The notes below the pieces were generated by a model. It did no database searches and was not told where the DNA came from. It saw nothing but the letters and a program-made list of their open reading frames with translations. A DNA stretch of 64,000 nucleotides from Frigoriflavimonas asaccharolytica (GTDB taxonomy: Bacteria > Bacteroidota > Bacteroidia > Flavobacteriales > Weeksellaceae). Shown here one piece after another: positions 1 through 64,000 of this stretch; position 1 is the first letter of the stretch, and every line of letters starts with the position of its first letter. Both the position numbers and the translations under genes were made by a program. The DNA lies in the NCBI RefSeq assembly GCF_013294015.1, contig NZ_JABSNO010000002.1:62001-126000 (forward strand), read 5' to 3'.

Positions 1-1
1 A

Positions 2-136
2 AATGAATTGCAAAAAATAGTAGAAAATAAAAATAGGAGCAATGATAAATTTTTCAGCATGGTTGAAAGTTTATATTTAATAGTATTTCAAACAAATAAA
101 CAGAAATTAAATGAAATTTTCACAATTCAATTGTAG
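2..136 (+). CDS. C-terminal fragment of an unknown protein (partial at left edge)
   Basis: An open frame enters from the left edge in frame 2 and runs 44 codons to a TAG at 134-136. In DNA this AT-rich such a run is unlikely by chance, and the peptide has a protein-like mix of residues (ends with EIFTIQL). I infer the 3' end of a gene that starts before the window. The family cannot be recognised. The 160 bases after it, up to typA, hold no gene. Confidence 0.45.
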   Translation, partial: NELQKIVENKNRSNDKFFSMVESLYLIVFQTNKQKLNEIFTIQL

Positions 137-270
137 ACATCTTGCAATTTTTTAGTGTTGAAAATTAATGAATTACCATAGAAATGGGTGAAATTGGTGG
201 GAAAAAGAATATAATTAATTGTTTTTTTTTATAAGTATTTGATTGTATGGGAAAATAAAGAAAATTTCAC

Positions 271-278
271 TACTTTTG
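271..278 (+). promoter_or_regulatory. -7 element of the typA promoter
   Basis: TACTTTTG fits the Bacteroidota -7 consensus TAnnTTTG exactly and is followed by CACC, as at several other promoters here. It lies 18 bases before the typA ATG, giving a short leader. No well-spaced -33 TTG is seen (the nearest, 243-245, is 25 bases upstream). Confidence 0.7.
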
Positions 279-296
279 CACCCGTAAAAAACAAGT

Positions 297-2102
297 ATGC
301 AAAATATTAGAAATATAGCGATTATCGCGCACGTTGATCATGGTAAAACTACTTTGGTAGATAAAATTATCCATGCTACAAACATTTTTAGAGAAAACCA
401 AGAAAGTGGTGATTTAATAATGGACAACAACGATCTTGAAAGAGAACGTGGAATTACCATTTTATCTAAGAACATTTCTGTGCAATACGAAGGTGTAAAG
501 ATTAATGTAATCGATACTCCAGGTCACGCAGATTTTGGTGGAGAAGTAGAGCGTGTATTGAAAATGGCAGATGGAGTTTTGCTTTTGGTAGATGCTTTTG
601 AAGGACCAATGCCACAAACAAGATTTGTGTTACAAAAAGCTTTAGAATTAGGATTAAGACCAGTAGTTGTCATCAATAAAGTTGATAAACCAAACTGTAG
701 ACCAGAAGAAGTACACGATAAAGTATTTGATTTATTCTATGCACTAGATGCAACTGAAGAGCAATTGGATTTCCCAACTTTTTACGGTTCATCCAAAAAT
801 GGTTGGTTCAATACTTCATTAGAAGAAACAGAAAATATTTTCCCTCTTTTAGATGGTATTTTAGAGCACGTTCCTGCACCAGAAGCGAAAGAAGGACCAT
901 TGAGAATGCAAATTGTTTCTCTAGATTTCTCTTCATTTTTAGGTAGAATTGCTATTGGAAAAATAATCCAAGGATCTGTGAAAGAATCTCAATGGATTGG
1001 TCTTGCACAAGAAGATGGAAAAATTGTTAGAGGTAAAGTAAAAGAACTATACATTTTCGAAGGTCTTGGTAAAAAGAAAGTTGAAGAAGTAAAAGCTGGA
1101 GATATTTGTGCAATCGTTGGTTTTGATAAATTCCAAATTGGAGATTCATTCGTAGATTTAGAAAATCCAGAGCCATTGCCAAGAACAGCTATTGATGAGC
1201 CTACCTTGAACATGACTTTTTCTATAAACAATTCTCCATTCTTTGGAAAAGATGGTAAATTTGTTACATCCAATCACTTGAAAGAGAGATTGATGAGAGA
1301 ATTAGAGAAAAATTTAGCATTAAGAGTAGAACCTACGCAAGATGCCAATACATTTTTGGTATTCGGTCGTGGAATTTTACACTTGTCTGTACTTATAGAG
1401 ACAATGCGTAGAGAAGGTTATGAAATGACCATCGGACAGCCGCAAGTAATTGTAAAAGAAATAGATGGCGTAAAATGCGAACCTTACGAAAGTATGGTTG
1501 TAGACGTGCCAGAAGAATTTGCATCTAGAGTTATAGATTTAGCAACTCAAAGAAAAGGAGATCTTCACATCATGGAAACCAAAGGAGAAATGCAACACAT
1601 GGAATTTGAAATTCCATCTAGAGGTTTGATAGGTTTGCGTTCTCAAATGTTGACAGCAACTACAGGTGAAGCTATTATGGCACACCGTTTTCTAGAATAC
1701 AAACCTTTCAAAGGTGCAATTCCAGGTAGAAGTAATGGTGTTTTGGTAAGTAAATCTCAAGGTCCAGCTACAGAATATTCTATCGCTAAATTACAAGATA
1801 GAGGTACGTTCTACGTAGATCCAGGTGAAGAAATTTACGAAGGGATGATCATTGGTGAGCAAAACAAACCAGGAGATTTGGTTATCAATATCGTAGAAGC
1901 AAAACAGTTGAACAACATCCGTGCTGCAGGAAAAGATAAAGATGGTAGCATTGCACCAAAAACATTATTCTCATTAGAGGAATGTATGGAATATATACAA
2001 GAAGATGAAGCGATAGAAATAACGCCAAACTTTATCCGTATGCGTAAAAAAGTACTTTCTGAAAACGAAAGAAGAAGAATTGAGAGAGGAGCGAAAGCGT
2101 AA
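297..2102 (+). CDS. typA: TypA/BipA ribosome-associated translational GTPase
   Basis: TypA is a translation-factor GTPase related to EF-G and LepA that binds the ribosome and helps large-subunit assembly and stress or cold adaptation. The N-terminal G domain shows the P-loop AHVDHGKTT (residues 11-19), the switch I segment RERGITI, G3 [12 protein letters not shown] and G4 NKVDKP. Domain II, an EF-G-like domain and the BipA C-terminal domain follow; 601 residues is the usual family length. The ATG at 297 gives the canonical [12 protein letters not shown] start and sits 18 bases after a perfect -7 box. The gene is monocistronic, with its own terminator just downstream. Confidence 0.97.
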
Positions 2103-2122
2103 TTTCACAAAAAATATTTTTT

Positions 2123-2152
2123 AAACCTTGCCAATTTTGGTGAGGTTTTTTT
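2123..2152 (+). terminator. Intrinsic terminator of typA
   Basis: Inverted repeat AAACCTTGCC (2123-2132) / GGTGAGGTTT (2139-2148), a 10-bp stem with two G-T pairs, a 6-base loop and a following T run. It begins 20 bases after the typA stop. Confidence 0.85.
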
Positions 2153-2192
2153 ATTAAATTTACTTTTTTTAAATCCTGTTTTAAATTTAAAT

Positions 2193-3755
2193 ATGTTCAA
2201 ATTTTCAAATTGCACTTTTCTACTATTTTTTCTTTTAATAATAAATCAAAACTGCTCTAGCCAACCAGCAATAGTTGTTGATAAACCTATCGTGAAAAAG
2301 GAAAATCTTCCAACAAAAATCATTAAAGAAATTGAAAAACCACTCAATTTACCAGAAATTAATAGAGAATTCCGTGGCGTTTGGATTGCAACTGTGGCAA
2401 ATATCAATTGGCCTTCAAAAAATAACCTTTCTACGGAACAGCAAAAAGCAGAAGCTATCAATCTTTTGGATCTTATTGAAAAAAATAATTTTAATGCAGT
2501 CGTATTTCAAGCAAGACCTTCTGCAGATGCATTGTATAAAAGTAATCTAGAACCTTGGTCTTTTTTCTTAAATGGTGAAACTGGAAAAGCACCCAATCCA
2601 TATTATGATCCATTAGAATTTTGGATTTCCGAAGCGCACAAAAGAGGATTGGAGTTGCACGTTTGGCTCAATCCATACAGAGCTCATCATACCACTGGTG
2701 GAAAAATTTCTAAAGAATCTTTGGTAAATAAAATGCCAGATGAAATTGTAAAACTGAAAAATGGAACCTATTGGATGGATCCTTCCAACGAAAAAACGCA
2801 AGATCATGTGTCTGCAGTTGTAAAAGATTTAGTAAAAAGATACGATTTGGATGCTATTCATTTCGACGATTATTTTTATCCTTATGCAGAATATAATTAT
2901 GGCGCAGATTTTCCAGATTCTAAAAGTTGGATTCAATATTTAAAATCTGGAGGCACACTAGAAAAAGCCGATTGGAGACGTGCAAATGTGAATAAATTTG
3001 TAAAGAGAATTCACGATGAAATAAAACAAGAAAAAACCGACGTGCAATTCGGAATCAGTCCATTTGGTATTTGGAAATCTGGTTTTCCTGCAGATGTAAA
3101 AGGTACTTCCCAATATGATGAATTATTTGCTGATGCAAAACTTTGGCTCAACCAAGGTTGGGTAGATTATTTTTCGCCGCAATTATACTGGAAAATGGAT
3201 GCGCCGGAGCAAAGATTTCAATCTTTGTATGATTGGTGGCAATCTGAAAATACGCTGAAAAGACATCTTTATCCAGGTTTGAATACTGTTGGTGTGAAAA
3301 ATGTGAGCAATCGTTCCTCAGAAATTTATGACCAAATAAATGCAATCCGACAAAGTAAATTTTCAACCAAAGGCGAAATACATTACAGTATTGCAGGTAT
3401 TTCTAAAGATAATGCGATGCAGGATATGTTTCAAAATCAAGCATATAAAGAAAAAGCTTTGGTTCCATTGTCACCGTGGATTAAAACAAAAGCATTGGAC
3501 AAGCCAAGTTTAGAAATTTCCTATTCTGATAAGGATTTAATTTTAAAATTTAACCACAAAAATTTAAATTTAGTGCGAAATTGGATTCTCTATACAGAAT
3601 ATGGGAATGTTTGGACGTATAAAATATATACAAAAGATGAAATTCAAATGAATTTAGCGAGCAGCAACAATGGAAAAAAATTAACTAGAATAGCCTTACA
3701 AGCAACAGATAGATTAGGAAACGAAAGTATTTACGATTTAAAAACAATAAAATAG
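2193..3755 (+). CDS. GHL10-family (DUF187) glycoside hydrolase-like lipoprotein
   Basis: Extracytoplasmic protein of the glycosyl-hydrolase-like 10 family, which has a TIM barrel and is thought to act on cell-wall or other glycans. The N-terminus has a hydrophobic segment ending in NQNCSS, a plausible Bacteroidota lipoprotein site (Cys near residue 21). The family signature REFRGVWIATVANINWPS starts near residue 59, followed by NAVVFQARPSADALY and AIHFDDYFYPY, which carries the acidic pair typical of the family. After about residue 400 there is a small beta-rich C-terminal region. At 520 residues the length is normal. It follows the typA terminator, so it is a separate unit. The substrate is not known. 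Confidence 0.88.
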   Translation: MFKFSNCTFLLFFLLIINQNCSSQPAIVVDKPIVKKENLPTKIIKEIEKPLNLPEINREFRGVWIATVANINWPSKNNLSTEQQKAEAINLLDLIEKNNFNAVVFQARPSADALYKSNLEPWSFFLNGETGKAPNPYYDPLEFWISEAHKRGLELHVWLNPYRAHHTTGGKISKESLVNKMPDEIVKLKNGTYWMDPSNEKTQDHVSAVVKDLVKRYDLDAIHFDDYFYPYAEYNYGADFPDSKSWIQYLKSGGTLEKADWRRANVNKFVKRIHDEIKQEKTDVQFGISPFGIWKSGFPADVKGTSQYDELFADAKLWLNQGWVDYFSPQLYWKMDAPEQRFQSLYDWWQSENTLKRHLYPGLNTVGVKNVSNRSSEIYDQINAIRQSKFSTKGEIHYSIAGISKDNAMQDMFQNQAYKEKALVPLSPWIKTKALDKPSLEISYSDKDLILKFNHKNLNLVRNWILYTEYGNVWTYKIYTKDEIQMNLASSNNGKKLTRIALQATDRLGNESIYDLKTIK

Positions 3756-3793
3756 TTTTGTTTCAAAAATATTCGTATATTGCACCCGATTAG

Positions 3794-3835
3794 CTAATGA
3801 GTTGTTCGAAAGTGCAAATACACTTTTTTCATTAG
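3794..3835 (+). promoter_or_regulatory. Nested stem-loop in the leader of the RRM gene
   Basis: CTAATGA (3794-3800) pairs perfectly with TCATTAG (3829-3835). Inside, AAAGTG (3809-3814) pairs with CACTTT (3821-3826) around a CAAATA loop. A weak promoter-like GTATATTGCACC lies just upstream (3775-3786), so the structure would be in the 5' untranslated RNA, 25 bases before the ATG. Confidence 0.45.
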
Positions 3836-3860
3836 GTAGTTTAACAATTAATTTTTTTTT

Positions 3861-4160
3861 ATGAACATTTTTATTTCAAACCTTAACTACAATACAGTTG
3901 AGTCCGAGCTAGAAGCTCTTTTTCAAAATTACGGGGATGTAGATTCCGCAAAAATCATTACTGATAGAGACACTGGAAGATCCAGAGGTTTTGGCTTCGT
4001 AGAGATGTCAAACGAAGAGGACGCTGGTAAAGCAATCGAAGAGTTAAACCAAAGAGAATTCAAACAAAAAGTTTTGAATGTATCTGAAGCAAGACCAAGA
4101 GAAGAAAGACCAAGAAGAGACAGCAACAGCAGACCAAACGAAAGAAGAAACAACTGGTAA
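3861..4160 (+). CDS. Small RRM-domain RNA-binding protein
   Basis: A single RNA-recognition motif with a short basic tail. RNP2 is IFISNLNY (residues 3-10) and RNP1 is RSRGFGFVEM (about 45-54), both with the aromatic residues that stack on RNA bases. Residues 78-99 are rich in Arg, Glu and Asn, as in bacterial Rbp proteins of Bacteroidota and cyanobacteria. Such proteins bind single-stranded RNA and act as post-transcriptional or cold-stress regulators; the target is unknown. A long structured leader precedes it and a strong terminator follows, so it is its own unit. Confidence 0.93.
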   Translation: MNIFISNLNYNTVESELEALFQNYGDVDSAKIITDRDTGRSRGFGFVEMSNEEDAGKAIEELNQREFKQKVLNVSEARPREERPRRDSNSRPNERRNNW

Positions 4161-4168
4161 AATATTAT

Positions 4169-4197
4169 TCCCCTTTTTTTTAAAGGGGATTTTTTTT
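4169..4197 (+). terminator. Intrinsic terminator of the RRM gene
   Basis: CCCCTTT (4170-4176) pairs with AAAGGGG (4182-4188), followed by A and a run of eight T. It starts 9 bases after the stop codon. Confidence 0.9.
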
Positions 4198-4224
4198 GTC
4201 TTATTTTTAATTAAACTATCTTTG
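4196..4224 (+). promoter_or_regulatory. Promoter of ychF
   Basis: TTG (4196-4198) and the perfect -7 box TATCTTTG (4217-4224) are separated by 18 bases. The predicted transcription start is near 4231, giving an 80-base leader. Confidence 0.65.
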
Positions 4225-4263
4225 CCAAACAAATTTAGTTTATTGATAAAATACTAAATCTTG

Positions 4264-4285
4264 AAAACCGAAAGGTTTTTTTTTT
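4264..4285 (+). terminator. Terminator-like hairpin in the ychF leader
   Basis: AAAACC, a GAAA tetraloop, then GGTTTT running into a tract of about 12 T. It has the form of an intrinsic terminator but lies between the ychF promoter and its ATG (4311), not after a gene. The preceding RRM gene already has its own terminator. It may act as an attenuator. Confidence 0.6.
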
Positions 4286-4310
4286 GTTTTAATTTTTAAA
4301 ATTACCCTTT

Positions 4311-5402
4311 ATGAAATGTGGAATTGTAGGACTTCCAAATGTAGGAAAATCCACCCTTTTTAATTGTTTGAGCAATGCCAAAGCGCAATCTGCCAATTAT
4401 CCTTTTTGTACGATAGAACCAAATATAGGTACTGTTTCTGTGCCAGATCAAAGATTATTCGAGCTGGAGAAGTTGGTGAATCCAGAACGTGTACTTCCTG
4501 CTGTTGTAGAAATTGTAGATATCGCAGGTTTGGTGCGAGGTGCAAGTAAAGGAGAAGGTTTGGGAAATCAGTTCCTTGCAAATATTAGAGAATGTGAAGC
4601 CATTATTCATGTGCTAAGATGTTTTGAAGATGGCAACATCATCCATGTAGAAGGTTCTGTAGATCCTTTGAGAGATAAAGAAATCATCGATATAGAATTG
4701 CAATTAAAAGATATTGAAACATTAGAAAAGGCAGTAGATAAAGCGAAAAAATTTATAAAATCTGGTAAAAAAGATGATGTTTTGCTCTATGAAACTTTAC
4801 TTAATCTAAAAACTTTTGTAGAAGAAGGTAGAAATGCGAGAGAGTTTGATGCAGACGATAATCAAATACCTTTAATAGAAAATGTTCAGCTTCTTACCGT
4901 AAAACCAATACTTTACGTTTGTAATGTGGATGAAAATTCCATCAAAAATGGCAACGAATGGATTGCCAAAATTGAAGAAATGGCTGCTAAAGAAAATGCA
5001 GAAGTAGTAGTTTTGGCCGCGCAAATAGAAGCAGACATCAATGAATTAGATACTTTCGAAGAACGCCAAATGTTTTTGGAAGAATTAGGTTTGACGGAAC
5101 CTGGCGTAAATAGATTGATCACAAAAGCTTATGATCTTTTAAAATTGCAAACCTACTTTACCGCAGGTGTAAAAGAAGTTCGCGCTTGGACGATTGGGAA
5201 AGGTTGGACGGCACCACAAGCTGCAGGTGTAATACACACAGATTTTGAGAAAGGTTTTATCCGTGCAGAAGTGATTAAATATGCAGATTTTGTAGCTTTA
5301 GGTTCTGAAGCAAAAGTGAAAGAAGCTGGAAAACTATCTGTAGAAGGAAAAGAATACATCGTTCAAGATGGTGATATGATGAATTTTAGATTTAATGTAT
5401 AA
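4311..5402 (+). CDS. ychF: YchF/Ola1-family P-loop NTPase
   Basis: Universally conserved Obg-related NTPase that prefers ATP and binds ribosomes; linked to translation and oxidative-stress control. The P-loop GLPNVGKSTLFN lies at residues 7-18, followed by DIAGLVRGASKGEGLGNQFL (G3 and switch), a coiled-coil insertion, and a C-terminal TGS domain (about 278-361) containing ARTIGKGW-like and HTDFEKGFIRAEV segments. At 363 residues it is full length. Transcription probably passes through the leader hairpin at 4264-4285. Confidence 0.97.
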   Translation: MKCGIVGLPNVGKSTLFNCLSNAKAQSANYPFCTIEPNIGTVSVPDQRLFELEKLVNPERVLPAVVEIVDIAGLVRGASKGEGLGNQFLANIRECEAIIHVLRCFEDGNIIHVEGSVDPLRDKEIIDIELQLKDIETLEKAVDKAKKFIKSGKKDDVLLYETLLNLKTFVEEGRNAREFDADDNQIPLIENVQLLTVKPILYVCNVDENSIKNGNEWIAKIEEMAAKENAEVVVLAAQIEADINELDTFEERQMFLEELGLTEPGVNRLITKAYDLLKLQTYFTAGVKEVRAWTIGKGWTAPQAAGVIHTDFEKGFIRAEVIKYADFVALGSEAKVKEAGKLSVEGKEYIVQDGDMMNFRFNV

Positions 5403-5424
5403 TTAAACACTAAAATTTTAAAGA

Positions 5425-5466
5425 TAAAAAAATCCCGCAATTTTCTAAATTGTGGGATTTTTATTT
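5425..5466. terminator. Bidirectional terminator between ychF and the PIG-L gene
   Basis: AATCCCGCAATTT pairs with AAATTGTGGGATT (one G-T pair) around a TCT loop. A-rich sequence lies on the left and T-rich on the right, so it can end transcripts from both convergent genes. Confidence 0.88.
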
Positions 5467-5493
5467 TTGTCTATTATAAGAATTATTTTGAGA

Positions 5494-7929
5494 TTAATTT
5501 TTGTTTTCCAATGCCAAAATATTCATAAACAATTTGTAAGCACCCGGAATTCCTGCTGGAAGTTCTCTAAAAAAGGATAAACCTGTATATACATAAGTGC
5601 CTTTTCCATATTTTCCGGATAGTAAAATCCCTTGGTTTGGTGTTTCGCCCAAATCATTTCCTTCTAAATATGGGATTAAATTTTTGTCCCAAGAATTTGC
5701 AAAATACAAACCTCTTTCTTGCACCCAAGCTTCAAAATCCTTGTCGGTTATTTTATTTGGCGAATTAAAAATAGGGGAATCTGGAACTAAAATCTTCAGT
5801 TTTGCATCTTCCTCAGAAATTCTGCTTCGTCCCAAAGATAGTCCAAACGGCGCAATATCTTTCGTCAACAAACTATTGTTGGTATTATATTGATTGATGA
5901 TTAGACCACCATCTTCTACAAATTTCCAAAGGTCTCTATTGATTAAATTCATTTCAGGATTGACGTTGAAAGTACGAATTCCTAGTATCAAAACATCGTA
6001 ATTTTTTAGAATATTAGCATTCCAATTTTTAATGTCCAATTCTTCTACTTTCATACCAATCGCGCGCAAAGAGGCGGGAACATCATCTCCAGAACCCTTG
6101 ATGTAGGCAATTTTTACAGCGGGAATTTTCAAATCTAAATTTTGAATTTTAGCTTGAGAATTTTTCAACCAAATTTGTCTGTCGATATGCGGATATTCTA
6201 CAATATTTAAAGATTGATTGTATGTTTTCCCGTTAGATTCTATAATGGTTTCTAAAGTAGAACTGGCATTTTTGGAAAGTGGTTCAACAGTAAAAATCAA
6301 TTTCTTTTTTTCTCCAATTTCTTTAAATTGAATATCCTGTGGTGCAGAAATTTTCCAATCTTTGCTTCCTTTTAAAGAAATATTCGCCGTAGAATTAGCT
6401 ACAAAACTTTCAACTTCTACGGTTATTTGTTTTGGCTGATTTGAAAAAATAAAATTCTCTTGTTCAAAATTGGCAGTAAATGCAGGAATGTTGTAAAATG
6501 GTTCGTACAATTCGCCAATAGAAGGATTTACGGTTTTTTGCTGCAAAGGAACATCAAAATCAATTTTTGTTGAATTTAAATTTAGGGTAATCGTTTTCTT
6601 TACGGGATTTAAAATTTCCGCTTGTCCGATTTCATCAGGACTATTCACTACATATAAATTGTTTTTAGGTAAATTTTGCAACCAATATGGATTTGAAAAT
6701 TTCGAATCTTTGATTGTAAATTTTTGTGCACTTTTCGAAGATTCTCCTGGCAAAATTTCTTGTTCCGTATTTCCAGCAAGGTAATATTTTACGGTGGTAT
6801 TGCTTCTATTGGTAATTTCTAATTTGGTATTAATTTCTTCATCTATTGTTCCGAAAGCGGCTTCTGCAGTCCATTCAAAATAAATTCCTTGAGTTTTTAG
6901 TATTAAATCTTTTACTTTTTCAATTTTAAAATCGGTAGGATTTTCTTTTTTTATGGTATTATAAATTGCTAGAAGATTATTTAAAGAAGATTGTGGATTG
7001 TCAAATTTAAATTCCGAAACTGTTTTATCTAAAAGATTTTGAACCGTTTTGTTGTCAGATTTTAAATTAATTCCATCAAAAATATCATTAGATTTTGGTG
7101 CGTCACCTTTTAATAATTTTAAATATTCTGTATCATTTCCACGTTCCAAAGCCATTCCAAAACCTTGGCAAGCGTGTTTGCTTCTGGCTTTTGATGAAAT
7201 TTCATTGTTAGAAATTCCTAGTATTGGATAATAGTTTCCAACATTGATGGTATATAATTTACCTTTTTCGGCTTCTTCAAATTTTTCTTTGCTGCCATAA
7301 AACCACCAACTTGTATTGTGAAATAATCTTTGGGGTTGCCAAACATTCACATATTTCAGTTGCTCGGGAAAAGCTTTTGGATCTCCTGCCAAATCAAAGG
7401 CTTCCATAGCCAAAATTGCTGATGCAGTGTGATGTCCGTGTGTTTCTCCATTAGAATTGGGATCAAATCTCGTGATGATTATTTCTGGTTTATTTTTTCT
7501 AATAGCCCAAACTACGTCTGCCAAAATTTTCTGTTTGTCCCAAAATTTCAACGTTTCTGTGGCTGTTTTAGAATATCCAAAATCCAAAGCTCGTGTAAAC
7601 CACTGTCTGCCTTTGTCCATTTTTCTGGCTTCCAAAAGTTCTTGAGTACGAAGCAATCCGAGCAATTCTCCTTTTTCTGTGCCGATAAGATTTTGCCCAC
7701 CATCTCCTCTTGTTAAAGATAAATAGACAGCATCTACATGTTTTTCGTGTGTGAGCCAAGAGATTACCCTCGTATTTTCATCATCCGGATGTGCCGCCAA
7801 ATACATAACGGTGGTATTATTTTGCAAGCGAAGCAAATCATCATAAATTTCTGAAGAACTGTTTGAAACTGATTGTGCGGAAGAGAAAAGGGAAATTAAA
7901 AGGAAAATTCCGAGAAAATTTTTTATCAT
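5494..7929 (-). CDS. Secreted PIG-L (LmbE-like) family deacetylase
   Basis: The N-terminal third is a PIG-L/LmbE zinc-dependent N-acetylglucosamine-type deacetylase domain. The metal and catalytic motif AHPDDE lies at residues 46-51 and the second metal motif GETHGHHTAS near 165. The first 19 residues form a signal peptide ending FSSAQ. The remaining ~550 residues are beta-rich (Ig-like stretches) and end in a domain with VLILGIRTFNVNP and GKGTYVYTGLSFFRELPAG, resembling a ThuA/glutamine-amidotransferase-like fold. At 811 residues it belongs to the long Bacteroidota subfamily of unknown substrate. It lies 56 bases after the cyclase gene on the same strand and may share its transcript. Confidence 0.87.
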   Translation of the reverse strand: MIKNFLGIFLLISLFSSAQSVSNSSSEIYDDLLRLQNNTTVMYLAAHPDDENTRVISWLTHEKHVDAVYLSLTRGDGGQNLIGTEKGELLGLLRTQELLEARKMDKGRQWFTRALDFGYSKTATETLKFWDKQKILADVVWAIRKNKPEIIITRFDPNSNGETHGHHTASAILAMEAFDLAGDPKAFPEQLKYVNVWQPQRLFHNTSWWFYGSKEKFEEAEKGKLYTINVGNYYPILGISNNEISSKARSKHACQGFGMALERGNDTEYLKLLKGDAPKSNDIFDGINLKSDNKTVQNLLDKTVSEFKFDNPQSSLNNLLAIYNTIKKENPTDFKIEKVKDLILKTQGIYFEWTAEAAFGTIDEEINTKLEITNRSNTTVKYYLAGNTEQEILPGESSKSAQKFTIKDSKFSNPYWLQNLPKNNLYVVNSPDEIGQAEILNPVKKTITLNLNSTKIDFDVPLQQKTVNPSIGELYEPFYNIPAFTANFEQENFIFSNQPKQITVEVESFVANSTANISLKGSKDWKISAPQDIQFKEIGEKKKLIFTVEPLSKNASSTLETIIESNGKTYNQSLNIVEYPHIDRQIWLKNSQAKIQNLDLKIPAVKIAYIKGSGDDVPASLRAIGMKVEELDIKNWNANILKNYDVLILGIRTFNVNPEMNLINRDLWKFVEDGGLIINQYNTNNSLLTKDIAPFGLSLGRSRISEEDAKLKILVPDSPIFNSPNKITDKDFEAWVQERGLYFANSWDKNLIPYLEGNDLGETPNQGILLSGKYGKGTYVYTGLSFFRELPAGIPGAYKLFMNILALENKN

Positions 7930-7985
7930 GTGTTAAAGATAATTATTCTTATAACAACCACAAAAGTTACGATACGAAAGTACAA

Positions 7986-9914
7986 TTAAATCTTTTTTTC
8001 TACAAAATACATATTAATTTCACCCTTGCCTTTTACCTCTATTTTGCCCCGATATTCGAAAACTAAATCTGGATTATCTTTCAAGTAATTGTAAATAGCT
8101 TCACTGATATTCACTTTCCCAACGACACCATTGCTTTCTAATCTGCTCGCAATATTTACGGTATTGCCCCAAATATCATATTGAAATTTCTTTATTCCAA
8201 CAATTCCTGCAATGATAGGTCCTGCGTGAATTCCTACTCTCATTTCAAATGCAGGCTTGTTTAAAAGTTCATTTTCTTGTTTCCTATTTTTTACAAATTC
8301 TTGCATTTCCAGTCCTGCCAAAACGATATTTAGCAAAGAAGCTTCATCCGGAATCGGAACACCACCAACCGCCATATAAGCGTCGCCAATTGTTTTTATT
8401 TTTTCAATACTATGCTTTTCAGTAATGATGTCAAAAGCTTTAAAGCATGTGTTAATTTCTTCCACTAGATCTTGCGGTGTCATCGTTTCTGCTGTCTTTG
8501 TAAAAGATTTAAAATCTGTAAACAATATGGTGGCGAGTTCAAAATCTCTGGCAACAACACTGCCTTTTTCTTTTAATTCTTCAGCTATTTCTTCTGGCAA
8601 AATATTTAAAAGCAATTTATCTGAACGGTCTTTTTCTATTTGAAGTGAATTTTTAGATTTTCTTACGAAGTTTAGCCTGCTCCAAAGTGCGGTTGCAATT
8701 AGAAATACTAAGCCTAAAGAAATTAATCCAATATTTCTTTGTTTTTCTTTTTGTGATACAACTTCATTATTCTTTAAACGGCTGATATTTTGTTTTTTAG
8801 CAAAATTAAGACTGTCCTTCAAATTTTGGTTGTCAAATTCCATTTGCATCAAACTATTGGTAGTTTCCTCTACTTTTAGACTGTCTTGAAAAACGCTGGT
8901 TTTCTCATAAAATTGTAGCGCAAGTTTATCGTTCCCTGTTTTTTTGTAGGCTTCATAAAGGCAATTGCAAGCTTTTTTCTTACTTAAATTAGATTCTAAT
9001 TTTTCAGCTAAATTCAAACCTTCTTTACATTTTTCAATTGCCACTTTGTGAAAGCCCAATTTATTGTAAATATTTCCAATAGCAACTGTATTTTCTGTTT
9101 TGTATTGCAAATTATTTAATTCGTTTGCTAAAGTAAGAGATAGTTTGTTTTTTAAAAGTGCGTTTTGGTAATCTTTATTTTTAAAATACAATTCAGATTG
9201 GTTTAATAAAACATCCATCTCAACATCTTTTTCACCGGTTTTCTTTGCTAAATTTATCCCATTATTAAAGTACGATTCAGCACTTCTATCATCATCTAGT
9301 TGCATGTAAGAATAACCCGTGCTAAGGTATAATTTAGCGAGAGAAAGATGATCATTAAGTTTTATAAAGGTCTTTTTTGCTTGATCGTAATATTTTAAAG
9401 AAGATTGATAATCTTTGTTTCTAGCATAAATACCACCTATGTTTTGCATTGTTGATGCTGCCATTTTTTCATCACCAATATTTTTAGATATAGAAAGTGA
9501 TTTTTTATATAAATCTAAAGCTTTTGGATAATTTCCTATATAATAATAGATGCCACCATTATTATTCATTCCCATTGCTATACCTTTATTAAATTTTATT
9601 TTTCTGAATTCAATAAGCGCTTTTTCATTATATTCTATGGCTTTTTTATACTCGCCTAAATTGTAATATGAATAAGAAATTAATGTAAATGTATCTCCAA
9701 TTTCTTTGTTGCTATTATTCTGTTGATAGAATTTTAAGATTTTTTCAAAATAAGGAAAAGTTTCTGAAGACTTTCCTATATCCTGCAATTTAGTAGCAAC
9801 TTTAGTTAAACTATCAGCAGTTTTCTTTGTATAAATAGTACTATTTTGTAAGTTTTGTGCCTGTATTTGATAACAAAAAAGGACTAAGATTGTAGCGATG
9901 AATTTGCATTTCAT
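7986..9914 (-). CDS. TPR-sensor class III adenylate cyclase
   Basis: Predicted to make cAMP in the cytoplasm. A signal-like segment (to about residue 19, ending IQAQ) is followed by six or seven tetratricopeptide repeats (about 35-345), a coiled coil, one membrane span (GLISLGLVFLIATALW) and a C-terminal class III cyclase domain. That domain shows ATILFTDFKSFT and KTIGDAYMAVGG with both metal Asp residues. The Lys of IKTIGD and the Asp of YDIWGNTVN are the adenine-selecting pair. The periplasmic TPR part would be the sensor. Start: I use ATG 9914, because the upstream in-frame TTG (9923) lies inside a perfect -7 box. It sits 62 bases after the system A regulator gene. Confidence 0.9.
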   Translation of the reverse strand: MKCKFIATILVLFCYQIQAQNLQNSTIYTKKTADSLTKVATKLQDIGKSSETFPYFEKILKFYQQNNSNKEIGDTFTLISYSYYNLGEYKKAIEYNEKALIEFRKIKFNKGIAMGMNNNGGIYYYIGNYPKALDLYKKSLSISKNIGDEKMAASTMQNIGGIYARNKDYQSSLKYYDQAKKTFIKLNDHLSLAKLYLSTGYSYMQLDDDRSAESYFNNGINLAKKTGEKDVEMDVLLNQSELYFKNKDYQNALLKNKLSLTLANELNNLQYKTENTVAIGNIYNKLGFHKVAIEKCKEGLNLAEKLESNLSKKKACNCLYEAYKKTGNDKLALQFYEKTSVFQDSLKVEETTNSLMQMEFDNQNLKDSLNFAKKQNISRLKNNEVVSQKEKQRNIGLISLGLVFLIATALWSRLNFVRKSKNSLQIEKDRSDKLLLNILPEEIAEELKEKGSVVARDFELATILFTDFKSFTKTAETMTPQDLVEEINTCFKAFDIITEKHSIEKIKTIGDAYMAVGGVPIPDEASLLNIVLAGLEMQEFVKNRKQENELLNKPAFEMRVGIHAGPIIAGIVGIKKFQYDIWGNTVNIASRLESNGVVGKVNISEAIYNYLKDNPDLVFEYRGKIEVKGKGEINMYFVEKKI

Positions 9915-9920
9915 ATAGGA

Positions 9921-9928
9921 CAAAAATA
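9921..9928 (-). promoter_or_regulatory. -7 box in front of the adenylate cyclase gene
   Basis: On the minus strand TATTTTTG matches TAnnTTTG exactly. Only six bases separate it from the ATG at 9914, so a transcript from here would be leaderless or nearly so. It also rules out the upstream TTG as a start on such a transcript. Confidence 0.5.
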
Positions 9929-9976
9929 TGAAAAATAAAAGTAATTCTGATGCTATTGAGATTGATTAATGTGTCT

Positions 9977-10723
9977 CTATCTTTGTATTAAATTAATCTT
10001 TTCCAAAATTAAATCAATTTTTGAAGAAGAAACCGGTACATCTTTACCGCCTTCTAAATTTAGAGTTCCACCATCGGTTTTTTGATAAGAAACTACTTGC
10101 TCCATATTTACAATATAGGATCTGTGAACTCGTAGAAAATTTTCATCCAGACAAATTATATCTTCAAAATTCTTCAAATTTCTACTGATCAGATGTTTTG
10201 TACCATCTAAACAGCAAACTTCAGAATAAGAACCTTCGCCTTTTATGTATAGAATTTTAGTAGTATCCAGAAAAATAATTTTATTCCCACAAGGAACTGC
10301 AATTTTTTTTGCCTTTGTCGAAGCCATATTTTCTTTCAACATTTTTAAATTTTCCAATTTGGCATTTTGTTTTTTCATTCTTTCTATTGCAGACACCAAT
10401 TCTTCTGGATTAATGGGTTTTAATAAATAATCAATCGCGGAAAATTTAAATGCTTTGATTGCGTATTCATTGTAGGCAGTCGCAAAAATGATGGAAAAAT
10501 TAATCTCGTTTTCATCAAAAAAATCTAATAATTCTAAACCGCTATGTCCCGGCATTTCTATATCTAGAAACACCAAATCTGGCTTCAATTTCCGGATAGA
10601 TTTTACACCTTCTGGCAAATTTTCACACTGTGCTACGATTTCTACTTCTGGGCAGTATTCCTTTAGTAACAACTGCAAAGTAACTCTTGCTCTTTTTTCA
10701 TCGTCTATGATTATTGCTCTCAT
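9977..10723 (-). CDS. LytTR-family response regulator (system A)
   Basis: DNA-binding response regulator. The receiver domain has the acidic pair D7-D8, the phospho-acceptor D54 (VFLDIEMPG) and the conserved Lys in DYLLKPINPEEL. A C-terminal LytTR domain (about 145-248) shows KIAVPCGNKIIFLDTTKILYI, split here by its linker, and FLRVHRSYIVN. Partner kinase is the next gene upstream; the ATG at 10723 is two bases past the kinase stop, so the two are translationally linked. LytTR domains bind pairs of ~10-bp direct repeats one helical repeat set apart; the repeats at 13729-13760 and 15850-15881 are the obvious candidate sites. 248 residues, normal length. Confidence 0.93.
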   Translation of the reverse strand: MRAIIIDDEKRARVTLQLLLKEYCPEVEIVAQCENLPEGVKSIRKLKPDLVFLDIEMPGHSGLELLDFFDENEINFSIIFATAYNEYAIKAFKFSAIDYLLKPINPEELVSAIERMKKQNAKLENLKMLKENMASTKAKKIAVPCGNKIIFLDTTKILYIKGEGSYSEVCCLDGTKHLISRNLKNFEDIICLDENFLRVHRSYIVNMEQVVSYQKTDGGTLNLEGGKDVPVSSSKIDLILEKINLIQR

Positions 10724-10725
10724 TT

Positions 10726-13590
10726 TCAATTTTTTATAGGGATAGTTAGAATAATGGTGGTACCCAAAAATTGGCCGTTTTCTACTTTATCAATTGTTTC
10801 TATTTCTATATTTTTTTGGTTGAATTGATTCAATAAATCTATCCGATTTTGGGTGGCTTTTGTAGCAAAAGAAACGTGATTTTTATTTTTAATAGCATTC
10901 AGTTCACCGCTTTTTTGCCTTCCAATTCCATTATCATCTATGGTGATTTTTAATAATTCATTAGATTTTTCAAAAGAAATTTTTAAAATCTTTTTGCCTT
11001 TTTTATGCAGCAAACCATGCTTCAAAGCATTTTCTACAAAGGGTTGCAAAAGCATGCTTGGTATTTTTAAAAAATCGTTTTCACTTGACGAATTTGTAAT
11101 AATTGTATAGCTCAACTCATCTTCAAATCTTGCCTTTTCGATATCTAAATACAAGGTTAGCGCTTTTATTTCTTCAAATACCGATATTTCATCTTTTTCA
11201 GTCATTTCCAAAATCGTTCTTGTAAGATTGGAGAATTTTGAAAGATATTCTATTGCTTGTTTTTTTTCATTAGCCAAAATGTAAGATTGTAAAGTATTAA
11301 GTGCATTGTAGAAAAAATGAGGATTCATCTGCGATTTGATGGCCTTTAATTTAGATTGATTCACATTTTTTTCTAAATTTAATTGGTGAAGAAGCTTGGC
11401 ATTATTTACTTCTATAGTTTTTAATCTTCGTCTATATATAAAGATTACACAAGAGAGCAAAATAATACCAACTGCCAATAAGGTAAGAGGATTTAGCCAA
11501 AATGGTTTTTTTATTTCAAATTGTATCGTTTTTACAACAGGATTTTTTTGGTCTGCAATTCTAAAATGAATCTCGTAATCATCCGGAGAAAGTGCCGAAA
11601 GCAATAGAGATTGAGAATCCGTCTTCAACACATTCCACGGAGCATCATTGATCTTATATTCTATATTAAATTTTTCATTGGGAATGGAAGTAAGTATCGT
11701 GAAATCTATTTTTATATTGTTCTGTTGGTAGTCAAAAGCTAGTTTTTTCGAAAGGTCATAATTTTTGTCATTGGCAGATATATTTTCTAAAAATAAATTT
11801 ACTTTTGCAGCAGTATTAGGAGAATTTTCTTCTAGGGTAATAATTCCGTCGGCAGAAGCCAAATAATAATGCCCTTTGCATTTGCGTACATCTGAAATAT
11901 TGATATTTTTTGCCAGCGTAATTATTTTTTTAACCTTATTTTTTGCTAAATTAATTTCATAAATTTCATCTTTTGTGAATGCAAATAGCAGATTATCTTG
12001 AAATACCACCTTTTCGATAGGTTTTTCAATCTTTAATTTTTTGAGAGAGAAAAGCGTGATATTATTAGATTTATTTATGATGTATAGTTTTTCATTGCTA
12101 GAAAATGCATATACTTTTCCCTGGAAATAATGCAATTTATTGAGGTATAAACTTTCATTTTTATAGAAGATTTCTCTTTTATTAGTTGTAGACAAGGTGA
12201 TCAAGCCATTGTTTGTACCATAGTAGATTATATTATTTTCAGCATTGTAGGCAACAGATTTTCCGTTGGCGTTTGGGATTATTCCGTGAGAAAAATAATT
12301 GTCTTTTTCATATTTTGGAAATCTTGCAAACATGTCGTCCCAAACACTTTCTATGTTTTTATTTTTACCAAAAACGCCAGAAATATTACTTGCGGCATAA
12401 GCAAAATATTTATCGTCAATTTTTGTAATTGCTTTTACAGCGCCTATATTGATGGGAGTAGTTTTCTCAGCAGTATTTACTTGAAAAATAGAAGAGGTAA
12501 AATAAACATCATTTGTTTTTTCATCCGCAAATATTTGGTACACATCATGATTGAGTTTTCCGGTGTATATTTTTTTTGGTGGCTCATTTTTCATTAAGCT
12601 ATAGATTGCATCATTTTCTGTAGCAATGTATAAATGGCTTTTAGAATTGGCTAATACAGTAGGCTTGTAGGGTAGGGTGATGATTTGTGAATCAAAATTA
12701 CCTACAAAAAATACCCCTTCGTTTAAGGTAGAGATCCAATAATTTTCTTGTTGATCTAGGTATATAAAGGAAATGTTTTTTGTAGAAAAATAAGTTTTAT
12801 ATTGCCCTGTAATTGAGTTAAATTTCACTATTCCTTTGGTAGTGCAAAGCCAAATATTATCTTTGATGACGGCTATATTTTGCACAAAATCTAAATCTGG
12901 AATGTCAAATTTTTTAAGAATGAATTTTCCATTTTTGAAATAGCAGTATTTTTTAGAAAATTTAGAGATAATTACCAAATCATCGCCTTTTTTTTGAACG
13001 ATTGGTGCAGAAAATTCTTCTAAAAATTTTTCGGGATAAGCGTAAGATTTTACATTACCGTGACGATCTATTTCGTACAACATTTTATCAAAAATGTAAA
13101 ATTTATCGTTACCAGAAAAAATAAAACTGATATGATTAAGATCTAGTTTTATTTTCTTTTCAGGGTTTAACGTTTTTAAATTGTATAGTTGTACGCCATT
13201 TTTTTCTATTATTTGTAGCGTTTGATCTGTAACACCATACCGAAAATATCCCAGTGGTTTATTTTGTTTGAAAGTTTTTAGCTTTTGATTTTGAACATAA
13301 TATAAATAGCCATCAAAATTCTCATACCAAATTCTACCGTATTTATCTTGCTGAATATTGCTGCCAGATTTTGCTGTTTGAATATCTGAAGTATAAGTTT
13401 TTGTAAAATTGCCATCATAGCGAGATAAACCTTTGCCAGTGCCAAACCACATAAAACCATTTTTATCTTGAAAAATATCATACACCGCATTTGCAGGCAA
13501 ACCAGAAGATTGATCTATGGTAATATGATAGGGATTTTGTGCTACAACAAAACCTGTAATCATTAGAAATATTAAAACCCAGTTTTTCAA
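10726..13590 (-). CDS. Propeller-type LytS-like sensor histidine kinase (system A)
   Basis: Membrane sensor kinase. Signal peptide (residues 1-18, ending FVVAQ), then a periplasmic two-component-regulator propeller (NGFMWFGTGKGLSRYDG near residues 49-65), a Y_Y_Y domain around 630-690, one membrane span (LLAVGIILLSCVIFIYRR), a His_kinase domain (QMNPHFFYNALNTLQSYI, His about 758) and a HATPase domain (LQPFVENALKHGLLHKKG). It lacks an HTPP one-component C-terminus, so it needs a separate regulator, encoded next. The start is TTG at 13590, chosen because it gives a complete signal peptide and lies 20 bases after a perfect -7 box; the first in-frame ATG (13563) would remove half the signal peptide. 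Confidence 0.9.
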   Translation of the reverse strand: MKNWVLIFLMITGFVVAQNPYHITIDQSSGLPANAVYDIFQDKNGFMWFGTGKGLSRYDGNFTKTYTSDIQTAKSGSNIQQDKYGRIWYENFDGYLYYVQNQKLKTFKQNKPLGYFRYGVTDQTLQIIEKNGVQLYNLKTLNPEKKIKLDLNHISFIFSGNDKFYIFDKMLYEIDRHGNVKSYAYPEKFLEEFSAPIVQKKGDDLVIISKFSKKYCYFKNGKFILKKFDIPDLDFVQNIAVIKDNIWLCTTKGIVKFNSITGQYKTYFSTKNISFIYLDQQENYWISTLNEGVFFVGNFDSQIITLPYKPTVLANSKSHLYIATENDAIYSLMKNEPPKKIYTGKLNHDVYQIFADEKTNDVYFTSSIFQVNTAEKTTPINIGAVKAITKIDDKYFAYAASNISGVFGKNKNIESVWDDMFARFPKYEKDNYFSHGIIPNANGKSVAYNAENNIIYYGTNNGLITLSTTNKREIFYKNESLYLNKLHYFQGKVYAFSSNEKLYIINKSNNITLFSLKKLKIEKPIEKVVFQDNLLFAFTKDEIYEINLAKNKVKKIITLAKNINISDVRKCKGHYYLASADGIITLEENSPNTAAKVNLFLENISANDKNYDLSKKLAFDYQQNNIKIDFTILTSIPNEKFNIEYKINDAPWNVLKTDSQSLLLSALSPDDYEIHFRIADQKNPVVKTIQFEIKKPFWLNPLTLLAVGIILLSCVIFIYRRRLKTIEVNNAKLLHQLNLEKNVNQSKLKAIKSQMNPHFFYNALNTLQSYILANEKKQAIEYLSKFSNLTRTILEMTEKDEISVFEEIKALTLYLDIEKARFEDELSYTIITNSSSENDFLKIPSMLLQPFVENALKHGLLHKKGKKILKISFEKSNELLKITIDDNGIGRQKSGELNAIKNKNHVSFATKATQNRIDLLNQFNQKNIEIETIDKVENGQFLGTTIILTIPIKN

Positions 13591-13610
13591 GTTGTGATTA
13601 TTATTTTAAA

Positions 13611-13618
13611 CAAATATA
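13611..13618 (-). promoter_or_regulatory. -7 box of the system A kinase promoter
   Basis: Minus-strand TATATTTG is a perfect TAnnTTTG. The predicted transcription start is about 15 bases before the TTG start of the kinase. The divergent operator at 13729-13760 is roughly 110 bases upstream of it. Confidence 0.55.
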
Positions 13619-13728
13619 GAAAGAAGTTCGTATTTATTTCCCTCAGCTTTTTTGAAAATTCAATTTCAAGGCTTTTAATTCTTCCAAAAAGGCTACAAAA
13701 AACTGTTTTGATAAACGAAAACCGACGT

Positions 13729-13795
13729 TTCGTAAACTGGAAGTGACGATTCGTGAGTTGATCTATTATTTTTAAAAAATTTGCCTCTACATTTG
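13729..13795 (+). promoter_or_regulatory. LytTR-type direct-repeat operator and -7 box, site A1
   Basis: TTCGTAAACTG (13729-13739) and TTCGTGAGTTG (13750-13760) are direct repeats with a 21-base period. Then 27 bases, then the perfect -7 box TACATTTG (13788-13795). Read on the other strand the repeat is CAGTTTACGAA, close to the LytTR half-site form. No -33 TTG is conserved, which fits an activator-dependent promoter. It drives the three-gene unit starting at 13812. Confidence 0.72.
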
Positions 13796-13811
13796 ACGTA
13801 TTAAAACACCA

Positions 13812-14219
13812 ATGATGAAAAAATATTTATTTGCAGTATTTCTTTTTATGCTCAGTTTTGTTTCTGCCCAATTGAGCAGTGATGTATTGGGAAAATGGAA
13901 TTTAAAACTGAGCGTTTCTACAGAATTTAAAGATACAGAAACCGCGATGAACCAAGTGAAAAGCAATACTGCAAAATATTCTTATTTAAATGATAGTGTT
14001 TGGAATTTTAAAAAAGAAGGAGAACTGGAAGTTAAATTAAAAAACGGAACTACAGAATTAGCAAATTACAGTGCTAATGAAAATCGTTTTATCATTATTT
14101 TTCAAAAAGAAGATATAGAAGAATTTAATACAACCAATATAGTGCTGGAAGATAAAAAGATAAAACTATCTATGGGAAGAGGGATGACGCAGTTGGTATT
14201 TCAGTTTGTGAAAAAATAA
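13812..14219 (+). CDS. Small secreted protein of unknown function
   Basis: Signal peptide at residues 1-20 (MMKKYLFAVF..., ending VSAQ). The mature part, about 115 residues, has the rhythm of a lipocalin-like beta barrel: VLGKWNLKLSV near the start, then alternating strands and a final LVFQFVKK. A lipocalin-like fold is an inference from pattern only. It is the first gene of a three-gene unit (spacings 21 and 31 bases) placed behind operator A1, so it is probably induced by system A. An alternative start is the second ATG, one codon on. Confidence 0.72.
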   Translation: MMKKYLFAVFLFMLSFVSAQLSSDVLGKWNLKLSVSTEFKDTETAMNQVKSNTAKYSYLNDSVWNFKKEGELEVKLKNGTTELANYSANENRFIIIFQKEDIEEFNTTNIVLEDKKIKLSMGRGMTQLVFQFVKK

Positions 14220-14240
14220 TATAATTTAAAAAATAATACA

Positions 14241-14891
14241 ATGATGAAAACTTTTTTATTTGTAGCAAGTTTGGCTTTGGTAATGAGCTCTTGCAAAAAA
14301 AATGCAGAAACTTCTGCAAAAGTAGAAACAAAAGCAGACACAATTTCTGTAGATGATGAAAATGCAGGTTACGAAATGAATGCAGAGGTTACCACTTCAG
14401 AAAATTATGAAATGTTTATCCCAGATGGATATGATTTGCTTGCAAAAGCAGAAGGCGACATCAATAACGATGGAATATCAGATTTGGTGATGGTTGTGAA
14501 AAGTCAGCAAGAAAAAGCCGACGAAATGCCAGGAGAAGATGTATCTGGTAGAATTTTAATTTTGCTTACAAAAGATAGCAAAGGAATGTACTCTAGAGCC
14601 GGAGAAAACACGAATGCAATTTTGGCAAAAAATGAAGGTGGTGCCGCTTCTGATGATCCGTTTGAAGGAATAGAAATTACGCCAGGAAAATTCAACATCA
14701 CACATATGGGAGGAGCTGCAGAAAGATGGAGTTATGAGCATGTTTTCACTTATGATAAAGCTGCAAATGCATGGTTTTTGACAGAAAAAAACACGGGAAG
14801 CTTTAGCACAATGGATCCTACAGCCGAAAATATGGAAAAGGAAACACCAAAACAATTTGGGAAGATTAACTTTTTAGATTTTAAATTGTAG
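14241..14891 (+). CDS. Lipoprotein of unknown function
   Basis: The N-terminus MMKTFLFVASLALVMSSCKK has a lipobox with Cys at residue 18, so the product should be a lipoprotein. A low-complexity Ala/Glu/Lys linker (19-50) is followed by a globular part with DINNDGISDLVMVV (about 72-85), an FG-GAP/VCBS-like calcium-loop motif. GKFNITHMGGAAERW follows later. Family not recognised. Second gene of the unit behind operator A1, suggesting an envelope role together with its neighbours. Confidence 0.72.
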   Translation: MMKTFLFVASLALVMSSCKKNAETSAKVETKADTISVDDENAGYEMNAEVTTSENYEMFIPDGYDLLAKAEGDINNDGISDLVMVVKSQQEKADEMPGEDVSGRILILLTKDSKGMYSRAGENTNAILAKNEGGAASDDPFEGIEITPGKFNITHMGGAAERWSYEHVFTYDKAANAWFLTEKNTGSFSTMDPTAENMEKETPKQFGKINFLDFKL

Positions 14892-14922
14892 ATAATATTT
14901 CACAAAATAAAACAATATCAAG

Positions 14923-15618
14923 ATGAAAAAAATGATCATCAGTTTTGCAGTTTTTTTTGCCGTAGCCAGTTGTTTTGCGCAAGATAAAAGTATTGCACAT
15001 TCCATTAATAAAGCAGCTTGGGAAGAAGAAATTTCGCCAGAAGTAATGGCGGAAATGGGCATTGAATATCCAATTTTCAAAGTTTTTCAATATGAAGATT
15101 TGAAAGGAGAAGCAATGATAGTTCTTACCGAAAATAATGTATCTAAAAATTCAAAAGGAGAACCTGTCAATACTGCAATTTCTGCTTTTCTATTAAGAGG
15201 AAGTAACGGAAATTTCACCAAAGAGTGGGAAAACTCTCACGATATTAGCAAAGATGCGCAAAGCGAAAGCTCAATCTGGTATTGGAGCAAATATTTTGAT
15301 TGTATGGATGTGGATAATGATACAGAATCTGAAACTTTCTTAGTTTTTGGAACTGCAGGAGACAATGGTTTTGATGATGGTCGGGTATTTATAGAGATTT
15401 ATTATGAGGGAAAATTAATTTCCATAGAACATCAAAACGCGGTGAAAGATATGGATAGGATTTTATTAATAAGTCCAGATTTTTACAAATTACCAGGAGT
15501 AGTGCAAGAAAAAGCAAAGTACAAAATGAAACAAATGGTCACTGCAAAACAAGCCATTTTCCCGAATAATTGGGAACAAAAAATGGCAGCGAAAAAAACG
15601 GAAATTAGAGAAAGATAA
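14923..15618 (+). CDS. Secreted protein of unknown function
   Basis: Signal peptide at residues 1-20 (ending SCFAQ). The mature part carries CMDVDNDTESETFLVFG (about 126-142), a DxDxDxxxE-type acidic loop that recalls calcium-binding repeats and parallels the DINNDG loop of the preceding lipoprotein. The C-terminal ~50 residues are Lys-rich and likely helical. No known family. Third gene of the unit behind operator A1; a terminator follows. Confidence 0.7.
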   Translation: MKKMIISFAVFFAVASCFAQDKSIAHSINKAAWEEEISPEVMAEMGIEYPIFKVFQYEDLKGEAMIVLTENNVSKNSKGEPVNTAISAFLLRGSNGNFTKEWENSHDISKDAQSESSIWYWSKYFDCMDVDNDTESETFLVFGTAGDNGFDDGRVFIEIYYEGKLISIEHQNAVKDMDRILLISPDFYKLPGVVQEKAKYKMKQMVTAKQAIFPNNWEQKMAAKKTEIRER

Positions 15619-15667
15619 TCTAATTATCGAGAAATTTCACCATGAAATCTAAAAGATGAAGAGGTCT

Positions 15668-15706
15668 ATGCACGAATAATTTTATTTAAAATTCGTGCAT
15701 TTTTTG
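15668..15706 (+). terminator. Terminator of the secreted-protein unit 13812-15618
   Basis: ATGCACGAAT (15668-15677) pairs perfectly with ATTCGTGCAT (15691-15700), followed by a T run. Confidence 0.85.
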
Positions 15707-15773
15707 GTTAATAATTAAGGTGATTTGAGAAATAGTGAAGTATTAAATTCTGACAAATAATAAAATCTAAACA

Positions 15774-15845
15774 ATGAAAAAATTACTACAAATCTTATTG
15801 CAAAGGTATTTTAATATAGAATGGAAATACCAAAGTAGAAAATAG
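15774..15845 (+). CDS. Possible 23-residue peptide or gene remnant
   Basis: ATG at 15774 opens a 23-codon frame (begins MKKLLQILLQRYF) ending at TAG 15843-15845, five bases before the system A operator A2. The start context matches neighbouring secreted-protein genes (AAACAATGAAAAAA), but the frame has no clear -7 box and no long hydrophobic stretch. It may be a leader remnant left by a deletion. The rest of 15707-15942 holds only this frame and operator A2. Confidence 0.2.
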   Translation: MKKLLQILLQRYFNIEWKYQSRK

Positions 15846-15849
15846 CCAT

Positions 15850-15916
15850 TTCGTAAACTGAAAACCCACTTTCGTAAACTGGGATAAAAAAACTGCTCAT
15901 CACTGGAGTACATTTG
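15850..15916 (+). promoter_or_regulatory. LytTR-type direct-repeat operator and -7 box, site A2
   Basis: Two identical copies of TTCGTAAACTG at 15850-15860 and 15871-15881, period 21. The perfect -7 box TACATTTG (15909-15916) begins 28 bases after the last repeat base, exactly as at site A1. The sequence between repeats and -7 box is not conserved, so the shared spacing points to a common activator. It drives the LamG/T9SS gene at 15943. Confidence 0.75.
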
Positions 15917-15942
15917 AATATTAATTTTAAAAAATAAATATC

Positions 15943-17586
15943 ATGAAAACAAAATTACTTTTACTTTTTTTAGTAATTACCACTTTCGCAAAAGCACAAG
16001 TTACTTTTTCAGAAAATTTTGATGCGGCAACACCAGATCTTACAGGTTGGGTTTATACAGATTTTACAATAGGAGGAAGTATAGCATGTTCTGGTACAAA
16101 ATCTTTAACTAAAGATTTCAATGCGGTAAATTCCACTGGTAGAGTAACTACCAAGAATTATGTTTCAACTGGAGGAGACATTACCTTTACGCATACCTTG
16201 AGAATGTTAATATTAGGACCAAATAATGCCCAAGCAAACTTTAAAATCGGATATTCCGTAAATAATGGTTCAGATGTTACAGTTTTAAATGCAATGGGAG
16301 GTTATGTTCCTAGTTGTAGTGCAGGTTTTCCGATGACAATTCCTGGGAGTGCAGTTCCTGCTGGTTCTAATGTGAAAATATTTGTGCAGTACCAGCAAGC
16401 AGATTATACTTTTAGATTAGGTTTGGATAATTTTGCTGCAGTACAACAAGCTGCGCCGACTGTAGTATCTGCTACAGCAAATCCTATTTTCAATGGAGGT
16501 ACCATCAATTATGTTTTAAATGCGAATACATTGGCTACAACTTCTGTAATTAATTATGGATTGTCTAGCACAGCATTATCCAATCAAATTCTAGGTTCTA
16601 ATGCTTCTGGATCTACAGATACTGCTTTTGCTGCAGATATTACAGGTTTACTTCCAGCAACCACTTATTATTATCAAGTTGTAGCCACCAATTCTTTTGG
16701 TAGCACAAGCTCTACTATAAATAGTTTTATTACAGGAACTTCTGAACCAATTGCAGAGTATAACTTTAATAATACTATGAATAATATCAATGGAAATTCT
16801 CCTTTCGCAGTGAATAGTTCTACTTATGTCGCGGGAAGAGATAGTAATTCTCAAATGGCATTGCAAACTAATAATTTTGGAAGAAGTGCAATTATTCCTA
16901 ATTTACCTGTTGGTACTGTTTCAAGAACTGTTTCTATTTGGTATAAAGTTACTGGGACTAGCGCAAACAACACCTTGTTTGTATATGGAGCTGGTAGTGG
17001 AGAGAGTGCTTATGGAGTTTCATTTAATACTACCAATACATGGTATAATTTTGCTTGGAATACCAGTACTTCATTTTCGAATGCATCAAATGATGGTCAA
17101 TGGCATCATCTTGTAACCACATTTGATTCAAGTAAAACTACGAAAATGTACGTAGATGGAGTTTTAAAAAACACCGTAGTTCAAAATGGTTGGAATACAA
17201 GCACAAGTGGAAATGTATTTTGGCTGGCTGGACAGTTTGGTAATTCTTCACCTTTCAATGGAGCTGTTGACGATTTGAAAATTTATAATTATGCCTTAAC
17301 GCAAGCACAGGTAACAGCATTATTTACAAATGCAACTTTAGCAACCACAGAAAACACCATAAAAACCAAAGATATTTCCATCTACCCAAATCCTGCAAAA
17401 GATTTTGTAAATATCCAATCTGAAAATAAAGTACAAACTGTAGAAATCTACAATATGGCAGGTCAAAAAGTATTGGAAACTAGAGAAATGAAAATCAATA
17501 CTTCTAATCTAAAACCTGGCGTTTATATGGTGAAAATTAAAGATGTTGATAACCAAATCTCTTCTCAAAAATTAATAATTAAATAA
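15943..17586 (+). CDS. Secreted LamG-domain protein with T9SS type A sorting domain
   Basis: Exported adhesin- or enzyme-like protein. Signal peptide 1-18 (ending FAKAQ); an N-terminal jelly-roll-like region; a fibronectin-III-like segment (about 172-265, with LLPATTYYYQVVATNSFG); a LamG/concanavalin-like domain (about 268-460, with WHHLVTTFDSSKTTKMYVDG and DDLKIYNYALTQAQV); and a C-terminal type IX sorting domain (about 478-547, with IYPNPAKDFVNI, NMAGQKVLE and LKPGVYMVKI). The sorting domain means passage through the outer membrane by T9SS. Its promoter carries operator A2, so it is a likely target of system A. The ligand is unknown. Confidence 0.9.
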   Translation: MKTKLLLLFLVITTFAKAQVTFSENFDAATPDLTGWVYTDFTIGGSIACSGTKSLTKDFNAVNSTGRVTTKNYVSTGGDITFTHTLRMLILGPNNAQANFKIGYSVNNGSDVTVLNAMGGYVPSCSAGFPMTIPGSAVPAGSNVKIFVQYQQADYTFRLGLDNFAAVQQAAPTVVSATANPIFNGGTINYVLNANTLATTSVINYGLSSTALSNQILGSNASGSTDTAFAADITGLLPATTYYYQVVATNSFGSTSSTINSFITGTSEPIAEYNFNNTMNNINGNSPFAVNSSTYVAGRDSNSQMALQTNNFGRSAIIPNLPVGTVSRTVSIWYKVTGTSANNTLFVYGAGSGESAYGVSFNTTNTWYNFAWNTSTSFSNASNDGQWHHLVTTFDSSKTTKMYVDGVLKNTVVQNGWNTSTSGNVFWLAGQFGNSSPFNGAVDDLKIYNYALTQAQVTALFTNATLATTENTIKTKDISIYPNPAKDFVNIQSENKVQTVEIYNMAGQKVLETREMKINTSNLKPGVYMVKIKDVDNQISSQKLIIK

Positions 17587-17599
17587 ATTCCGATTTCAC

Positions 17600-17636
17600 A
17601 ACCTTGTCAAGGTTTTAAACCTTGACAAGGTTTTTT
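17600..17636 (+). repeat. Solo copy of the REP palindrome, acting as a terminator
   Basis: A 33-base palindrome (17600-17632) built from two AACCTTGWCAAGGTT cores around TTA, followed by a T run. Apart from the loop (CCA there) it is the same element as the copies around the RAYT gene at 47.9-48.8 kb. Placed 13 bases after the LamG/T9SS stop, it should also work as its terminator. Confidence 0.85.
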
Positions 17637-17668
17637 AGGTGCAAATTTAAACTTTTAATCCAAATCTT

Positions 17669-17992
17669 ATGAAAAAACTAATTCTAGCAGTATTTGCATC
17701 TATAGTATTGGCTTCTATGAGCTTTTCTAAAATTGAAAATTCCACAGAAATCGTCAGTGTAAATAAATCTGACAAGTTGGATATCAAAATTAAAAATGAT
17801 ACCAGCGATGTCGTGAAGGTAATCAACGCCGGAAGTGGCGGAAGTTATTCTTTATCAAAAGGCACAACTACAAGCATCAAAATGGAAGAAGGCGACAAAT
17901 TGCATTATTATGCAAACGGTAAAAAAGGCGATTTGATCTTAACAGCATCCAAAGAAATGGACGGAAAAGTGCAATTGCTGAGCAAATTATAA
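17669..17992 (+). CDS. Small secreted protein of unknown function
   Basis: 107 residues with a signal peptide (MKKLILAVFASIVLASMSFS). The mature part is Lys/Ser-rich and beta-like; it contains GSGGSYSLSKGTTTSI followed by KMEEGDKLHYYANGKKG. No family recognised. It stands between the solo REP/terminator and a second terminator, so it is probably its own unit; no operator of the A type is visible in front of it. Confidence 0.68.
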   Translation: MKKLILAVFASIVLASMSFSKIENSTEIVSVNKSDKLDIKIKNDTSDVVKVINAGSGGSYSLSKGTTTSIKMEEGDKLHYYANGKKGDLILTASKEMDGKVQLLSKL

Positions 17993-18027
17993 AACACAAT
18001 TATCAAAACACAGATGAAGATAGAAAT

Positions 18028-18057
18028 AGCCTGCCGAATATTCGGTGGGTTATTTTG
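18028..18057 (+). terminator. Intrinsic terminator after the small secreted protein
   Basis: AGCCTGCCGAA pairs with TTCGGTGGGTT (with G-T pairs), followed by ATTTTGTTTT. The 408 bases from 17993 to 18400 otherwise hold only one 46-codon frame. Confidence 0.75.
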
Positions 18058-18071
18058 TTTTAAACACAATT

Positions 18072-18212
18072 ATGTATTCTTATCAATTTAACGAAGAAAA
18101 TGGAACCAGCATCTTTTTGGAATTTAATATCTGGAACACATCTTTTGGAAAATTTATTGCATTTGCAGCGTTTTGCAATGTGCAGAGATGCGTCTTTAAT
18201 ATTTTCTTGTAA
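18072..18212 (+). CDS. Doubtful 46-residue ORF in a gene-poor gap
   Basis: ATG 18072 to TAA 18212 encodes 46 residues (begins MYSYQFNEENGTSIF), amphipathic and aromatic-rich, with no signal peptide, no known motif and no -7 box close by. The DNA inside it contains GTGCAGAGATGC, whose core GCAGAGATGC recurs inverted near 57315, so part may be repeat-derived. It may be a decayed gene. Confidence 0.18.
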   Translation: MYSYQFNEENGTSIFLEFNIWNTSFGKFIAFAAFCNVQRCVFNIFL

Positions 18213-18400
18213 TTTAATTATCGTTTTCTGTTCTCAATAAATCTTATTGGAAAGATATCAGAAAAAAAATCAGAATAGAAATTGAATAATATTTTCAATC
18301 CTTTCTATATTTACATTAAAATATTGCTTTCTAGCAAAAATAAAGGTTCTTTCAGAAAAAATTCATTTTTGCTTGCTATATTTTTTTGTAATTTACTGCA

Positions 18401-21364
18401 TTGAAAAATTTAAAACTTTTTACAATCTCAGTATTCCAGACAAAATTTCGGAATTTTTTTTTATGCATTTTTATCATGCTATTTCAAAATGGGATTGCAC
18501 AAGAGCCTGTCAGTATTCAATTCACACAAAAAGATGGACTGCCAGATAAAGAATTTTACAGAATAGCTGAAGATAAAACCGGCCTTATTTGGCTGGCAGG
18601 AAACAAAGGACTCACCAAATATGATGGCAACGAATTCAGCACTTTAGAAAATTCTGAAAAGCGAGGTTTTTCAGTTTTTGAACTAACTGTGGATGACGAC
18701 GATAGGAAATGGTGCATCAATATTTCTGGGCAGTTATTCTATGCCGTAAATGATCATTTAATTTTATACAAAGATTTCAAAAAAGATTTGAAGGGGAATT
18801 TGGCAGAGCTGATCTATCATGATGGTTTTCTGGTGGTAAGCACCTATTTTATTATCATCACCATAGATATAAAGGACAATATAATAAGAAAATTCCCGAA
18901 TGAAACTTTATATTTTAGCAGACCAAGCATCATCAACAAGCAAATCGTTTTTTGGACACATAGGCAAAGATTTATAATAAAAAATGGAATTATAGTAGGA
19001 GCTAATAAACACCAATTTCCGAAATCAAAATCCAACGATCTTATTAGAGAAATCCCATTAGAAGGGAATAAAAACTTATTTGTTTATTTAATAAATGGAA
19101 AAATAACAAATGCTTATTTATTTGATAACAAAAAATTTCTGAAGATAGATGTGCCAAAAGAAATCTTGGCAACTTCTATCAATCTCATAAAAACGGAAGG
19201 TAATTCTGTTTGGTTTCTCTGCAAAAATGGTGCGTTTCAAACCTCTTTTTCAAGCGGAAAACTCAGTATTGCAAATCATTATTTTAAAAATGAAATAATT
19301 ACCGATTTTATAATTGATAGTGATGGTAATTCTTGGTTTTCTAGTTTAGATAAAGGAGTTTATGTATTGCCAAATACAAAAATCACAGACGTTGCTTATG
19401 ATGAAAAACTAGGAGAACCTCTGAAAATATTGAAGGGGAAAGAGAACGATTTGCTCGTTGGTTTTAGTTCTGGTAAACTGTTAATTTACAATACTTTAAG
19501 TTTAGAAAAAACCATCGTAAATCTACCAAAGGAGAATAGAGTTTCCGCGGTAAGTTATGATAGATTTGGAGATAGATATTTGGTATTTCAAGATATAAAG
19601 CTTTTTCAAGTAAGTACCAAAAAGCCTTTCAATTTTACTGAAATTCCGAACGAATCTGTTGCCATGAAGCAAGTAGAATTTTTCTCTGAAAAAGAGTATT
19701 TGTTTTCACAATTTACCAGGTCTGGAATTTCAAAAGTGGAAAATTTTCCGAAAATTACTGCCTCTTCTTTTCAAAAAATAAAAAGAGGTTATGCTTGCCA
19801 TTACAATCCTATTTCAAAACTGAGTTTCTTTGGTTTTGTAGACGAATTGGTGATTTTCGACCACGATAAAAATCAAAATTATACGGTAAAAACAGTCGCT
19901 GGTAAAGATCTATTTGCACATTCTATATTGCATACCAATGATGGCTTCACATGGATTGCTACATTTAGCAAAGGTATATTTCGGATAAAAAATAAAAGAA
20001 TTGTAGCGCATTTTACCACAAAAAACGGACTACTTTCTGATAGAGTAAATGCTCTGGCTACAGATAATAATACCATTTGGATTGCCACGGAAAAAGGAAT
20101 TCAGATTGGTAAACTCAATAACAGGAAGCTTGAATTTACCAACTTGTTTACGCAAGATGGCGTTCCCTCATACAATATTTCAGATATGGCTGTTGTGGGA
20201 AATTCCGTCTATTTTAGTTCGCCAGAGCGAATTTTTGCTATTGAGAAAAATTTTGAAAAATCTGCACTTAAGCGAGCGAAAATCTATTTTACTTCAATAA
20301 AAATAAACCAAGAAAATCAAAAAATTTCTTCTAATTATCTGTTGGAAAATAGGAATAGCAATGTTGTAATTCAATTTAATGTAAATGGTTTGGGTGGCAT
20401 TTCTGGAAACCAATTTGAATACAGACTAAAAGGCTTAAATGAAAAATGGACTTTATTAGACATCGGAAAAAGAGAAGTACAATTTGCGAATCTGCCAAGT
20501 GGAAATTTCACCTTTCAACTGCGATCTGTTTCCAATAGAAACGACGCAGAACATTTAAAAGAAATAAAATTTGAAGTAACCAAAGAATTCTACGAATCTG
20601 TGTGGTTTTGGATTGCAGTATCCATACTATTATTGCTGCTGGTTTATCTATATTTTAAAAGAAAAATCAAACTAGAAAAGCAAGTTTCGGAAGAAGAGAA
20701 AGCGAAATTATTTTTGGATAATCAATTGATCAATTTAAAACTAGAAAATCTACAATCTCAAATGAATCCGCATTTTATTTTTAATGCTTTAAATAGTATT
20801 CAAGAATATATTGTGCACAACAAAAAGGAATTAGCGAGTAGTTATTTGGTTAAATTTTCTCGTTTAATTCGGCTTTATTTAGATCAATCTAGAGAGAATT
20901 CTGTATCGCTCGAGCAAGAACTAATGGCGATGAAGCTGTATCTGGAATTAGAAAAAGTTCGGTTTGAAGATAAGCTGGAATATACCTTGAAAATTAATTG
21001 TGAAATTAAGGCGTCGGAAATATATTTGCCACCATTATTTATACAACCTTATGTAGAAAATGCCTTTAAACACGGCTTGTTACATCGGAAAACGGATAGA
21101 AAATTGCTGGTAGAATTTCATTATGATGAATCCACAAAAATACTTTCCATTTGCATAGAAGATAATGGAATTGGCAGAATTGCTGCGCAAAAATTGAAAT
21201 TTGCCCGACCAAATTACCATACTTCTTTTGCCACATCTGCCAATGAAAAACGAGTAGCTTTAATCAATGAAAATAGAGCCCAAAAAATATCTGTAGAAAT
21301 TATAGATGTAACGGAAAATGGAATGGCAAGCGGAACAAGAGTTTGCGTGCAAGTGCCGCAGTAG
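18401..21364 (+). CDS. Propeller-type LytS-like sensor histidine kinase (system B)
   Basis: Paralogue of the 10726-13590 kinase with the same order of parts: signal segment (to about residue 34, ending GIAQ), periplasmic propeller (KTGLIWLAGNKGLTKYDG), Y_Y_Y domain (about 645-735), membrane span (WIAVSILLLLLVYLYF), His_kinase domain (QMNPHFIFNALNSIQEYI, His near 793) and HATPase (FIQPYVENAFKHGLLHRK). The start is TTG at 18401, which gives the full signal segment; the first in-frame ATG (18476) falls inside the hydrophobic stretch. No regulator adjoins it. The nearest one, 24304-25056, lies beyond two secreted-protein genes and is the presumed partner. Confidence 0.88.
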   Translation: MKNLKLFTISVFQTKFRNFFLCIFIMLFQNGIAQEPVSIQFTQKDGLPDKEFYRIAEDKTGLIWLAGNKGLTKYDGNEFSTLENSEKRGFSVFELTVDDDDRKWCINISGQLFYAVNDHLILYKDFKKDLKGNLAELIYHDGFLVVSTYFIIITIDIKDNIIRKFPNETLYFSRPSIINKQIVFWTHRQRFIIKNGIIVGANKHQFPKSKSNDLIREIPLEGNKNLFVYLINGKITNAYLFDNKKFLKIDVPKEILATSINLIKTEGNSVWFLCKNGAFQTSFSSGKLSIANHYFKNEIITDFIIDSDGNSWFSSLDKGVYVLPNTKITDVAYDEKLGEPLKILKGKENDLLVGFSSGKLLIYNTLSLEKTIVNLPKENRVSAVSYDRFGDRYLVFQDIKLFQVSTKKPFNFTEIPNESVAMKQVEFFSEKEYLFSQFTRSGISKVENFPKITASSFQKIKRGYACHYNPISKLSFFGFVDELVIFDHDKNQNYTVKTVAGKDLFAHSILHTNDGFTWIATFSKGIFRIKNKRIVAHFTTKNGLLSDRVNALATDNNTIWIATEKGIQIGKLNNRKLEFTNLFTQDGVPSYNISDMAVVGNSVYFSSPERIFAIEKNFEKSALKRAKIYFTSIKINQENQKISSNYLLENRNSNVVIQFNVNGLGGISGNQFEYRLKGLNEKWTLLDIGKREVQFANLPSGNFTFQLRSVSNRNDAEHLKEIKFEVTKEFYESVWFWIAVSILLLLLVYLYFKRKIKLEKQVSEEEKAKLFLDNQLINLKLENLQSQMNPHFIFNALNSIQEYIVHNKKELASSYLVKFSRLIRLYLDQSRENSVSLEQELMAMKLYLELEKVRFEDKLEYTLKINCEIKASEIYLPPLFIQPYVENAFKHGLLHRKTDRKLLVEFHYDESTKILSICIEDNGIGRIAAQKLKFARPNYHTSFATSANEKRVALINENRAQKISVEIIDVTENGMASGTRVCVQVPQ

Positions 21365-21456
21365 AAAATTCAACTATAAACTGAAAATTCATTTAAAACT
21401 CTAAAAATCTTAAAAATCGCAAAAATTTTGGATTTCCGACATCTAATTTTAACGCT

Positions 21457-21532
21457 TTTTCGGCAATTCAGCAAAAAATTCGGTTATTCAGAAAACCGTG
21501 ATATGAAAACCTGATTATAAGTAGTTATTTTG
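21457..21532 (+). promoter_or_regulatory. LytTR-type operator and -7 region, site B1
   Basis: A 35-base element (21457-21491) holding direct repeats TTCGGCAATTCAG and TTCGGTTATTCAG with a 20-base period. The -7-like TTATTTTG (21525-21532) begins 34 bases after the last repeat base, followed by GATAAATAATCAATACAA. The element and spacing match site B2. It drives the gene at 21559. Confidence 0.7.
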
Positions 21533-21558
21533 ATAAATAATCAATACAATTTATCATT

Positions 21559-22389
21559 ATGAAAACTAAATTACTCTTCTTAACAATAATGCTTATTACA
21601 AGTTTTGGATTTGCCCAAAAAACACTTTTTGAAACTTTAGAAGCACATGGCGAAGATGCTGTTTATACCACTTATTATTCCTTTTACAGAGATGGAGACA
21701 AAGAAAAAGGCTACTATACAGAAGGAAGTAAAGGTGAAAAAGTACATCTTAAAATTTTCAGAACTGCGAGTGGAGTTCCAATGGGAATTCATGTAATGAA
21801 AGTAAGCGATAATTCTAGAATTGAGCATGCAACTACAGAATACGACGATACCAAAATGGATCATTATCCTTTAGTAGCAACAATTACGAAGCCAAGAGAA
21901 TCTTTTTTGGCTATTGATAATATGGCTTTTTTTCTAAGATATTTTAATAATGAAGATGGTACTTTTCAAGAAATTAATAGAATATATGTTTTAGATGAGC
22001 CCAATAAAACAGAAGCAAATAAAACAAAAAAGAAAGGAGGTTTTTTTAATAAAATAAAAGCAGCAGCTGTTAAGAACTACACAAAAGCAGGTAAAACAGA
22101 TGATAACCAAAAGGCTTTTACGGCCATAAATTTAGATGAAAAAATTACAAACCATTGGAAAGCTTTAAAAAATAAACAAAAGAATTACAAAAGAACTGCT
22201 AAAGACGAAAAGGAATATGCAGATATCGTAGATTTTATAGTTGAAAAATACAAAAAAATAGACTCGAAAAATGCTGCCTATTGGAATAGTCCAGAAGGGA
22301 AAAAAACACTTGGCGTTTGGAGGTTAAGAGCTGCCCACAAAGCAAGTTGCCCAAAAACAGCAGAATCTTGTGATAGTTCTTATCATTAA
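21559..22389 (+). CDS. Secreted protein of unknown function, system B target
   Basis: 276 residues with a signal peptide (ending SFGFAQ). The N-terminal half is beta-rich; the middle is a Lys-rich linker with a GGFFNKIKAAAVKN segment (about 155-170); the C-terminal half is helical and carries two Cys close together (SCPKTAESCDSSYH) at the end. No family recognised. The promoter has operator B1 and a terminator follows at 22444, so it is a single-gene unit. Confidence 0.72.
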   Translation: MKTKLLFLTIMLITSFGFAQKTLFETLEAHGEDAVYTTYYSFYRDGDKEKGYYTEGSKGEKVHLKIFRTASGVPMGIHVMKVSDNSRIEHATTEYDDTKMDHYPLVATITKPRESFLAIDNMAFFLRYFNNEDGTFQEINRIYVLDEPNKTEANKTKKKGGFFNKIKAAAVKNYTKAGKTDDNQKAFTAINLDEKITNHWKALKNKQKNYKRTAKDEKEYADIVDFIVEKYKKIDSKNAAYWNSPEGKKTLGVWRLRAAHKASCPKTAESCDSSYH

Positions 22390-22443
22390 TCTAACACCAT
22401 CATTAAAAATAGTAGTTGCGGTAAAATTTTACAACTAATTATT

Positions 22444-22472
22444 AAAAGGAAGTTTTAAAAGCTTCCTTTTTT
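22444..22472 (+). terminator. Intrinsic terminator after the 21559 gene
   Basis: AAAAGGAAG (22444-22452) pairs with CTTCCTTTT (22462-22470), followed by TT. Confidence 0.8.
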
Positions 22473-22531
22473 GTATTTAAAAAAACTATAAATCCGCAAT
22501 AATTTCTATCTCGAATATCAGATTTTTAAAC

Positions 22532-22607
22532 TTTTCCGTAGTTCAGCAAAATATCAGGTTATTCAGAAAGTGCCTTTAGGAAAACTCGATAAATACACCC
22601 AATTTTG
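22532..22607 (+). promoter_or_regulatory. LytTR-type operator and -7 region, site B2
   Basis: A 35-base element (22532-22566) identical to site B1 at 29 of 35 positions without gaps, with GTTCAG and ATTCAG half-site ends 20 bases apart. The -7-like CAATTTTG (22600-22607) begins 34 bases after the last repeat base, and the following GATCAATAATCAATGAAA matches the same region of B1. It drives the gene at 22645. Confidence 0.7.
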
Positions 22608-22644
22608 ATCAATAATCAATGAAAAACAACTTAAATCAATCATT

Positions 22645-24156
22645 ATGAAAAAATTTTTATTAATTTTTTTTACAATTTTAATAGTTCAAATTTCAACTGC
22701 ACAAGTATATGTAGCCTCAGATGTAGTTGGCGGAGCAAATAATGGAACTAGTTGGGCAAATGCATATACTAGTTTACAAAATGCATTGCTCGTAAATTCT
22801 TTTAATGGAGCAAAGGAATTTTGGGTAAAAGCAGGAACTTATACACCTGGAACTAGCCAATCAGATATGTTTACCATTTATCCAAATCAAACTGTATATG
22901 GTGGATTTAATGGTACAGAAACAATGTTAAACCAAAGAAATTTCCGTACAAATTCTACCATCTTATCTGGAGATTTATTGGGAAATGACAATCAATATTC
23001 ACTCATTTTTAATGATCCTTTGCGACATGACAACGCCTATACAGTTGTAAGAATGCTAGGTGATACCCCCGTTTTAGATGGTCTAACTATCGCTCGTGGA
23101 AATGCGGAAGGTTCTATAGCATCAGTTCAGAAAGGTGCAGCTATTTATATTGTTAATGCTGCAAATGCTAAAATAGAAAATTGCATTATAGAAATGAATG
23201 CTTGCTATGGTGGTGGTGCAATTTTCAGTGAAGACCAAATAGGTTCGCCAAATATGACAACCTATATCAAAGGAAATATTTTCAGAAAAAATTTGGCAAG
23301 TTATGCACCAGCAATTTATTACGTAGCAAAAAATGGAACTCAATTTAACATAGAATTAGAAGACAATTTATTTTACTACAACGAAGTAAAGCCAAGAGCG
23401 GGAAATACCGGTTCAAACGCAATAATTTGGTTTAGAAATCCTGTAGGAACGGCAAGTTTAGAAGCTAAAATTGTAAATTCTACTTTTGTCGAAAATTTTA
23501 TGTCTGGTACAACGCCAAGTTCTGTACAACCTGTAGTTGCAGCATCTAAAGAAGGAAGTGGAGCAATGACTTTAAAAGTTTATAATTCCCTTTTCTATTA
23601 CAACTATTTAAATGGAGCACCTGCAACAGCCATTGGAACTTTTGGCAATATTGCCGCAGGAACGTACCAAGCAAGAAATAGTGGTGATGAATCTGGCTTT
23701 GCCAATATTACTGATAAAATAAATTGTATTAATTCTGCACCGCAATTTGTCAATTCCTCGAATAATGATTATAGACTTACTGCAACTTCCGACTATGTAG
23801 ATATTGGAAACAACAGTTATGCAAACGGAAACAACCAAGATTTAGACGGAAATCCGAGAATTTTTGGTACAGTTGTAGATGCGGGAGCATTTGAATTTGG
23901 CTCAAGTACTTTGGCAACTGCTGAAGATATCTCAAAATTAAAATTTACCATTTATCCAAATCCTGTATCAGATTTTTTGAATATAAAAGCAGATTTTCAA
24001 ATTGATACTGTAGAAATTTACAACCTTGTAGGACAAAAAATTCTGATTGGTAAATCTTCTGGTTTGAATGTTTCAAAATTAAAAGTAGGCGTTTATGTAC
24101 TTAAAATTACCAAAAATAATGGGGAAGTAGCGATGAAGAAGTTTATTAAAAGATAA
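22645..24156 (+). CDS. Secreted beta-helix protein with T9SS type A sorting domain
   Basis: Signal peptide (residues 1-20, ending STAQ); a right-handed parallel beta-helix of the kind found in polysaccharide-active or adhesive proteins (about 25-415). Evidence for the helix: NGTSWANAYTSLQNAL, the extracellular pectin-lyase-like GGFNGTE, and repeating N-I-x-N turns. A C-terminal type IX sorting domain (about 432-503) shows IYPNPVSDFLNI, NLVGQKIL and LKVGVYVLKI. No catalytic triad can be assigned. The promoter carries operator B2, so it is a likely system B target exported through the outer membrane. Confidence 0.88.
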   Translation: MKKFLLIFFTILIVQISTAQVYVASDVVGGANNGTSWANAYTSLQNALLVNSFNGAKEFWVKAGTYTPGTSQSDMFTIYPNQTVYGGFNGTETMLNQRNFRTNSTILSGDLLGNDNQYSLIFNDPLRHDNAYTVVRMLGDTPVLDGLTIARGNAEGSIASVQKGAAIYIVNAANAKIENCIIEMNACYGGGAIFSEDQIGSPNMTTYIKGNIFRKNLASYAPAIYYVAKNGTQFNIELEDNLFYYNEVKPRAGNTGSNAIIWFRNPVGTASLEAKIVNSTFVENFMSGTTPSSVQPVVAASKEGSGAMTLKVYNSLFYYNYLNGAPATAIGTFGNIAAGTYQARNSGDESGFANITDKINCINSAPQFVNSSNNDYRLTATSDYVDIGNNSYANGNNQDLDGNPRIFGTVVDAGAFEFGSSTLATAEDISKLKFTIYPNPVSDFLNIKADFQIDTVEIYNLVGQKILIGKSSGLNVSKLKVGVYVLKITKNNGEVAMKKFIKR

Positions 24157-24190
24157 GCTTCTATATATCTGCTCATTTTTATAAAAATGC

Positions 24191-24211
24191 GGTCGCTGAG
24201 CTTGTCGAAGC
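24191..24211 (+). repeat. Dispersed CTGAGCTTGTCGAAGC element
   Basis: GGTCGCTGAGCTTGTCGAAGC; the core CTGAGCTTGTCGAAGC recurs at 53622-53637 and, with changes, near 49588-49602. The same short word is common between genes in many flavobacterial genomes (from memory). Confidence 0.55.
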
Positions 24212-24218
24212 ATCCACG

Positions 24219-24268
24219 AAAAATTCCCTTATTAAATTTTTAGATCAATTTTTATAAGGGAATTTTTA
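24219..24268 (+). terminator. Strong intrinsic terminator of the beta-helix gene
   Basis: A perfect 14-bp stem: AAAAATTCCCTTAT (24219-24232) with ATAAGGGAATTTTT (24254-24267), the T run being part of the stem end. It separates the T9SS gene from the regulator at 24304. Confidence 0.88.
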
Positions 24269-24303
24269 AAAATAAAAACATAACTTTACTAAAATACGAA
24301 ATT

Positions 24304-25056
24304 ATGAAAGTCCTAATTGTAGACGATGAAGAAAAAGCCAGAGCGGTTCTAAAGACTTTATTACAGGAGAATTGCCCAGAAATAAATCAGATATTACAGG
24401 CAGAAGATTTAGATTCTGGAGTAGCCTTAATAAAATCTGAAAGACCAAATCTCGTGTTTTTAGATATAGAAATGCCAGAAAAATCTGGTCTTCAAATCTT
24501 AGAAGCATTCGAAAACGAGCCTATAGATTTCCAAATCATTTTCGTTACAGCTTACAATGAATTTGCCATAGAAGCATTCAAATTAAGCGCTGTAGATTAT
24601 CTATTGAAACCTATAGATATTTCAGAATTAAAGGCTGCATTTCAAAAAGCTTTACAACAAAAAGAGCAACAAAATATTACAAAAAATTTAGAAGATTTAC
24701 GCGCCTCATTTCAAAAAATATCCAAGCAAAAATTAGCATTAGAAGTACCAAGAGGAATGATCTTCGTGGATTATGATGATATTGTATATTTCGAAGCAGA
24801 TGGAATGTACACCACAGTTAGTCTTAAATCTCAACGAGATAAACTGATATGCAAACCATTAAAACATTTTGCAGAACAGATTGAAGGCAACCCAAATTTC
24901 TACAAACCGCACCGATCTTACATTATTAATATCAATTGCATCAAAGAATTCCACAAAAAAGACGGTGGCTACATCGTAATGGAAAACGACAAAGAAATTG
25001 CAATTTCCAGAGATAAAAAAGAAGAATTTTTCATGTTAATTCAGCAGGCATTTTGA
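24304..25056 (+). CDS. LytTR-family response regulator (system B)
   Basis: 250 residues. Receiver domain with D7-D8, phospho-acceptor D54 (VFLDIEMPEK) and DYLLKPIDISEL; then a Lys/Gln-rich linker and a LytTR domain (about 145-250) with LALEVPRGMIFVDYDD and PHRSYIININ. It is a close paralogue of the 9977-10723 regulator. It stands alone after a strong terminator and needs its own promoter, though no clear -7 box is visible. The presumed kinase is 18401-21364. The direct repeats of sites B1 and B2 differ from the A sites, as expected if the two LytTR domains read different words. Confidence 0.93.
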   Translation: MKVLIVDDEEKARAVLKTLLQENCPEINQILQAEDLDSGVALIKSERPNLVFLDIEMPEKSGLQILEAFENEPIDFQIIFVTAYNEFAIEAFKLSAVDYLLKPIDISELKAAFQKALQQKEQQNITKNLEDLRASFQKISKQKLALEVPRGMIFVDYDDIVYFEADGMYTTVSLKSQRDKLICKPLKHFAEQIEGNPNFYKPHRSYIININCIKEFHKKDGGYIVMENDKEIAISRDKKEEFFMLIQQAF

Positions 25057-25185
25057 ATTAAATATTTTAATCAGTAAGCAAGAATATCGTCGAAATTACA
25101 CAATTTAAAATGAAGATTTCATAATTAAAAACAAAATTTGGCTTTGCATGAAACGAATCCTAATTTTGAAATAAATAAATTTATT

Positions 25186-26001
25186 ATGAAAACAATATTG
25201 ATAACTGGAGCTGGATCTGGTTTGGGAAAAGGTACAGCAATCGGTTTAGCAAAAAAGGGTCATAACGTAATTGCAGGAGTTCATGTATGGGAGCAAAAAT
25301 CTCAACTTTTGCAAGAAATTAAAGATGCAGGTGTTGAAGAAAATGTCAAAATAATCAAGTTGAATATTCTGGATGATATGGATTGTCTACATGCCTATTC
25401 TTATGATATAGATATTTTAGTAAACAACGCTGGAATGGGACATTCTGGACCTGTTGCAGAAATGCCAGTTCATTTAATCCGTGAGGTGATGGAAACTAAT
25501 GTATTTTCTGCGCTAGAATTTTCCCAACCAATTATCAAAGAATTTGTGGAAAAAGGCAAAGGAAAAGTAATTTTCGTTTCTTCCATCGCTGGATTGACGA
25601 CGTCGCCTTTCCTCGGCGCATACAATGCATCCAAACATGCATTAGAAAGTATTGCACAAAGCATGAGAGATGAGCTTCATCCTTTTGGAGTAGATGTTGC
25701 AACCATCAATCCAGGTCCATTTGAAACAGGTTTTAATGATAGAATGTACGATACTTTCAACCAATGGCATGATGATGAATTGTATTTCACAGATAGAAAA
25801 ACTATAGAAGATGCCGCAGAGAAATTACTTGGAAATCAAATAGATCCTCAAATAATGATAGACGAAATGGTAGAGATTATTCCGCAAGATGTACATCCTT
25901 TTAGAAATGTTGTTCCTGCAAAAATGGCAGAAAATTGCCAGAAATACCAACAAGAGCAATATACATTAAACTGCAACGAAATATCTGAAAGCAAAAAGTA
26001 G
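25186..26001 (+). CDS. SDR-family NAD(P)-dependent oxidoreductase
   Basis: Classical short-chain dehydrogenase. The cofactor motif TGAGSGLGKG lies at residues 6-15, NNAGMGHSG follows, then the catalytic Ser in FVSSIAGL and the pair Tyr/Lys in YNASKHALE. The proline after the active site (NPGPFETGF) is also conserved. 271 residues from ATG 25186. A longer frame begins at TTG 25138, but the added 16 residues precede the normal Rossmann start and I reject them. Substrate unknown. A terminator follows. Confidence 0.92.
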   Translation: MKTILITGAGSGLGKGTAIGLAKKGHNVIAGVHVWEQKSQLLQEIKDAGVEENVKIIKLNILDDMDCLHAYSYDIDILVNNAGMGHSGPVAEMPVHLIREVMETNVFSALEFSQPIIKEFVEKGKGKVIFVSSIAGLTTSPFLGAYNASKHALESIAQSMRDELHPFGVDVATINPGPFETGFNDRMYDTFNQWHDDELYFTDRKTIEDAAEKLLGNQIDPQIMIDEMVEIIPQDVHPFRNVVPAKMAENCQKYQQEQYTLNCNEISESKK

Positions 26002-26028
26002 AATTTTAATCTCAATTAATTCAATTAC

Positions 26029-26077
26029 ATCCGCAAAATCTAGTGAAATATGTCATTAGTTTTTGCGGATTTTTTTT
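26029..26077 (+). terminator. Long intrinsic terminator of the SDR gene
   Basis: ATCCGCAAAA (26029-26038) pairs with TTTTGCGGAT (26061-26070). CTAGTGA and TCATTAG extend the stem around a 6-base loop, and seven T follow. The upstream ATG at 26050 for the next gene lies in this loop, which argues for the later start at 26104. Confidence 0.92.
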
Positions 26078-26103
26078 GGGAACTTTGTTTCAATCTTAAC
26101 GGT

Positions 26104-26649
26104 ATGAATGCACAAGAGTTTTTAAAAAAAATGCAGCAACAATCTCGCGAAATTTCAGATGCAGTTCGGAAATTACAATCTGAAAATCTGGAGAGATTAA
26201 TTTTTAAAAATGATGCAAATCAATGGAATATTTTAGAATGTGTAGAGCATTTAAATTTATATGCCCAATTTTACATTCCTCAATTTGAAGAACAATTATA
26301 TAATAATACTACAAAACCCAATGCTGATTTCAAAAGTGGAATTTTGGGAAGTTATTTCTGCAAAAGCATTTTACCAAAAGAAAATTTGAAAAAAATAAAA
26401 ACTTTTCAAAACAAAAATCCTCTCAATCACAAATTATCCATTTCTGTAATCGATGATTTTTTAAATTATCAAGATAGATTTGCGCTTGTGTTGGAAAACG
26501 CGGAAAAAGTAGATTTGAACAAGATAAAAATCAAAACAACTATTGCCTCTTTTATTAGAATTAATTTAGGAGATGCAATGCAATTTTATGTAAATCATAA
26601 CATCAGACATTTACACCAGATTTCAAATTTAATAAAGAATTTTCATTAA
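26104..26649 (+). CDS. DinB-like four-helix metal-dependent protein
   Basis: 181 residues from ATG 26104. It looks like a DinB_2/YfiT-type protein, a four-helix bundle that binds a metal ion through three His and often acts as a thiol- or metal-dependent hydrolase or transferase. WNILECVEHLNLY (about 44-56) carries the first His and HNIRHLHQISNL near the C-terminus carries the others. An upstream in-frame ATG (26050) lies within the terminator of the preceding gene and would add 18 residues not expected for the family. Confidence 0.78.
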   Translation: MNAQEFLKKMQQQSREISDAVRKLQSENLERLIFKNDANQWNILECVEHLNLYAQFYIPQFEEQLYNNTTKPNADFKSGILGSYFCKSILPKENLKKIKTFQNKNPLNHKLSISVIDDFLNYQDRFALVLENAEKVDLNKIKIKTTIASFIRINLGDAMQFYVNHNIRHLHQISNLIKNFH

Positions 26650-26691
26650 TATTAGCTCAGCTTTAATAAAATAATCAATTTAAAAATTTCA

Positions 26692-27414
26692 ATGAAACAT
26701 CAATATACAATTACAGGAATGACGTGCGGAAGTTGCGTAGCCAAAGTGAAAACCGCTTTGCTCAAAATTCCGGAAGTTCAAGAAGCGGAAGTTTCTAAAG
26801 AGAATGGAACCGCAGAAATTACCATGAGCAAACATATTTCTATTGCAGAATTTCAAAAGTCATTGCCAGAAAAATATACCATTTCTACAAATGACGAATT
26901 CAAATCTCATTCCGTAGAAATAAACAATAATTCGAACGAAAAATCTAAATTTGAACAATTGAAACCTTTGTTTTTAATATTATTGTATATCACAATCGGA
27001 AGCGTTTTGATGCACTATAAGCCTTGGAATTTTGGAGAATTTATGCTCACTTTTATGGGATTATTTTTCATAGTATTTAGTTTTTTCAAAATGTTGGACT
27101 TAAAAGGTTTTCCAGAATCTTTCCAAATGTATGATCCTTTGGCCCAGCAAATTCCTCTGTACGGTAAAATTTATCCTTTCTTGGAAGTAGCGTTAGGGTT
27201 AATGTTTTTGTTGAGGTTTGAAATTAATATTGCCTTAATTGCAACCATTATTATTTTAGGAATTACCACATTCGGCGTTACCAAAACCTTGTTGGACAAA
27301 AAATCTATTCGCTGTGCATGTTTAGGAACGGCGCTGAATTTACCAATGACAGAAGCGACGTTTATAGAAAACGCTTTGATGATTTGCATGGCAATCGCAA
27401 TGTTGTTGATGTAG
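26692..27414 (+). CDS. HMA domain fused to a MauE/DoxX-like membrane domain
   Basis: 240 residues. Residues 1-65 are a heavy-metal-associated ferredoxin-like domain with the metal-binding MTCGSC motif (residues 10-15). A short linker is followed by four predicted membrane spans (about 90-240). These include the MauE-like segment GKIYPFLEVALGLMFLL and a CACLG motif in the loop before the last span. Proteins of this kind in Bacteroidota are thought to move copper or another soft metal or thiol equivalents in the inner membrane; this is inferred from the family. It stands alone between DinB and a repeat-like gap. Confidence 0.85.
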   Translation: MKHQYTITGMTCGSCVAKVKTALLKIPEVQEAEVSKENGTAEITMSKHISIAEFQKSLPEKYTISTNDEFKSHSVEINNNSNEKSKFEQLKPLFLILLYITIGSVLMHYKPWNFGEFMLTFMGLFFIVFSFFKMLDLKGFPESFQMYDPLAQQIPLYGKIYPFLEVALGLMFLLRFEINIALIATIIILGITTFGVTKTLLDKKSIRCACLGTALNLPMTEATFIENALMICMAIAMLLM

Positions 27415-27419
27415 TTTTT

Positions 27420-27560
27420 GGCAGATTACGGGCTTTCCTTCCAAAATCCGCAGTTGTTTGCAGAGAAATAGCGGCATCTTTTTGTCTTTTTTTGAAGCCA
27501 AAAATCTACCACTATTTCTAGCTGCAACACCTTTGCGTGTTTTTCCTTCCAATCCCTATC
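27420..27560. repeat. Degenerate intergenic repeat-like sequence
   Basis: The 252-base gap 27415-27666 holds no convincing gene. It contains the words CCTTCCAAAATCCGC and CCTTCCAATCCC, and TTTTTTTGAAGCCAAAAA, which resemble parts of the elements at 49549-49733 and 53581-53712. I read it as a decayed member of that class. Confidence 0.3.
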
Positions 27561-27666
27561 TGAAACTTTCGCATTTTTCAAATGAATTTAATAATAGAAA
27601 TATACTTTCATTAATTTTTGAAAGTTCGGAAAGTTTAATTATATTTGTTGTATTATAAAAAAAATT

Positions 27667-27996
27667 ATGAGTGTTGTACAATTAAAATTGTTACGAATAT
27701 TAAATCTTATCGCTATCTGCATACCAATAATTATTGGGCTCTGTAGTTTTATCAATATCGATTATTTAGCAGGAGCATTAATTTCCACAATTTGTACAGG
27801 TATAATTCAAATTATTGTAGCAGTTTTATATTTTGCTTTTAATTCTAAAAGTAAAAGTATTTTAATTTATTTTTTTGGATTATTTCTATTTGTTTTTCTT
27901 GTACTTATAAATTTTTCAGATTATTCATTTTGGATACCAATTATCCTCTGTCTCTACCTTTCCTACATCATTCACATTAAAAAACACCACGCATGA
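27667..27996 (+). CDS. Small four-span membrane protein of unknown function
   Basis: 109 residues, almost all hydrophobic, with four predicted membrane spans (about 10-28, 35-56, 64-82, 86-104) and a short basic end (HIKKHHA). No known family. Its TGA overlaps the ATG of the next gene (ATGA), so the two are translationally coupled. Confidence 0.65.
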   Translation: MSVVQLKLLRILNLIAICIPIIIGLCSFINIDYLAGALISTICTGIIQIIVAVLYFAFNSKSKSILIYFFGLFLFVFLVLINFSDYSFWIPIILCLYLSYIIHIKKHHA

Positions 27997-28706
27997 GTTT
28001 CTTAAAAGCCCAATGGAAAAATTTAACTTTTATCAATTATATTATTGATCCGAAAATTCTGCAACCACACGTTCCAAAAGGAACGGAATTGGATTTCTAC
28101 AACGGAAATTGCTATGTAAGTGTAGTCGGTTTTTTATTTGAAGATGTAAAAATGCTCGGACTGAAAATTCCGTTTCATATCAATTTTGAAGAAGTGAATC
28201 TTCGCTTTTATGTAAAACGCTGGGAAAATAATGCGTGGAAACGTGGCGTAGTTTTCATCCAAGAAATTGTACCCAAATTTGCCCTCACTTTGGTTGCCAA
28301 TATTCTCTACAACGAACATTACAAAACCTTGCCCATGAAACATTCCATTCAATTGAATGAAAATTCCGGCGATTTTCAAGTTGAATGGAAAATACAAAAC
28401 AAATGGAATTCTATCTTCATTAAAACCGAAAATGAGCCCACAAAAATAGAACTAGATTCCGAAGAAGAATTTATAACAGAGCATTATTTCGGTTATACAA
28501 AAGTAAACGAAAATAAAACCTACGAATACGAAGTAAAACATCCAAGTTGGCAACAATTAAAAGTTTTGGAAATCAAATTAGATATAGATTTCACCGCAAA
28601 TTACGGAGCTGAATTTAATTTTTTAAAAGACGAAAAGCCAAGTTCGGTCATCTTTGCCATTGGATCCAAAGTGAGTATTGAAAATAAGCGGACATTGCGA
28701 AATTAG
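27993..28706 (+). CDS. DUF2071 (YqjF-like) family protein
   Basis: 237 residues. It matches the DUF2071/YqjF family, which has an acetoacetate-decarboxylase-like beta fold with no known reaction. AQWKNLTFINYIIDP, LQPHVPKGTELDFYNGNCYV and VNLRFYVKR are the usual signatures. It is coupled to the small membrane protein upstream through a 4-base overlap. A MITE-like repeat follows. Confidence 0.85.
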   Translation: MSFLKAQWKNLTFINYIIDPKILQPHVPKGTELDFYNGNCYVSVVGFLFEDVKMLGLKIPFHINFEEVNLRFYVKRWENNAWKRGVVFIQEIVPKFALTLVANILYNEHYKTLPMKHSIQLNENSGDFQVEWKIQNKWNSIFIKTENEPTKIELDSEEEFITEHYFGYTKVNENKTYEYEVKHPSWQQLKVLEIKLDIDFTANYGAEFNFLKDEKPSSVIFAIGSKVSIENKRTLRN

Positions 28707-28733
28707 GAAACGGTTGAATATAACACCAAAATA

Positions 28734-28877
28734 TTTTACCACATAAGTCACATTAGTTTAAGTTGAAAAATTTACTTTGAAAAGTTTGCATTAGTTCAGA
28801 AAATCAAAGATTTTCAACCCTGTGTTCTAAATGTTTTCAAAGTGGTAACTAAATCTTATGTGACTAATGTGGTAAAA
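28734..28877. repeat. MITE-like 144-bp element with long imperfect terminal inverted repeats
   Basis: Left end TTTTACCACATAAGTCACAT and right end (reverse complement) TTTTACCACATTAGTCACAT match at about 21 of 23 positions, and similarity extends inwards (TTTACTTTGAAAAG against CTTTTCAAAGT) to roughly 50 bases per arm. No coding frame. It fills most of the gap 28707-28982. Similar ACCACATAAGTCACAT sequences occur between genes in other Flavobacteriales (from memory). Confidence 0.7.
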
Positions 28878-28982
28878 AAATAGTCGAAATTCTGTCTATT
28901 TTTAATTTATTAGCACAAAATTTGCATTAAATTTTTCATCCGAAATTTCATTTAATTAAATTTCATTCCTACAAAAAAATAC

Positions 28983-30128
28983 ATGAGACAAGCCAATATA
29001 GATTATTCCAAAGGATTTACCTTTAGCAAACATATTCCCAAAGAGATTTCGCATTTTGATCGCGTTTTCGATATTTTCAAAGAACTGCTCACGCATACTT
29101 CTGGAGATATCGAGGAAGCATTTGAATGGTTGAATGAATTGGACGAGGAATACAACATCTTCAATGATGAATATTCTCTGGAAGATTTTGAAAACGATTT
29201 GAAAAAACGGGGTTACATCAAAGAAGAAATAGATCCCGAAAAAGAAGGAAATACCGGAACTGGAAAAGGGAAAAACGTTCTCACGGCAAAGCTAGAATCT
29301 GCTTTGAGAGAATACGCTTTGGATCAAATTTTTGGGAAACTGAAAAAAAGCGGCGCCGGAAATCATCAAACCAAAAAGATTGGAGTAGGAGATGAGCGAG
29401 ACGGAGAAAATAGAAATTTTCAATATGGAGACGATTTGTCTACTATCAACATGACGGAAAGTTTGAAAAATGCCCAAATCAACAATGGAATCAGTGATTT
29501 ACGACTCACAGAAGATGATTTAATTGTAGAAGAAAGCAAGCATAAAGCGCAAATGAGCACTGTTTTGATGATCGATATTTCGCATTCTATGATTTTATAC
29601 GGCGAAGATAGAATTACGCCCGCGAAAAAAGTAGCGATGGCTTTGGTAGAGTTGATCAAAAGAAAATATCCGAAAGATTCTATCGATATTATTGTTTTCG
29701 GAAATGAAGCGTGGCCAATAAAAATTAAAGATTTGCCTTATTTAAAGGTTGGTCCGTATCACACAAATACAGTTGCTGGTTTGGAATTGGCGATGGATAT
29801 TCTGCGAAGAAAGCGAAATACGAACAAGCAAATCTTCATGATTACCGATGGAAAGCCAAGTTGCATACAACTTCCGAGTGGAGAATTTTATATGAATAGC
29901 AATGGTTTAGACGATATGATTGTTACCCAATGTTTAAATAAAGCAGCACAGGCCAGAAAATTGAAAATTCCGATTACTACTTTTATGATTGCGCAAGATC
30001 CTTATTTAAGAAGGTTTGTAGAATTATTTACGGCTCAAAACAAAGGAAAAGCCTTTTTGACAGGACTTTCTGGTCTCGGAGAAATGATATTTGAGGATTA
30101 TGAGAAAAATAGAATTAAGAGAATTTAA
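28983..30128 (+). CDS. VWA (MIDAS) domain protein
   Basis: 381 residues, cytosolic, no signal peptide. The N-terminal ~170 residues are acidic and helical, with a Gly/Lys-rich linker (EGNTGTGKGKN). The C-terminal half is a von Willebrand A domain with a complete metal-ion site: DISHS (about 198-202), the Thr in HTNTVAGL and ITDGKPS. VWA proteins of this kind work with a hexameric AAA+ partner, as in the BchD/BchI and MoxR systems; the AAA+ gene follows 98 bases later in the same direction. The client is unknown. Confidence 0.88.
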   Translation: MRQANIDYSKGFTFSKHIPKEISHFDRVFDIFKELLTHTSGDIEEAFEWLNELDEEYNIFNDEYSLEDFENDLKKRGYIKEEIDPEKEGNTGTGKGKNVLTAKLESALREYALDQIFGKLKKSGAGNHQTKKIGVGDERDGENRNFQYGDDLSTINMTESLKNAQINNGISDLRLTEDDLIVEESKHKAQMSTVLMIDISHSMILYGEDRITPAKKVAMALVELIKRKYPKDSIDIIVFGNEAWPIKIKDLPYLKVGPYHTNTVAGLELAMDILRRKRNTNKQIFMITDGKPSCIQLPSGEFYMNSNGLDDMIVTQCLNKAAQARKLKIPITTFMIAQDPYLRRFVELFTAQNKGKAFLTGLSGLGEMIFEDYEKNRIKRI

Positions 30129-30131
30129 ACA

Positions 30132-30222
30132 AATTGTATAAAGTAAATTGTATAAAGTAAAATGTACTAAAATTACATTCTACTTTAGTCATTTACATTG
30201 TACATAATACATTTTACAAATA
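30132..30222. repeat. Short AT-rich direct repeats between the VWA and AAA+ genes
   Basis: ATTGTATAAAGTAA occurs twice in tandem (14-base period), followed by related words ending in ACATTGTACATAATACATTT. No hairpin with a T run is seen, so read-through into the AAA+ gene is possible. Confidence 0.45.
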
Positions 30223-30226
30223 AAAT

Positions 30227-31687
30227 ATGAAACAAGACATAACATTCAAAGAATTAAAAGATTCTGGATACACAGACAAATCCATTAGCCAAGAAATTCA
30301 GGCAAATTTAATTGAAAAAATAAAAAGCAAACAACCCGTTTTCGAAGGACTTTGGGGATATGAAGATACCGTAATTCCACAACTGAAAAAAGCCATTTTG
30401 GCAGGTCATCACATCAATCTTTTAGGTTTGCGTGGACAAGCAAAAACCAGAATTGCTAGAAGTATGGTGAATCTTCTAGACGAATATATGCCAATTGTGA
30501 AAGGTTCGGAAATTAATGACAGTCCATTTCAACCAATTTCTAAATATTCCAGAGATTTGTTGGCAGAAAATGGCGACGAAACCATGATTTCTTGGGTACA
30601 TAGAAATGATCGTTTCTTCGAGAAATTGGCAACACCAGATGTAAACGTGGCAGATTTAATAGGAGATATAGATCCTATAAAAGCAGCGACTTTAAAATTA
30701 CCTTATTCCGACGAAAGAGTTTTGCATTATGGCATGATTCCAAGAGCAAACCGTTGTATTTTCGTGTTGAATGAATTGCCAGATTTGCAAGCGAGAATTC
30801 AGGTTTCTTTGTTCAATATTTTGCAAGAAGGAGATATTCAAATTCGTGGTTTTCAGTTGAGAATGCCTTTGGATATTCAGTTTGTGTTTACGGCAAATCC
30901 GGAAGATTATACGAATAGAGGAAGCATCGTAACGCCTTTAAAAGATAGAATTGGGTCTCAGATTTTCACCCATTATCCAAAAACTATTGCACTTGCGAAA
31001 CAAATTACCGAGCAAGAAGCAAAAATTTCTGAAGCAGATGCAAAGGCAGTTAATGTGCCAGATTTAGCCAAAGATTTGCTAGAAGAAGTTGCGTTTGCCG
31101 CAAGAGATAGCGAATTTGTAGATGCAAAAAGCGGAGTAAGCGCAAGATTGACGATTTCTGCGATGGAAAATCTAATGGCAGCCGCAAAATTACGTTTGAT
31201 AGAATCTGGAGAAGAAAAAACAAGCATCCGTTTGGTAGATTTTATGTCAATAATCCCTTCTATCACTGGAAAAATTGAACTCGTTTATGAAGGCGAACAA
31301 GAAGGAGCAGATGAAGTTGCGAAGATTTTGATAGATCAAGCTGCGGTTACTTTGTTCGAAAGAAATTTTCCGCGAATTCCTAAATTAGAAAAAGCTGGAA
31401 GAGATAATGATTACACAGCGATTATTGATTGGTTTAATGAAAATTCTTTGGAACTGAATTTCACAGATTCTGACAAAGAATTTTATGCTAGTTTAGATAC
31501 CGTACAACCTTTGCAAGTTTTGGTAGATGAATATGCAGCAGATTATTCCAAAGAAGATAAGGATTTCTGTAAGGAATTAATTTTGTGGGCATTAACAATC
31601 GAAGATAAGCTAGATAAAGCCGAAACGACCAATTCCGCAAAATTTGCAATCGCTGGAATTGCGCCATATTTGGGTGGGAGGAATTAA
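30227..31687 (+). CDS. AAA+ ATPase of the magnesium-chelatase/MoxR type
   Basis: 486 residues. Walker A GLRGQAKTR (about 67-75), Walker B region CIFVLNELPDL (about 177-187), sensor 1 in FVFTANPEDYTNRGS, and the arginine-bearing LKDRIGSQI. The C-terminal 230 residues are a helical lid with ARLTISAMENL and acidic surface. This is the usual partner of VWA proteins such as the upstream gene. Together they probably form a remodelling or metal-insertion machine; the substrate cannot be told from the sequence. Confidence 0.9.
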   Translation: MKQDITFKELKDSGYTDKSISQEIQANLIEKIKSKQPVFEGLWGYEDTVIPQLKKAILAGHHINLLGLRGQAKTRIARSMVNLLDEYMPIVKGSEINDSPFQPISKYSRDLLAENGDETMISWVHRNDRFFEKLATPDVNVADLIGDIDPIKAATLKLPYSDERVLHYGMIPRANRCIFVLNELPDLQARIQVSLFNILQEGDIQIRGFQLRMPLDIQFVFTANPEDYTNRGSIVTPLKDRIGSQIFTHYPKTIALAKQITEQEAKISEADAKAVNVPDLAKDLLEEVAFAARDSEFVDAKSGVSARLTISAMENLMAAAKLRLIESGEEKTSIRLVDFMSIIPSITGKIELVYEGEQEGADEVAKILIDQAAVTLFERNFPRIPKLEKAGRDNDYTAIIDWFNENSLELNFTDSDKEFYASLDTVQPLQVLVDEYAADYSKEDKDFCKELILWALTIEDKLDKAETTNSAKFAIAGIAPYLGGRN

Positions 31688-31872
31688 AATAATATTTCAC
31701 CATAAAGTTTGGCGAATGGATTAAAAGCATTACGAAAATCTATCGATTTTTTCAATGAGTGTAAAAAAATCCTTGTAAAATCTTTTTGTTTTTAATCTTT
31801 CACAAAATCAATCAGCTGAAAATTTAGCAAGCAGAATTTTATTTATTATAAATAAAAATCCCTAAATATTTT

Positions 31873-31915
31873 AAACTTCCATAAAATCTAATCGGTTTTG
31901 TGGAAGTTTTTTTTT
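31873..31915 (+). terminator. Intrinsic terminator between the AAA+ and YARHG genes
   Basis: AAACTTCCATAAAA (31873-31886) pairs with TTTTGTGGAAGTTT (31896-31909) with one G-T pair, then a T run. It lies 185 bases after the AAA+ stop; 31688-31872 holds no gene or repeat that I can see. Confidence 0.88.
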
Positions 31916-31963
31916 ATTTAAATTTGAAAAGCATTAATTACTATATTAAATCAAATTAAGACC

Positions 31964-32896
31964 ATGAAGAATATTATATTCAGCTTTGCTTTGGCAACAC
32001 TTTTTCTAAGTTGCGACACCAAAATTAAAAATTCTGAAACACAAGTAAAGGAGGAAAGTGGCACTGAAATATCAGGTGACCCAATTCCCGCTGTAAATGG
32101 AGCAACAGAAAATGATGAGGTGATTGGTTCATGGATTGGATATTTTGAACAGGACGAAGATGATTCTGAAAAGCAAAAACATTTGAATGTTGATGAAAAT
32201 TATGCTTGGAACAGAGAAAACAAAATAAATTTATCTATCGATCAAATAAATGATGGTCAAGTTATTGGTCATAGCGTAGTTGCAGGTAACAACAGACCAT
32301 TCAAAGGTTTAATTTCAGATGGTCAATTTTCTGTGAAAGAACCAGGTGATAATAAATATGATGGCGAATTTAATTTTGAAATAGAAGAAAATAAGCTGGT
32401 CGGAACTTGGAAGGCGTTCAAAAAAATTGATATTCCGAAGAGAAAATATACTTTAGAAAAGAAAACTTTTGCTTACGATCCAGATCAAATGCTAGAGAAA
32501 GCCAAAGCCTATGTCAATTGGAATAAATTCATCAAAGATAAATCTATGGAAGAAATAGATGAAGGTGTTTTTGAAGAATGGATAACGGCAACTTTTTCTT
32601 CGGCAACAGATAAAATATATCAAATAAATGCTTCTAATATATTATTAACGAAAAAAGAAGTAGAAAATTTAAAAAAAGGAGATTTGATCATCATTAGAAA
32701 TACCATCTATGCGAGACACGGATATTCTTTCAAAGACAGACCATTGCGCGTTTTTTTGGATGCACAACCTTGGTATATTCCAATTAATAATGATATAAAA
32801 TCTGATTTTACAGAAACTGAAAAGGAAAACATTAAATTACTTTTGCGTTACGAAAAAAATGCGAAAGAATTTTACGATTATTTTGGAAGAGGATAA
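31964..32896 (+). CDS. YARHG-domain lipoprotein
   Basis: 310 residues. Lipoprotein signal with Cys at residue 17 (LATLFLSCDTK). A low-complexity linker is followed by a beta-rich middle part (about 50-165, starting VIGSWIGYFEQ, with ISDGQFSVKEPGDNKYDG) and a C-terminal YARHG domain (about 240-310) with the name-giving RNTIYARHGYSF and DAQPWYIP. YARHG is an extracellular domain, proposed to bind peptidoglycan. The next gene's ATG begins directly after this stop codon, so they form an operon. Confidence 0.88.
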   Translation: MKNIIFSFALATLFLSCDTKIKNSETQVKEESGTEISGDPIPAVNGATENDEVIGSWIGYFEQDEDDSEKQKHLNVDENYAWNRENKINLSIDQINDGQVIGHSVVAGNNRPFKGLISDGQFSVKEPGDNKYDGEFNFEIEENKLVGTWKAFKKIDIPKRKYTLEKKTFAYDPDQMLEKAKAYVNWNKFIKDKSMEEIDEGVFEEWITATFSSATDKIYQINASNILLTKKEVENLKKGDLIIIRNTIYARHGYSFKDRPLRVFLDAQPWYIPINNDIKSDFTETEKENIKLLLRYEKNAKEFYDYFGRG

Positions 32897-33544
32897 ATGA
32901 AAATGAATAAATTATTAATAATCAAACTGTTGATTTATGGCGCACTTGCCTATTTTATCTATTTGCTTTTTTTGATCACGATACAATATATTCCCATTAA
33001 TGATGAAGCGGGATTTTTGCTTATAAAACAGGAAGAAATAAAAATTCCATATTACAAAATATCTTTTTACGGCCATGTTTATACCAGTATTTTTGTAATT
33101 TGTTTAGGTTTTTTTCAATTTTCTACTACTATTAGAAAGCGGTTTTCCTTTATCCATAGATGGTTCGGAAAATTTTATATCTTTCTTATACTATTTATTG
33201 CTTCACCCACAGGTTTGATTATGGCTTACCATGCAAATGGCGGATTAATTTCACAAATTTCATTCATCCTATTATCAATTCTATGGTTTGTATTCACCTT
33301 AATGGCGCTTTTAAAAATAAAAATAAGACTATTTCTGCAACATAAAAATTTTATGATCAGAAGTTATGCACTCACGCTTTCTGCGGTCAGTTTGAGACTC
33401 TTTAAATTCTTAATCGTTTACTTTTTTGAGCTGCCACCAATGGATACTTATAAAATAGTTTCCATTTTAGGATGGACAATCAATCTTGCGATTGCAGAAT
33501 TGATTGTTTATAGTATGCGCATTACAAAATCGGCAAAAATTTAA
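32897..33544 (+). CDS. DUF2306-family membrane protein
   Basis: 215 residues with six predicted membrane spans. HRWFGKFYIFLILF and the paired His in HKNFMIRSYALTLSAVSLR fit the DUF2306 family, inner-membrane proteins of unknown role that resemble haem-binding membrane proteins. The ATG at 32897 abuts the upstream stop; a second ATG two codons on is possible. The gene overlaps its convergent neighbour by four bases (TTAA), with no terminator between. Confidence 0.8.
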   Translation: MKMNKLLIIKLLIYGALAYFIYLLFLITIQYIPINDEAGFLLIKQEEIKIPYYKISFYGHVYTSIFVICLGFFQFSTTIRKRFSFIHRWFGKFYIFLILFIASPTGLIMAYHANGGLISQISFILLSILWFVFTLMALLKIKIRLFLQHKNFMIRSYALTLSAVSLRLFKFLIVYFFELPPMDTYKIVSILGWTINLAIAELIVYSMRITKSAKI

Positions 33545-34767
33545 TCTTCTTTCTTCATCATTTTTAAAGAAAAGAAACCGAGCATGGCAATAATTACACC
33601 CATGATAATCCAAAGCCACAGTTTGTTTTTAAATAATGGTTCCGTGATTTCGGTAGCAGATTTATCAATTAAAATTTCGTTTCCTAAAGTTAAAGTCGAA
33701 ATGTTTTCCGGGATTTTATCTGCAAAATTGACAATGTCGAAGTTGGGTATTTCGGCATTTTTGTTTCCATAAACCAGAAAATAATCTGCGTCTTCTACAA
33801 ATCTTACATCCAATTGATTGGTAAAACCTTGTACTTTTATATCAGAAATATTTAAAATAGGATTGTTATTATTTTCAATGATGATTTTAAGTTTTTTTGC
33901 AGTAGTTGTGTTTAATGTAAATTCATTTTTATCTAATGAATTGAGCGTTCCATTTCCTATAGTTTCATAATTGTAAATCCAAGCTTTTTCCGTTTTTACG
34001 CTATCAGAAAGATATTGTATGCTAATTGGACGGTAAAAATCAAAATTATTATTTGCAGAAATTTTAATTAAACTTACAGGAACAGGTACATCTAATTCAA
34101 GATTTATTTCTGTTTGCTTGGCTTTTTTATTTTCAAAAATGCTTTGTTTTTGTATTTTAAAATCTCTGTACAAGCCAAGATTGCTTTCATTTAAAACCAA
34201 TTTCGCGCTTTTTAAGCCTACTTTTTCTTTTGTTTTTATAAAAATTCTATAATATTTATATTTGGATTCTGGAAAAAGCAACTTCGTAAATTGAAAATTT
34301 GTACTTCCATTTTTAATAGATAAAATCCGACTGTTTGCCAAGATTTTGAACCAATCTGTCTGGTCATTACTACCTTCTAGGTTTAGTTTCCAATCAAAAT
34401 TATCATTAGAAAATTGCAGATTGATGTCGTTTATAGTTTGGATAGATGGAATTTCGAATGTGTAAAAAGCACCTTCATTATTAAAAGATTGATTGATAAT
34501 TTTGAAGGGAATCTCATTTTTAATGATTGTTCTATCATTTTTCCGCAATATATATGCGGCTTCAATCGTATCTTTATTGGCTTTTAATCCAAAAATCCTG
34601 ATATCAGATAAATCCTGGGAAATTTTCCCATACATTTCATTCGGAATCGTGATTGTATGCCATTGGTTGGCTATTCCTTTCAATTCTCGTTTGTATTTGA
34701 AATCCTGCATTTGCCCAAAACACAGAGAACTTATCAAAATTAATATTGCAAAAAATTTAGTGTTCAT
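33541..34767 (-). CDS. DUF3999-family protein
   Basis: 408 residues from ATG 34767, with a signal peptide (MNTKFFAILILISSLCFGQ), a large beta-rich periplasmic part (FKYKRELKGIANQWHTITIP near the start, several jelly-roll-like strands) and one C-terminal membrane span (LWLWIIMGVIIAMLGFFSLK). It matches DUF3999, which in many bacteria is encoded next to DUF2339, as here. The function of the pair is unknown. The frame extends upstream to 34818, but that would add a basic stretch before the signal peptide. It overlaps the DUF2339 gene end by 11 bases. Confidence 0.85.
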   Translation of the reverse strand: MNTKFFAILILISSLCFGQMQDFKYKRELKGIANQWHTITIPNEMYGKISQDLSDIRIFGLKANKDTIEAAYILRKNDRTIIKNEIPFKIINQSFNNEGAFYTFEIPSIQTINDINLQFSNDNFDWKLNLEGSNDQTDWFKILANSRILSIKNGSTNFQFTKLLFPESKYKYYRIFIKTKEKVGLKSAKLVLNESNLGLYRDFKIQKQSIFENKKAKQTEINLELDVPVPVSLIKISANNNFDFYRPISIQYLSDSVKTEKAWIYNYETIGNGTLNSLDKNEFTLNTTTAKKLKIIIENNNNPILNISDIKVQGFTNQLDVRFVEDADYFLVYGNKNAEIPNFDIVNFADKIPENISTLTLGNEILIDKSATEITEPLFKNKLWLWIIMGVIIAMLGFFSLKMMKKED

Positions 34768-37144
34768 CTTCAATATTTTTAGGGTTTTCCATCGTATTTT
34801 CATCTTTTTCTTCCTCAAAAATAAGGTGTTTGTATTTATTATAAAGGAAAGAAATGATCAATAATAAAACACCGAGCGCAACGAAAAGTATCGTTTTAGA
34901 GATCGTTCCCATTTCGGAAATATCGTATAAAAATAATTTTATTAAAGTAATTCCGAACAAAATAATACCACCCAATCGGAAATATTGTTTCTTTTTCCAA
35001 ATGCCCAAACTGATGAGAAATAATGCGTAAACGCCCCACAAAATACTCAATCCTTGTTTGTAAACATCTGCATTTCCTGCAAGATCTAGCCAATTGATGA
35101 GCTCGCTACTTGCAAACCAAAGGATGGAAATATGTAGTAAACAATCAAATATTTTCGGAAATTTATAAGGTGCAAAATCTGTTCTATTATATTTGAATTG
35201 TACCATTGCTGCAAAAACGAAAAACGCCAAAGAGATGTATCTTATCAAAATAAAAAAGCTGCTCGCAGAAAAATATGGAGAGTTTTTAGGATTTAAATAA
35301 TCAAAACGCAATTCGCTCATTGCATACAAACTAGCTGTTAAAAATAATACACTAAACAATAGCAAAAATCCTCTGTTTACAGTTGCTAATAATGGATTTT
35401 TTAATCTGTATATATTCAGCAAACCTAAAATAGAAAAGAAAAATAATGAATAATTGGTCAGCCAAATATTTTTAAATTCAAAGTAAGAATAATCTTCGTA
35501 TGATGATCCTTTCACTACAATTAAACTTTTGTTGAATAGTTGATCCATATACATCGCAATTTCCGATTGGAAAATGAAATATGACAGTATGATAATTATC
35601 GCAGGCAATCCTACCAGAAATAATCTTCTCAATGCTCCATCTTCTGCAAATGGTGAAGGATATTTTTTATTTGTAAATAAGTAATAAATTAAAGAAAAAG
35701 CGCCTATGAATAATGCATTTGTAAGAAACATTATATTGAAGATGGGTGTACTGAATGCAGATTCTTCTTGATAAGATACATTTTCGTAGAAGAAATTGTT
35801 GTCTTGCCACAAACTGATGCATGCCAAAATCATCAAAATATAACTAAGCTTTTCGTAAACGGGAACATTTTTCGTTCGTCCGATCCAGAAGAGCAAAGTT
35901 GCTTGTCCTATCCACAATAGACTTACCCAATTACCATCCAACTGAACAGGAACTGCAATGGTAATGAAAACTAACACCAAGCCAGAAATTAAATAAAATA
36001 AATTTTTATCGGCTAATTTTCTTTTATAGATAAATGCACTTACCACAAAATGGATAATGGCGTTGAGCAACGTGAAAAGACCTAAAAGTTCTTCGCCATT
36101 TTTCAAATCCGTCATTAAGGCGAATCCTAAACCATAGAAGATAAAAGAATTAAACAAAAGAAAAATAATGTTTACAATTTCAAATTTTTCCTTTTTTATT
36201 AATTTGTATGCCAAAAAGCAAATGTAAAATTGCACAAAATAAATGCTAATGAAAATCCATGTGAGTTCGTAATGCAAATCAACTTTGAAAGAATCAATAA
36301 ACCAAGCAAGTACGATAATCCAAGTTAAAGCAAACGCAACATAGAAAAGAGATTTCCAATCTTTTTTGAAGGATAAAACCAGAATTCCTAAATTAATGAT
36401 CGCAATATAAGAAAACAAAATTTTCACATTTCCAGAGCCATCACTTAGCAAAAATGGAATGGCATAAGCACCTACCAAACCGATGTGCGCAATAATGGGT
36501 TTATCATATTTAAGCGCAGAGAGAACTGTGAATGCCGTGAATACAAACATTAAAATAAAGGCGACAGTTGGTGGCATCAAATCATAAAATGCGTAAGCAA
36601 AATAGGTGATAAAATACATAATCGCAATGGCACCACTTACCAAAACTGCACTATAATTCAAGTATTTGGCTTTTAATTTCATGCCAACTCCGAGAAGCGC
36701 AATACCTGCAACATATCCTAAAATAATTCTTGTTAAAGGACTGATTAAATCATTTTCTATGGAATATTTTGCGCCGATTGCAACTCCAATCACGGTGATT
36801 AAAATTCCAATTTTGTTGATGAGGTTTTCCCCTACAAATTTTTCTAAGCTAGACGTTGTTCTAGGTTTTTTTTGATTTTCTACAATTGGAGAAACAGGTA
36901 AACTTGGTGTAAATTGTTCTACTTTTTCATTACCGAAAACTATTTTTGGTTCAGAAATATCTGGAATTTCTGCAAGGATTGGCACATTTTCAACAAATTC
37001 GGCTGATTCCAAATCTTCATCATTCCTAATAAAATAAATTTCATTTTGCAATTGTTGAATTTCCTGAAAATATTGTTCATGCCTTTCCAAAAGTACATCC
37101 AATTGCGATTGCAGTTGGTTTATTTTATCCAAATTGTTTCCCAT
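34757..37144 (-). CDS. DUF2339-family polytopic membrane protein
   Basis: 795 residues. Residues 1-50 form a coiled coil (starts MGNNLDKINQLQSQLDVL), 50-110 a Pro/Glu-rich linker, and the rest more than twenty predicted membrane spans, with the family segment SSLEKFVGENLINKIGILI at the start of the membrane part. DUF2339 proteins sit in the inner membrane; their job is unknown. Overlapping gene ends couple it to the DUF3999 gene, whose product has a large periplasmic part, so the two probably form one complex. Confidence 0.87.
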   Translation of the reverse strand: MGNNLDKINQLQSQLDVLLERHEQYFQEIQQLQNEIYFIRNDEDLESAEFVENVPILAEIPDISEPKIVFGNEKVEQFTPSLPVSPIVENQKKPRTTSSLEKFVGENLINKIGILITVIGVAIGAKYSIENDLISPLTRIILGYVAGIALLGVGMKLKAKYLNYSAVLVSGAIAIMYFITYFAYAFYDLMPPTVAFILMFVFTAFTVLSALKYDKPIIAHIGLVGAYAIPFLLSDGSGNVKILFSYIAIINLGILVLSFKKDWKSLFYVAFALTWIIVLAWFIDSFKVDLHYELTWIFISIYFVQFYICFLAYKLIKKEKFEIVNIIFLLFNSFIFYGLGFALMTDLKNGEELLGLFTLLNAIIHFVVSAFIYKRKLADKNLFYLISGLVLVFITIAVPVQLDGNWVSLLWIGQATLLFWIGRTKNVPVYEKLSYILMILACISLWQDNNFFYENVSYQEESAFSTPIFNIMFLTNALFIGAFSLIYYLFTNKKYPSPFAEDGALRRLFLVGLPAIIIILSYFIFQSEIAMYMDQLFNKSLIVVKGSSYEDYSYFEFKNIWLTNYSLFFFSILGLLNIYRLKNPLLATVNRGFLLLFSVLFLTASLYAMSELRFDYLNPKNSPYFSASSFFILIRYISLAFFVFAAMVQFKYNRTDFAPYKFPKIFDCLLHISILWFASSELINWLDLAGNADVYKQGLSILWGVYALFLISLGIWKKKQYFRLGGIILFGITLIKLFLYDISEMGTISKTILFVALGVLLLIISFLYNKYKHLIFEEEKDENTMENPKNIEDEH

Positions 37145-37313
37145 GTTTTTATTTGAAAATTCTATTTTTGTAAAAGCGAATGTACGAAGAATTGCTATTC
37201 TATTAAAAATTAAATTTTATTATGCTGAAAATGATGAAGTTTAAATGTAATCATGGAATAATTTTTGAAGGTTGGAATCTACAATATTTCATATATTCGC
37301 TACTTATAAAGAA

Positions 37314-37688
37314 TTGAAAAAGCAATTAGCCATATTATTCACCATTTTCTATTTCGGATTTTCATCTGGAATGGTTTTTAATGTACATTATTGTTTAGAT
37401 AAAATTTTCGTTTCTACTGCAAGTTCAAATTCATGTAAACTTTGCGGCACAAAAGAAAAGAAAGATTGTTGCAAAAGCGAAGCAAAGTTTTTTAAGGCAG
37501 ATCCAGCACAAAAAGCAGACGTATCTTTTATTTCGGATACAATTTTCTTTGCCGAAATTTCTCAAATTTATTCTGCGGACTTCCCATTTTCAGCCATGCA
37601 GCGCAATGAATTTATCATTGATAGCAATGCGCCACCAGATAGGCTGAAAGTTCCATTATTTATCACTTACTGTAATTTTAGAATTTAA
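37314..37688 (+). CDS. HYC_CC_PP-family small secreted protein
   Basis: The family is named after three motifs that are all present: HYC (VHYCLDK), CC (KKDCCKSE) and PP (NAPPDR). It occurs beside copper-handling genes in Bacteroidota, and the Cys and His residues suggest metal binding; the function is not proven. The frame starts at TTG 37272, but TTG 37314 gives a clean signal peptide (KKQLAILFTIFYFGFSSG) and I use it (124 residues). No ATG is available before the HYC motif. First gene of the copper cluster. Confidence 0.82.
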   Translation: MKKQLAILFTIFYFGFSSGMVFNVHYCLDKIFVSTASSNSCKLCGTKEKKDCCKSEAKFFKADPAQKADVSFISDTIFFAEISQIYSADFPFSAMQRNEFIIDSNAPPDRLKVPLFITYCNFRI

Positions 37689-37781
37689 AATAGACCAATC
37701 ATTTTTCTACTGAAAAATGATTATTTCCTGTGTCCAAATTTCTGGACAAATTCTATTTTATAACAATCTAAAATTATTACA

Positions 37782-38252
37782 ATGAAAAAATTAATTTTCA
37801 CAGCCTTATTTTCTATATTTTCAATCCTAAATTTATCTGCTCAAACATATGATGCTTCAATTTCAAAATTGTATCAGAACTATTTGAATATTAAAACTGC
37901 ATTGGTATCAGATGATACTGATGAAGCCTCAAAATCTGCAGACCTTTTTCTAAAATCTGCTTCCATGGTGGATTACAAAATTTTATCCGAAGGTAATTTG
38001 GATATTTTAAGAATAGACGCTACAAAAATCGCAGAAAGTAGAAGTATAGCAACTCAAAGAGAGGTTTTCACCAATTTATCCAAAAATATGATTTGGCTGA
38101 CCAAAAAATTCAAATTGGCAGATCAATCTGTATTCATTCAATATTGTCCAATGGCAGATGCAAGTTGGCTAAGCGCTGAAAAGGAAATTAAAAATCCTTT
38201 CTATGGTTCATCTATGCTTTCTTGCGGCAGTGTGAAATCTGAATTGAAATAA
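37782..38252 (+). CDS. DUF3347-family secreted protein (copper cluster)
   Basis: 156 residues with a signal peptide (MKKLIFTALFSIFSILNLSAQ). The mature part is helical and matches DUF3347 (YQNYLNIKTALVSDD, and near the end QYCPMADASWLS with the CPM motif). In Bacteroidota this domain also occurs fused to or near CusB-type efflux adaptors and copper proteins, and Cys and Met of CPM are likely Cu ligands. It lies 93 bases after the HYC_CC_PP gene and 124 before DUF305, all on one strand. Confidence 0.85.
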   Translation: MKKLIFTALFSIFSILNLSAQTYDASISKLYQNYLNIKTALVSDDTDEASKSADLFLKSASMVDYKILSEGNLDILRIDATKIAESRSIATQREVFTNLSKNMIWLTKKFKLADQSVFIQYCPMADASWLSAEKEIKNPFYGSSMLSCGSVKSELK

Positions 38253-38376
38253 ATTTTTTTAATTCCAATTTTCTAAATTTTTTCGCGGACTTGGTAGATA
38301 ATGCAGATATTAAAATTGATGGTCTGCATTGTCTTCAATTTTCGTGTGAGTTTAATTCTAAAAATGATATATCAAA

Positions 38377-38853
38377 ATGAATACAAATAATAATTCCCAA
38401 AATCCATATCCAAAATTTTTCTTGATGCTCGCTGCGTCATTCATCATCATGTACATCGTCATGTATTTCAATACCTATGAATTCGATCATGTTTATTTCA
38501 GCATGACAAGATTTTATATGACGTGTTTAATGATTGCTTGCATGGCTTTGTTAATGCTAGGTTTTATGCTAAAGATGTATACTAATAAAAGAAAAAATAT
38601 TTCAATAGTAGTTGGTAGTCTGGTGCTTTTCTTTTGTTCGCTGTTCTTAGTTAGGGCACAAAGTCCGATAGTAGGAGATATTCTTTGGATGAAAGCCATG
38701 ATTCCACACCATTCAATTGCTATTTTAACAAGTGAACGGGCAGATATTAAAGATGCAGAAGTGAAAAGATTAGCAGAGAGTATTGTTGCTGCTCAGAAAA
38801 AAGAAATCATTGAAATGAAGGCCATGATAAAACGACTAGAAAATGAAAAATAA
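38377..38853 (+). CDS. DUF305-family membrane protein (copper cluster)
   Basis: 158 residues. Three membrane spans (about 11-30, 40-62, 72-92) followed by a DUF305 segment: ILWMKAMIPHHSIAIL with the conserved M/HH metal-type motif, then an amphipathic helix (AQKKEIIEMKAMIKRLE). DUF305 proteins are ferritin-like small helical proteins often linked to copper. The stop overlaps the start region of the multicopper oxidase gene by 11 bases, so they are co-translated. Confidence 0.85.
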   Translation: MNTNNNSQNPYPKFFLMLAASFIIMYIVMYFNTYEFDHVYFSMTRFYMTCLMIACMALLMLGFMLKMYTNKRKNISIVVGSLVLFFCSLFLVRAQSPIVGDILWMKAMIPHHSIAILTSERADIKDAEVKRLAESIVAAQKKEIIEMKAMIKRLENEK

Positions 38854-41200
38854 AATGAAAATTAAATACACCTTTCTTCTCGTTTTTCTAATTTTCTACA
38901 ATGGTTTTGCTCAAATGACGGAAATGAAAATGAATGCAAATAAAACCGAAAAAACCAACGAATTTGGCGATATTTCTTTCAGCGGAAAAACAGTTCGTTA
39001 TGATTTGTATGTAAAAGATACTTTAGTCAATTTTACTGGCAAACCATCTCGAGCAATCGCTATCAATGGAAGATTGCAAGCACCAACATTATATTTCACA
39101 GAAGGAGATACAGCAGAAATATATTTACACAATGAATTGAAAGAAAACACCGGACTGCATTGGCATGGTGTAATTTTACCAAATGAAATGGATGGTGTTC
39201 CATATCTCACCACAAAACCTATAAAACTGGGTGAAACGCATCTTTATAAATTTAGAATTTCCCAAAATGGAACGTATTGGTATCATTCTCACGAAGGAAC
39301 TCAAGAGCAAATCGGTATGAATGGAATTCTTGTTTTTAATAAAAGACAAACTCAATATAGCAAAAAATACAATGCAGATATACCTGTACTTCTGGGTGAG
39401 TGGACAGATGAAAATCCCAAACAAATAATGCGAAGATTGCACATGGATCAAGGCGATTGGTGGGCAATAAAGAAAAGAACGGTGCAAAGTTATTCCGAAG
39501 CTATTGGTAAAGGTTATTTTAAAACCAAACTATTGAATGAATGGAAACGCATGGAAGCAATGGATGTAAGTGATGTTTATTATAATAATTTTCTCATAAA
39601 TGGCGCAGTTTCATCAGATTATAAAAACTTAAAAGCTGGCGACAGAGTTCGTTTGCGTGTAGCAAATGGTGCTTCATCTTCTTATTTTTGGTTAAATTTT
39701 GGTGGCGGAAAAATTACAGTAATTGGAAGCGATGGAAATGAAACAGAACCTGTAGAAGTTGATCGTTTAATTGTAGGAGTTTCTGAATCTTATGATATTG
39801 AAGTGACTATTCCGGAAAATAAAAGTTTTGAATTTCGTGCGACTTCTGAAGATCGGCAAGGTTTTGCTTCGCTATATTTAGGAACAGGAGAAAAAATAAA
39901 TGCACCAGATTTACCCAGATTAAATTTATTTGAGGGTATGAAAATGATGAACGGAATGATGAAAATGAGCGGAAACATGAAGCCGATGACCATGAAAATG
40001 GGAAACCAAGTAATGGACATGAATGAAGTAATGTATCCTGAATTACCAGAAAGTCAAAAGATGAAAACCATGAAACACATGAATGAAATGATGGGTGAAA
40101 AAACTGATATGAAAATGAAGGATGGCAAAATGGAAATGGATCATAGCAAAATGACCATGAAATCTGACGCAATGAACATTGGAGATTCCGAACAAAAAAC
40201 CATCAAAAGATTGAATTATAATATGTTGAAAGCAACTTTTAAAACCGCTTTACCAATCGAAAATGTGAAGCAACTTAATTTTACTTTGGAGGGAAATATG
40301 CGCAATTATCTTTGGACTTTAGATAATGAAACCGTAGCAGAAAGTGATAAAATTTTGATAAAGAAAGGCGAAGTTGTGAGAATTACGATGTACAATAATT
40401 CTATGATGCGCCACCCAATGCACCTTCACGGTCATGATTTTCGATTGATAAATTCCAAAGGAGACTATGCACCTTTGAAAAATGTAATTGATGTTTCTCC
40501 AATGGAAACCGTAACGATAGAGTTTGCTGCCAATCAAGATGGAGATTGGTTTTTCCATTGCCATATTTTGTATCATATGATGACTGGAATGGGGAGAGTT
40601 TTTTCATACGAAAATTCTGCGCCAAATCCAGATCTTCCTAATAAAGTAGAATCTTATAGAAAATTTATTAATACCAATAGAATGATCAATACAACAGCAA
40701 TGTTGGATCTTTCTTTGAATAAATTTCATGCAGAAAACATGACGATGCTCGGTTCTAGATGGATGAATATGAATGAATTGCATAGTAATTATGATTTCAC
40801 GCATTATGAAGGAAGCGTGAAAGTCGGTAGATTTTTAGGGAAATACCAATGGGCAATGCCTTATGTAGGTTTTAGAACTTACAAAACACATGAGATGCAA
40901 AAAACCTGGTTTAAACAAGAAGTAAAACCAAAAAATAAAAATGTTGCAATTGCAGGTATTCGATATATTCTACCAATGCTCGTAATGGCGGATGCAAGTG
41001 TAGACCAAAATGGTAAAATTGTTTTAGATTTAAGTCGAGAAAATATTCCAATTTCGCCAAGAGTACGTGGAAATTTTTCCGTAAATTCCGATAAAGAATT
41101 TGATTTTGGCTTGAAATATATTTTGCAGAAATGGGTTTCTATTTCCAGTAATTATGATAGCGAATATGGTTTTGGTGCAGGTCTTACTTTTATGTATTAA
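38843..41200 (+). CDS. Multicopper oxidase (CopA-like) with Met-rich insert and CopB-like C-terminus
   Basis: Periplasmic or outer-membrane copper oxidase, probably oxidising Cu(I) for copper tolerance. Signal peptide (to about residue 24, ending GFAQ). All four copper-ligand regions are present: LHWHGVILPNE, WYHSHEGTQEQ, HPMHLHGHDFR and WFFHCHILYHMMTGM. Residues 370-446 are very Met-rich, as in CopA proteins. After the oxidase part, residues ~620-785 look like a CopB-type outer-membrane beta-barrel part (YEGSVKVGRFLGKYQWAMPY, WVSISSNYDSEYGFGAGL) ending in Tyr. 785 residues is longer than a plain CopA. An ATG at 38855 is an alternative start, four codons later. Confidence 0.92.
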   Translation: MKNKMKIKYTFLLVFLIFYNGFAQMTEMKMNANKTEKTNEFGDISFSGKTVRYDLYVKDTLVNFTGKPSRAIAINGRLQAPTLYFTEGDTAEIYLHNELKENTGLHWHGVILPNEMDGVPYLTTKPIKLGETHLYKFRISQNGTYWYHSHEGTQEQIGMNGILVFNKRQTQYSKKYNADIPVLLGEWTDENPKQIMRRLHMDQGDWWAIKKRTVQSYSEAIGKGYFKTKLLNEWKRMEAMDVSDVYYNNFLINGAVSSDYKNLKAGDRVRLRVANGASSSYFWLNFGGGKITVIGSDGNETEPVEVDRLIVGVSESYDIEVTIPENKSFEFRATSEDRQGFASLYLGTGEKINAPDLPRLNLFEGMKMMNGMMKMSGNMKPMTMKMGNQVMDMNEVMYPELPESQKMKTMKHMNEMMGEKTDMKMKDGKMEMDHSKMTMKSDAMNIGDSEQKTIKRLNYNMLKATFKTALPIENVKQLNFTLEGNMRNYLWTLDNETVAESDKILIKKGEVVRITMYNNSMMRHPMHLHGHDFRLINSKGDYAPLKNVIDVSPMETVTIEFAANQDGDWFFHCHILYHMMTGMGRVFSYENSAPNPDLPNKVESYRKFINTNRMINTTAMLDLSLNKFHAENMTMLGSRWMNMNELHSNYDFTHYEGSVKVGRFLGKYQWAMPYVGFRTYKTHEMQKTWFKQEVKPKNKNVAIAGIRYILPMLVMADASVDQNGKIVLDLSRENIPISPRVRGNFSVNSDKEFDFGLKYILQKWVSISSNYDSEYGFGAGLTFMY

Positions 41201-41225
41201 TTGTCGCTTCAAATTTTTAATCCTG

Positions 41226-41267
41226 AAATAAAGCCGTCTCATATTAAATGAAACGGCTTTATTTTTT
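41226..41267. terminator. Bidirectional terminator between multicopper oxidase and TonB receptor
   Basis: AAATAAAGCCGT (41226-41237) pairs perfectly with ACGGCTTTATTT (41253-41264), with further TCAT/ATGA pairing inside and T-rich sequence following. Confidence 0.9.
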
Positions 41268-41299
41268 TATTTAAACAAGAATTTAAAATTTAAAATATT

Positions 41300-43513
41300 T
41301 TAAAATTGATAACTAATTGAACCTCTCAACGCAAATGGAGTTCCTGGTGTGAAGTGTATTTCTTCCACAGAATTTGGCTCATTAAATAATCTACTTTCTG
41401 TTGCAAATTGCGTTTCCTTCCATCTAGTATTGAGTACATTTTCTACAATTGCCCCGATAGTGAAGTTTCCAATTTTATAATTCAAATTGAAATCTGTAAC
41501 AAAATATCCTTCCGCTACAATGCTATTGTCTTCATTCGCAGGTCTATCTCCCAAAAATCTCGCATACAAACCTCCAGAAAAACCAGCTATATTTTTTGCG
41601 CTAATACCTGCAACAAAAGTATTTTTTGGTGCCAATGGAATATAATTTTCACCTTCTGGATCGTCTACAGATTTCGCATCTGTGTAGGTGTAATCTGCAC
41701 TAAAGAACCAACTTTTTGCAAATTCATATCTCGCGCCAACGTCAATTCCTTTTCTTTCCGTTTTCCCGCTTGGTTCCACAATTCCTGCATCTCCAACGTA
41801 CACAAATTCTTGTTCTAAAAATAAATACCAAATGGCAGCATTAATCACCATTTTAGGAATTGGTTTCCATGTGAAGCCTAAATCTGCATTGTAAGATGCT
41901 GGCAAAATTTCTTTCGCTTCTTGCGCCACTACAACTCTTGTGTCATTGCTGTGAAAGCCTTTTCCTAATTTTAAAAAAGTTTGAAAATTTGGCTGAAATT
42001 CATAGAAAAAATTTAATTTCGGACTCGCAATCACCTTATCTTCTTCTTGATTTTGAAAACTCGGTGCTAAGAAATCTTCATAAGAAAACTTAAAATAATC
42101 TAATCTTACTGCAGGATTTATCAATAGTTTCCCCAATTTAAAATTAAATGAAGAGAAGGCAAAAAGATTGTGCTCATCTATATTTCCTAGTTTTAAATTT
42201 TCTAAAGTTTCTACTCTGTTTTTGGTGCGAGAAAGTTCTATATTTCGAACGTTATCCATGCGAAAACCTATACCAGAATTCATAGAAATATTTGGATTGT
42301 TGAATTTATGATCTACTTTAAAATTTAAACCATACAAATCTCGAGATTCTTTCTGTCGGATTTGATCTCCGTTTATAGGATCTTCCAGAAAAAAAGTGAA
42401 ATTAGAAAAGAGTTGAAAATTATAATTGCTATAAAATGCAGAAGTTGTAAATCTGGTTTTCTCATCAATTTTTTTAGAATATTCTACGTTGATGTTGCTT
42501 CTATCTGTATTTCCGCCTTCTGTATCATCTATTGCCCCAAAATAATTAATGCTTCCATCTGCTACAGCACGATCTGGTATTTGTCCGCTTGCATTCCATT
42601 TGCTGGTAAAACGAGAAAGTGAAATAGAGATTTGCTCCTTTTCTGAAATTGTACCGGTATATTTTCCAAAAAGATTTAAACGATGAAAATCTTGTGAAGC
42701 ATCAAAATAGCCGTCTGTAAGATTGTAATCTGCCACAAAATAAGCATCTTGGTTTGGCAAATCCAACACTTTAAACATTCCTAAAAGTGATAAGGTATTA
42801 AATTGTCCTGCTTCTACAATAATGGAATTTTGGTCTATATTTTTTTTAGTTTTAAAATCTACATAACCTGCCGTATTGAAATTTCCATGATCTGCACTGT
42901 ATGCACCTTTGTCAAAATCAATTTTATCTACCGTTTCTGGGATGATGAAATGCAGATCTGCATAGCCTTGTCCGTGCGCATGAGAAACCATATTTACAGG
43001 CATTCCATCTACAGAAATGGCAACATCTGTACCGTGATCTACATCGAAACCTCTTATAAAAATTTGTTCAGCTTTTCCTCCACCTGCATGTTGCCCGATG
43101 AATAAACCTGGTACTTTTCTCAATAATTCCTGAGACGTATTCACTGGTTGTGTGCTAAGATCTATTTTAGAAATGGCCTCAAACTGATTTTGCTTTCCAG
43201 AAATCGTCACCTCTTCTATGGAAAAAGAATAGGGAGTTAAAATGTAATTTTTAATATTTTTTGAGTATACATATATTTGCGTTACATATTTATCTTTCGT
43301 TAACCGTATACTATCATTCTCTTGCAAGTCGTTTAATACAAAATCGCCCAAACCATTGGTATGATCGTGTACTTGTGTTCGTAAATTTTCAATTTTCACA
43401 TTGTCGATAGGTTTATTTCTATCGTCTAGAACTTTACCTGGCGAATTTTGCGCAAAAATATTTATAGAAAATAAGGAAGCGATAAAAATAGAGAGTGAAT
43501 AAATTTTACTCAT
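41300..43513 (-). CDS. TonB-dependent receptor with carboxypeptidase-like N-domain
   Basis: 737 residues from ATG 43513, with a signal peptide (ending INIFAQ). A carboxypeptidase-like regulatory domain (about 22-95) is followed by a plug (IFIRGFDVDHGTDVAISVDG) and a 22-strand barrel ending in GSISYQF with a C-terminal Phe. The plug is rich in His (GQHAGGGKAEQ, VSHAHGQGYADLH), which with its position opposite the copper cluster suggests transport of a metal or metal complex; this is inference. The frame extends upstream to 43600 (TTG), but the added part is not signal-like. Confidence 0.88.
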   Translation of the reverse strand: MSKIYSLSIFIASLFSINIFAQNSPGKVLDDRNKPIDNVKIENLRTQVHDHTNGLGDFVLNDLQENDSIRLTKDKYVTQIYVYSKNIKNYILTPYSFSIEEVTISGKQNQFEAISKIDLSTQPVNTSQELLRKVPGLFIGQHAGGGKAEQIFIRGFDVDHGTDVAISVDGMPVNMVSHAHGQGYADLHFIIPETVDKIDFDKGAYSADHGNFNTAGYVDFKTKKNIDQNSIIVEAGQFNTLSLLGMFKVLDLPNQDAYFVADYNLTDGYFDASQDFHRLNLFGKYTGTISEKEQISISLSRFTSKWNASGQIPDRAVADGSINYFGAIDDTEGGNTDRSNINVEYSKKIDEKTRFTTSAFYSNYNFQLFSNFTFFLEDPINGDQIRQKESRDLYGLNFKVDHKFNNPNISMNSGIGFRMDNVRNIELSRTKNRVETLENLKLGNIDEHNLFAFSSFNFKLGKLLINPAVRLDYFKFSYEDFLAPSFQNQEEDKVIASPKLNFFYEFQPNFQTFLKLGKGFHSNDTRVVVAQEAKEILPASYNADLGFTWKPIPKMVINAAIWYLFLEQEFVYVGDAGIVEPSGKTERKGIDVGARYEFAKSWFFSADYTYTDAKSVDDPEGENYIPLAPKNTFVAGISAKNIAGFSGGLYARFLGDRPANEDNSIVAEGYFVTDFNLNYKIGNFTIGAIVENVLNTRWKETQFATESRLFNEPNSVEEIHFTPGTPFALRGSISYQF

Positions 43514-43736
43514 AATAAATTTTAAAAAATTTGTGCTTATAAAAGGTGTAAAATTGCCTAAAAATAGGGAAAATTCTGTATTATAGTTGTTGCTTTTCAC
43601 TTACGAATGTTTTCTAAATATGGTTCTCAAACTTACGTTTTAAATAAAAATCACCACTGTTGGTCTCAAATATTAGATTATTTAGGAAGTTCTATTTATT
43701 TTAAAATTTTAGCAATTTGCCCAAGGTTTTTCCTCA

Positions 43737-43763
43737 TTGCAAAATCAAATTTGATTATATTTG
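43737..43763 (+). promoter_or_regulatory. Promoter of the DUF423/restriction unit
   Basis: TTG (43737-43739), 16 bases, then the perfect -7 box TATATTTG (43756-43763), 21 bases before the DUF423 ATG. Confidence 0.6.
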
Positions 43764-43784
43764 CCTTAGATATTTAGAAGAAAT

Positions 43785-44174
43785 TTGATGAAAAATACAA
43801 CGTTAATATTTGGTGCAGTTTATGGTTTGATATCCATTATTTTAGGAGCTTTTGGAGCGCACGCTTTAAAAAAAGTAATAGCTATAGAGAAGCTTCAAAG
43901 TTTTGAAACTGGAGTTAGATATCAAATGTATGCGGCGTTTTTTCTCTTAATAGTGGGCTATATTTTAAAATTCGAAACACCTAGCGAAAAATGGATTTCT
44001 ATTTTGATGATTGCGGGTACATTTCTATTTTCCGTAAGTATTTATCTCTTGGCTTTTGCTGATGTTGCCAATATTCCTTCCAAAATTGTAGGTCCAATCA
44101 CACCATTAGGCGGTTTGTTGATGATTATTTCTTGGGCAATGTTGATCTTTTATTTCGTGAAAAATAAGGTTTAA
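43785..44174 (+). CDS. DUF423-family membrane protein
   Basis: 129 residues, four membrane spans. GAVYGLISIILGAFGAHALKK (split by the linker), the Gln/Tyr/His-type loop ETGVRYQMYAAFFLL and GPITPLGGLLMI are signatures of the DUF423 (YgdD-like) inner-membrane family of unknown function. It has its own promoter; the restriction enzyme gene starts 37 bases downstream with no terminator between, so the two may share a transcript. Confidence 0.9.
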   Translation: MMKNTTLIFGAVYGLISIILGAFGAHALKKVIAIEKLQSFETGVRYQMYAAFFLLIVGYILKFETPSEKWISILMIAGTFLFSVSIYLLAFADVANIPSKIVGPITPLGGLLMIISWAMLIFYFVKNKV

Positions 44175-44211
44175 ATAGCAACATCAATATCAATAAAGAG
44201 CACGATTTACC

Positions 44212-47200
44212 ATGATATACAAAGAAATCAAACCCAGAAAAGCATTAAACAAAACATTTCTGAAGGTAAAACCTATTCGCTCGGAAATTGAAGTTTTCAA
44301 AACCAACCTCATTCGGCTTTTGGATAGCACCAACGATATAGAATCTGAAGAGTTTCATAAAAATCTGGTTAGAGATTTTCTGAAAGATACGTACTACAAT
44401 CCCAATCATTTTATCAATACAAAAGGCAGAAACGATCTCGTAATCCATGCCGGAAATTCTGCAGATTCCGCTGTAAATGTAATTGTAGAAGCCAAGAAAC
44501 CAACCAACAAAGCCGAAATGCTTTCTGCAAAAAACTTGAATACAAAGGCTTTTCAAGAATTGGTTTTGTATTATTTAAGAGAAAGAATTTCGCACAACAA
44601 TCTCGAAATTAAATATTTAATTGCCACCAACATCAACGAATGGTTTATTTTTGATGCGCAATTGTTTGATCGGCTTTTTGCACAAAATAAAAAATTGGTA
44701 AGCACTTTTCAAGATTTTGAAGGAGGAAGACTTGCCGAAATAAAAACAGATTTTTTCTACAAACAAATTGCAGAACCTTTCATCGCAGCTTTGGAAACGG
44801 AAATAGAATACACCTATTTCAATCTGCAATATTACCAAAAACCGCTGCGAAATGCTGACCAAAAAGACGACAATCAACTCATCGCTTTATACAAAATTCT
44901 ATCTGCAGAACATTTGCTGAAAATGCCTTTCACCAATGATAGCAACAGTTTAGATAAAAGATTCTACAGCGAGTTGCTTCACATTATCGGCTTAACGGAA
45001 ACCAAAGAAGGCAGCAAAAAATTAATTCAAAGAAATAAAGAAGGCGAGCGAAATTCTGGTAGTTTGCTAGAAGATGCCATCATTCAATTGGAAAGTTTAG
45101 ACAAAATAAATCGTTTAGATAAACCCAGCCAATTTGGGAAAACGAAAGAAGAACGCCTTTTCAATGTTGGTTTAGAATTGAGCATTACTTGGATCAATAG
45201 AATTCTTTTCCTCAAATTGCTAGAAGCGCAACTCATCACTTATCATAAAGGCGACAAGGATTATTCTTTTCTGAATTTTGAAAATATTAAAAATTATAAT
45301 GATCTGAATAGATTATTCTTTCAGGTTCTTGCCTGTAAAATGGAGGAGAGAAATGATGATGTAAAGAAAGCATTTGAAAAAGTACCTTATTTAAACAGTT
45401 CTTTATTTGAACCGACAGAAATGGAGCAGGTTACATTATTGATCAGCAATTTGCAAGAAGAAAAAATGATGCCTGTTATAGCTTCCACCGTTCTGAAAAA
45501 TGAACAAGGGAAAAAGCGAACAGGAAACATCTCAACTTTAGTGTATTTGTTTGATTTTTTGAATGCCTACGATTTTGCCAGCGAAGGTTCCGAAGATATA
45601 CAAGAAGACAATAAATCTCTGATCAATGCATCTGTTCTCGGTTTAATTTTCGAGAAAATAAATGGTTATAAAGATGGTTCTTTCTTCACGCCGGGTTTCA
45701 TCACGATGTATATGTGCAGGGAAACCATCCGAAAATCTGTGGTTCAGAAATTTAATGAAACCAAAAATTGGAATTGCAAAAATCTGGACGAAGTTTATGA
45801 TAAAATTGAAGATAGAGCAGAAGCAAACACCATTGTAAACAGCATCAAAATCTGCGATCCTGCAGTTGGTTCCGGACATTTCTTGGTTTCTTCTTTAAAT
45901 GAGATGATTGCCGTGAAAAATGATCTCAAAATTTTGCAAGATCGCAGCGGAAAAAGGTTGAAAGAATACGATGTAGAAGTGGTGAATGATGAATTGATAG
46001 TTACTGATGAAGACGATGAACTTTTTGAATACAACCCAACCAACAAAGAAAGCCAGCGCATACAAGAAACGCTTTTTCATGAGAAGCAAACCATCATAGA
46101 AAATTGCCTTTTTGGTGTAGATATCAACCCAAATTCTGTGAAGATTTGCCGATTGCGTTTGTGGATCGAGCTTTTGAAAAATGCCTATTACAAAAATGCT
46201 ACAGAACTAGAAACGCTTCCCAATATAGATATCAACATCAAATGTGGAAACTCTTTGGTGAGCCGTTTTGCAATAGATGCCGACTTGAAACAAGCGTTGA
46301 AAAAAAGCATCTACAATATTGAAATGTACAGAGCGTATGTTGACGAATATAGAAATGCCAAAAGCAAGGAGCAGAAACGGGAAATGGAAAAGCTAATTGC
46401 CACCATAAAATCTGATTTCCGGAGTGAAATTTCTTTGAACGACCCGAAATTGAAAAAATTGCGCAAAGCTTCTGGAGAATTGTATTTGATGACCAACCAA
46501 ACCCAGCTTTTTGAAATGGGCAAAAAGGAAAAAGCAGTTTGGAACAAAAAACTAACTCAACTTTCTGGCGACGTAAAAAAATTGGAAACCGAAATAGATG
46601 ATATAAAAGCCAACAAAATTTTTGAAAACGCTTTTGAATGGCGTTTTGAATTCCCCGAAGTTTTGAATGACGAAGGCGATTTTGTAGGATTTGATGTGGT
46701 GATTGGAAATCCGCCGTATTTACAAATTAGAGAACTTCCGCAATTTGTTCAAGAGGGATTGAAATCTCAATCTTTTTATTCAGATATTGCAAAAGGAAGT
46801 CGTCAAAATCTTTTTCAATATTTTATAGGATTATCATATCATTTAAATAAAGCAAATGGCTTAAATGCACTGATTTATCAAAATTCTTTTTTAAGTGAAG
46901 AAACTACTAAAATTGCAAGAAATTTTATATTTGAAAATTCTACAATTTTATCAATAAATTCATTTCCAGAAAGAGATATTGAGAGTAAACGTGTTTTTGA
47001 GGATGCTAAAATGAGTGTTTGTATAATGATTATTAAAAAAGAAAAAGCTACTGATTTTACCTTTCCTTTGTATATTTGGAAGGATAATACAATGAGGGAA
47101 TATAAAAAAATAAATTATGCTAAAACTGAAATAATAAAATTATTTAATGATACTTTGAAGATTCCATTAATTTCAAACAGTGAAAAATCGCTTTTTTTAA

Positions 47201-47850
47201 AAATGTTATCAGTGAAAAATAAAATCGAATTTACTTCAAACTCTGGTGAATTGGACATGACAGCGGCAAAATTATTTTTTACATCAGACAGTAGATATCC
47301 AATTGTAATAAAAGGTGCTCAAGTTCAAAAATATTTTATTTCGAATAATCCTTCGCAAGGAAAAGTTGAATTTTTAAATACTGACGAATATTTTAGTTTA
47401 CATGCAAAATCTGGTAGAATGTTGCACAGACTTAAAAAAAGAATTGTCATGCAACGAATAACTGGTGTTGATTCAAAAATAAGATTGGTTATGACATTGT
47501 TAGACGAAAATTCATTTTGTGCAAATTCAACAAACTATATAGTAAATGATGATGTTGAGGTTTTATATTATTTACTTTCTATTTTGAATTCTAAATTAAT
47601 AAATTATTATTTTAAAACTACCAGCACAAATACCAACGTAACAGGTAAGGAATTGGAAAGTTTGCCATTAATTGATATTAATAAAGAAATGCAACAACCT
47701 TACATTGAAAAAGTCGATCAAATTTTAAATTTAAAAAAAGAAAATCCTGATTCTGATACTTCCGAACTCGAAGCCGAAATCGATCAATTGGTTTACAAAC
47801 TCTACGATTTAAGCGAAGAAGAAATCGCCATTGTAGAAGGAAATTCTTAA
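44212..47850 (+). CDS. Single-chain type IIG restriction-modification enzyme (Eco57I-type)
   Basis: 1212 residues holding nuclease, methyltransferase and target recognition in one chain. The N-terminal PD-(D/E)XK nuclease core is ND(75)LVIHAG ... VNVIVE(93)AK(95)K. The adenine-methyltransferase domain has motif I ICDPAVGSGHF (about 546-556), motif II region FGVDINPNSVKICRLRLWIE and motif IV VVIGNPPYLQIRE (about 828-840). The last ~350 residues should be the specificity domain (GKELESLPL near the end). No separate methylase or specificity subunit is nearby, as expected for type IIG. The target sequence is not predictable. The last codons (EIAIVEGNS) are duplicated after the RAYT cassette. Confidence 0.9.
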   Translation: MIYKEIKPRKALNKTFLKVKPIRSEIEVFKTNLIRLLDSTNDIESEEFHKNLVRDFLKDTYYNPNHFINTKGRNDLVIHAGNSADSAVNVIVEAKKPTNKAEMLSAKNLNTKAFQELVLYYLRERISHNNLEIKYLIATNINEWFIFDAQLFDRLFAQNKKLVSTFQDFEGGRLAEIKTDFFYKQIAEPFIAALETEIEYTYFNLQYYQKPLRNADQKDDNQLIALYKILSAEHLLKMPFTNDSNSLDKRFYSELLHIIGLTETKEGSKKLIQRNKEGERNSGSLLEDAIIQLESLDKINRLDKPSQFGKTKEERLFNVGLELSITWINRILFLKLLEAQLITYHKGDKDYSFLNFENIKNYNDLNRLFFQVLACKMEERNDDVKKAFEKVPYLNSSLFEPTEMEQVTLLISNLQEEKMMPVIASTVLKNEQGKKRTGNISTLVYLFDFLNAYDFASEGSEDIQEDNKSLINASVLGLIFEKINGYKDGSFFTPGFITMYMCRETIRKSVVQKFNETKNWNCKNLDEVYDKIEDRAEANTIVNSIKICDPAVGSGHFLVSSLNEMIAVKNDLKILQDRSGKRLKEYDVEVVNDELIVTDEDDELFEYNPTNKESQRIQETLFHEKQTIIENCLFGVDINPNSVKICRLRLWIELLKNAYYKNATELETLPNIDINIKCGNSLVSRFAIDADLKQALKKSIYNIEMYRAYVDEYRNAKSKEQKREMEKLIATIKSDFRSEISLNDPKLKKLRKASGELYLMTNQTQLFEMGKKEKAVWNKKLTQLSGDVKKLETEIDDIKANKIFENAFEWRFEFPEVLNDEGDFVGFDVVIGNPPYLQIRELPQFVQEGLKSQSFYSDIAKGSRQNLFQYFIGLSYHLNKANGLNALIYQNSFLSEETTKIARNFIFENSTILSINSFPERDIESKRVFEDAKMSVCIMIIKKEKATDFTFPLYIWKDNTMREYKKINYAKTEIIKLFNDTLKIPLISNSEKSLFLKMLSVKNKIEFTSNSGELDMTAAKLFFTSDSRYPIVIKGAQVQKYFISNNPSQGKVEFLNTDEYFSLHAKSGRMLHRLKKRIVMQRITGVDSKIRLVMTLLDENSFCANSTNYIVNDDVEVLYYLLSILNSKLINYYFKTTSTNTNVTGKELESLPLIDINKEMQQPYIEKVDQILNLKKENPDSDTSELEAEIDQLVYKLYDLSEEEIAIVEGNS

Positions 47851-47853
47851 AGC

Positions 47854-48024
47854 AACCTTACCAAGGTTTAGACGATTAAAGCAACCTTGACAAGGTTAAG
47901 CAGAGTAAAGCGGAGATTAAAACTCTGCGAAGGTTAAGCAGAGTAGAAGGAAAATTTTAAAGCAACTTGTCAAGGTTTAGACGGTCAAAGCAACCTTGTC
48001 AAGGTTCCAAACCTTGACAAGGTT
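47854..48024. repeat. REP palindrome array, upstream side of the RAYT gene
   Basis: Copies of the palindromic core AACCTTGWCAAGGTT at 47854-47868 (variant), 47883-47897 and 47964-47977 (one base short), plus a full double palindrome at 47992-48024. The double form has perfect 15-base arms around CCA. Spacers carry GCAGAGTAGAAGGAAA, which resembles the end of the restriction gene. Non-coding; it fills most of the gap 47851-48075. Confidence 0.85.
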
Positions 48025-48075
48025 AAGCGGAGTTAATTTACCAAAAGATAATATTATTTCACAAAAAATAAAAAA

Positions 48076-48669
48076 ATGGACATCAGAATCACTGCAATTG
48101 AACCAGACAAATTCTACCATATTTACAACAGAGGGATCAACAGCGAATTAATTTTTAAAAGCGATCGAAATTATTTGTTTTTTCTTCAGAAAATAAAAGA
48201 GAATCTTTTAGATGTTTGCGACGTTTATGCTTATTGTTTAATGCCTAATCATTTTCATTTATTAGTAAGAATAAAATCAGAAAACGAATTGAAAAACCTT
48301 ATCAAGATATCAAATCTTGACAAGGTAAAAGGTTTAGAATCACCTCAAAATATTTTTTCAAAACAATTTGCCAAAATTTTCAATTCATATTCTCAAGCAT
48401 TCAATAAGGAAAATAATAGACATGGTGCACTCATAGAATCACCTTTTAAAAGGAAAAATATTGATTCCGAAGCATATTTACGACAATGTATCATCTATAT
48501 TCATCAAAATCCTATAGCAGATAATTTTACTCAATATCAATTTTCATCTTATAAAAGTTTCATTAGTAATTTAGATACTTTATTAAAAAGAAATGAGGTT
48601 TTAGAATTGTTTGATAGCAAAGAAAATTTTGAATTTTGTCACAATATAGAAAGTAAATACGAATTTTAG
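48076..48669 (+). CDS. RAYT-type (Y1/IS200-like) transposase
   Basis: 197 residues. REP-associated tyrosine transposase: a single-domain HUH nuclease that nicks single-stranded DNA at palindromes. HUH motif H59-F-H61 (LMPNHFHLLVRI), N-terminal YHIYNRG, SKQFAKIFNSYSQAFNK, then FKRK and the catalytic tyrosine region IIYIHQNP (Tyr about 141). It is flanked on both sides by REP palindromes and contains one in frame (residues 74-84). Start ATG 48076. No terminal repeats of an IS200 element enclose it alone, so it is best described as a domesticated RAYT that mobilises or maintains REPs rather than a full insertion sequence. Confidence 0.88.
   Translation: MDIRITAIEPDKFYHIYNRGINSELIFKSDRNYLFFLQKIKENLLDVCDVYAYCLMPNHFHLLVRIKSENELKNLIKISNLDKVKGLESPQNIFSKQFAKIFNSYSQAFNKENNRHGALIESPFKRKNIDSEAYLRQCIIYIHQNPIADNFTQYQFSSYKSFISNLDTLLKRNEVLELFDSKENFEFCHNIESKYEF
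48295..48327 (+). repeat. REP palindrome copy inside the RAYT coding region
   Basis: 33 bases, ungapped, matching 27 of 33 positions of the REP consensus, with left arm ACCTTATCAAGAT and right arm ATCTTGACAAGGT pairing at 12 of 13. It is read in frame as NLIKISNLDKV, so its changes may reflect coding needs. Confidence 0.75.
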
Positions 48670-48711
48670 ATTTAAACTAAACTTTGTAAATAACTTTGGT
48701 TAATTTTGAGC

Positions 48712-48848
48712 AACCTTGCCAAGGTTAAACAGAGTAGAAGCAAATTCTTAAAGCAATCTTGTCAAGGTTCCAAACCTTGATAAGGTTAAGCAGAGTAGAA
48801 GCAAATTCTTAAAGCAACCTTGTCAAGGTTCCAAACCTTGACAAGGTT
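48712..48848. repeat. REP palindrome array, downstream side of the RAYT gene
   Basis: Single core at 48712-48726 and double palindromes at 48755-48787 and 48816-48848. The unit AGAGTAGAAGCAAATTCTTAA plus palindrome repeats with a 61-base period (48731 and 48792). Part of the gene-free gap 48670-48962. Confidence 0.85.
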
Positions 48849-48872
48849 AATTCCACACCTTCTAAACGGAAT

Positions 48873-48901
48873 AAGAAATCGCCATTGTAGAGGGAAATTA
48901 A
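48873..48901 (+). repeat. Duplicated 3' end of the restriction enzyme gene
   Basis: 27 bases (48873-48899) match the restriction gene end (47819-47845) at 26 of 27. Translated, 48875-48901 reads EIAIVEGN and stop, against EIAIVEGNS and stop in the gene. It lies on the far side of the RAYT/REP cassette, about 1,054 bases away, and is either a tail duplication or the original gene end. Confidence 0.8.
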
Positions 48902-48962
48902 TTTAAAAAAAATAGTAGTTACAAAATCCTAAGTTGGAGAACAGCAACATCAAAACAAAAAA

Positions 48963-49505
48963 ATGAAAAGAATGGCAATACTTTTTTTAATCATCGGAAT
49001 CCTAAGTTTGGGAATTTCCGCTTATTTTTTTACCAAAAAACCTGAAATTGCACCTTTAGAAATTTCTGCACAAAAGCAAAAAGGAGACAATTTTGAAAAT
49101 TATATGATCCAGCGTTTAGCAAAACAAGATGAAATTCAGTTGGTGGGCAAAGTTTCTGACTATTATCAAAATGGAATTACGGCTTTAGAAAATTATGAAC
49201 CAGATCTTAAATTCAAATATAAAAATAAACCTTTTGCCGTAGAATGCAAGTGGAGAAACGCGTTCAAAAACGGAAAAACAGATTGGGCAAAAAATCGGCA
49301 AATTCAAAACTATCTCAACTATCAAAATACTAAAAAAGAAAAAGTCTACGTTGCTTTAGGAATTGGTGGCAAACCAGAAGCGCCAGAAAGATTGTATTTA
49401 ATTCCACTCTATCGATTAACATTAGAATTCGTGACGGAAGATTATATACAAGAATTTGTGATAAACGATGATGCAGAAATGCTAAAAATACTTAATAAGA
49501 ACTAA
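48963..49505 (+). CDS. Membrane-anchored PD-(D/E)XK nuclease-like protein
   Basis: 180 residues. One N-terminal membrane span (about 4-23) anchors a soluble domain that looks like a restriction/resolvase-type nuclease fold: E45 in GDNFENYM, D81 in YEPDLKFKYK, and E94-C-K96 in KPFAVECKWR, the spacing of the E...D...ExK core. YVALGIGG follows as a later strand. It probably cuts or binds nucleic acid at the membrane; which face the domain occupies is not certain. It follows the restriction gene, with only the RAYT cassette between, so the two may once have been adjacent. Confidence 0.72.
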   Translation: MKRMAILFLIIGILSLGISAYFFTKKPEIAPLEISAQKQKGDNFENYMIQRLAKQDEIQLVGKVSDYYQNGITALENYEPDLKFKYKNKPFAVECKWRNAFKNGKTDWAKNRQIQNYLNYQNTKKEKVYVALGIGGKPEAPERLYLIPLYRLTLEFVTEDYIQEFVINDDAEMLKILNKN

Positions 49506-49548
49506 TTTTTTCAAATCCGAAAACGAAATTTGGTAGTGATGTAAAATC

Positions 49549-49733
49549 TGCGCACCGACTTGATTGAAGCTCTTTTTTTTTGGTGGTTGAGCTTATTGAA
49601 GCCAGCAAGAAAAAAAGCGAGAATGGAAGGCATCAACGAAATTAAAGCGAATGCTTTATTTGAAGTTTACGAACGTAGTTCATGGCGCCCAAATAAAATC
49701 TATCACAAATCCCACAATCCGCAAAAATTTTCT
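49549..49733. repeat. Flavobacterial-type intergenic repeat element, copy 1
   Basis: Shares with 53581-53712, in the same order: GCRCC.CGACTTGA, CTTTTTTTTTGGTGG, TGAGCTT..TGAAGCCAGCAA, GGAAGGC and GGCGCCCAAATAA, then AATCC...AATCCGC. It fills the gap between the nuclease-like gene and sucC. No coding frame. Confidence 0.65.
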
Positions 49734-49741
49734 TAAATTTG
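49734..49741 (+). promoter_or_regulatory. -7 box of the sucC promoter
   Basis: TAAATTTG matches TAnnTTTG exactly, 37 bases before the sucC ATG. No good -33 element; the repeat element abuts it. Confidence 0.5.
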
Positions 49742-49778
49742 TAACTCTTATTAAAATTTAAACAAAAACAGATAATAT

Positions 49779-50972
49779 ATGAATCTTCACGAGTATCAAT
49801 CCAAAGAGATTTTAGCAAAATATGGTGTTGCCATACAAAACGGTTATGTAGCAAATACTGTAGAAGAAGCAGTAGAAGCCGCAAACAAATTGGCTGCAGA
49901 ACGCGATGCGAAAGCATGGGTAGTAAAAGCACAAATACATGCAGGTGGTCGTGGAAAAGGTGGCGGTGTAAAGTTTTCTCCAAACATGGAAAAACTAAAA
50001 GAAAATGCAACCAATATTTTGGGTATGCAATTGATCACACCTCAAACTTCTGCAGAAGGTAAAAAAGTACATTCTATTTTGGTAGCAGAAGATGTATATT
50101 ATCCTGGCGAAACAGAAACTAAAGAATTTTATGTTTCTATACTTTTAGATAGAGCACAAGGAAAAAATACCATTGTTTATTCTACAGAAGGTGGAATGGA
50201 TATTGAGCAAGTAGCAGAAGAAACTCCACACCTTATTCACAACGAAATTGTAGATCCATGTGTTGGTTTGCAAGCTTTTCAAGCTAGAAAAATTGCTTTT
50301 AATCTTGGATTAGAAGGAAATGCTTTCAAAGAATTTACAAAATTTATTGCAAGTCTTTACAATGCTTATGTAGGTATTGATGCTAGTTTGTTTGAAATAA
50401 ACCCAGTATTAAAAACTTCTGATAACAAAATAATTGCCGTAGATGCAAAAGTATCTTTGGACGATAATTCTCTTTTCCGTCACAAAGATTTGGCAGCATT
50501 GAGAGATACGCGTGAAGAAGATGCAACAGATGTAGAAGCAGGAGAAGCTGGTCTTAATTTCGTGAAATTAGATGGCGATGTTGCTTGTATGGTAAATGGT
50601 GCTGGTCTTGCGATGGCAACTATGGATATCATCAAACTTTCTGGTGGAAATCCTGCGAACTTCTTGGATGTTGGTGGTACAGCAGATGCAGAAAGAGTAC
50701 AAAAAGCTTTCGGTATCATCTTGCAAGATCCTAATGTAAAAGCAATTTTAATCAATATCTTTGGTGGAATTGTACGTTGCGATCGTGTAGCGCAAGGTAT
50801 TGTGGACGCTTACAAAGCAATGGGCAGTTTGCCAGTTCCGTTGATCGTGAGATTGCAAGGAACAAATGCTGTAGAAGCAAAAAAATTGATAGACGAATCT
50901 GGACTTCCAGTACATTCTGCAATTACATTAGAAGAAGCAGCGAATAAAGTAAAAGAAGTTTTAGGAAACTAA
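49779..50972 (+). CDS. sucC: Succinyl-CoA synthetase (ADP-forming) beta subunit
   Basis: TCA-cycle enzyme subunit; with the alpha subunit it converts succinyl-CoA to succinate with ATP formation. 397 residues. The N-terminus MNLHEYQSKEILAKYGV begins the ATP-grasp domain, with the glycine-rich AGGRGKGGGVK near residue 53 and EINPVLKT. The C-terminal ligase domain has FLDVGGTADAERV and ILINIFGGIVRCD, which contacts the phosphohistidine of the alpha subunit. No sucD is next to it; separate loci for the two subunits are common in this phylum. Tandem terminators follow. Confidence 0.97.
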   Translation: MNLHEYQSKEILAKYGVAIQNGYVANTVEEAVEAANKLAAERDAKAWVVKAQIHAGGRGKGGGVKFSPNMEKLKENATNILGMQLITPQTSAEGKKVHSILVAEDVYYPGETETKEFYVSILLDRAQGKNTIVYSTEGGMDIEQVAEETPHLIHNEIVDPCVGLQAFQARKIAFNLGLEGNAFKEFTKFIASLYNAYVGIDASLFEINPVLKTSDNKIIAVDAKVSLDDNSLFRHKDLAALRDTREEDATDVEAGEAGLNFVKLDGDVACMVNGAGLAMATMDIIKLSGGNPANFLDVGGTADAERVQKAFGIILQDPNVKAILINIFGGIVRCDRVAQGIVDAYKAMGSLPVPLIVRLQGTNAVEAKKLIDESGLPVHSAITLEEAANKVKEVLGN

Positions 50973-50995
50973 TATTTTTCAACATATATTTTTAT

Positions 50996-51070
50996 AAGAA
51001 CGAGCCTTAATGGCGCGTTCTTTTTTTTTAAATCCGTCTTATCTTTATTGATGAGGCGGCTTTTTTTTTT
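50996..51070 (+). terminator. Two tandem intrinsic terminators after sucC
   Basis: First hairpin: AAGAACG-A-GCC / GGC-G-CGTTCTT (50996-51022) and a T run. Second hairpin: CCGTCTTATC (51034-51043) with GATGAGGCGG (51050-51059), then ten T. Confidence 0.88.
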
Positions 51071-51160
51071 GGAGCCAAGAACCTGCTATCCGCTATATCT
51101 TTTGCTCGTCGTACCTCCTCACAAAAGGATGCCGCTTCTATCAGGGCTAGAAGATTTTCG
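51071..51160. repeat. Intergenic repeat-like block after sucC
   Basis: Contains CCTGCTATCCGCTATATCTT and CAAAAGGATGCCGCTTCTAT, words I remember from between genes in Chryseobacterium and Flavobacterium. GC content is higher than the flanks. The rest of the gap, 51161-51424, shows no gene, hairpin or repeat. Confidence 0.45.
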
Positions 51161-51424
51161 CTTTTAAATGAGGGTTTACTAAAATTGAATTTTTACCTTT
51201 AAGATTGGTGAAGCAATTAAGTTTCATTAAGAAAAATCTAAAGATTCCGTCAGAATTTCAAAAAATTTGCTCGGAGATTCTTAATCCTCATAATATCTTA
51301 ACAGAAACTTAATGGTTGAATTTTTTTACATTAGAAAATCTTTGAATATTGATTTTAATTTAATAAGCTTTTTTCTCAAAACTTATTTGGAACGATTTTT
51401 CTATTCCAAACGAAAATTGAAAGC

Positions 51425-52096
51425 ATGAGCAAATTTACCGTTCCAAAACCCTGTCATGAAAATTGGGAAAATATGCTGCCCGAAGAGAAAGGAAAATTTT
51501 GCGGATTTTGCCAAAAAACGGTGTACGATTTCACACAAACATCGGATGAAAAAATTCAGCAAATTTTCGAAAAAGAAAACGGAAATATTTGTGGAAGATT
51601 TGAAAATACGCAATTAATTCAATTTTCAAAGTTTCAAAATGTAGTGATGAGGTTTGAAAATTTCACGAAGAATCATTTCTCAAAATTTGGAATTTTAGTT
51701 TCCGCAGTTTCTTTATTGATGAGTATTTCTGGATGCCAAAAGAAAATAGAAACAATTGGGGAATTGGCTCCTGCTAAAATGAACGGAGATTCTGCAAATT
51801 GCACTACAGATTCTTTAAATTCTCAAATAGAATTGGGAGAACCAATGATGATACGTGAAGATACTGCTCAAATACAAATTGCTAAGAGAATCCCTTTGTC
51901 TCCAAAGATAATTGAATCTTCTAAACATCCCGATTATCCAGAACACTTTGTTACAGGCGAACCTGTATTTATACAAGATTCTTCAAAAATTAAAAAACCA
52001 CCAAAACCGCCAAAACCAGCTAAGTTGAAATTGCCAGGATATCCTCACACAGTAGGTATGCCAATTGCTGTGGATTCTACAAAAAATTCTGATTAA
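51425..52096 (+). CDS. Four-Cys N-domain protein with internal membrane/lipobox segment
   Basis: 223 residues. The N-terminal ~60 residues carry C10, C26-x-x-C29 and C56 (PKPCHENWENM, KGKFCGFCQKTVYDFT, NICGRF), a small domain I have seen at the start of many Bacteroidota proteins, perhaps metal-binding. A hydrophobic stretch (about 88-103) ends SISGCQKK, which looks like a lipobox but lies far inside the chain. The C-terminal part is Pro/Lys-rich (KKPPKPPKPAKLKLPGYP). Function unknown. The stop lies three bases from the convergent MscS stop, with no terminator. Confidence 0.72.
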   Translation: MSKFTVPKPCHENWENMLPEEKGKFCGFCQKTVYDFTQTSDEKIQQIFEKENGNICGRFENTQLIQFSKFQNVVMRFENFTKNHFSKFGILVSAVSLLMSISGCQKKIETIGELAPAKMNGDSANCTTDSLNSQIELGEPMMIREDTAQIQIAKRIPLSPKIIESSKHPDYPEHFVTGEPVFIQDSSKIKKPPKPPKPAKLKLPGYPHTVGMPIAVDSTKNSD

Positions 52097-52099
52097 AAT

Positions 52100-52942
52100 T
52101 TAATTGCCAGTTTCTGCAAGATTCAATTGTGTTTGTGTGGCTAGTTCTATACCAGATTCTTCTAGTTTATTTTTTAATCGCTTGATGGCTTCACTACGAA
52201 CTAAAATAAAACTTTCCCCATTTTTCATGAAAAATCGAACTTCTATATAAAAGATACCAAAGCTTTGTTTTAAAACAATTACTTGTGCAGCATCTGTTTG
52301 GTCAGCAAAATCGAATTTCTTTATTTCTGCCATGATTACTTCTGTAGCTTTCTCTAAATTTTGAGTTCCCGATAATTCTAAATCTAGGAAAACTTTTCTC
52401 TGCCCGGAAGTTGTTAAATTAACAAAAGGCGCACTGAAAATCAATTGATTGGGTACGAATACTTTCTTACCTTCATCCGTAATTATTTTTGTGGTCAGAA
52501 ATCCTATTTTTTCTACGGTTCCAGATATATTTTGTATCGTAACGTAGTCTCCAGCTTCAAAAGCTTTGTCTACACCTACCAAAGCGCCAGAAAACATAGA
52601 AGAGACCAAATCCTTCAAAGCTACACCCGCAACTACACCTGCAACACCGAGACTTCCTATAAACTTAAACAAAAATCCGCCCAATCCCATTATTTCCAAT
52701 GCGATAAAAAGACCGATAACAACGATTAGAAATTTAAAAATTTTAATTAAAACAACTACAGAATTATCCTTACTCTTCGGGAAAAATTTATGAAAAATCT
52801 TCACAGAAAATTTACTTAAAAAGGAACTTAAAAAAATGAAAATCATAAAAACTATAATTCCCACAGCTATTCTTGGTGTTGCTTCTGCTAAACTGTGATA
52901 CCAATTTCCTACTACGTCGTAAACAATGTCTATATAATCCAT
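52100..52942 (-). CDS. MscS-family mechanosensitive ion channel
   Basis: 280 residues. Three N-terminal spans followed by the pore helix and beta domain of MscS: FKFIGSLGVAGVVAGVALKD (Gly/Ala-packed TM3), VGVDKAFEAGDYVTI, GTVEKIGFLTTKI and VFVPNQLIFSAPFVNLT, then an alpha/beta cage. Small MscS channels open under membrane tension during hypo-osmotic shock. Start ATG 52942. It follows the PepSY-like gene on the same strand with a 66-base gap; a shared transcript is possible but not shown. Confidence 0.93.
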   Translation of the reverse strand: MDYIDIVYDVVGNWYHSLAEATPRIAVGIIVFMIFIFLSSFLSKFSVKIFHKFFPKSKDNSVVVLIKIFKFLIVVIGLFIALEIMGLGGFLFKFIGSLGVAGVVAGVALKDLVSSMFSGALVGVDKAFEAGDYVTIQNISGTVEKIGFLTTKIITDEGKKVFVPNQLIFSAPFVNLTTSGQRKVFLDLELSGTQNLEKATEVIMAEIKKFDFADQTDAAQVIVLKQSFGIFYIEVRFFMKNGESFILVRSEAIKRLKNKLEESGIELATQTQLNLAETGN

Positions 52943-53008
52943 TTTATTATTCTAAATTAAAAAATTTTGTGCTGCAAAATGCTCTCCAAAGATATTCAAT
53001 TTTATTTT

Positions 53009-53536
53009 TTAACTGATCCAAACCAAAATTACACTTAAAACTAAACCTGCTGCAGTGTAAATTATTCCTCTTTTGAAGGCTTTTGTTTTGGTATTGAACA
53101 TCCAAAAGCTAGAAATTACGAAGAAAAACAAAGATGCTCCAAATAAAACGCTGAGCGGAGCCCATTTGTCTTTAGATTCCGTTTTGTGCAGATTCGTCAT
53201 TTTTTTCAAAAGTGTAGGCAATTCTTTTTTTGTATATTTTGCTTCTCCTGTTTTGCTGTTGTATTTCCCTTGTTTGAAGATAAGAAAATCTCCTTCTTGT
53301 TTTTCAACTTCAAAATTTTTGATTTTCAATTCTTTTCCTAATGCTTTTTCCAAAAGTTGAGGTTCTAGTTTTTTTTCGATTACCAATTCCTTTTTTAGAA
53401 AATCTGTATCTCTATACACCAATAAAATACCGCTGATGGAGTAGATGGCCATAATGCCTGCCATGAAAAAACCGATGTATCTGTGCAAGACGCGCATTGT
53501 AGTTCTAATAGAATTTGTTTTCTTTTTTTGGTTCAT
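53009..53536 (-). CDS. PepSY-associated transmembrane protein
   Basis: 175 residues with an N-terminal span (MRVLHRYIGFFMAGIMAIYSISGILLVYRD, split by its loop), a periplasmic middle part and two C-terminal spans. LHRYIGF and the HKTESK loop fit the short PepSY_TM-like membrane proteins encoded with siderophore receptors in Bacteroidota, thought to help reduce or import iron. It lies 185 bases after the receptor gene on the same strand, with a repeat element between, so it may be in the same iron-regulated unit. Confidence 0.78.
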   Translation of the reverse strand: MNQKKKTNSIRTTMRVLHRYIGFFMAGIMAIYSISGILLVYRDTDFLKKELVIEKKLEPQLLEKALGKELKIKNFEVEKQEGDFLIFKQGKYNSKTGEAKYTKKELPTLLKKMTNLHKTESKDKWAPLSVLFGASLFFFVISSFWMFNTKTKAFKRGIIYTAAGLVLSVILVWIS

Positions 53537-53580
53537 AGTTGATATTTTTCAATCGTTAAATGTAATTCTTTACTGCGAAA

Positions 53581-53712
53581 CTTTGCGCCCCGACTTGAGT
53601 GGAAATCCTTTTTTTTGGTGGCTGAGCTTGTCGAAGCCAGCAAAAAAAAGATTGGGAACGGAAGGCGGATTAAGGCGCCCAAATAAGTTCCACCAATCCA
53701 TAATCCGCCATC
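53581..53712. repeat. Flavobacterial-type intergenic repeat element, copy 2
   Basis: Better preserved than copy 1 at 49549: GCGCCCCGACTTGAGTGG, CTTTTTTTTGGTGGCTGAGC, CTTGTCGAAGCCAGCAAAAA, GGGAACGGAAGGCGGATTAA and GGCGCCCAAATAAG in order. It lies between the receptor and PepSY-like genes (both minus strand). Confidence 0.7.
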
Positions 53713-53721
53713 AACATTCAA

Positions 53722-55959
53722 TTATAATTTATACGTCAAAGTTAAGTAGTAATTTCTTGGCGTAATTGGATTTACAGAATAATTTTCGTGATAGTTGTAA
53801 TCTACGGTATCAAATAAATTTCCAATTTTACCCATTAATGATAGTTTTTCCCACTCATAACCAAGGGATACTGCTGTTGTTGCGTAGTTTCCCACTTCCA
53901 GAAATCTTGAAACTCCATTTCTAGCGTCCAAAGTTTCTTTCGTATCGTTCCAACCGGCAATTCTACCTCCTACAAAATATAAACTTGCTCCAACTTTTAA
54001 CCCTTTTACATAATTATTTAAAGTATAAAATACAGAGGCATTCGCTGTTGTTGCCGGTGTTCTCACTAATCTTTGATTTTCTACATATCCAAACTGTGCA
54101 GGTGTATCTAAATATACAGAATTGTTGTAAGAAACTCCTGCTATGATGGATAAATTTGGATAAGGATTACCTTGGATGTCTAATTCTACACCTTGACTTC
54201 TCATTCTTCCAGCAAATTCTTTGATGTTGGAATCTGAATTTTGACTTCCGTCTGCTTTTAATTCTGCTGTTTGAAAGAAGTTTCTATTTTCAATTTGATA
54301 CACAGATACATTCACAGCAACTGCATTATTCCAGAAATTATGTTTCAAACCTACTTCAAACTGATCTATAATTGAAGGAGTTAGCGAATTTCCATTTACA
54401 TCTTGCCCTGTGTTTGCAGAAAATGAATTGGTATAGGTTGCAAAAACCGATAGATCTGAATTGGGTGTATAAATTAACCCTGCTTTTGGAGAGAAAGCTC
54501 TATCTACAGTTCCTGCTGAATTAACGGTAGTATTATCCGCGAATGTTTTGCGCTCAGATTCTTTGTTTTCTATGTATGAAAATCTCAAACCTGCCAAAAC
54601 TTTAAATTTAGAACTAAGCTCTATAAAATCTTGCGCGTAAATTCCAAATCTCTGTGTTGGTATTCTATTTCTATCTTTTCTTGTAGCATCAGGCATTGCA
54701 CCAGAAACCCAAGTTGCAGGATCGTCTAAGTATATGGTTCCGTTTGCATTTCCATTGGTGCCATATAGATAAGAAGTACCAAAAGTTTTCCCATTTGTAG
54801 GATCTAAATAAGTGTAAGAATCGCTTGTTGCATAATCTCCATCAGTTCCTACCAAGATTTTATGGTTGATAGTTCCAGTTTTTATTTCTCCATTTAAATT
54901 TACTTGTAGAGAAGAATAATTTTGCTCGTTGTAGGTTCTATTTAATGGTCTTTTCCAGCTTAATCTGTTTGCAGCATCATAACTCCACTGGACTCTTTCC
55001 GTGGAAAAATAATCTTTCGTGTAATTTTGAAAAGATGCTACTGCATTTAAGGTCCAAAATTTATTAAATTGATGATTAAATGTAATGTTGCTTGTCGCTT
55101 GTTCTACATTTTGATATTGCCAATCTGTACCTACATAAGCACTTCTTGAAAGTATATTGTTTAGAGCATAAGAACCATCCTTGTTGGTGAAAGATCCAAT
55201 ACCGAAATCTGGCGTGAAATTATTTTTCAGATAATCTCCTTCTATAATGATCTGAGAATTTTCTCCAAGATTAATTGCAACAGACGGGTTGAAATAATAT
55301 TTTTCAGAAGTTACTACATCGCGAAAACTTTCAGCATTTTCATAAGCTCCATTTACACGAAAAGCTACCGTTTTAGAAAGTGGACCATAGAAATCTACCG
55401 TTGTTTTGTAATTGTCCCAGCTTCCTGCATTTACTCCTACACTGCCACCAAATTCAAATCTTGGTTTTTTTGTTATTAAATTTACAACTCCACCAGCTGC
55501 AACATTTCCGTAGAGCATTGCGTTTCCACCTTTTAAAACTTCCACTCTTTCTAAACCGGAAACCTCTGGAAATACACCAGAATTTACTCTAGCTCCATTT
55601 TTAAAAATATTATCATTTCCAAAATTAAAACCTCTACCTCCAAAACTATCTTGAGAATTTCCGCGTGAAGAGGTGATGTATAAACCATTTACATTTTGTA
55701 GTACCTCGCTCAATTGTTTAGCTTGTTGTTGCTCTATAATTTCGTGGGTTACGATGGAAATTGGTTGCGGGTTTTCCATCATCGTTAAATTGCTTTTTCC
55801 GCTTAAGACTTTTGCTTTGTTTGGATTTCCAGTTTTATGCAGTAATACATCTTCTATTTCTTGAATTCTGATGGTATCAGATTCTGGTTTAAATTTCATT
55901 TGCGCGAAGGCAGGAAGGGATATTGCGAGAATTGCAATTGTAAGGATTTGCTTTTTCAT
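53722..55959 (-). CDS. TonB-dependent siderophore receptor
   Basis: 745 residues. Signal peptide (ending PAFAQ), plug domain (NPQPISIVTHEIIEQQ, SFGGRGFNFGNDNIFKNGAR, VEVLKGGNAMLYGNVAAGG) and a beta barrel with the siderophore-receptor pattern (FSPKAGLIYTPNSDLSVFAT, GVELDIQGNPYPNLSIIAG) ending YYLTLTYKL. It transports a ferric siderophore across the outer membrane with TonB energy. A Fur-like box adjoins the promoter, and a PepSY-like gene follows. The siderophore cannot be named. Confidence 0.93.
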   Translation of the reverse strand: MKKQILTIAILAISLPAFAQMKFKPESDTIRIQEIEDVLLHKTGNPNKAKVLSGKSNLTMMENPQPISIVTHEIIEQQQAKQLSEVLQNVNGLYITSSRGNSQDSFGGRGFNFGNDNIFKNGARVNSGVFPEVSGLERVEVLKGGNAMLYGNVAAGGVVNLITKKPRFEFGGSVGVNAGSWDNYKTTVDFYGPLSKTVAFRVNGAYENAESFRDVVTSEKYYFNPSVAINLGENSQIIIEGDYLKNNFTPDFGIGSFTNKDGSYALNNILSRSAYVGTDWQYQNVEQATSNITFNHQFNKFWTLNAVASFQNYTKDYFSTERVQWSYDAANRLSWKRPLNRTYNEQNYSSLQVNLNGEIKTGTINHKILVGTDGDYATSDSYTYLDPTNGKTFGTSYLYGTNGNANGTIYLDDPATWVSGAMPDATRKDRNRIPTQRFGIYAQDFIELSSKFKVLAGLRFSYIENKESERKTFADNTTVNSAGTVDRAFSPKAGLIYTPNSDLSVFATYTNSFSANTGQDVNGNSLTPSIIDQFEVGLKHNFWNNAVAVNVSVYQIENRNFFQTAELKADGSQNSDSNIKEFAGRMRSQGVELDIQGNPYPNLSIIAGVSYNNSVYLDTPAQFGYVENQRLVRTPATTANASVFYTLNNYVKGLKVGASLYFVGGRIAGWNDTKETLDARNGVSRFLEVGNYATTAVSLGYEWEKLSLMGKIGNLFDTVDYNYHENYSVNPITPRNYYLTLTYKL

Positions 55960-55993
55960 TAGTTTTTATTTAGAATGAATTAAAATAACGATG

Positions 55994-56048
55994 CAAATAT
56001 AAAACCTGTGTTTAAAACTGACAAGTATTATTTTTAATTATTCTAAAT
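55994..56048 (-). promoter_or_regulatory. Promoter and Fur-like box of the siderophore receptor
   Basis: On the minus strand: -7 box TATATTTG (55994-56001), TTG (56022-56024) 20 bases upstream, then at 56030-56048 the 19-base palindrome-like ATTTTTAATTATTCTAAAT (plus-strand reading). It differs at two positions from ATTTAGAATTATTCTAAAT, a Fur box form I recall from Riemerella. Confidence 0.55.
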
Positions 56049-56514
56049 AATATTAAAAAACTGATAAATATTGGTTTCTAGGGGGATTTTAAAATTTCGA
56101 TAGCTGAAAATTTTTGAATGAATTATTTTGAATAATCGAAAGGAATTTCATGTAATTAAATAATAAAATCTATTATGTAGTCGGAAATATATTTCTAAAA
56201 GTATAGAATTTCAATCAATTACATTTGTATTAAAAAAACATAGAATGTGATTATTCGCATTTAAGGCAAACGCTTAATCAAATCTGGTTACAAATTCCTC
56301 TTTGCTAAATTAATTATGACAAAATAAAAAAACTTGGCGATTATTTATTTTAGTTAATTGATAATCTATGTTTTAGGTTTTTTACTTTAAATGTAAAATT
56401 GGTTAATAGATTAAAAATCCAGATGCAGCTAATTGTATTAATTTTTAGAATGAATAGATTTAAATACTAAAACGGTGCTGCAAAATGTGTATTTATATCT
56501 TCACTGTTAAGCTT
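56049..56514. other. Gene-poor, AT-rich gap
   Basis: This 466-base stretch has stop codons in all frames and no hairpin with a T run. A lone TACATTTG -7-like word sits at 56219-56226 with no gene behind it. I see nothing else; it may hold a small RNA or be decayed. Confidence 0.4.
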
Positions 56515-57156
56515 CTAATGAGCGAGATCCAACGTGTTTTTATTTTTTTTGAGAACAAGAATACAAGTCCATGCAACCCAAATTGCATCTACACCAAAGG
56601 TAAATTTCTGCAGAATTGGAAGGTAATAAATTCCGATTTTGGTTTCAAAAATTAAAAAGCACACAATACTTAATGCAAATGCAAAGTATACAATTCCTTT
56701 GTAGGCTTTATTTTTGAAACGATATAGTTCTATAAAAAACGGAATCATTGCTATTGTACCGAAAATTCCGGTAAGTAAAACCGTAACATCGTGAAATTTT
56801 GTGCTCATTAAAACGAAAACCGTCATGGTTGCCATTCCGAAATAGGCAGTCAGTTTTGTATTTAAATTTTTAACCGAAAATACTTGCGGCAAATAGTAGA
56901 AAAAGCAGATCATGGTTAAGCTCAAAATATAATGAGCAACAGTTGCTAAAGATCGCGCATTATTTTGCATACCACCTTTGGTAATAGGATCCATTGCATC
57001 ACACAATAAATTGTTGAAAAAGCTATAGCCTTTTGCTTCTGGATGATTGGTAGAACCACCTGGATAATAGTTGGAAGCGTATGTAAATAAAACTACATAA
57101 AGCACCAATCCAAACATGGGAAAATAAGGTAGGTATTGGGTTTTGAATTTTTTCAT
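56515..57156 (-). CDS. DUF998-like membrane protein
   Basis: 213 residues from ATG 57156, six predicted membrane spans. The order of segments (YFPMFGLVLYVVLFTYAS, FFNNLLCDAM, HYILSLTMICFFYYLP) resembles DUF998/Frag1-like integral membrane proteins, but I am not sure of the family. An upstream in-frame TTG (57168) falls inside a perfect -7 box, so ATG 57156 is the start. Stands alone. Confidence 0.7.
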   Translation of the reverse strand: MKKFKTQYLPYFPMFGLVLYVVLFTYASNYYPGGSTNHPEAKGYSFFNNLLCDAMDPITKGGMQNNARSLATVAHYILSLTMICFFYYLPQVFSVKNLNTKLTAYFGMATMTVFVLMSTKFHDVTVLLTGIFGTIAMIPFFIELYRFKNKAYKGIVYFAFALSIVCFLIFETKIGIYYLPILQKFTFGVDAIWVAWTCILVLKKNKNTLDLAH

Positions 57157-57165
57157 TAATGAGTG

Positions 57166-57189
57166 CAAAGATATAGTTTTGCAAAGATA
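57166..57189 (-). promoter_or_regulatory. Two tandem -7 boxes in front of the 56515-57156 gene
   Basis: Minus-strand TATCTTTG occurs at 57166-57173 and again at 57182-57189. The nearer one ends nine bases before the ATG, giving an almost leaderless transcript; the farther one gives a leader of about 20 bases. Confidence 0.55.
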
Positions 57190-57383
57190 AATGATATTAG
57201 TTGTAGTTAATTTTAGAATAAATTTATCAGTAATTTTAAATTTTTGGTAATATATTTCGAACTTAAAAATCCTTTAATTTATATTTATGCATTCATTTTT
57301 TCATGCTGAAAGCATCTCTGCGGTGTGAAATTCAAATTTAATTAGAGATTTTTTTTAAATATTTTATTTCATGTTCAAATTCT

Positions 57384-57626
57384 TTAATTCCATTCTTGAA
57401 TCTGAGCTTTTAAATCTATTGCTGCTATTATCCTATTATTTTTTTCGTCCTCTAAAGCCAGATCTATTTCAGTATTAAATTTTTCCATAGTCATCGGCTC
57501 AAAATTTTCGTCAAAATTTATAGATTTACTTCTGATAATAAAATTTTCTAAAACCGCGATAATTTTTTCATTATTAATATTCAAAAATTCTTGTACAAGT
57601 GATATTTTTCGGGCTTCTAGATTCAT
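57384..57626 (-). CDS. Orphan antitoxin-like small protein
   Basis: 80 residues. The N-terminal MNLEARKISLVQEFLNINNE, a central helix and the end FEPMTMEKFNTEIDLALEDE have the layout of Bacteroidota type II antitoxins paired with RelE/ParE toxins. No toxin frame is found in the 230 bases downstream on the minus strand or upstream. It may be an orphan remnant or a stand-alone regulator. The antitoxin call rests on pattern memory. Confidence 0.65.
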   Translation of the reverse strand: MNLEARKISLVQEFLNINNEKIIAVLENFIIRSKSINFDENFEPMTMEKFNTEIDLALEDEKNNRIIAAIDLKAQIQEWN

Positions 57627-57806
57627 AATTCAATTATTTAGTTCAAATTTAAGCATTAATTATTAAATTTGAAAGGTTAGGTTTTACAAATCAGATTTTA
57701 CAAATTTTGTCAATCTAGAAATAAGATCAAGTTTATTGCTTGGACTTAAATTTTCCAACAGTCCAACGTGGATGAAAATTTAATGCCTTTAAAAATGTCG
57801 CATTGC

Positions 57807-58448
57807 TTACAATTTTTTTACATTCTTAATCTCACCATTTGGATATTGAATTATTTGAAATCGTAATCTCTGCAACCCGGTTGCCTTCATTCCCTTTATT
57901 GTTACAATAGAATTCACAAATAAAATAGTTTTGTCCATATGTTTGCTAATACTATCCTTTTCCATCTCAAATATTTTTATTTTTTTTTCAAGAAGCAAAA
58001 TGTCTGATTGCATGTATTTAATTGCTTTATCCTTTTTTTCTCCAAATTTTTTTCGACCTAAATTTTCAAAATCAAGTAATTCACTTATTGCTGAATCAAA
58101 AGTATTATTACCAGTTTTTTTAATTGGGTTTTCATATCCATAATAATTTATTCCTTCGTAATTCCATTGCTTCCCGTTTGTTACTTCCTGAAGTTGATTT
58201 TTTGTCGTCTCAATTTTATTAGAATAAAATTCTATGACTTTTCTATTTTCTTTTATTTCCAAATCAATTTTATTAATATCAACTTGACTTTTTAACAAAT
58301 TTTTTTTTTCAATTTTTTCAATTTTATAATCTTTAAAATCGTTAATTAATAAAAATTCATTAAAATGGTTATTGATTTGTCGTTCATATTTATCAGAACA
58401 GCCGCCTAATAATAAAAGTAAGATAGCCAAGATTAAGTTTTTCTTCAT
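57807..58448 (-). CDS. Lipoprotein of unknown function
   Basis: 213 residues. A clean lipoprotein signal (MKKNLILAILLLLLGGCSDK, Cys at 17) is followed by a largely helical, charged, coiled-coil-like body (about 45-90 and 130-165). The C-terminal part is beta-like and ends in RLRFQIIQYPNGEIKNVKKL. No family recognised. AT content is even higher than in neighbouring genes. It stands alone between gene-poor stretches. Confidence 0.68.
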   Translation of the reverse strand: MKKNLILAILLLLLGGCSDKYERQINNHFNEFLLINDFKDYKIEKIEKKNLLKSQVDINKIDLEIKENRKVIEFYSNKIETTKNQLQEVTNGKQWNYEGINYYGYENPIKKTGNNTFDSAISELLDFENLGRKKFGEKKDKAIKYMQSDILLLEKKIKIFEMEKDSISKHMDKTILFVNSIVTIKGMKATGLQRLRFQIIQYPNGEIKNVKKL

Positions 58449-58538
58449 GCATTTGGAATTAATAATTTTTAATAAAATATAAATTCATCTAAATTAATAA
58501 TATGATAATCATTTATTTAAAAGTAAAAACAAATATAC

Positions 58539-58766
58539 TCAAGAAAAAACATTTGATTCCAAACAATTTATTTTTCGAGATTGCATAAATTTAACACATT
58601 TATATTTAAATAGAAAAATAGACATACACTTTGTAAAATAATATAATATTCTCGGAATTCCATGAACCGGCAAAAGGAAAATTTCTTTAACTATCATCAG
58701 ATACTTCATTTCAATTCTTTCTGTTCTATATAATAAGCGCTGTTGTGAATAAGAACGAGTATACAT
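58539..58766 (-). CDS. Doubtful 75-residue ORF
   Basis: ATG 58766 to 58539. The product is basic, aromatic-rich and hydrophobic in its second half, with no signal peptide and no known motif. It lies in a 339-base gap (58449-58787) that shows no other gene, hairpin or repeat. I give it little weight. Confidence 0.2.
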   Translation of the reverse strand: MYTRSYSQQRLLYRTERIEMKYLMIVKEIFLLPVHGIPRILYYFTKCMSIFLFKYKCVKFMQSRKINCLESNVFS

Positions 58767-58787
58767 ATCATCGTTTAAATAAAATCC

Positions 58788-60668
58788 TCACTCCTGCAAT
58801 TCCAACCATCTCATCTCAAAATTTTCCAATTCCGTAGAAAGATCGTCCAAGTCTTTGGACAACACAGAAATTTTATCATAATCTTTTTCATTGTTCAATT
58901 GTTCCAAAATTGCAGCGCGCTTTTTTTCGAGTTTTGGCATTTCACTTTCTATGTTTTTCAATTCTCTTTGCTCGTTGAAAGTGAGTTTTTTCTTTTCTAC
59001 TGCAGCTGGTTTTTCAACTGGTTTTGCTGGTTCTATTTTTACTTCTGCCTTTTTTGCAGCAACCGGATTTTTTAATTCTACTTCTTTCATTTCTCTATAT
59101 TCAGAGAAATTTCCTACAAAATCTCGTATTTTTCCGTCGCCTTCAAACGCCAAAACGTGATCTACAATTCTATCTATAAAATATCGATCGTGAGAAACAA
59201 TAATTAAACAACCGCCAAAATTTAATAAGAAATTTTCTAAAACCGTCAATGTTGGCAAATCCAAATCGTTGGTTGGCTCATCAAATATTAAGAAATTTGG
59301 ATTTTTGAAAAGAACATGCATCAAGTGCAAACGTCTTTTCTCTCCTCCAGATAGTTTGGAAATTGGGGAATATTGAGTTTGATCATCAAACAAAAATAAC
59401 CTCAAAAATTGCGATGCCGAAAGCGATTTTCCATTGGCCAAAGGATAATATTCGGCCACATCTTTTATTAAATCTATCACGCGTTGGTCTTCTTTAAAAA
59501 TCAAACCTTTCTGCGAAAAGTAGCCAAATTGTATGGTTTCACCTGTTTCTATTTCTCCAGCATCTTTTGGTTCGAATCCTTGGATGATGTTTAATAATGT
59601 AGATTTTCCGGCACCATTTTTACCTACAATTCCCACTTTTTCGCCACGTTGAAATTGATAACTGAAATCTTTTAATAATGTAAGATCTCCGTATGCTTTA
59701 TCTATATTTTTTAGTTCGAGAATTTTATTTCCCATTCTTTTCATCTCAAAATCCAACTCCAAACTTGCTTTTCTGGTATCTAGTTTAGCTGTTTTTTCAG
59801 TTTCGTAGAAATCAGATTGTCTGCTTTTAGATTTTGTAGTTCTTGCTTTTGGTTGGCGACGCATCCATTCTAACTCTTTGCGGTACAAGTTGTTGGCTTT
59901 ATCTATGGTTGCGTCCAAATTTTCCTCTCGGATCATTTTATTTTCTAGATAAGTTGCATAAGCACCATTGTGAACATACAAATTTTTATCTTCCATTTCC
60001 CAAATTTTATCGCAAACTGCATCTAGAAAATACCTGTCGTGAGTTACCAAAAGTAAAGTCAACATAGATTTTGAAAGATAATTTTCTAGCCATTCAACCA
60101 TTTCTACATCGAGGTGGTTGGTTGGCTCATCCATAATCAACAAAGTATGTTTGTGTTGAGCGCGAGTTTCTGTCAGCAATTTCGCAAGCGCAACACGTTT
60201 TATTTGTCCACCAGAAAGCATTTCCATTTTTGCTTCTAAATTGGTGATTTTCAGTTGAGATAATATTTGCTCCATCTCATTTTCCAAATCCCAAGCTTTG
60301 TGAATTTCCATTTCGGCGAGTGAATTTTCCATTGCATTTGGATCTTCAGAAAGAAGTGCTTTATGATAATTTCGCAACGCAACAATAGGTGCAGAATCCA
60401 AACTCATCATAAATTCTTCTACCGTTTGAGAAGAGTTGAAATCTATTTCCTGATCAAAAAGCACGACTTGAATTTCTTTATTGATGACTACGGTACCTTC
60501 GCTCGCAGTTTCTCTACCGCTTAAAATTTTCAAAAGGGTAGATTTTCCAGTTCCATTTTTGGCAACGATGGCAATTTTGTCGCCCTCATTTACATGGAAG
60601 GTAATATTTTCGAAAAGGGTTTTGATACCGAAAGATTTGGATAGATTTTCTGCGGAAACGTAATTCAT
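58788..60668 (-). CDS. Uup-like ABC-F ATPase
   Basis: 626 residues from ATG 60668. Two ABC cassettes in one chain without membrane spans. Walker A VAKNGTGKSTLLK and VGKNGAGKSTLLN; signatures LSGGQIKRVALAK and LSGGEKRRLHLM; Walker B LLIMDEPTNHLD and FLIFDEPTNDLD. A linker of about 80 residues separates them. The charged C-terminal extension (about 540-626, with KKKLTFNEQRELKNIES) is the coiled coil typical of Uup, linked to ribosome or branched-DNA handling. Start: the -7 box at 60715-60722 and the canonical MNYVSAENLSKSFG fix ATG 60668; the frame from 60749 is rejected. Confidence 0.93.
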   Translation of the reverse strand: MNYVSAENLSKSFGIKTLFENITFHVNEGDKIAIVAKNGTGKSTLLKILSGRETASEGTVVINKEIQVVLFDQEIDFNSSQTVEEFMMSLDSAPIVALRNYHKALLSEDPNAMENSLAEMEIHKAWDLENEMEQILSQLKITNLEAKMEMLSGGQIKRVALAKLLTETRAQHKHTLLIMDEPTNHLDVEMVEWLENYLSKSMLTLLLVTHDRYFLDAVCDKIWEMEDKNLYVHNGAYATYLENKMIREENLDATIDKANNLYRKELEWMRRQPKARTTKSKSRQSDFYETEKTAKLDTRKASLELDFEMKRMGNKILELKNIDKAYGDLTLLKDFSYQFQRGEKVGIVGKNGAGKSTLLNIIQGFEPKDAGEIETGETIQFGYFSQKGLIFKEDQRVIDLIKDVAEYYPLANGKSLSASQFLRLFLFDDQTQYSPISKLSGGEKRRLHLMHVLFKNPNFLIFDEPTNDLDLPTLTVLENFLLNFGGCLIIVSHDRYFIDRIVDHVLAFEGDGKIRDFVGNFSEYREMKEVELKNPVAAKKAEVKIEPAKPVEKPAAVEKKKLTFNEQRELKNIESEMPKLEKKRAAILEQLNNEKDYDKISVLSKDLDDLSTELENFEMRWLELQE

Positions 60669-60714
60669 AAGGGAAATTGATGTGTGATAATTGCTTATCG
60701 ATTTTAATAAGGTG

Positions 60715-60722
60715 CAAAAATA
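60715..60722 (-). promoter_or_regulatory. -7 box of the ABC-F promoter
   Basis: Minus-strand TATTTTTG, followed by CACC as at typA. It lies 46 bases upstream of the ATG at 60668 and within the longer open frame, which excludes the 60749 start for a transcript from here. Confidence 0.65.
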
Positions 60723-60824
60723 CGGAAATACAATTGAATATTCTACCATAGCGTAAGAACGAACTGATTTTAGATAAAATTAATTTTTCTATGATTTCAA
60801 TAATTTTTAAGCTTTTAAAAATCA

Positions 60825-60832
60825 TACTTTTG
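60825..60832 (+). promoter_or_regulatory. -7 box of the GNAT-like gene promoter
   Basis: TACTTTTG matches TAnnTTTG exactly, 25 bases before the ATG at 60858. It is divergent from the ABC-F promoter. Confidence 0.65.
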
Positions 60833-60857
60833 CAAGGTAAATTTTCGTTAAAATTTT

Positions 60858-61988
60858 ATGCCCTATCATTTTCAAATTTTTTCTGTATTAAATGATCTTC
60901 CTAATAATTGGGACGAAATTGTAGCGTCAAAAAATGTATTGCTTTCTAAAAATTATTTTGAAGTTTTGCAAAATAGCAAACCCAATAATATGGAATGTTA
61001 TGCAGTAGCTTTTTTTGAGGATGAAAATTTAATTGGTGGTGCGCTTTTTCAGTATTTAGATTTTCAGTTGCACAATACTTTTCAAAAAAAGAATAGCTGG
61101 TGCGATGTAAAAAACTTTTTGGGTAAAAAATTCACGAGAAATGTTCTGGTGATTGGTAATAATATGCTCACTGGACAAAACGGATTTCATTTTAATTTTG
61201 ATAAAATTTCTGCTTCAGATTTCACTATTTTGTTGGAAAAAGCAGTGCAAGAATTTCAGCAAAATTTTAAAAAAACCTCTTTAATTATTTACAAAGATTA
61301 CCAAAAATCTGTAATTGAAAAATTTAATAAAGAAAATTTAAAGAATTATTTTCAGTTTTCGGTGCAGCCAAATATGATTTTAGAAATCAATAAAAATTGG
61401 GTGGTTTTTGAAGATTATTTAGCAGCTTTTTCTAAAAAATATAGAGATCGGGCAAAATCTGCACGAAGAAAATTCAACGGTTTAGAAAAGCGAGAACTAG
61501 ATTTGCAAGAAATAGAAATTTTTAATAGTGAATTGAATGCATTGTATCACAATGTGGCTGAAAATGCGCCGTTCAACACTTTTTTTCTCGCAGAAAATCA
61601 TTTTTTTAGTTTAAAGAAAAAATTGAAAGAGAATTTTAAAATATTTGGATATTTTGATCATGATAAATTGATAGGATTTTACACTTTCATTATTAATAAA
61701 GAAACAATGGACACTTATTTTTTGGGTTATGATAAAGATTTGCAAAAACCTAAACAACTGTATTTGAATATGTTGTTGGATATGGTTGCTTTTGGAATTG
61801 AAAATAATTTTGAGAAAATTGTCTTTGGTAGAACGGCTTTAGAAATAAAATCTACCATTGGCGCAGAACCTGTAGATATTTATGGGAAGATAAAGCACAG
61901 CACTTTTTTAATCAATAAACTAATGCCAAAAATTTTCCCAAACATAGAACCAAAAGTAGAGTGGTTGCAACGGAAACCATTTAAATAA
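60858..61988 (+). CDS. GNAT-fold (FemX/peptidogalycan-type) acyltransferase-like protein
   Basis: 376 residues, cytosolic. The C-terminal half resembles tandem-GNAT proteins: KKYRDRAKSARRKFNGLE (about 193-210), LIGFYTFIINKETMDTYFLGY (split by its turn) and a final segment with KQLYLNMLLDMVAFGIE and IVFGRTALEIKSTIGA. It fits the peptidogalycan biosynthesis/recognition group. Donor and acceptor are unknown. It shares a divergent promoter region with the ABC-F gene and is followed 12 bases later by a small membrane protein gene. Confidence 0.75.
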   Translation: MPYHFQIFSVLNDLPNNWDEIVASKNVLLSKNYFEVLQNSKPNNMECYAVAFFEDENLIGGALFQYLDFQLHNTFQKKNSWCDVKNFLGKKFTRNVLVIGNNMLTGQNGFHFNFDKISASDFTILLEKAVQEFQQNFKKTSLIIYKDYQKSVIEKFNKENLKNYFQFSVQPNMILEINKNWVVFEDYLAAFSKKYRDRAKSARRKFNGLEKRELDLQEIEIFNSELNALYHNVAENAPFNTFFLAENHFFSLKKKLKENFKIFGYFDHDKLIGFYTFIINKETMDTYFLGYDKDLQKPKQLYLNMLLDMVAFGIENNFEKIVFGRTALEIKSTIGAEPVDIYGKIKHSTFLINKLMPKIFPNIEPKVEWLQRKPFK

Positions 61989-62000
61989 AGTTGATAATTT

Positions 62001-62378
62001 ATGATATTCGTTATCTTTCCACTTTTCTTTCTCGCGCTTGCAAATTTGTATTATTTTCTATTTTTTAGAAAATCAATGAGTGAAAATGTTTGGTATCTTT
62101 TATTAGTTGTAATTGTGGGAAGTATATTGTTAAGTTTTGCTTTTTCAAATGGAAATTATTCTTCTATTAAAGATTTGCCGATGAATTTTCTATTTTCATT
62201 TGCAACTATTTCGATTTATGCAACACTTTTATTGGGTTTGCATCATTTCATTATCAACAAAGAATTGATTTTAATAGAAAGTTATAGTGCCTATATTGTA
62301 TTTTTCTTCCTGATTTTTATGTTTGCAACTGTTTTTTTAATTGTTTCAATAGCATTGATTTTCGGTACTGGAAGTTGA
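62001..62378 (+). CDS. Small four-span membrane protein of unknown function
   Basis: 125 residues with four predicted membrane spans (about 1-20, 30-48, 63-85, 95-121) and no recognisable family. It lies 12 bases after the GNAT-like gene, probably in the same operon. The following gene is convergent; the 39-base gap has no clear terminator. Confidence 0.65.
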   Translation: MIFVIFPLFFLALANLYYFLFFRKSMSENVWYLLLVVIVGSILLSFAFSNGNYSSIKDLPMNFLFSFATISIYATLLLGLHHFIINKELILIESYSAYIVFFFLIFMFATVFLIVSIALIFGTGS

Positions 62379-62417
62379 AACATTATTTTTTAAGAACAAA
62401 ATTATTCAAAAACCAAC

Positions 62418-64000
62418 TTACAAAGACTCCACAAACTCCAAAAATACTTTTTTGTGCAATTCTAAATCTAAATCTGGTGAAAGAGAAGCGCGAACGATGT
62501 AATCTTTGTCGCCTTCTTTTGTGGTTCCTTGCGTAGATGTTGCAGGAACCGTCCAATATAAACCTTTTAATTGGCCATAACTTACACAGAATTTACTTTC
62601 ATTTGGAATTTTTGTAATCATTAAATTGATTAATTTTAAATTTAATTCTTTTTTAAATTCATCTTTTTCCTCTTTGGTTTCACCTTTTGTAGGCAAGTCC
62701 AAAGAAAAAACGGACGGTGTAAAACCTTGTTCTGCTAATTCTTCGGAAACGAAATTTATTTTTGCAGAGGGCAAAACTTCGTGAATATAATTTACAAATT
62801 CGCGGGTGTTTTTGTATGCATCATCAATTCTTTGCAGCATTGATGGTAGTTGTTTTGCCAAAATTTCATACTGCAAATCTGTGGCTTCATTGTCGCAAAT
62901 ATTCAAATGAAGTTCTATTTTATTTAAAATTTCATCGGTTTTAGCATTTCCAACTACGTAACCAGCAGTGCATTTTCCGCCGCTTGGAAATTTAGATCCG
63001 CTTGCATAAGAAATACTGCGAACCGTAGAAAGTATTTCGCCTTCACCTAAAAATTGATAATTTGGGCAAAATGTTTGGTCCAAAATAAATACAGAATCTA
63101 TGGCAATTTCACCATTTGAAGTCGTTCTTTTCTTACTTAAAACAGCTTTTAAATCTTCCAAATTGGGAACTTCCACTCTCGGATTTGTAGGAATTTCTGC
63201 AATAATATAAGGAACAGCATTTTCTTTAGCTAAATTTTCTAAAATAATATCTAGACTTTGTACCATTTCATTGTCACCATCTACTAAAAGATCTACAACT
63301 TCCACGTTGTCAATAGCTTCTGCTATTCGTCTAGCTTGGTCGTTTGTTCCGCCATAGCAGTTTGGTGGAACAATTAATTTGATAGATTTTCCAGGATGAT
63401 TTTCTTGCGCTTCATGAACAAGACCCATCATTATTGCATATTGCATTGATAATCCGCTGGTTGCTACCAAAACTTTGCTTTTTGTTCCCGTAATTTGATT
63501 AATAGAATTGATAACGCTTTTCTTGTCGCTTTCTCTATTGCTGTTCTCAGATTTTATTTCGAAAGAATTGGCAATCATTTGCAAAGCGATCAAAGAGTTT
63601 GATGGCGTCATTGCCACAGTTTCTCGTCTTCTCACATGTTGAATATCAGCAACGTAACCTTCATTTTTAATTAAAAGAATACTTCCGAGTTTAGAACTAT
63701 TGTTAATGAAAAAATCTACAATAGGATTGGAACTAAATTGTAATAATTCTTCATCTTCAGTAAAGAAAATAGTAGAACCGTCAAAATTAGAAATATCATT
63801 TTCACTTTCTATTTTTTTCAAATCAAATTCATAATCATAAATTTCTTTGATGATTTTTTCATTAAAAGATTCTGGTAAATTTTTTGTGTAAAAAATTTGA
63901 GTTTTTTTATTTTGTAATTTATTTGTTCTCAAAATGGCCAAAATTGGCATTGTTTGAGAATCAAATGTAATTACATGATCTGCGTGCACATTTTGTTGCT
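62418..64000 (-). CDS. Cys/Met-metabolism-type PLP-dependent enzyme (partial at right edge)
   Basis: Fold-type I pyridoxal-phosphate enzyme of the Cys_Met_Meta_PP kind (cystathionine gamma-synthase/lyase relatives). ATSGLSMQYAIMMGLVHEAQ is the phosphate-binding and pre-helix region, IIAEIPTNPRVEVPNLEDL matches the family's E.PTNP.....D motif, LDQTFCPNYQ holds the ring-nitrogen Asp, and SYASGSKFPSGGKCTAGYV the Schiff-base Lys. The C-terminal domain is complete (stop at 62418). The frame is still open at the window's right edge; a GTG at 63989 is in frame but gives no reason to call it the start. The exact reaction is not predictable. Confidence 0.82.
   Translation of the reverse strand, partial: QQNVHADHVITFDSQTMPILAILRTNKLQNKKTQIFYTKNLPESFNEKIIKEIYDYEFDLKKIESENDISNFDGSTIFFTEDEELLQFSSNPIVDFFINNSSKLGSILLIKNEGYVADIQHVRRRETVAMTPSNSLIALQMIANSFEIKSENSNRESDKKSVINSINQITGTKSKVLVATSGLSMQYAIMMGLVHEAQENHPGKSIKLIVPPNCYGGTNDQARRIAEAIDNVEVVDLLVDGDNEMVQSLDIILENLAKENAVPYIIAEIPTNPRVEVPNLEDLKAVLSKKRTTSNGEIAIDSVFILDQTFCPNYQFLGEGEILSTVRSISYASGSKFPSGGKCTAGYVVGNAKTDEILNKIELHLNICDNEATDLQYEILAKQLPSMLQRIDDAYKNTREFVNYIHEVLPSAKINFVSEELAEQGFTPSVFSLDLPTKGETKEEKDEFKKELNLKLINLMITKIPNESKFCVSYGQLKGLYWTVPATSTQGTTKEGDKDYIVRASLSPDLDLELHKKVFLEFVESL

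Follow-up and report, generated by a model that had tools for sequence, protein, structure and literature searches.

Background

LytTR regulators are common in the Bacteroidota. In a short search of the open literature, no operator with an experimental description turned up for any two-component LytTR system of that group. Where their sites have been studied, LytTR regulators bind two repeats of 9–11 bases that lie 11–13 bases apart (PMC4847170). In the bacteriocin regulon of Lactobacillus plantarum, PlnC and PlnD recognise TACGTTAAT-N12-TACGTTAAT, immediately ahead of the core promoter; both bind identical repeats, with opposite effects (PMC2714321). AgrA likewise binds twin repeats, the proximal one near -60 (PMC4227749). 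Closer in lineage are the LRS-like LytTR operons of Bacteroides, for which a study of 2018 predicted twin repeats at a distance of 34 bases ahead of TATCTTTG (PMC6193735).

The present study concerns two sites, A1 and A2, in a 64,000-nucleotide stretch of the genome of Frigoriflavimonas asaccharolytica, which we call the window. A preliminary description, made from the sequence alone, proposed that both are operator-promoters of an adjacent kinase and LytTR regulator, here called system A.

Results

Sequence and layout of A1 and A2

The elements of the two sites, with predicted promoter positions, are as follows.
13708..13718, plus strand: A1 distal (third) half-site TTGATAAACGA, in register, 21 bases before the next half-site
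13729..13739, plus strand: A1 half-site TTCGTAAACTG, -71 to -61
13750..13760, plus strand: A1 promoter-proximal half-site TTCGTGAGTTG, -50 to -40
13767..13774, plus strand: candidate alternative -7 box TATTTTTA, 28 bases after the A1 middle half-site
13788..13795, plus strand: A1 -7 box TACATTTG, distance class d=28, predicted +1 near 13800
15850..15860, plus strand: A2 distal half-site TTCGTAAACTG, -71 to -61
15871..15881, plus strand: A2 proximal half-site TTCGTAAACTG, -50 to -40, identical to the A2 distal copy
15909..15916, plus strand: A2 -7 box TACATTTG, predicted +1 near 15921

The period is 21 at both sites, which can be read as 11-base repeats 10 apart or as 9-base cores 12 apart. Both boxes (TACATTTG in each) fit the Bacteroidota sigma-A -7 pattern TAnnTTTG and, read from the sequence, start 28 bases past the last repeat base. 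Twin repeats of this period and a perfect -7 box at this distance had both been claimed; the repeats are present letter for letter at A1 and A2 and the distance is exact at each. It had also been stated that the sequence between is not conserved, and indeed the spacers have diverged with the repeats and their spacing kept. The proximal half-site of A1 is the weakest half-site, and the alternative TATTTTTA at 13767..13774 is weaker than the box at 13788.

In the transcription start map of Flavobacterium psychrophilum the sigma-A box occupies -12 to -5 (PMC9723704), so the A1 and A2 starts are expected near 13800 and 15921. This would put the half-sites at -71 to -61 and -50 to -40, where an activator in contact with RNA polymerase would be expected to sit. 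No TTG or TTTG stands at the expected position of a -33 element in A1 or A2, which agrees with what had been reported. The promoters should therefore be weak alone, consistent with dependence on an activator. A scan for sigma-70 type promoters was uninformative, with 40 found against 43 expected.

Uniqueness in the window and the genome

A1 and A2 are the sole matches to the pattern in the window at up to three mismatches, where 0.07 were expected, and none of 100 shuffles of the window yielded two matches. They are also the sole matches with 0–2 mismatches in the 3.43-Mb genome. Two further matches with three mismatches are at background level (the reversed-pattern control gave one). The genome-wide search that the preliminary description had proposed as a check returned A1 and A2 alone at 0–2 mismatches.

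System A and the neighbouring transcription units

The genes and terminators around the sites are:
9977..10723, minus strand: system A LytTR response regulator, 248 aa, proposed binder (PF00072, 79.6 bits; PF04397, 61.3 bits)
10726..13590, minus strand: system A sensor kinase, 954 residues, propeller-type sensor and His_kinase (PF06580, PF07494)
13812..14219, plus strand: first gene of the A1 unit, 135-aa exported protein of no family
14241..14891, plus strand: second gene of the A1 unit, 216-aa lipoprotein-like protein of no confident family
14923..15618, plus strand: third gene of the A1 unit, 231-aa secreted protein of the M949_RS01915 family (NF046077; 90.2 bits, cut-off 60)
15669..15705, plus strand: terminator of the 13812-15618 unit, stem 15669-15699 followed by T6 (fold -11.4 kcal/mol, z -3.4)
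15943..17586, plus strand: A2 target, a single gene for a LamG protein with a type IX secretion (T9SS) sorting tail
17600..17632, plus strand: terminator after the LamG gene, 15-bp stem

The proposal had placed a LytTR gene and its kinase beside the sites, and the domain matches bear this out (PF00072 and PF04397 in the one, PF06580 and PF07494 in the other). The regulator combines receiver and LytTR domains, both over cut-off, and its gene begins 2 bases beyond the kinase gene on the minus strand. Given the terminators, the LamG gene forms a separate transcription unit. In a structural model of the regulator, the LytTR domain matches AgrA-DNA complexes with a TM score of 0.80-0.84 by target length at 1.8 A; the model also matches full-length ComE. 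As its mean pLDDT is 73.7 and the receiver part is weak, the model is taken to support the domain fold only.

Two further features of the neighbourhood are recorded here. Directly downstream of the system A LytTR gene, a TPR protein that also has a nucleotide cyclase domain of class III is encoded at 7986-9923 on the minus strand; this gene is not conserved next to the orthologous systems checked. A family of exported proteins of about 107 aa, without a Pfam match, recurs by system A orthologues, at 17669-17992 in the window and in three other loci (L019 272-592, L022 6232-6555 and L053 3144-3359). The L022 copy has its own upstream twin repeat.

Conservation of the operator with system A orthologues

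Named genomes were scanned with the regulator protein alone, which yielded orthologues in Flavobacterium (L012-L019, 60-67% identity) and more distant ones. All eight Flavobacterium loci have TTSGTWAACTS-like twins of period 21 followed by TAnnTTT(G/A), and these sit in the gap that separates the kinase-LytTR operon from a divergent gene for an exported protein. In L019 there are three promoters of this kind, each ahead of a gene of LamG/T9SS type. In L014 (7115-9988, Flavobacterium covae) the kinase gene is split over several frames and so looks broken; the regulator and operators there are intact.

A weight matrix was built solely from the eight Flavobacterium loci and then applied to all other sequence. 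It gave 39.0 bits for A2 and 23.7 bits for A1, against a maximum of 14.1 bits in simulated sequence (1.28 Mb, both strands). The pair 13708/13729 scored 29.4 bits, and 19.8 bits when the box was left out, and this revealed the third half-site in A1. Triple half-sites are also present in L048, L050 and L022. Among the held-out loci the matrix matched L048, L049, L050, L053, L055, L022 and L067/L093. Orthologues of at least about 57% identity have the same operator beside kinase or secreted genes, apart from L051, where it is weak, and L052 (56% identity), where the kinase is broken and there is no operator. Most orthologues under about 56% identity (45-56%) have no recognisable site (L054, L056-L060, L106, L108, L110-L114, L116, L117). 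At one distant orthologous locus (L109, 10400-12560), two genes of T9SS type share twins with an altered box, GAnTTTCG, at 28.

The target genes are conserved as well. The operator lies upstream of LamG homologues in L012, L015, L016, L018, L019, L048, L049 and L093. L048 is from the nearest relative in the family (71% regulator identity), and there the operator precedes a divergent LamG/T9SS gene whose product is 44% identical to the LamG protein of the window. Regulator, operator and LamG gene were therefore probably linked before these lineages diverged, unless the block moved between them. The association of the sites with system A, as first put forward, therefore extends to other genomes in which the same operator accompanies the LytTR orthologues, and at the level of sequence comparison the pairing of operator and regulator is shown by conservation.

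In most loci a second operator, the mirror image of the first, faces the kinase gene (L012-L019, L048, L049, L053, L055 and L093), and probably reflects autoregulation in these relatives. None was found before the window's own kinase, where the best score was -1.4, although that kinase has a TATATTTG box. The window thus lacks an operator before the regulator's own operon, the arrangement expected of positive autoregulation. The preliminary description had missed this absence, along with the third half-site of A1 and the parallel systems C6 and C20 treated below.

Geometry of the repeats and the -7 box

Pairs of half-sites were then scored blind to the box, and TAnnTTT(G/A) was sought at all distances from 8 to 60. 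The 32 pairs found at period 21 had the box at 27 (16 times) or 28 (13 times), and all other distances in that range together held 7 boxes. Three of these 7 lie at 49, that is 28+21, with a third repeat in register (A1, L048 and L050). As a control of the period, 10 held-out pairs occur at 21 and 0-4 at each of 30 other periods. The operator, as read from these sequences, lies just upstream of the core promoter, as in LytTR operator-promoters.

Blind searches of other genomes

The exact pattern, with at most one mismatch, had no match in 295 other genomes of the same family, so the letters of the window appear to be lineage-specific and only a looser consensus is shared. A loose pattern found 22 places in 396 genomes of the order, against 21 for the reversed control. 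The motif alone is therefore not specific and was discarded as a predictor at the scale of genomes, which needs the box and the neighbourhood as well. The box is in register at three of the 22 places, namely A2 in the window, one place in G081 and one in G339. These three adjoin a kinase A orthologue and a LamG gene; the other 19 do not. The orthologous regulator (E below 1e-75) is present in four of the 396 genomes. In the fourth, G459, which its sequence identifies with the organism of L018, the operator is also present, at a higher number of mismatches. The loose pattern was designed after the Flavobacterium and G081 sites had been seen, so G339 alone is fully independent.

Eight of the 22 places belong to a tandem 21-base array around TTAGTTAACTCTGCCTTCTG in genome G306 (L070, L075-L081). 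The array mimics the operator period without a -7 box or a LytTR neighbour, and was set aside.

Further LytTR systems in this genome

Seven LytTR genes are present in the genome. System B occupies 18401-25056 of the window, and consists of a propeller kinase, two exported-protein genes with twin operators of their own type, and a LytTR gene:
18401-21364: system B propeller kinase
21463..21494, plus strand: first twin operator of system B, TTCAGMAAA, period 20, ahead of 21559
22538..22569, plus strand: second twin operator of system B, TTCAGMAAA, period 20, ahead of the T9SS gene 22645-24156
24304..25056, plus strand: system B LytTR regulator, 40% identical to the A regulator, proposed binder of the B operators

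Genome-wide, TTCAGMAAA twins occur only at the two system B operators, whose boxes, TTATTTTG and CAATTTTG, are off-consensus. System C6 has TTCACCAAGT twins of period 21 before two exported-protein genes, and these are the only two in the genome with 0-2 mismatches, both 2-3 kb from the C6 regulator. The C6 twins (L032 4860-6120) precede a DUF4139 gene and a SIMPL gene, with the box 27-28 after them and a mirror copy on the other strand. In system C20 (L028 12900-13080), TTCAGT twins of period 21 precede the gene of a secreted alpha/beta-hydrolase, at 2-3 kb from a LytTR gene. The proximal half-site has its TTC 37-38 bases ahead of the box in all four systems (A, B, C6 and C20), and the repeat letters differ. 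The regulators differ too in their loop residues, which read KGEGxYSE in A, EADGMYTT in B and QADGNFTQ in C6. Of the repeat pairs found genome-wide for A, B and C6, none is farther than about 5 kb from the LytTR gene of its system. No such twin repeats were found near three short-kinase LytTR genes (L029-L031).

Discussion

What do A1 and A2 do? From the comparative evidence and by analogy with described systems, we consider them to be promoters that the adjacent two-component system A activates, with a probability of roughly 0.87. Very likely, then, system A would switch on neighbouring secreted, surface-type proteins. The propeller kinase (10726-13590) would sense a signal outside the cytoplasm and, by analogy with AgrA, PlnC and their LytTR relatives, phosphorylate the LytTR regulator (9977-10723). 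A dimer of the regulator would bind the two TTCGTWAACTG half-sites (-71 to -61 and -50 to -40), which share one face of the DNA, and 13708 in A1 is a candidate place for a third protomer. Once bound, it may aid the housekeeping sigma factor at the -7 box TACATTTG, which has no -33 partner. As outputs, the 13812-15618 unit would supply its exported proteins, and 15943-17586 the LamG/type IX secreted protein. In this scheme we infer the signal, binding, phosphorylation and activation rather than repression by analogy.

The sign of regulation is not readable from sequence, and the PlnC and PlnD precedent, in which the same repeats serve opposite effects (PMC2714321), gives some room for a system A regulator that represses as PlnD does, or acts both ways, its targets coming on at signal loss. 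We regard this as improbable because the sites, which reach to about -40, stop short of the core promoter and so occupy an activator position, the missing -33 element should leave the promoter weak unaided, and LytTR operators so placed are mostly activating in the literature compared. Could another regulator bind the A sites? The LytTR regulator of system B is the obvious candidate, being about 8 kb off in the same layout and 40% identical. However, B owns twins of different sequence and period 20, and A-type sites track A orthologues in genomes that were found via the A protein alone, which makes another binder very unlikely. It is also true that one duplication could explain two copies in one locus, A1 and A2 having been copied with their genes, and that functionless repeats could be such an artefact or chance. 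Against this, the same grammar recurs in other genera and is mirrored before the kinase, three further LytTR systems show it in other letters, and the spacers have diverged around repeats and spacing that are unchanged. Chance or duplication is the least credible of these explanations, and hardly to be expected.

If A1 and A2 are activator promoters of system A, they offer a clean example of an activator that may replace a missing -33 element. It is about an even bet that they belong to a general promoter class of the Flavobacteriia, in which TTC-core LytTR twins stand 37-38 bases before a -7 box that lacks a -33 element, and each propeller-kinase/LytTR pair has a private and motif-distinct set of a few such promoters, at most some kilobases away, for exported and T9SS surface proteins, the letters varying and the spacing fixed. 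Were this so, fixed spacing with regulator-specific letters would make it feasible to deduce LytTR regulons directly from sequence. The fixed geometry observed makes testable local regulons of orphan kinase-LytTR pairs and links them to secreted LamG/T9SS proteins.

How does system A compare with the systems already described? Its sites appear to have the marks of LytTR operator-promoters, as judged from sequence: the repeats and their period, the core promoter, a regulator with receiver and LytTR domains, and co-occurrence across genomes. YpdB (with a GGCATTTCAT twin) and BtsR of Escherichia coli share with it a LytS-type kinase, a LytTR regulator and two repeats 11-13 apart, but differ in repeat letters, sensor domains and targets; BtsR is the best named model match, at 171 bits, under the cut-off of 246. 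The LRS-like operons of Bacteroides thetaiotaomicron and B. ovatus are likewise from Bacteroidota and have predicted twins (TCCGGTATTCA-N11-ACCGGAAATCA) with a box TATCTTTG at a fixed distance, their repeat letters resembling the system B and C20 sites (PMC6193735). They differ in that their regulators are membrane-anchored one-component proteins, the period is 22 and they are described as autoregulatory only. The LRS class, a receiver-less regulator with a membrane inhibitor, was rejected for system A, in which a receiver domain and a kinase are present. AgrA at agr P2/P3 of Staphylococcus aureus is alike in the dimer, the two direct repeats upstream of weak promoters and the LytTR fold, but its proximal repeat is centred near -60 rather than near -45 as in system A, and signal and kinase class differ.

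PlnC and PlnD resemble system A in being LytTR response regulators and in the CGTTAA core, the period of 21, the orientation and the place upstream of the core promoter. They belong to another phylum and serve peptide quorum sensing from -35/-10 promoters, whereas system A has the Bacteroidota -7 box without a -33, a propeller kinase and secreted surface proteins. Since the repeats have the core and the spacing of the PlnC/PlnD and AgrA type, and related Bacteroides repeats were predicted earlier, operators of this kind are already known. What the sequences compared here add is the pairing of a two-component LytTR regulator with its operator in the Flavobacteriia by comparative evidence, a precise rule for the distance to the -7 box, and the private, local promoters of each system.
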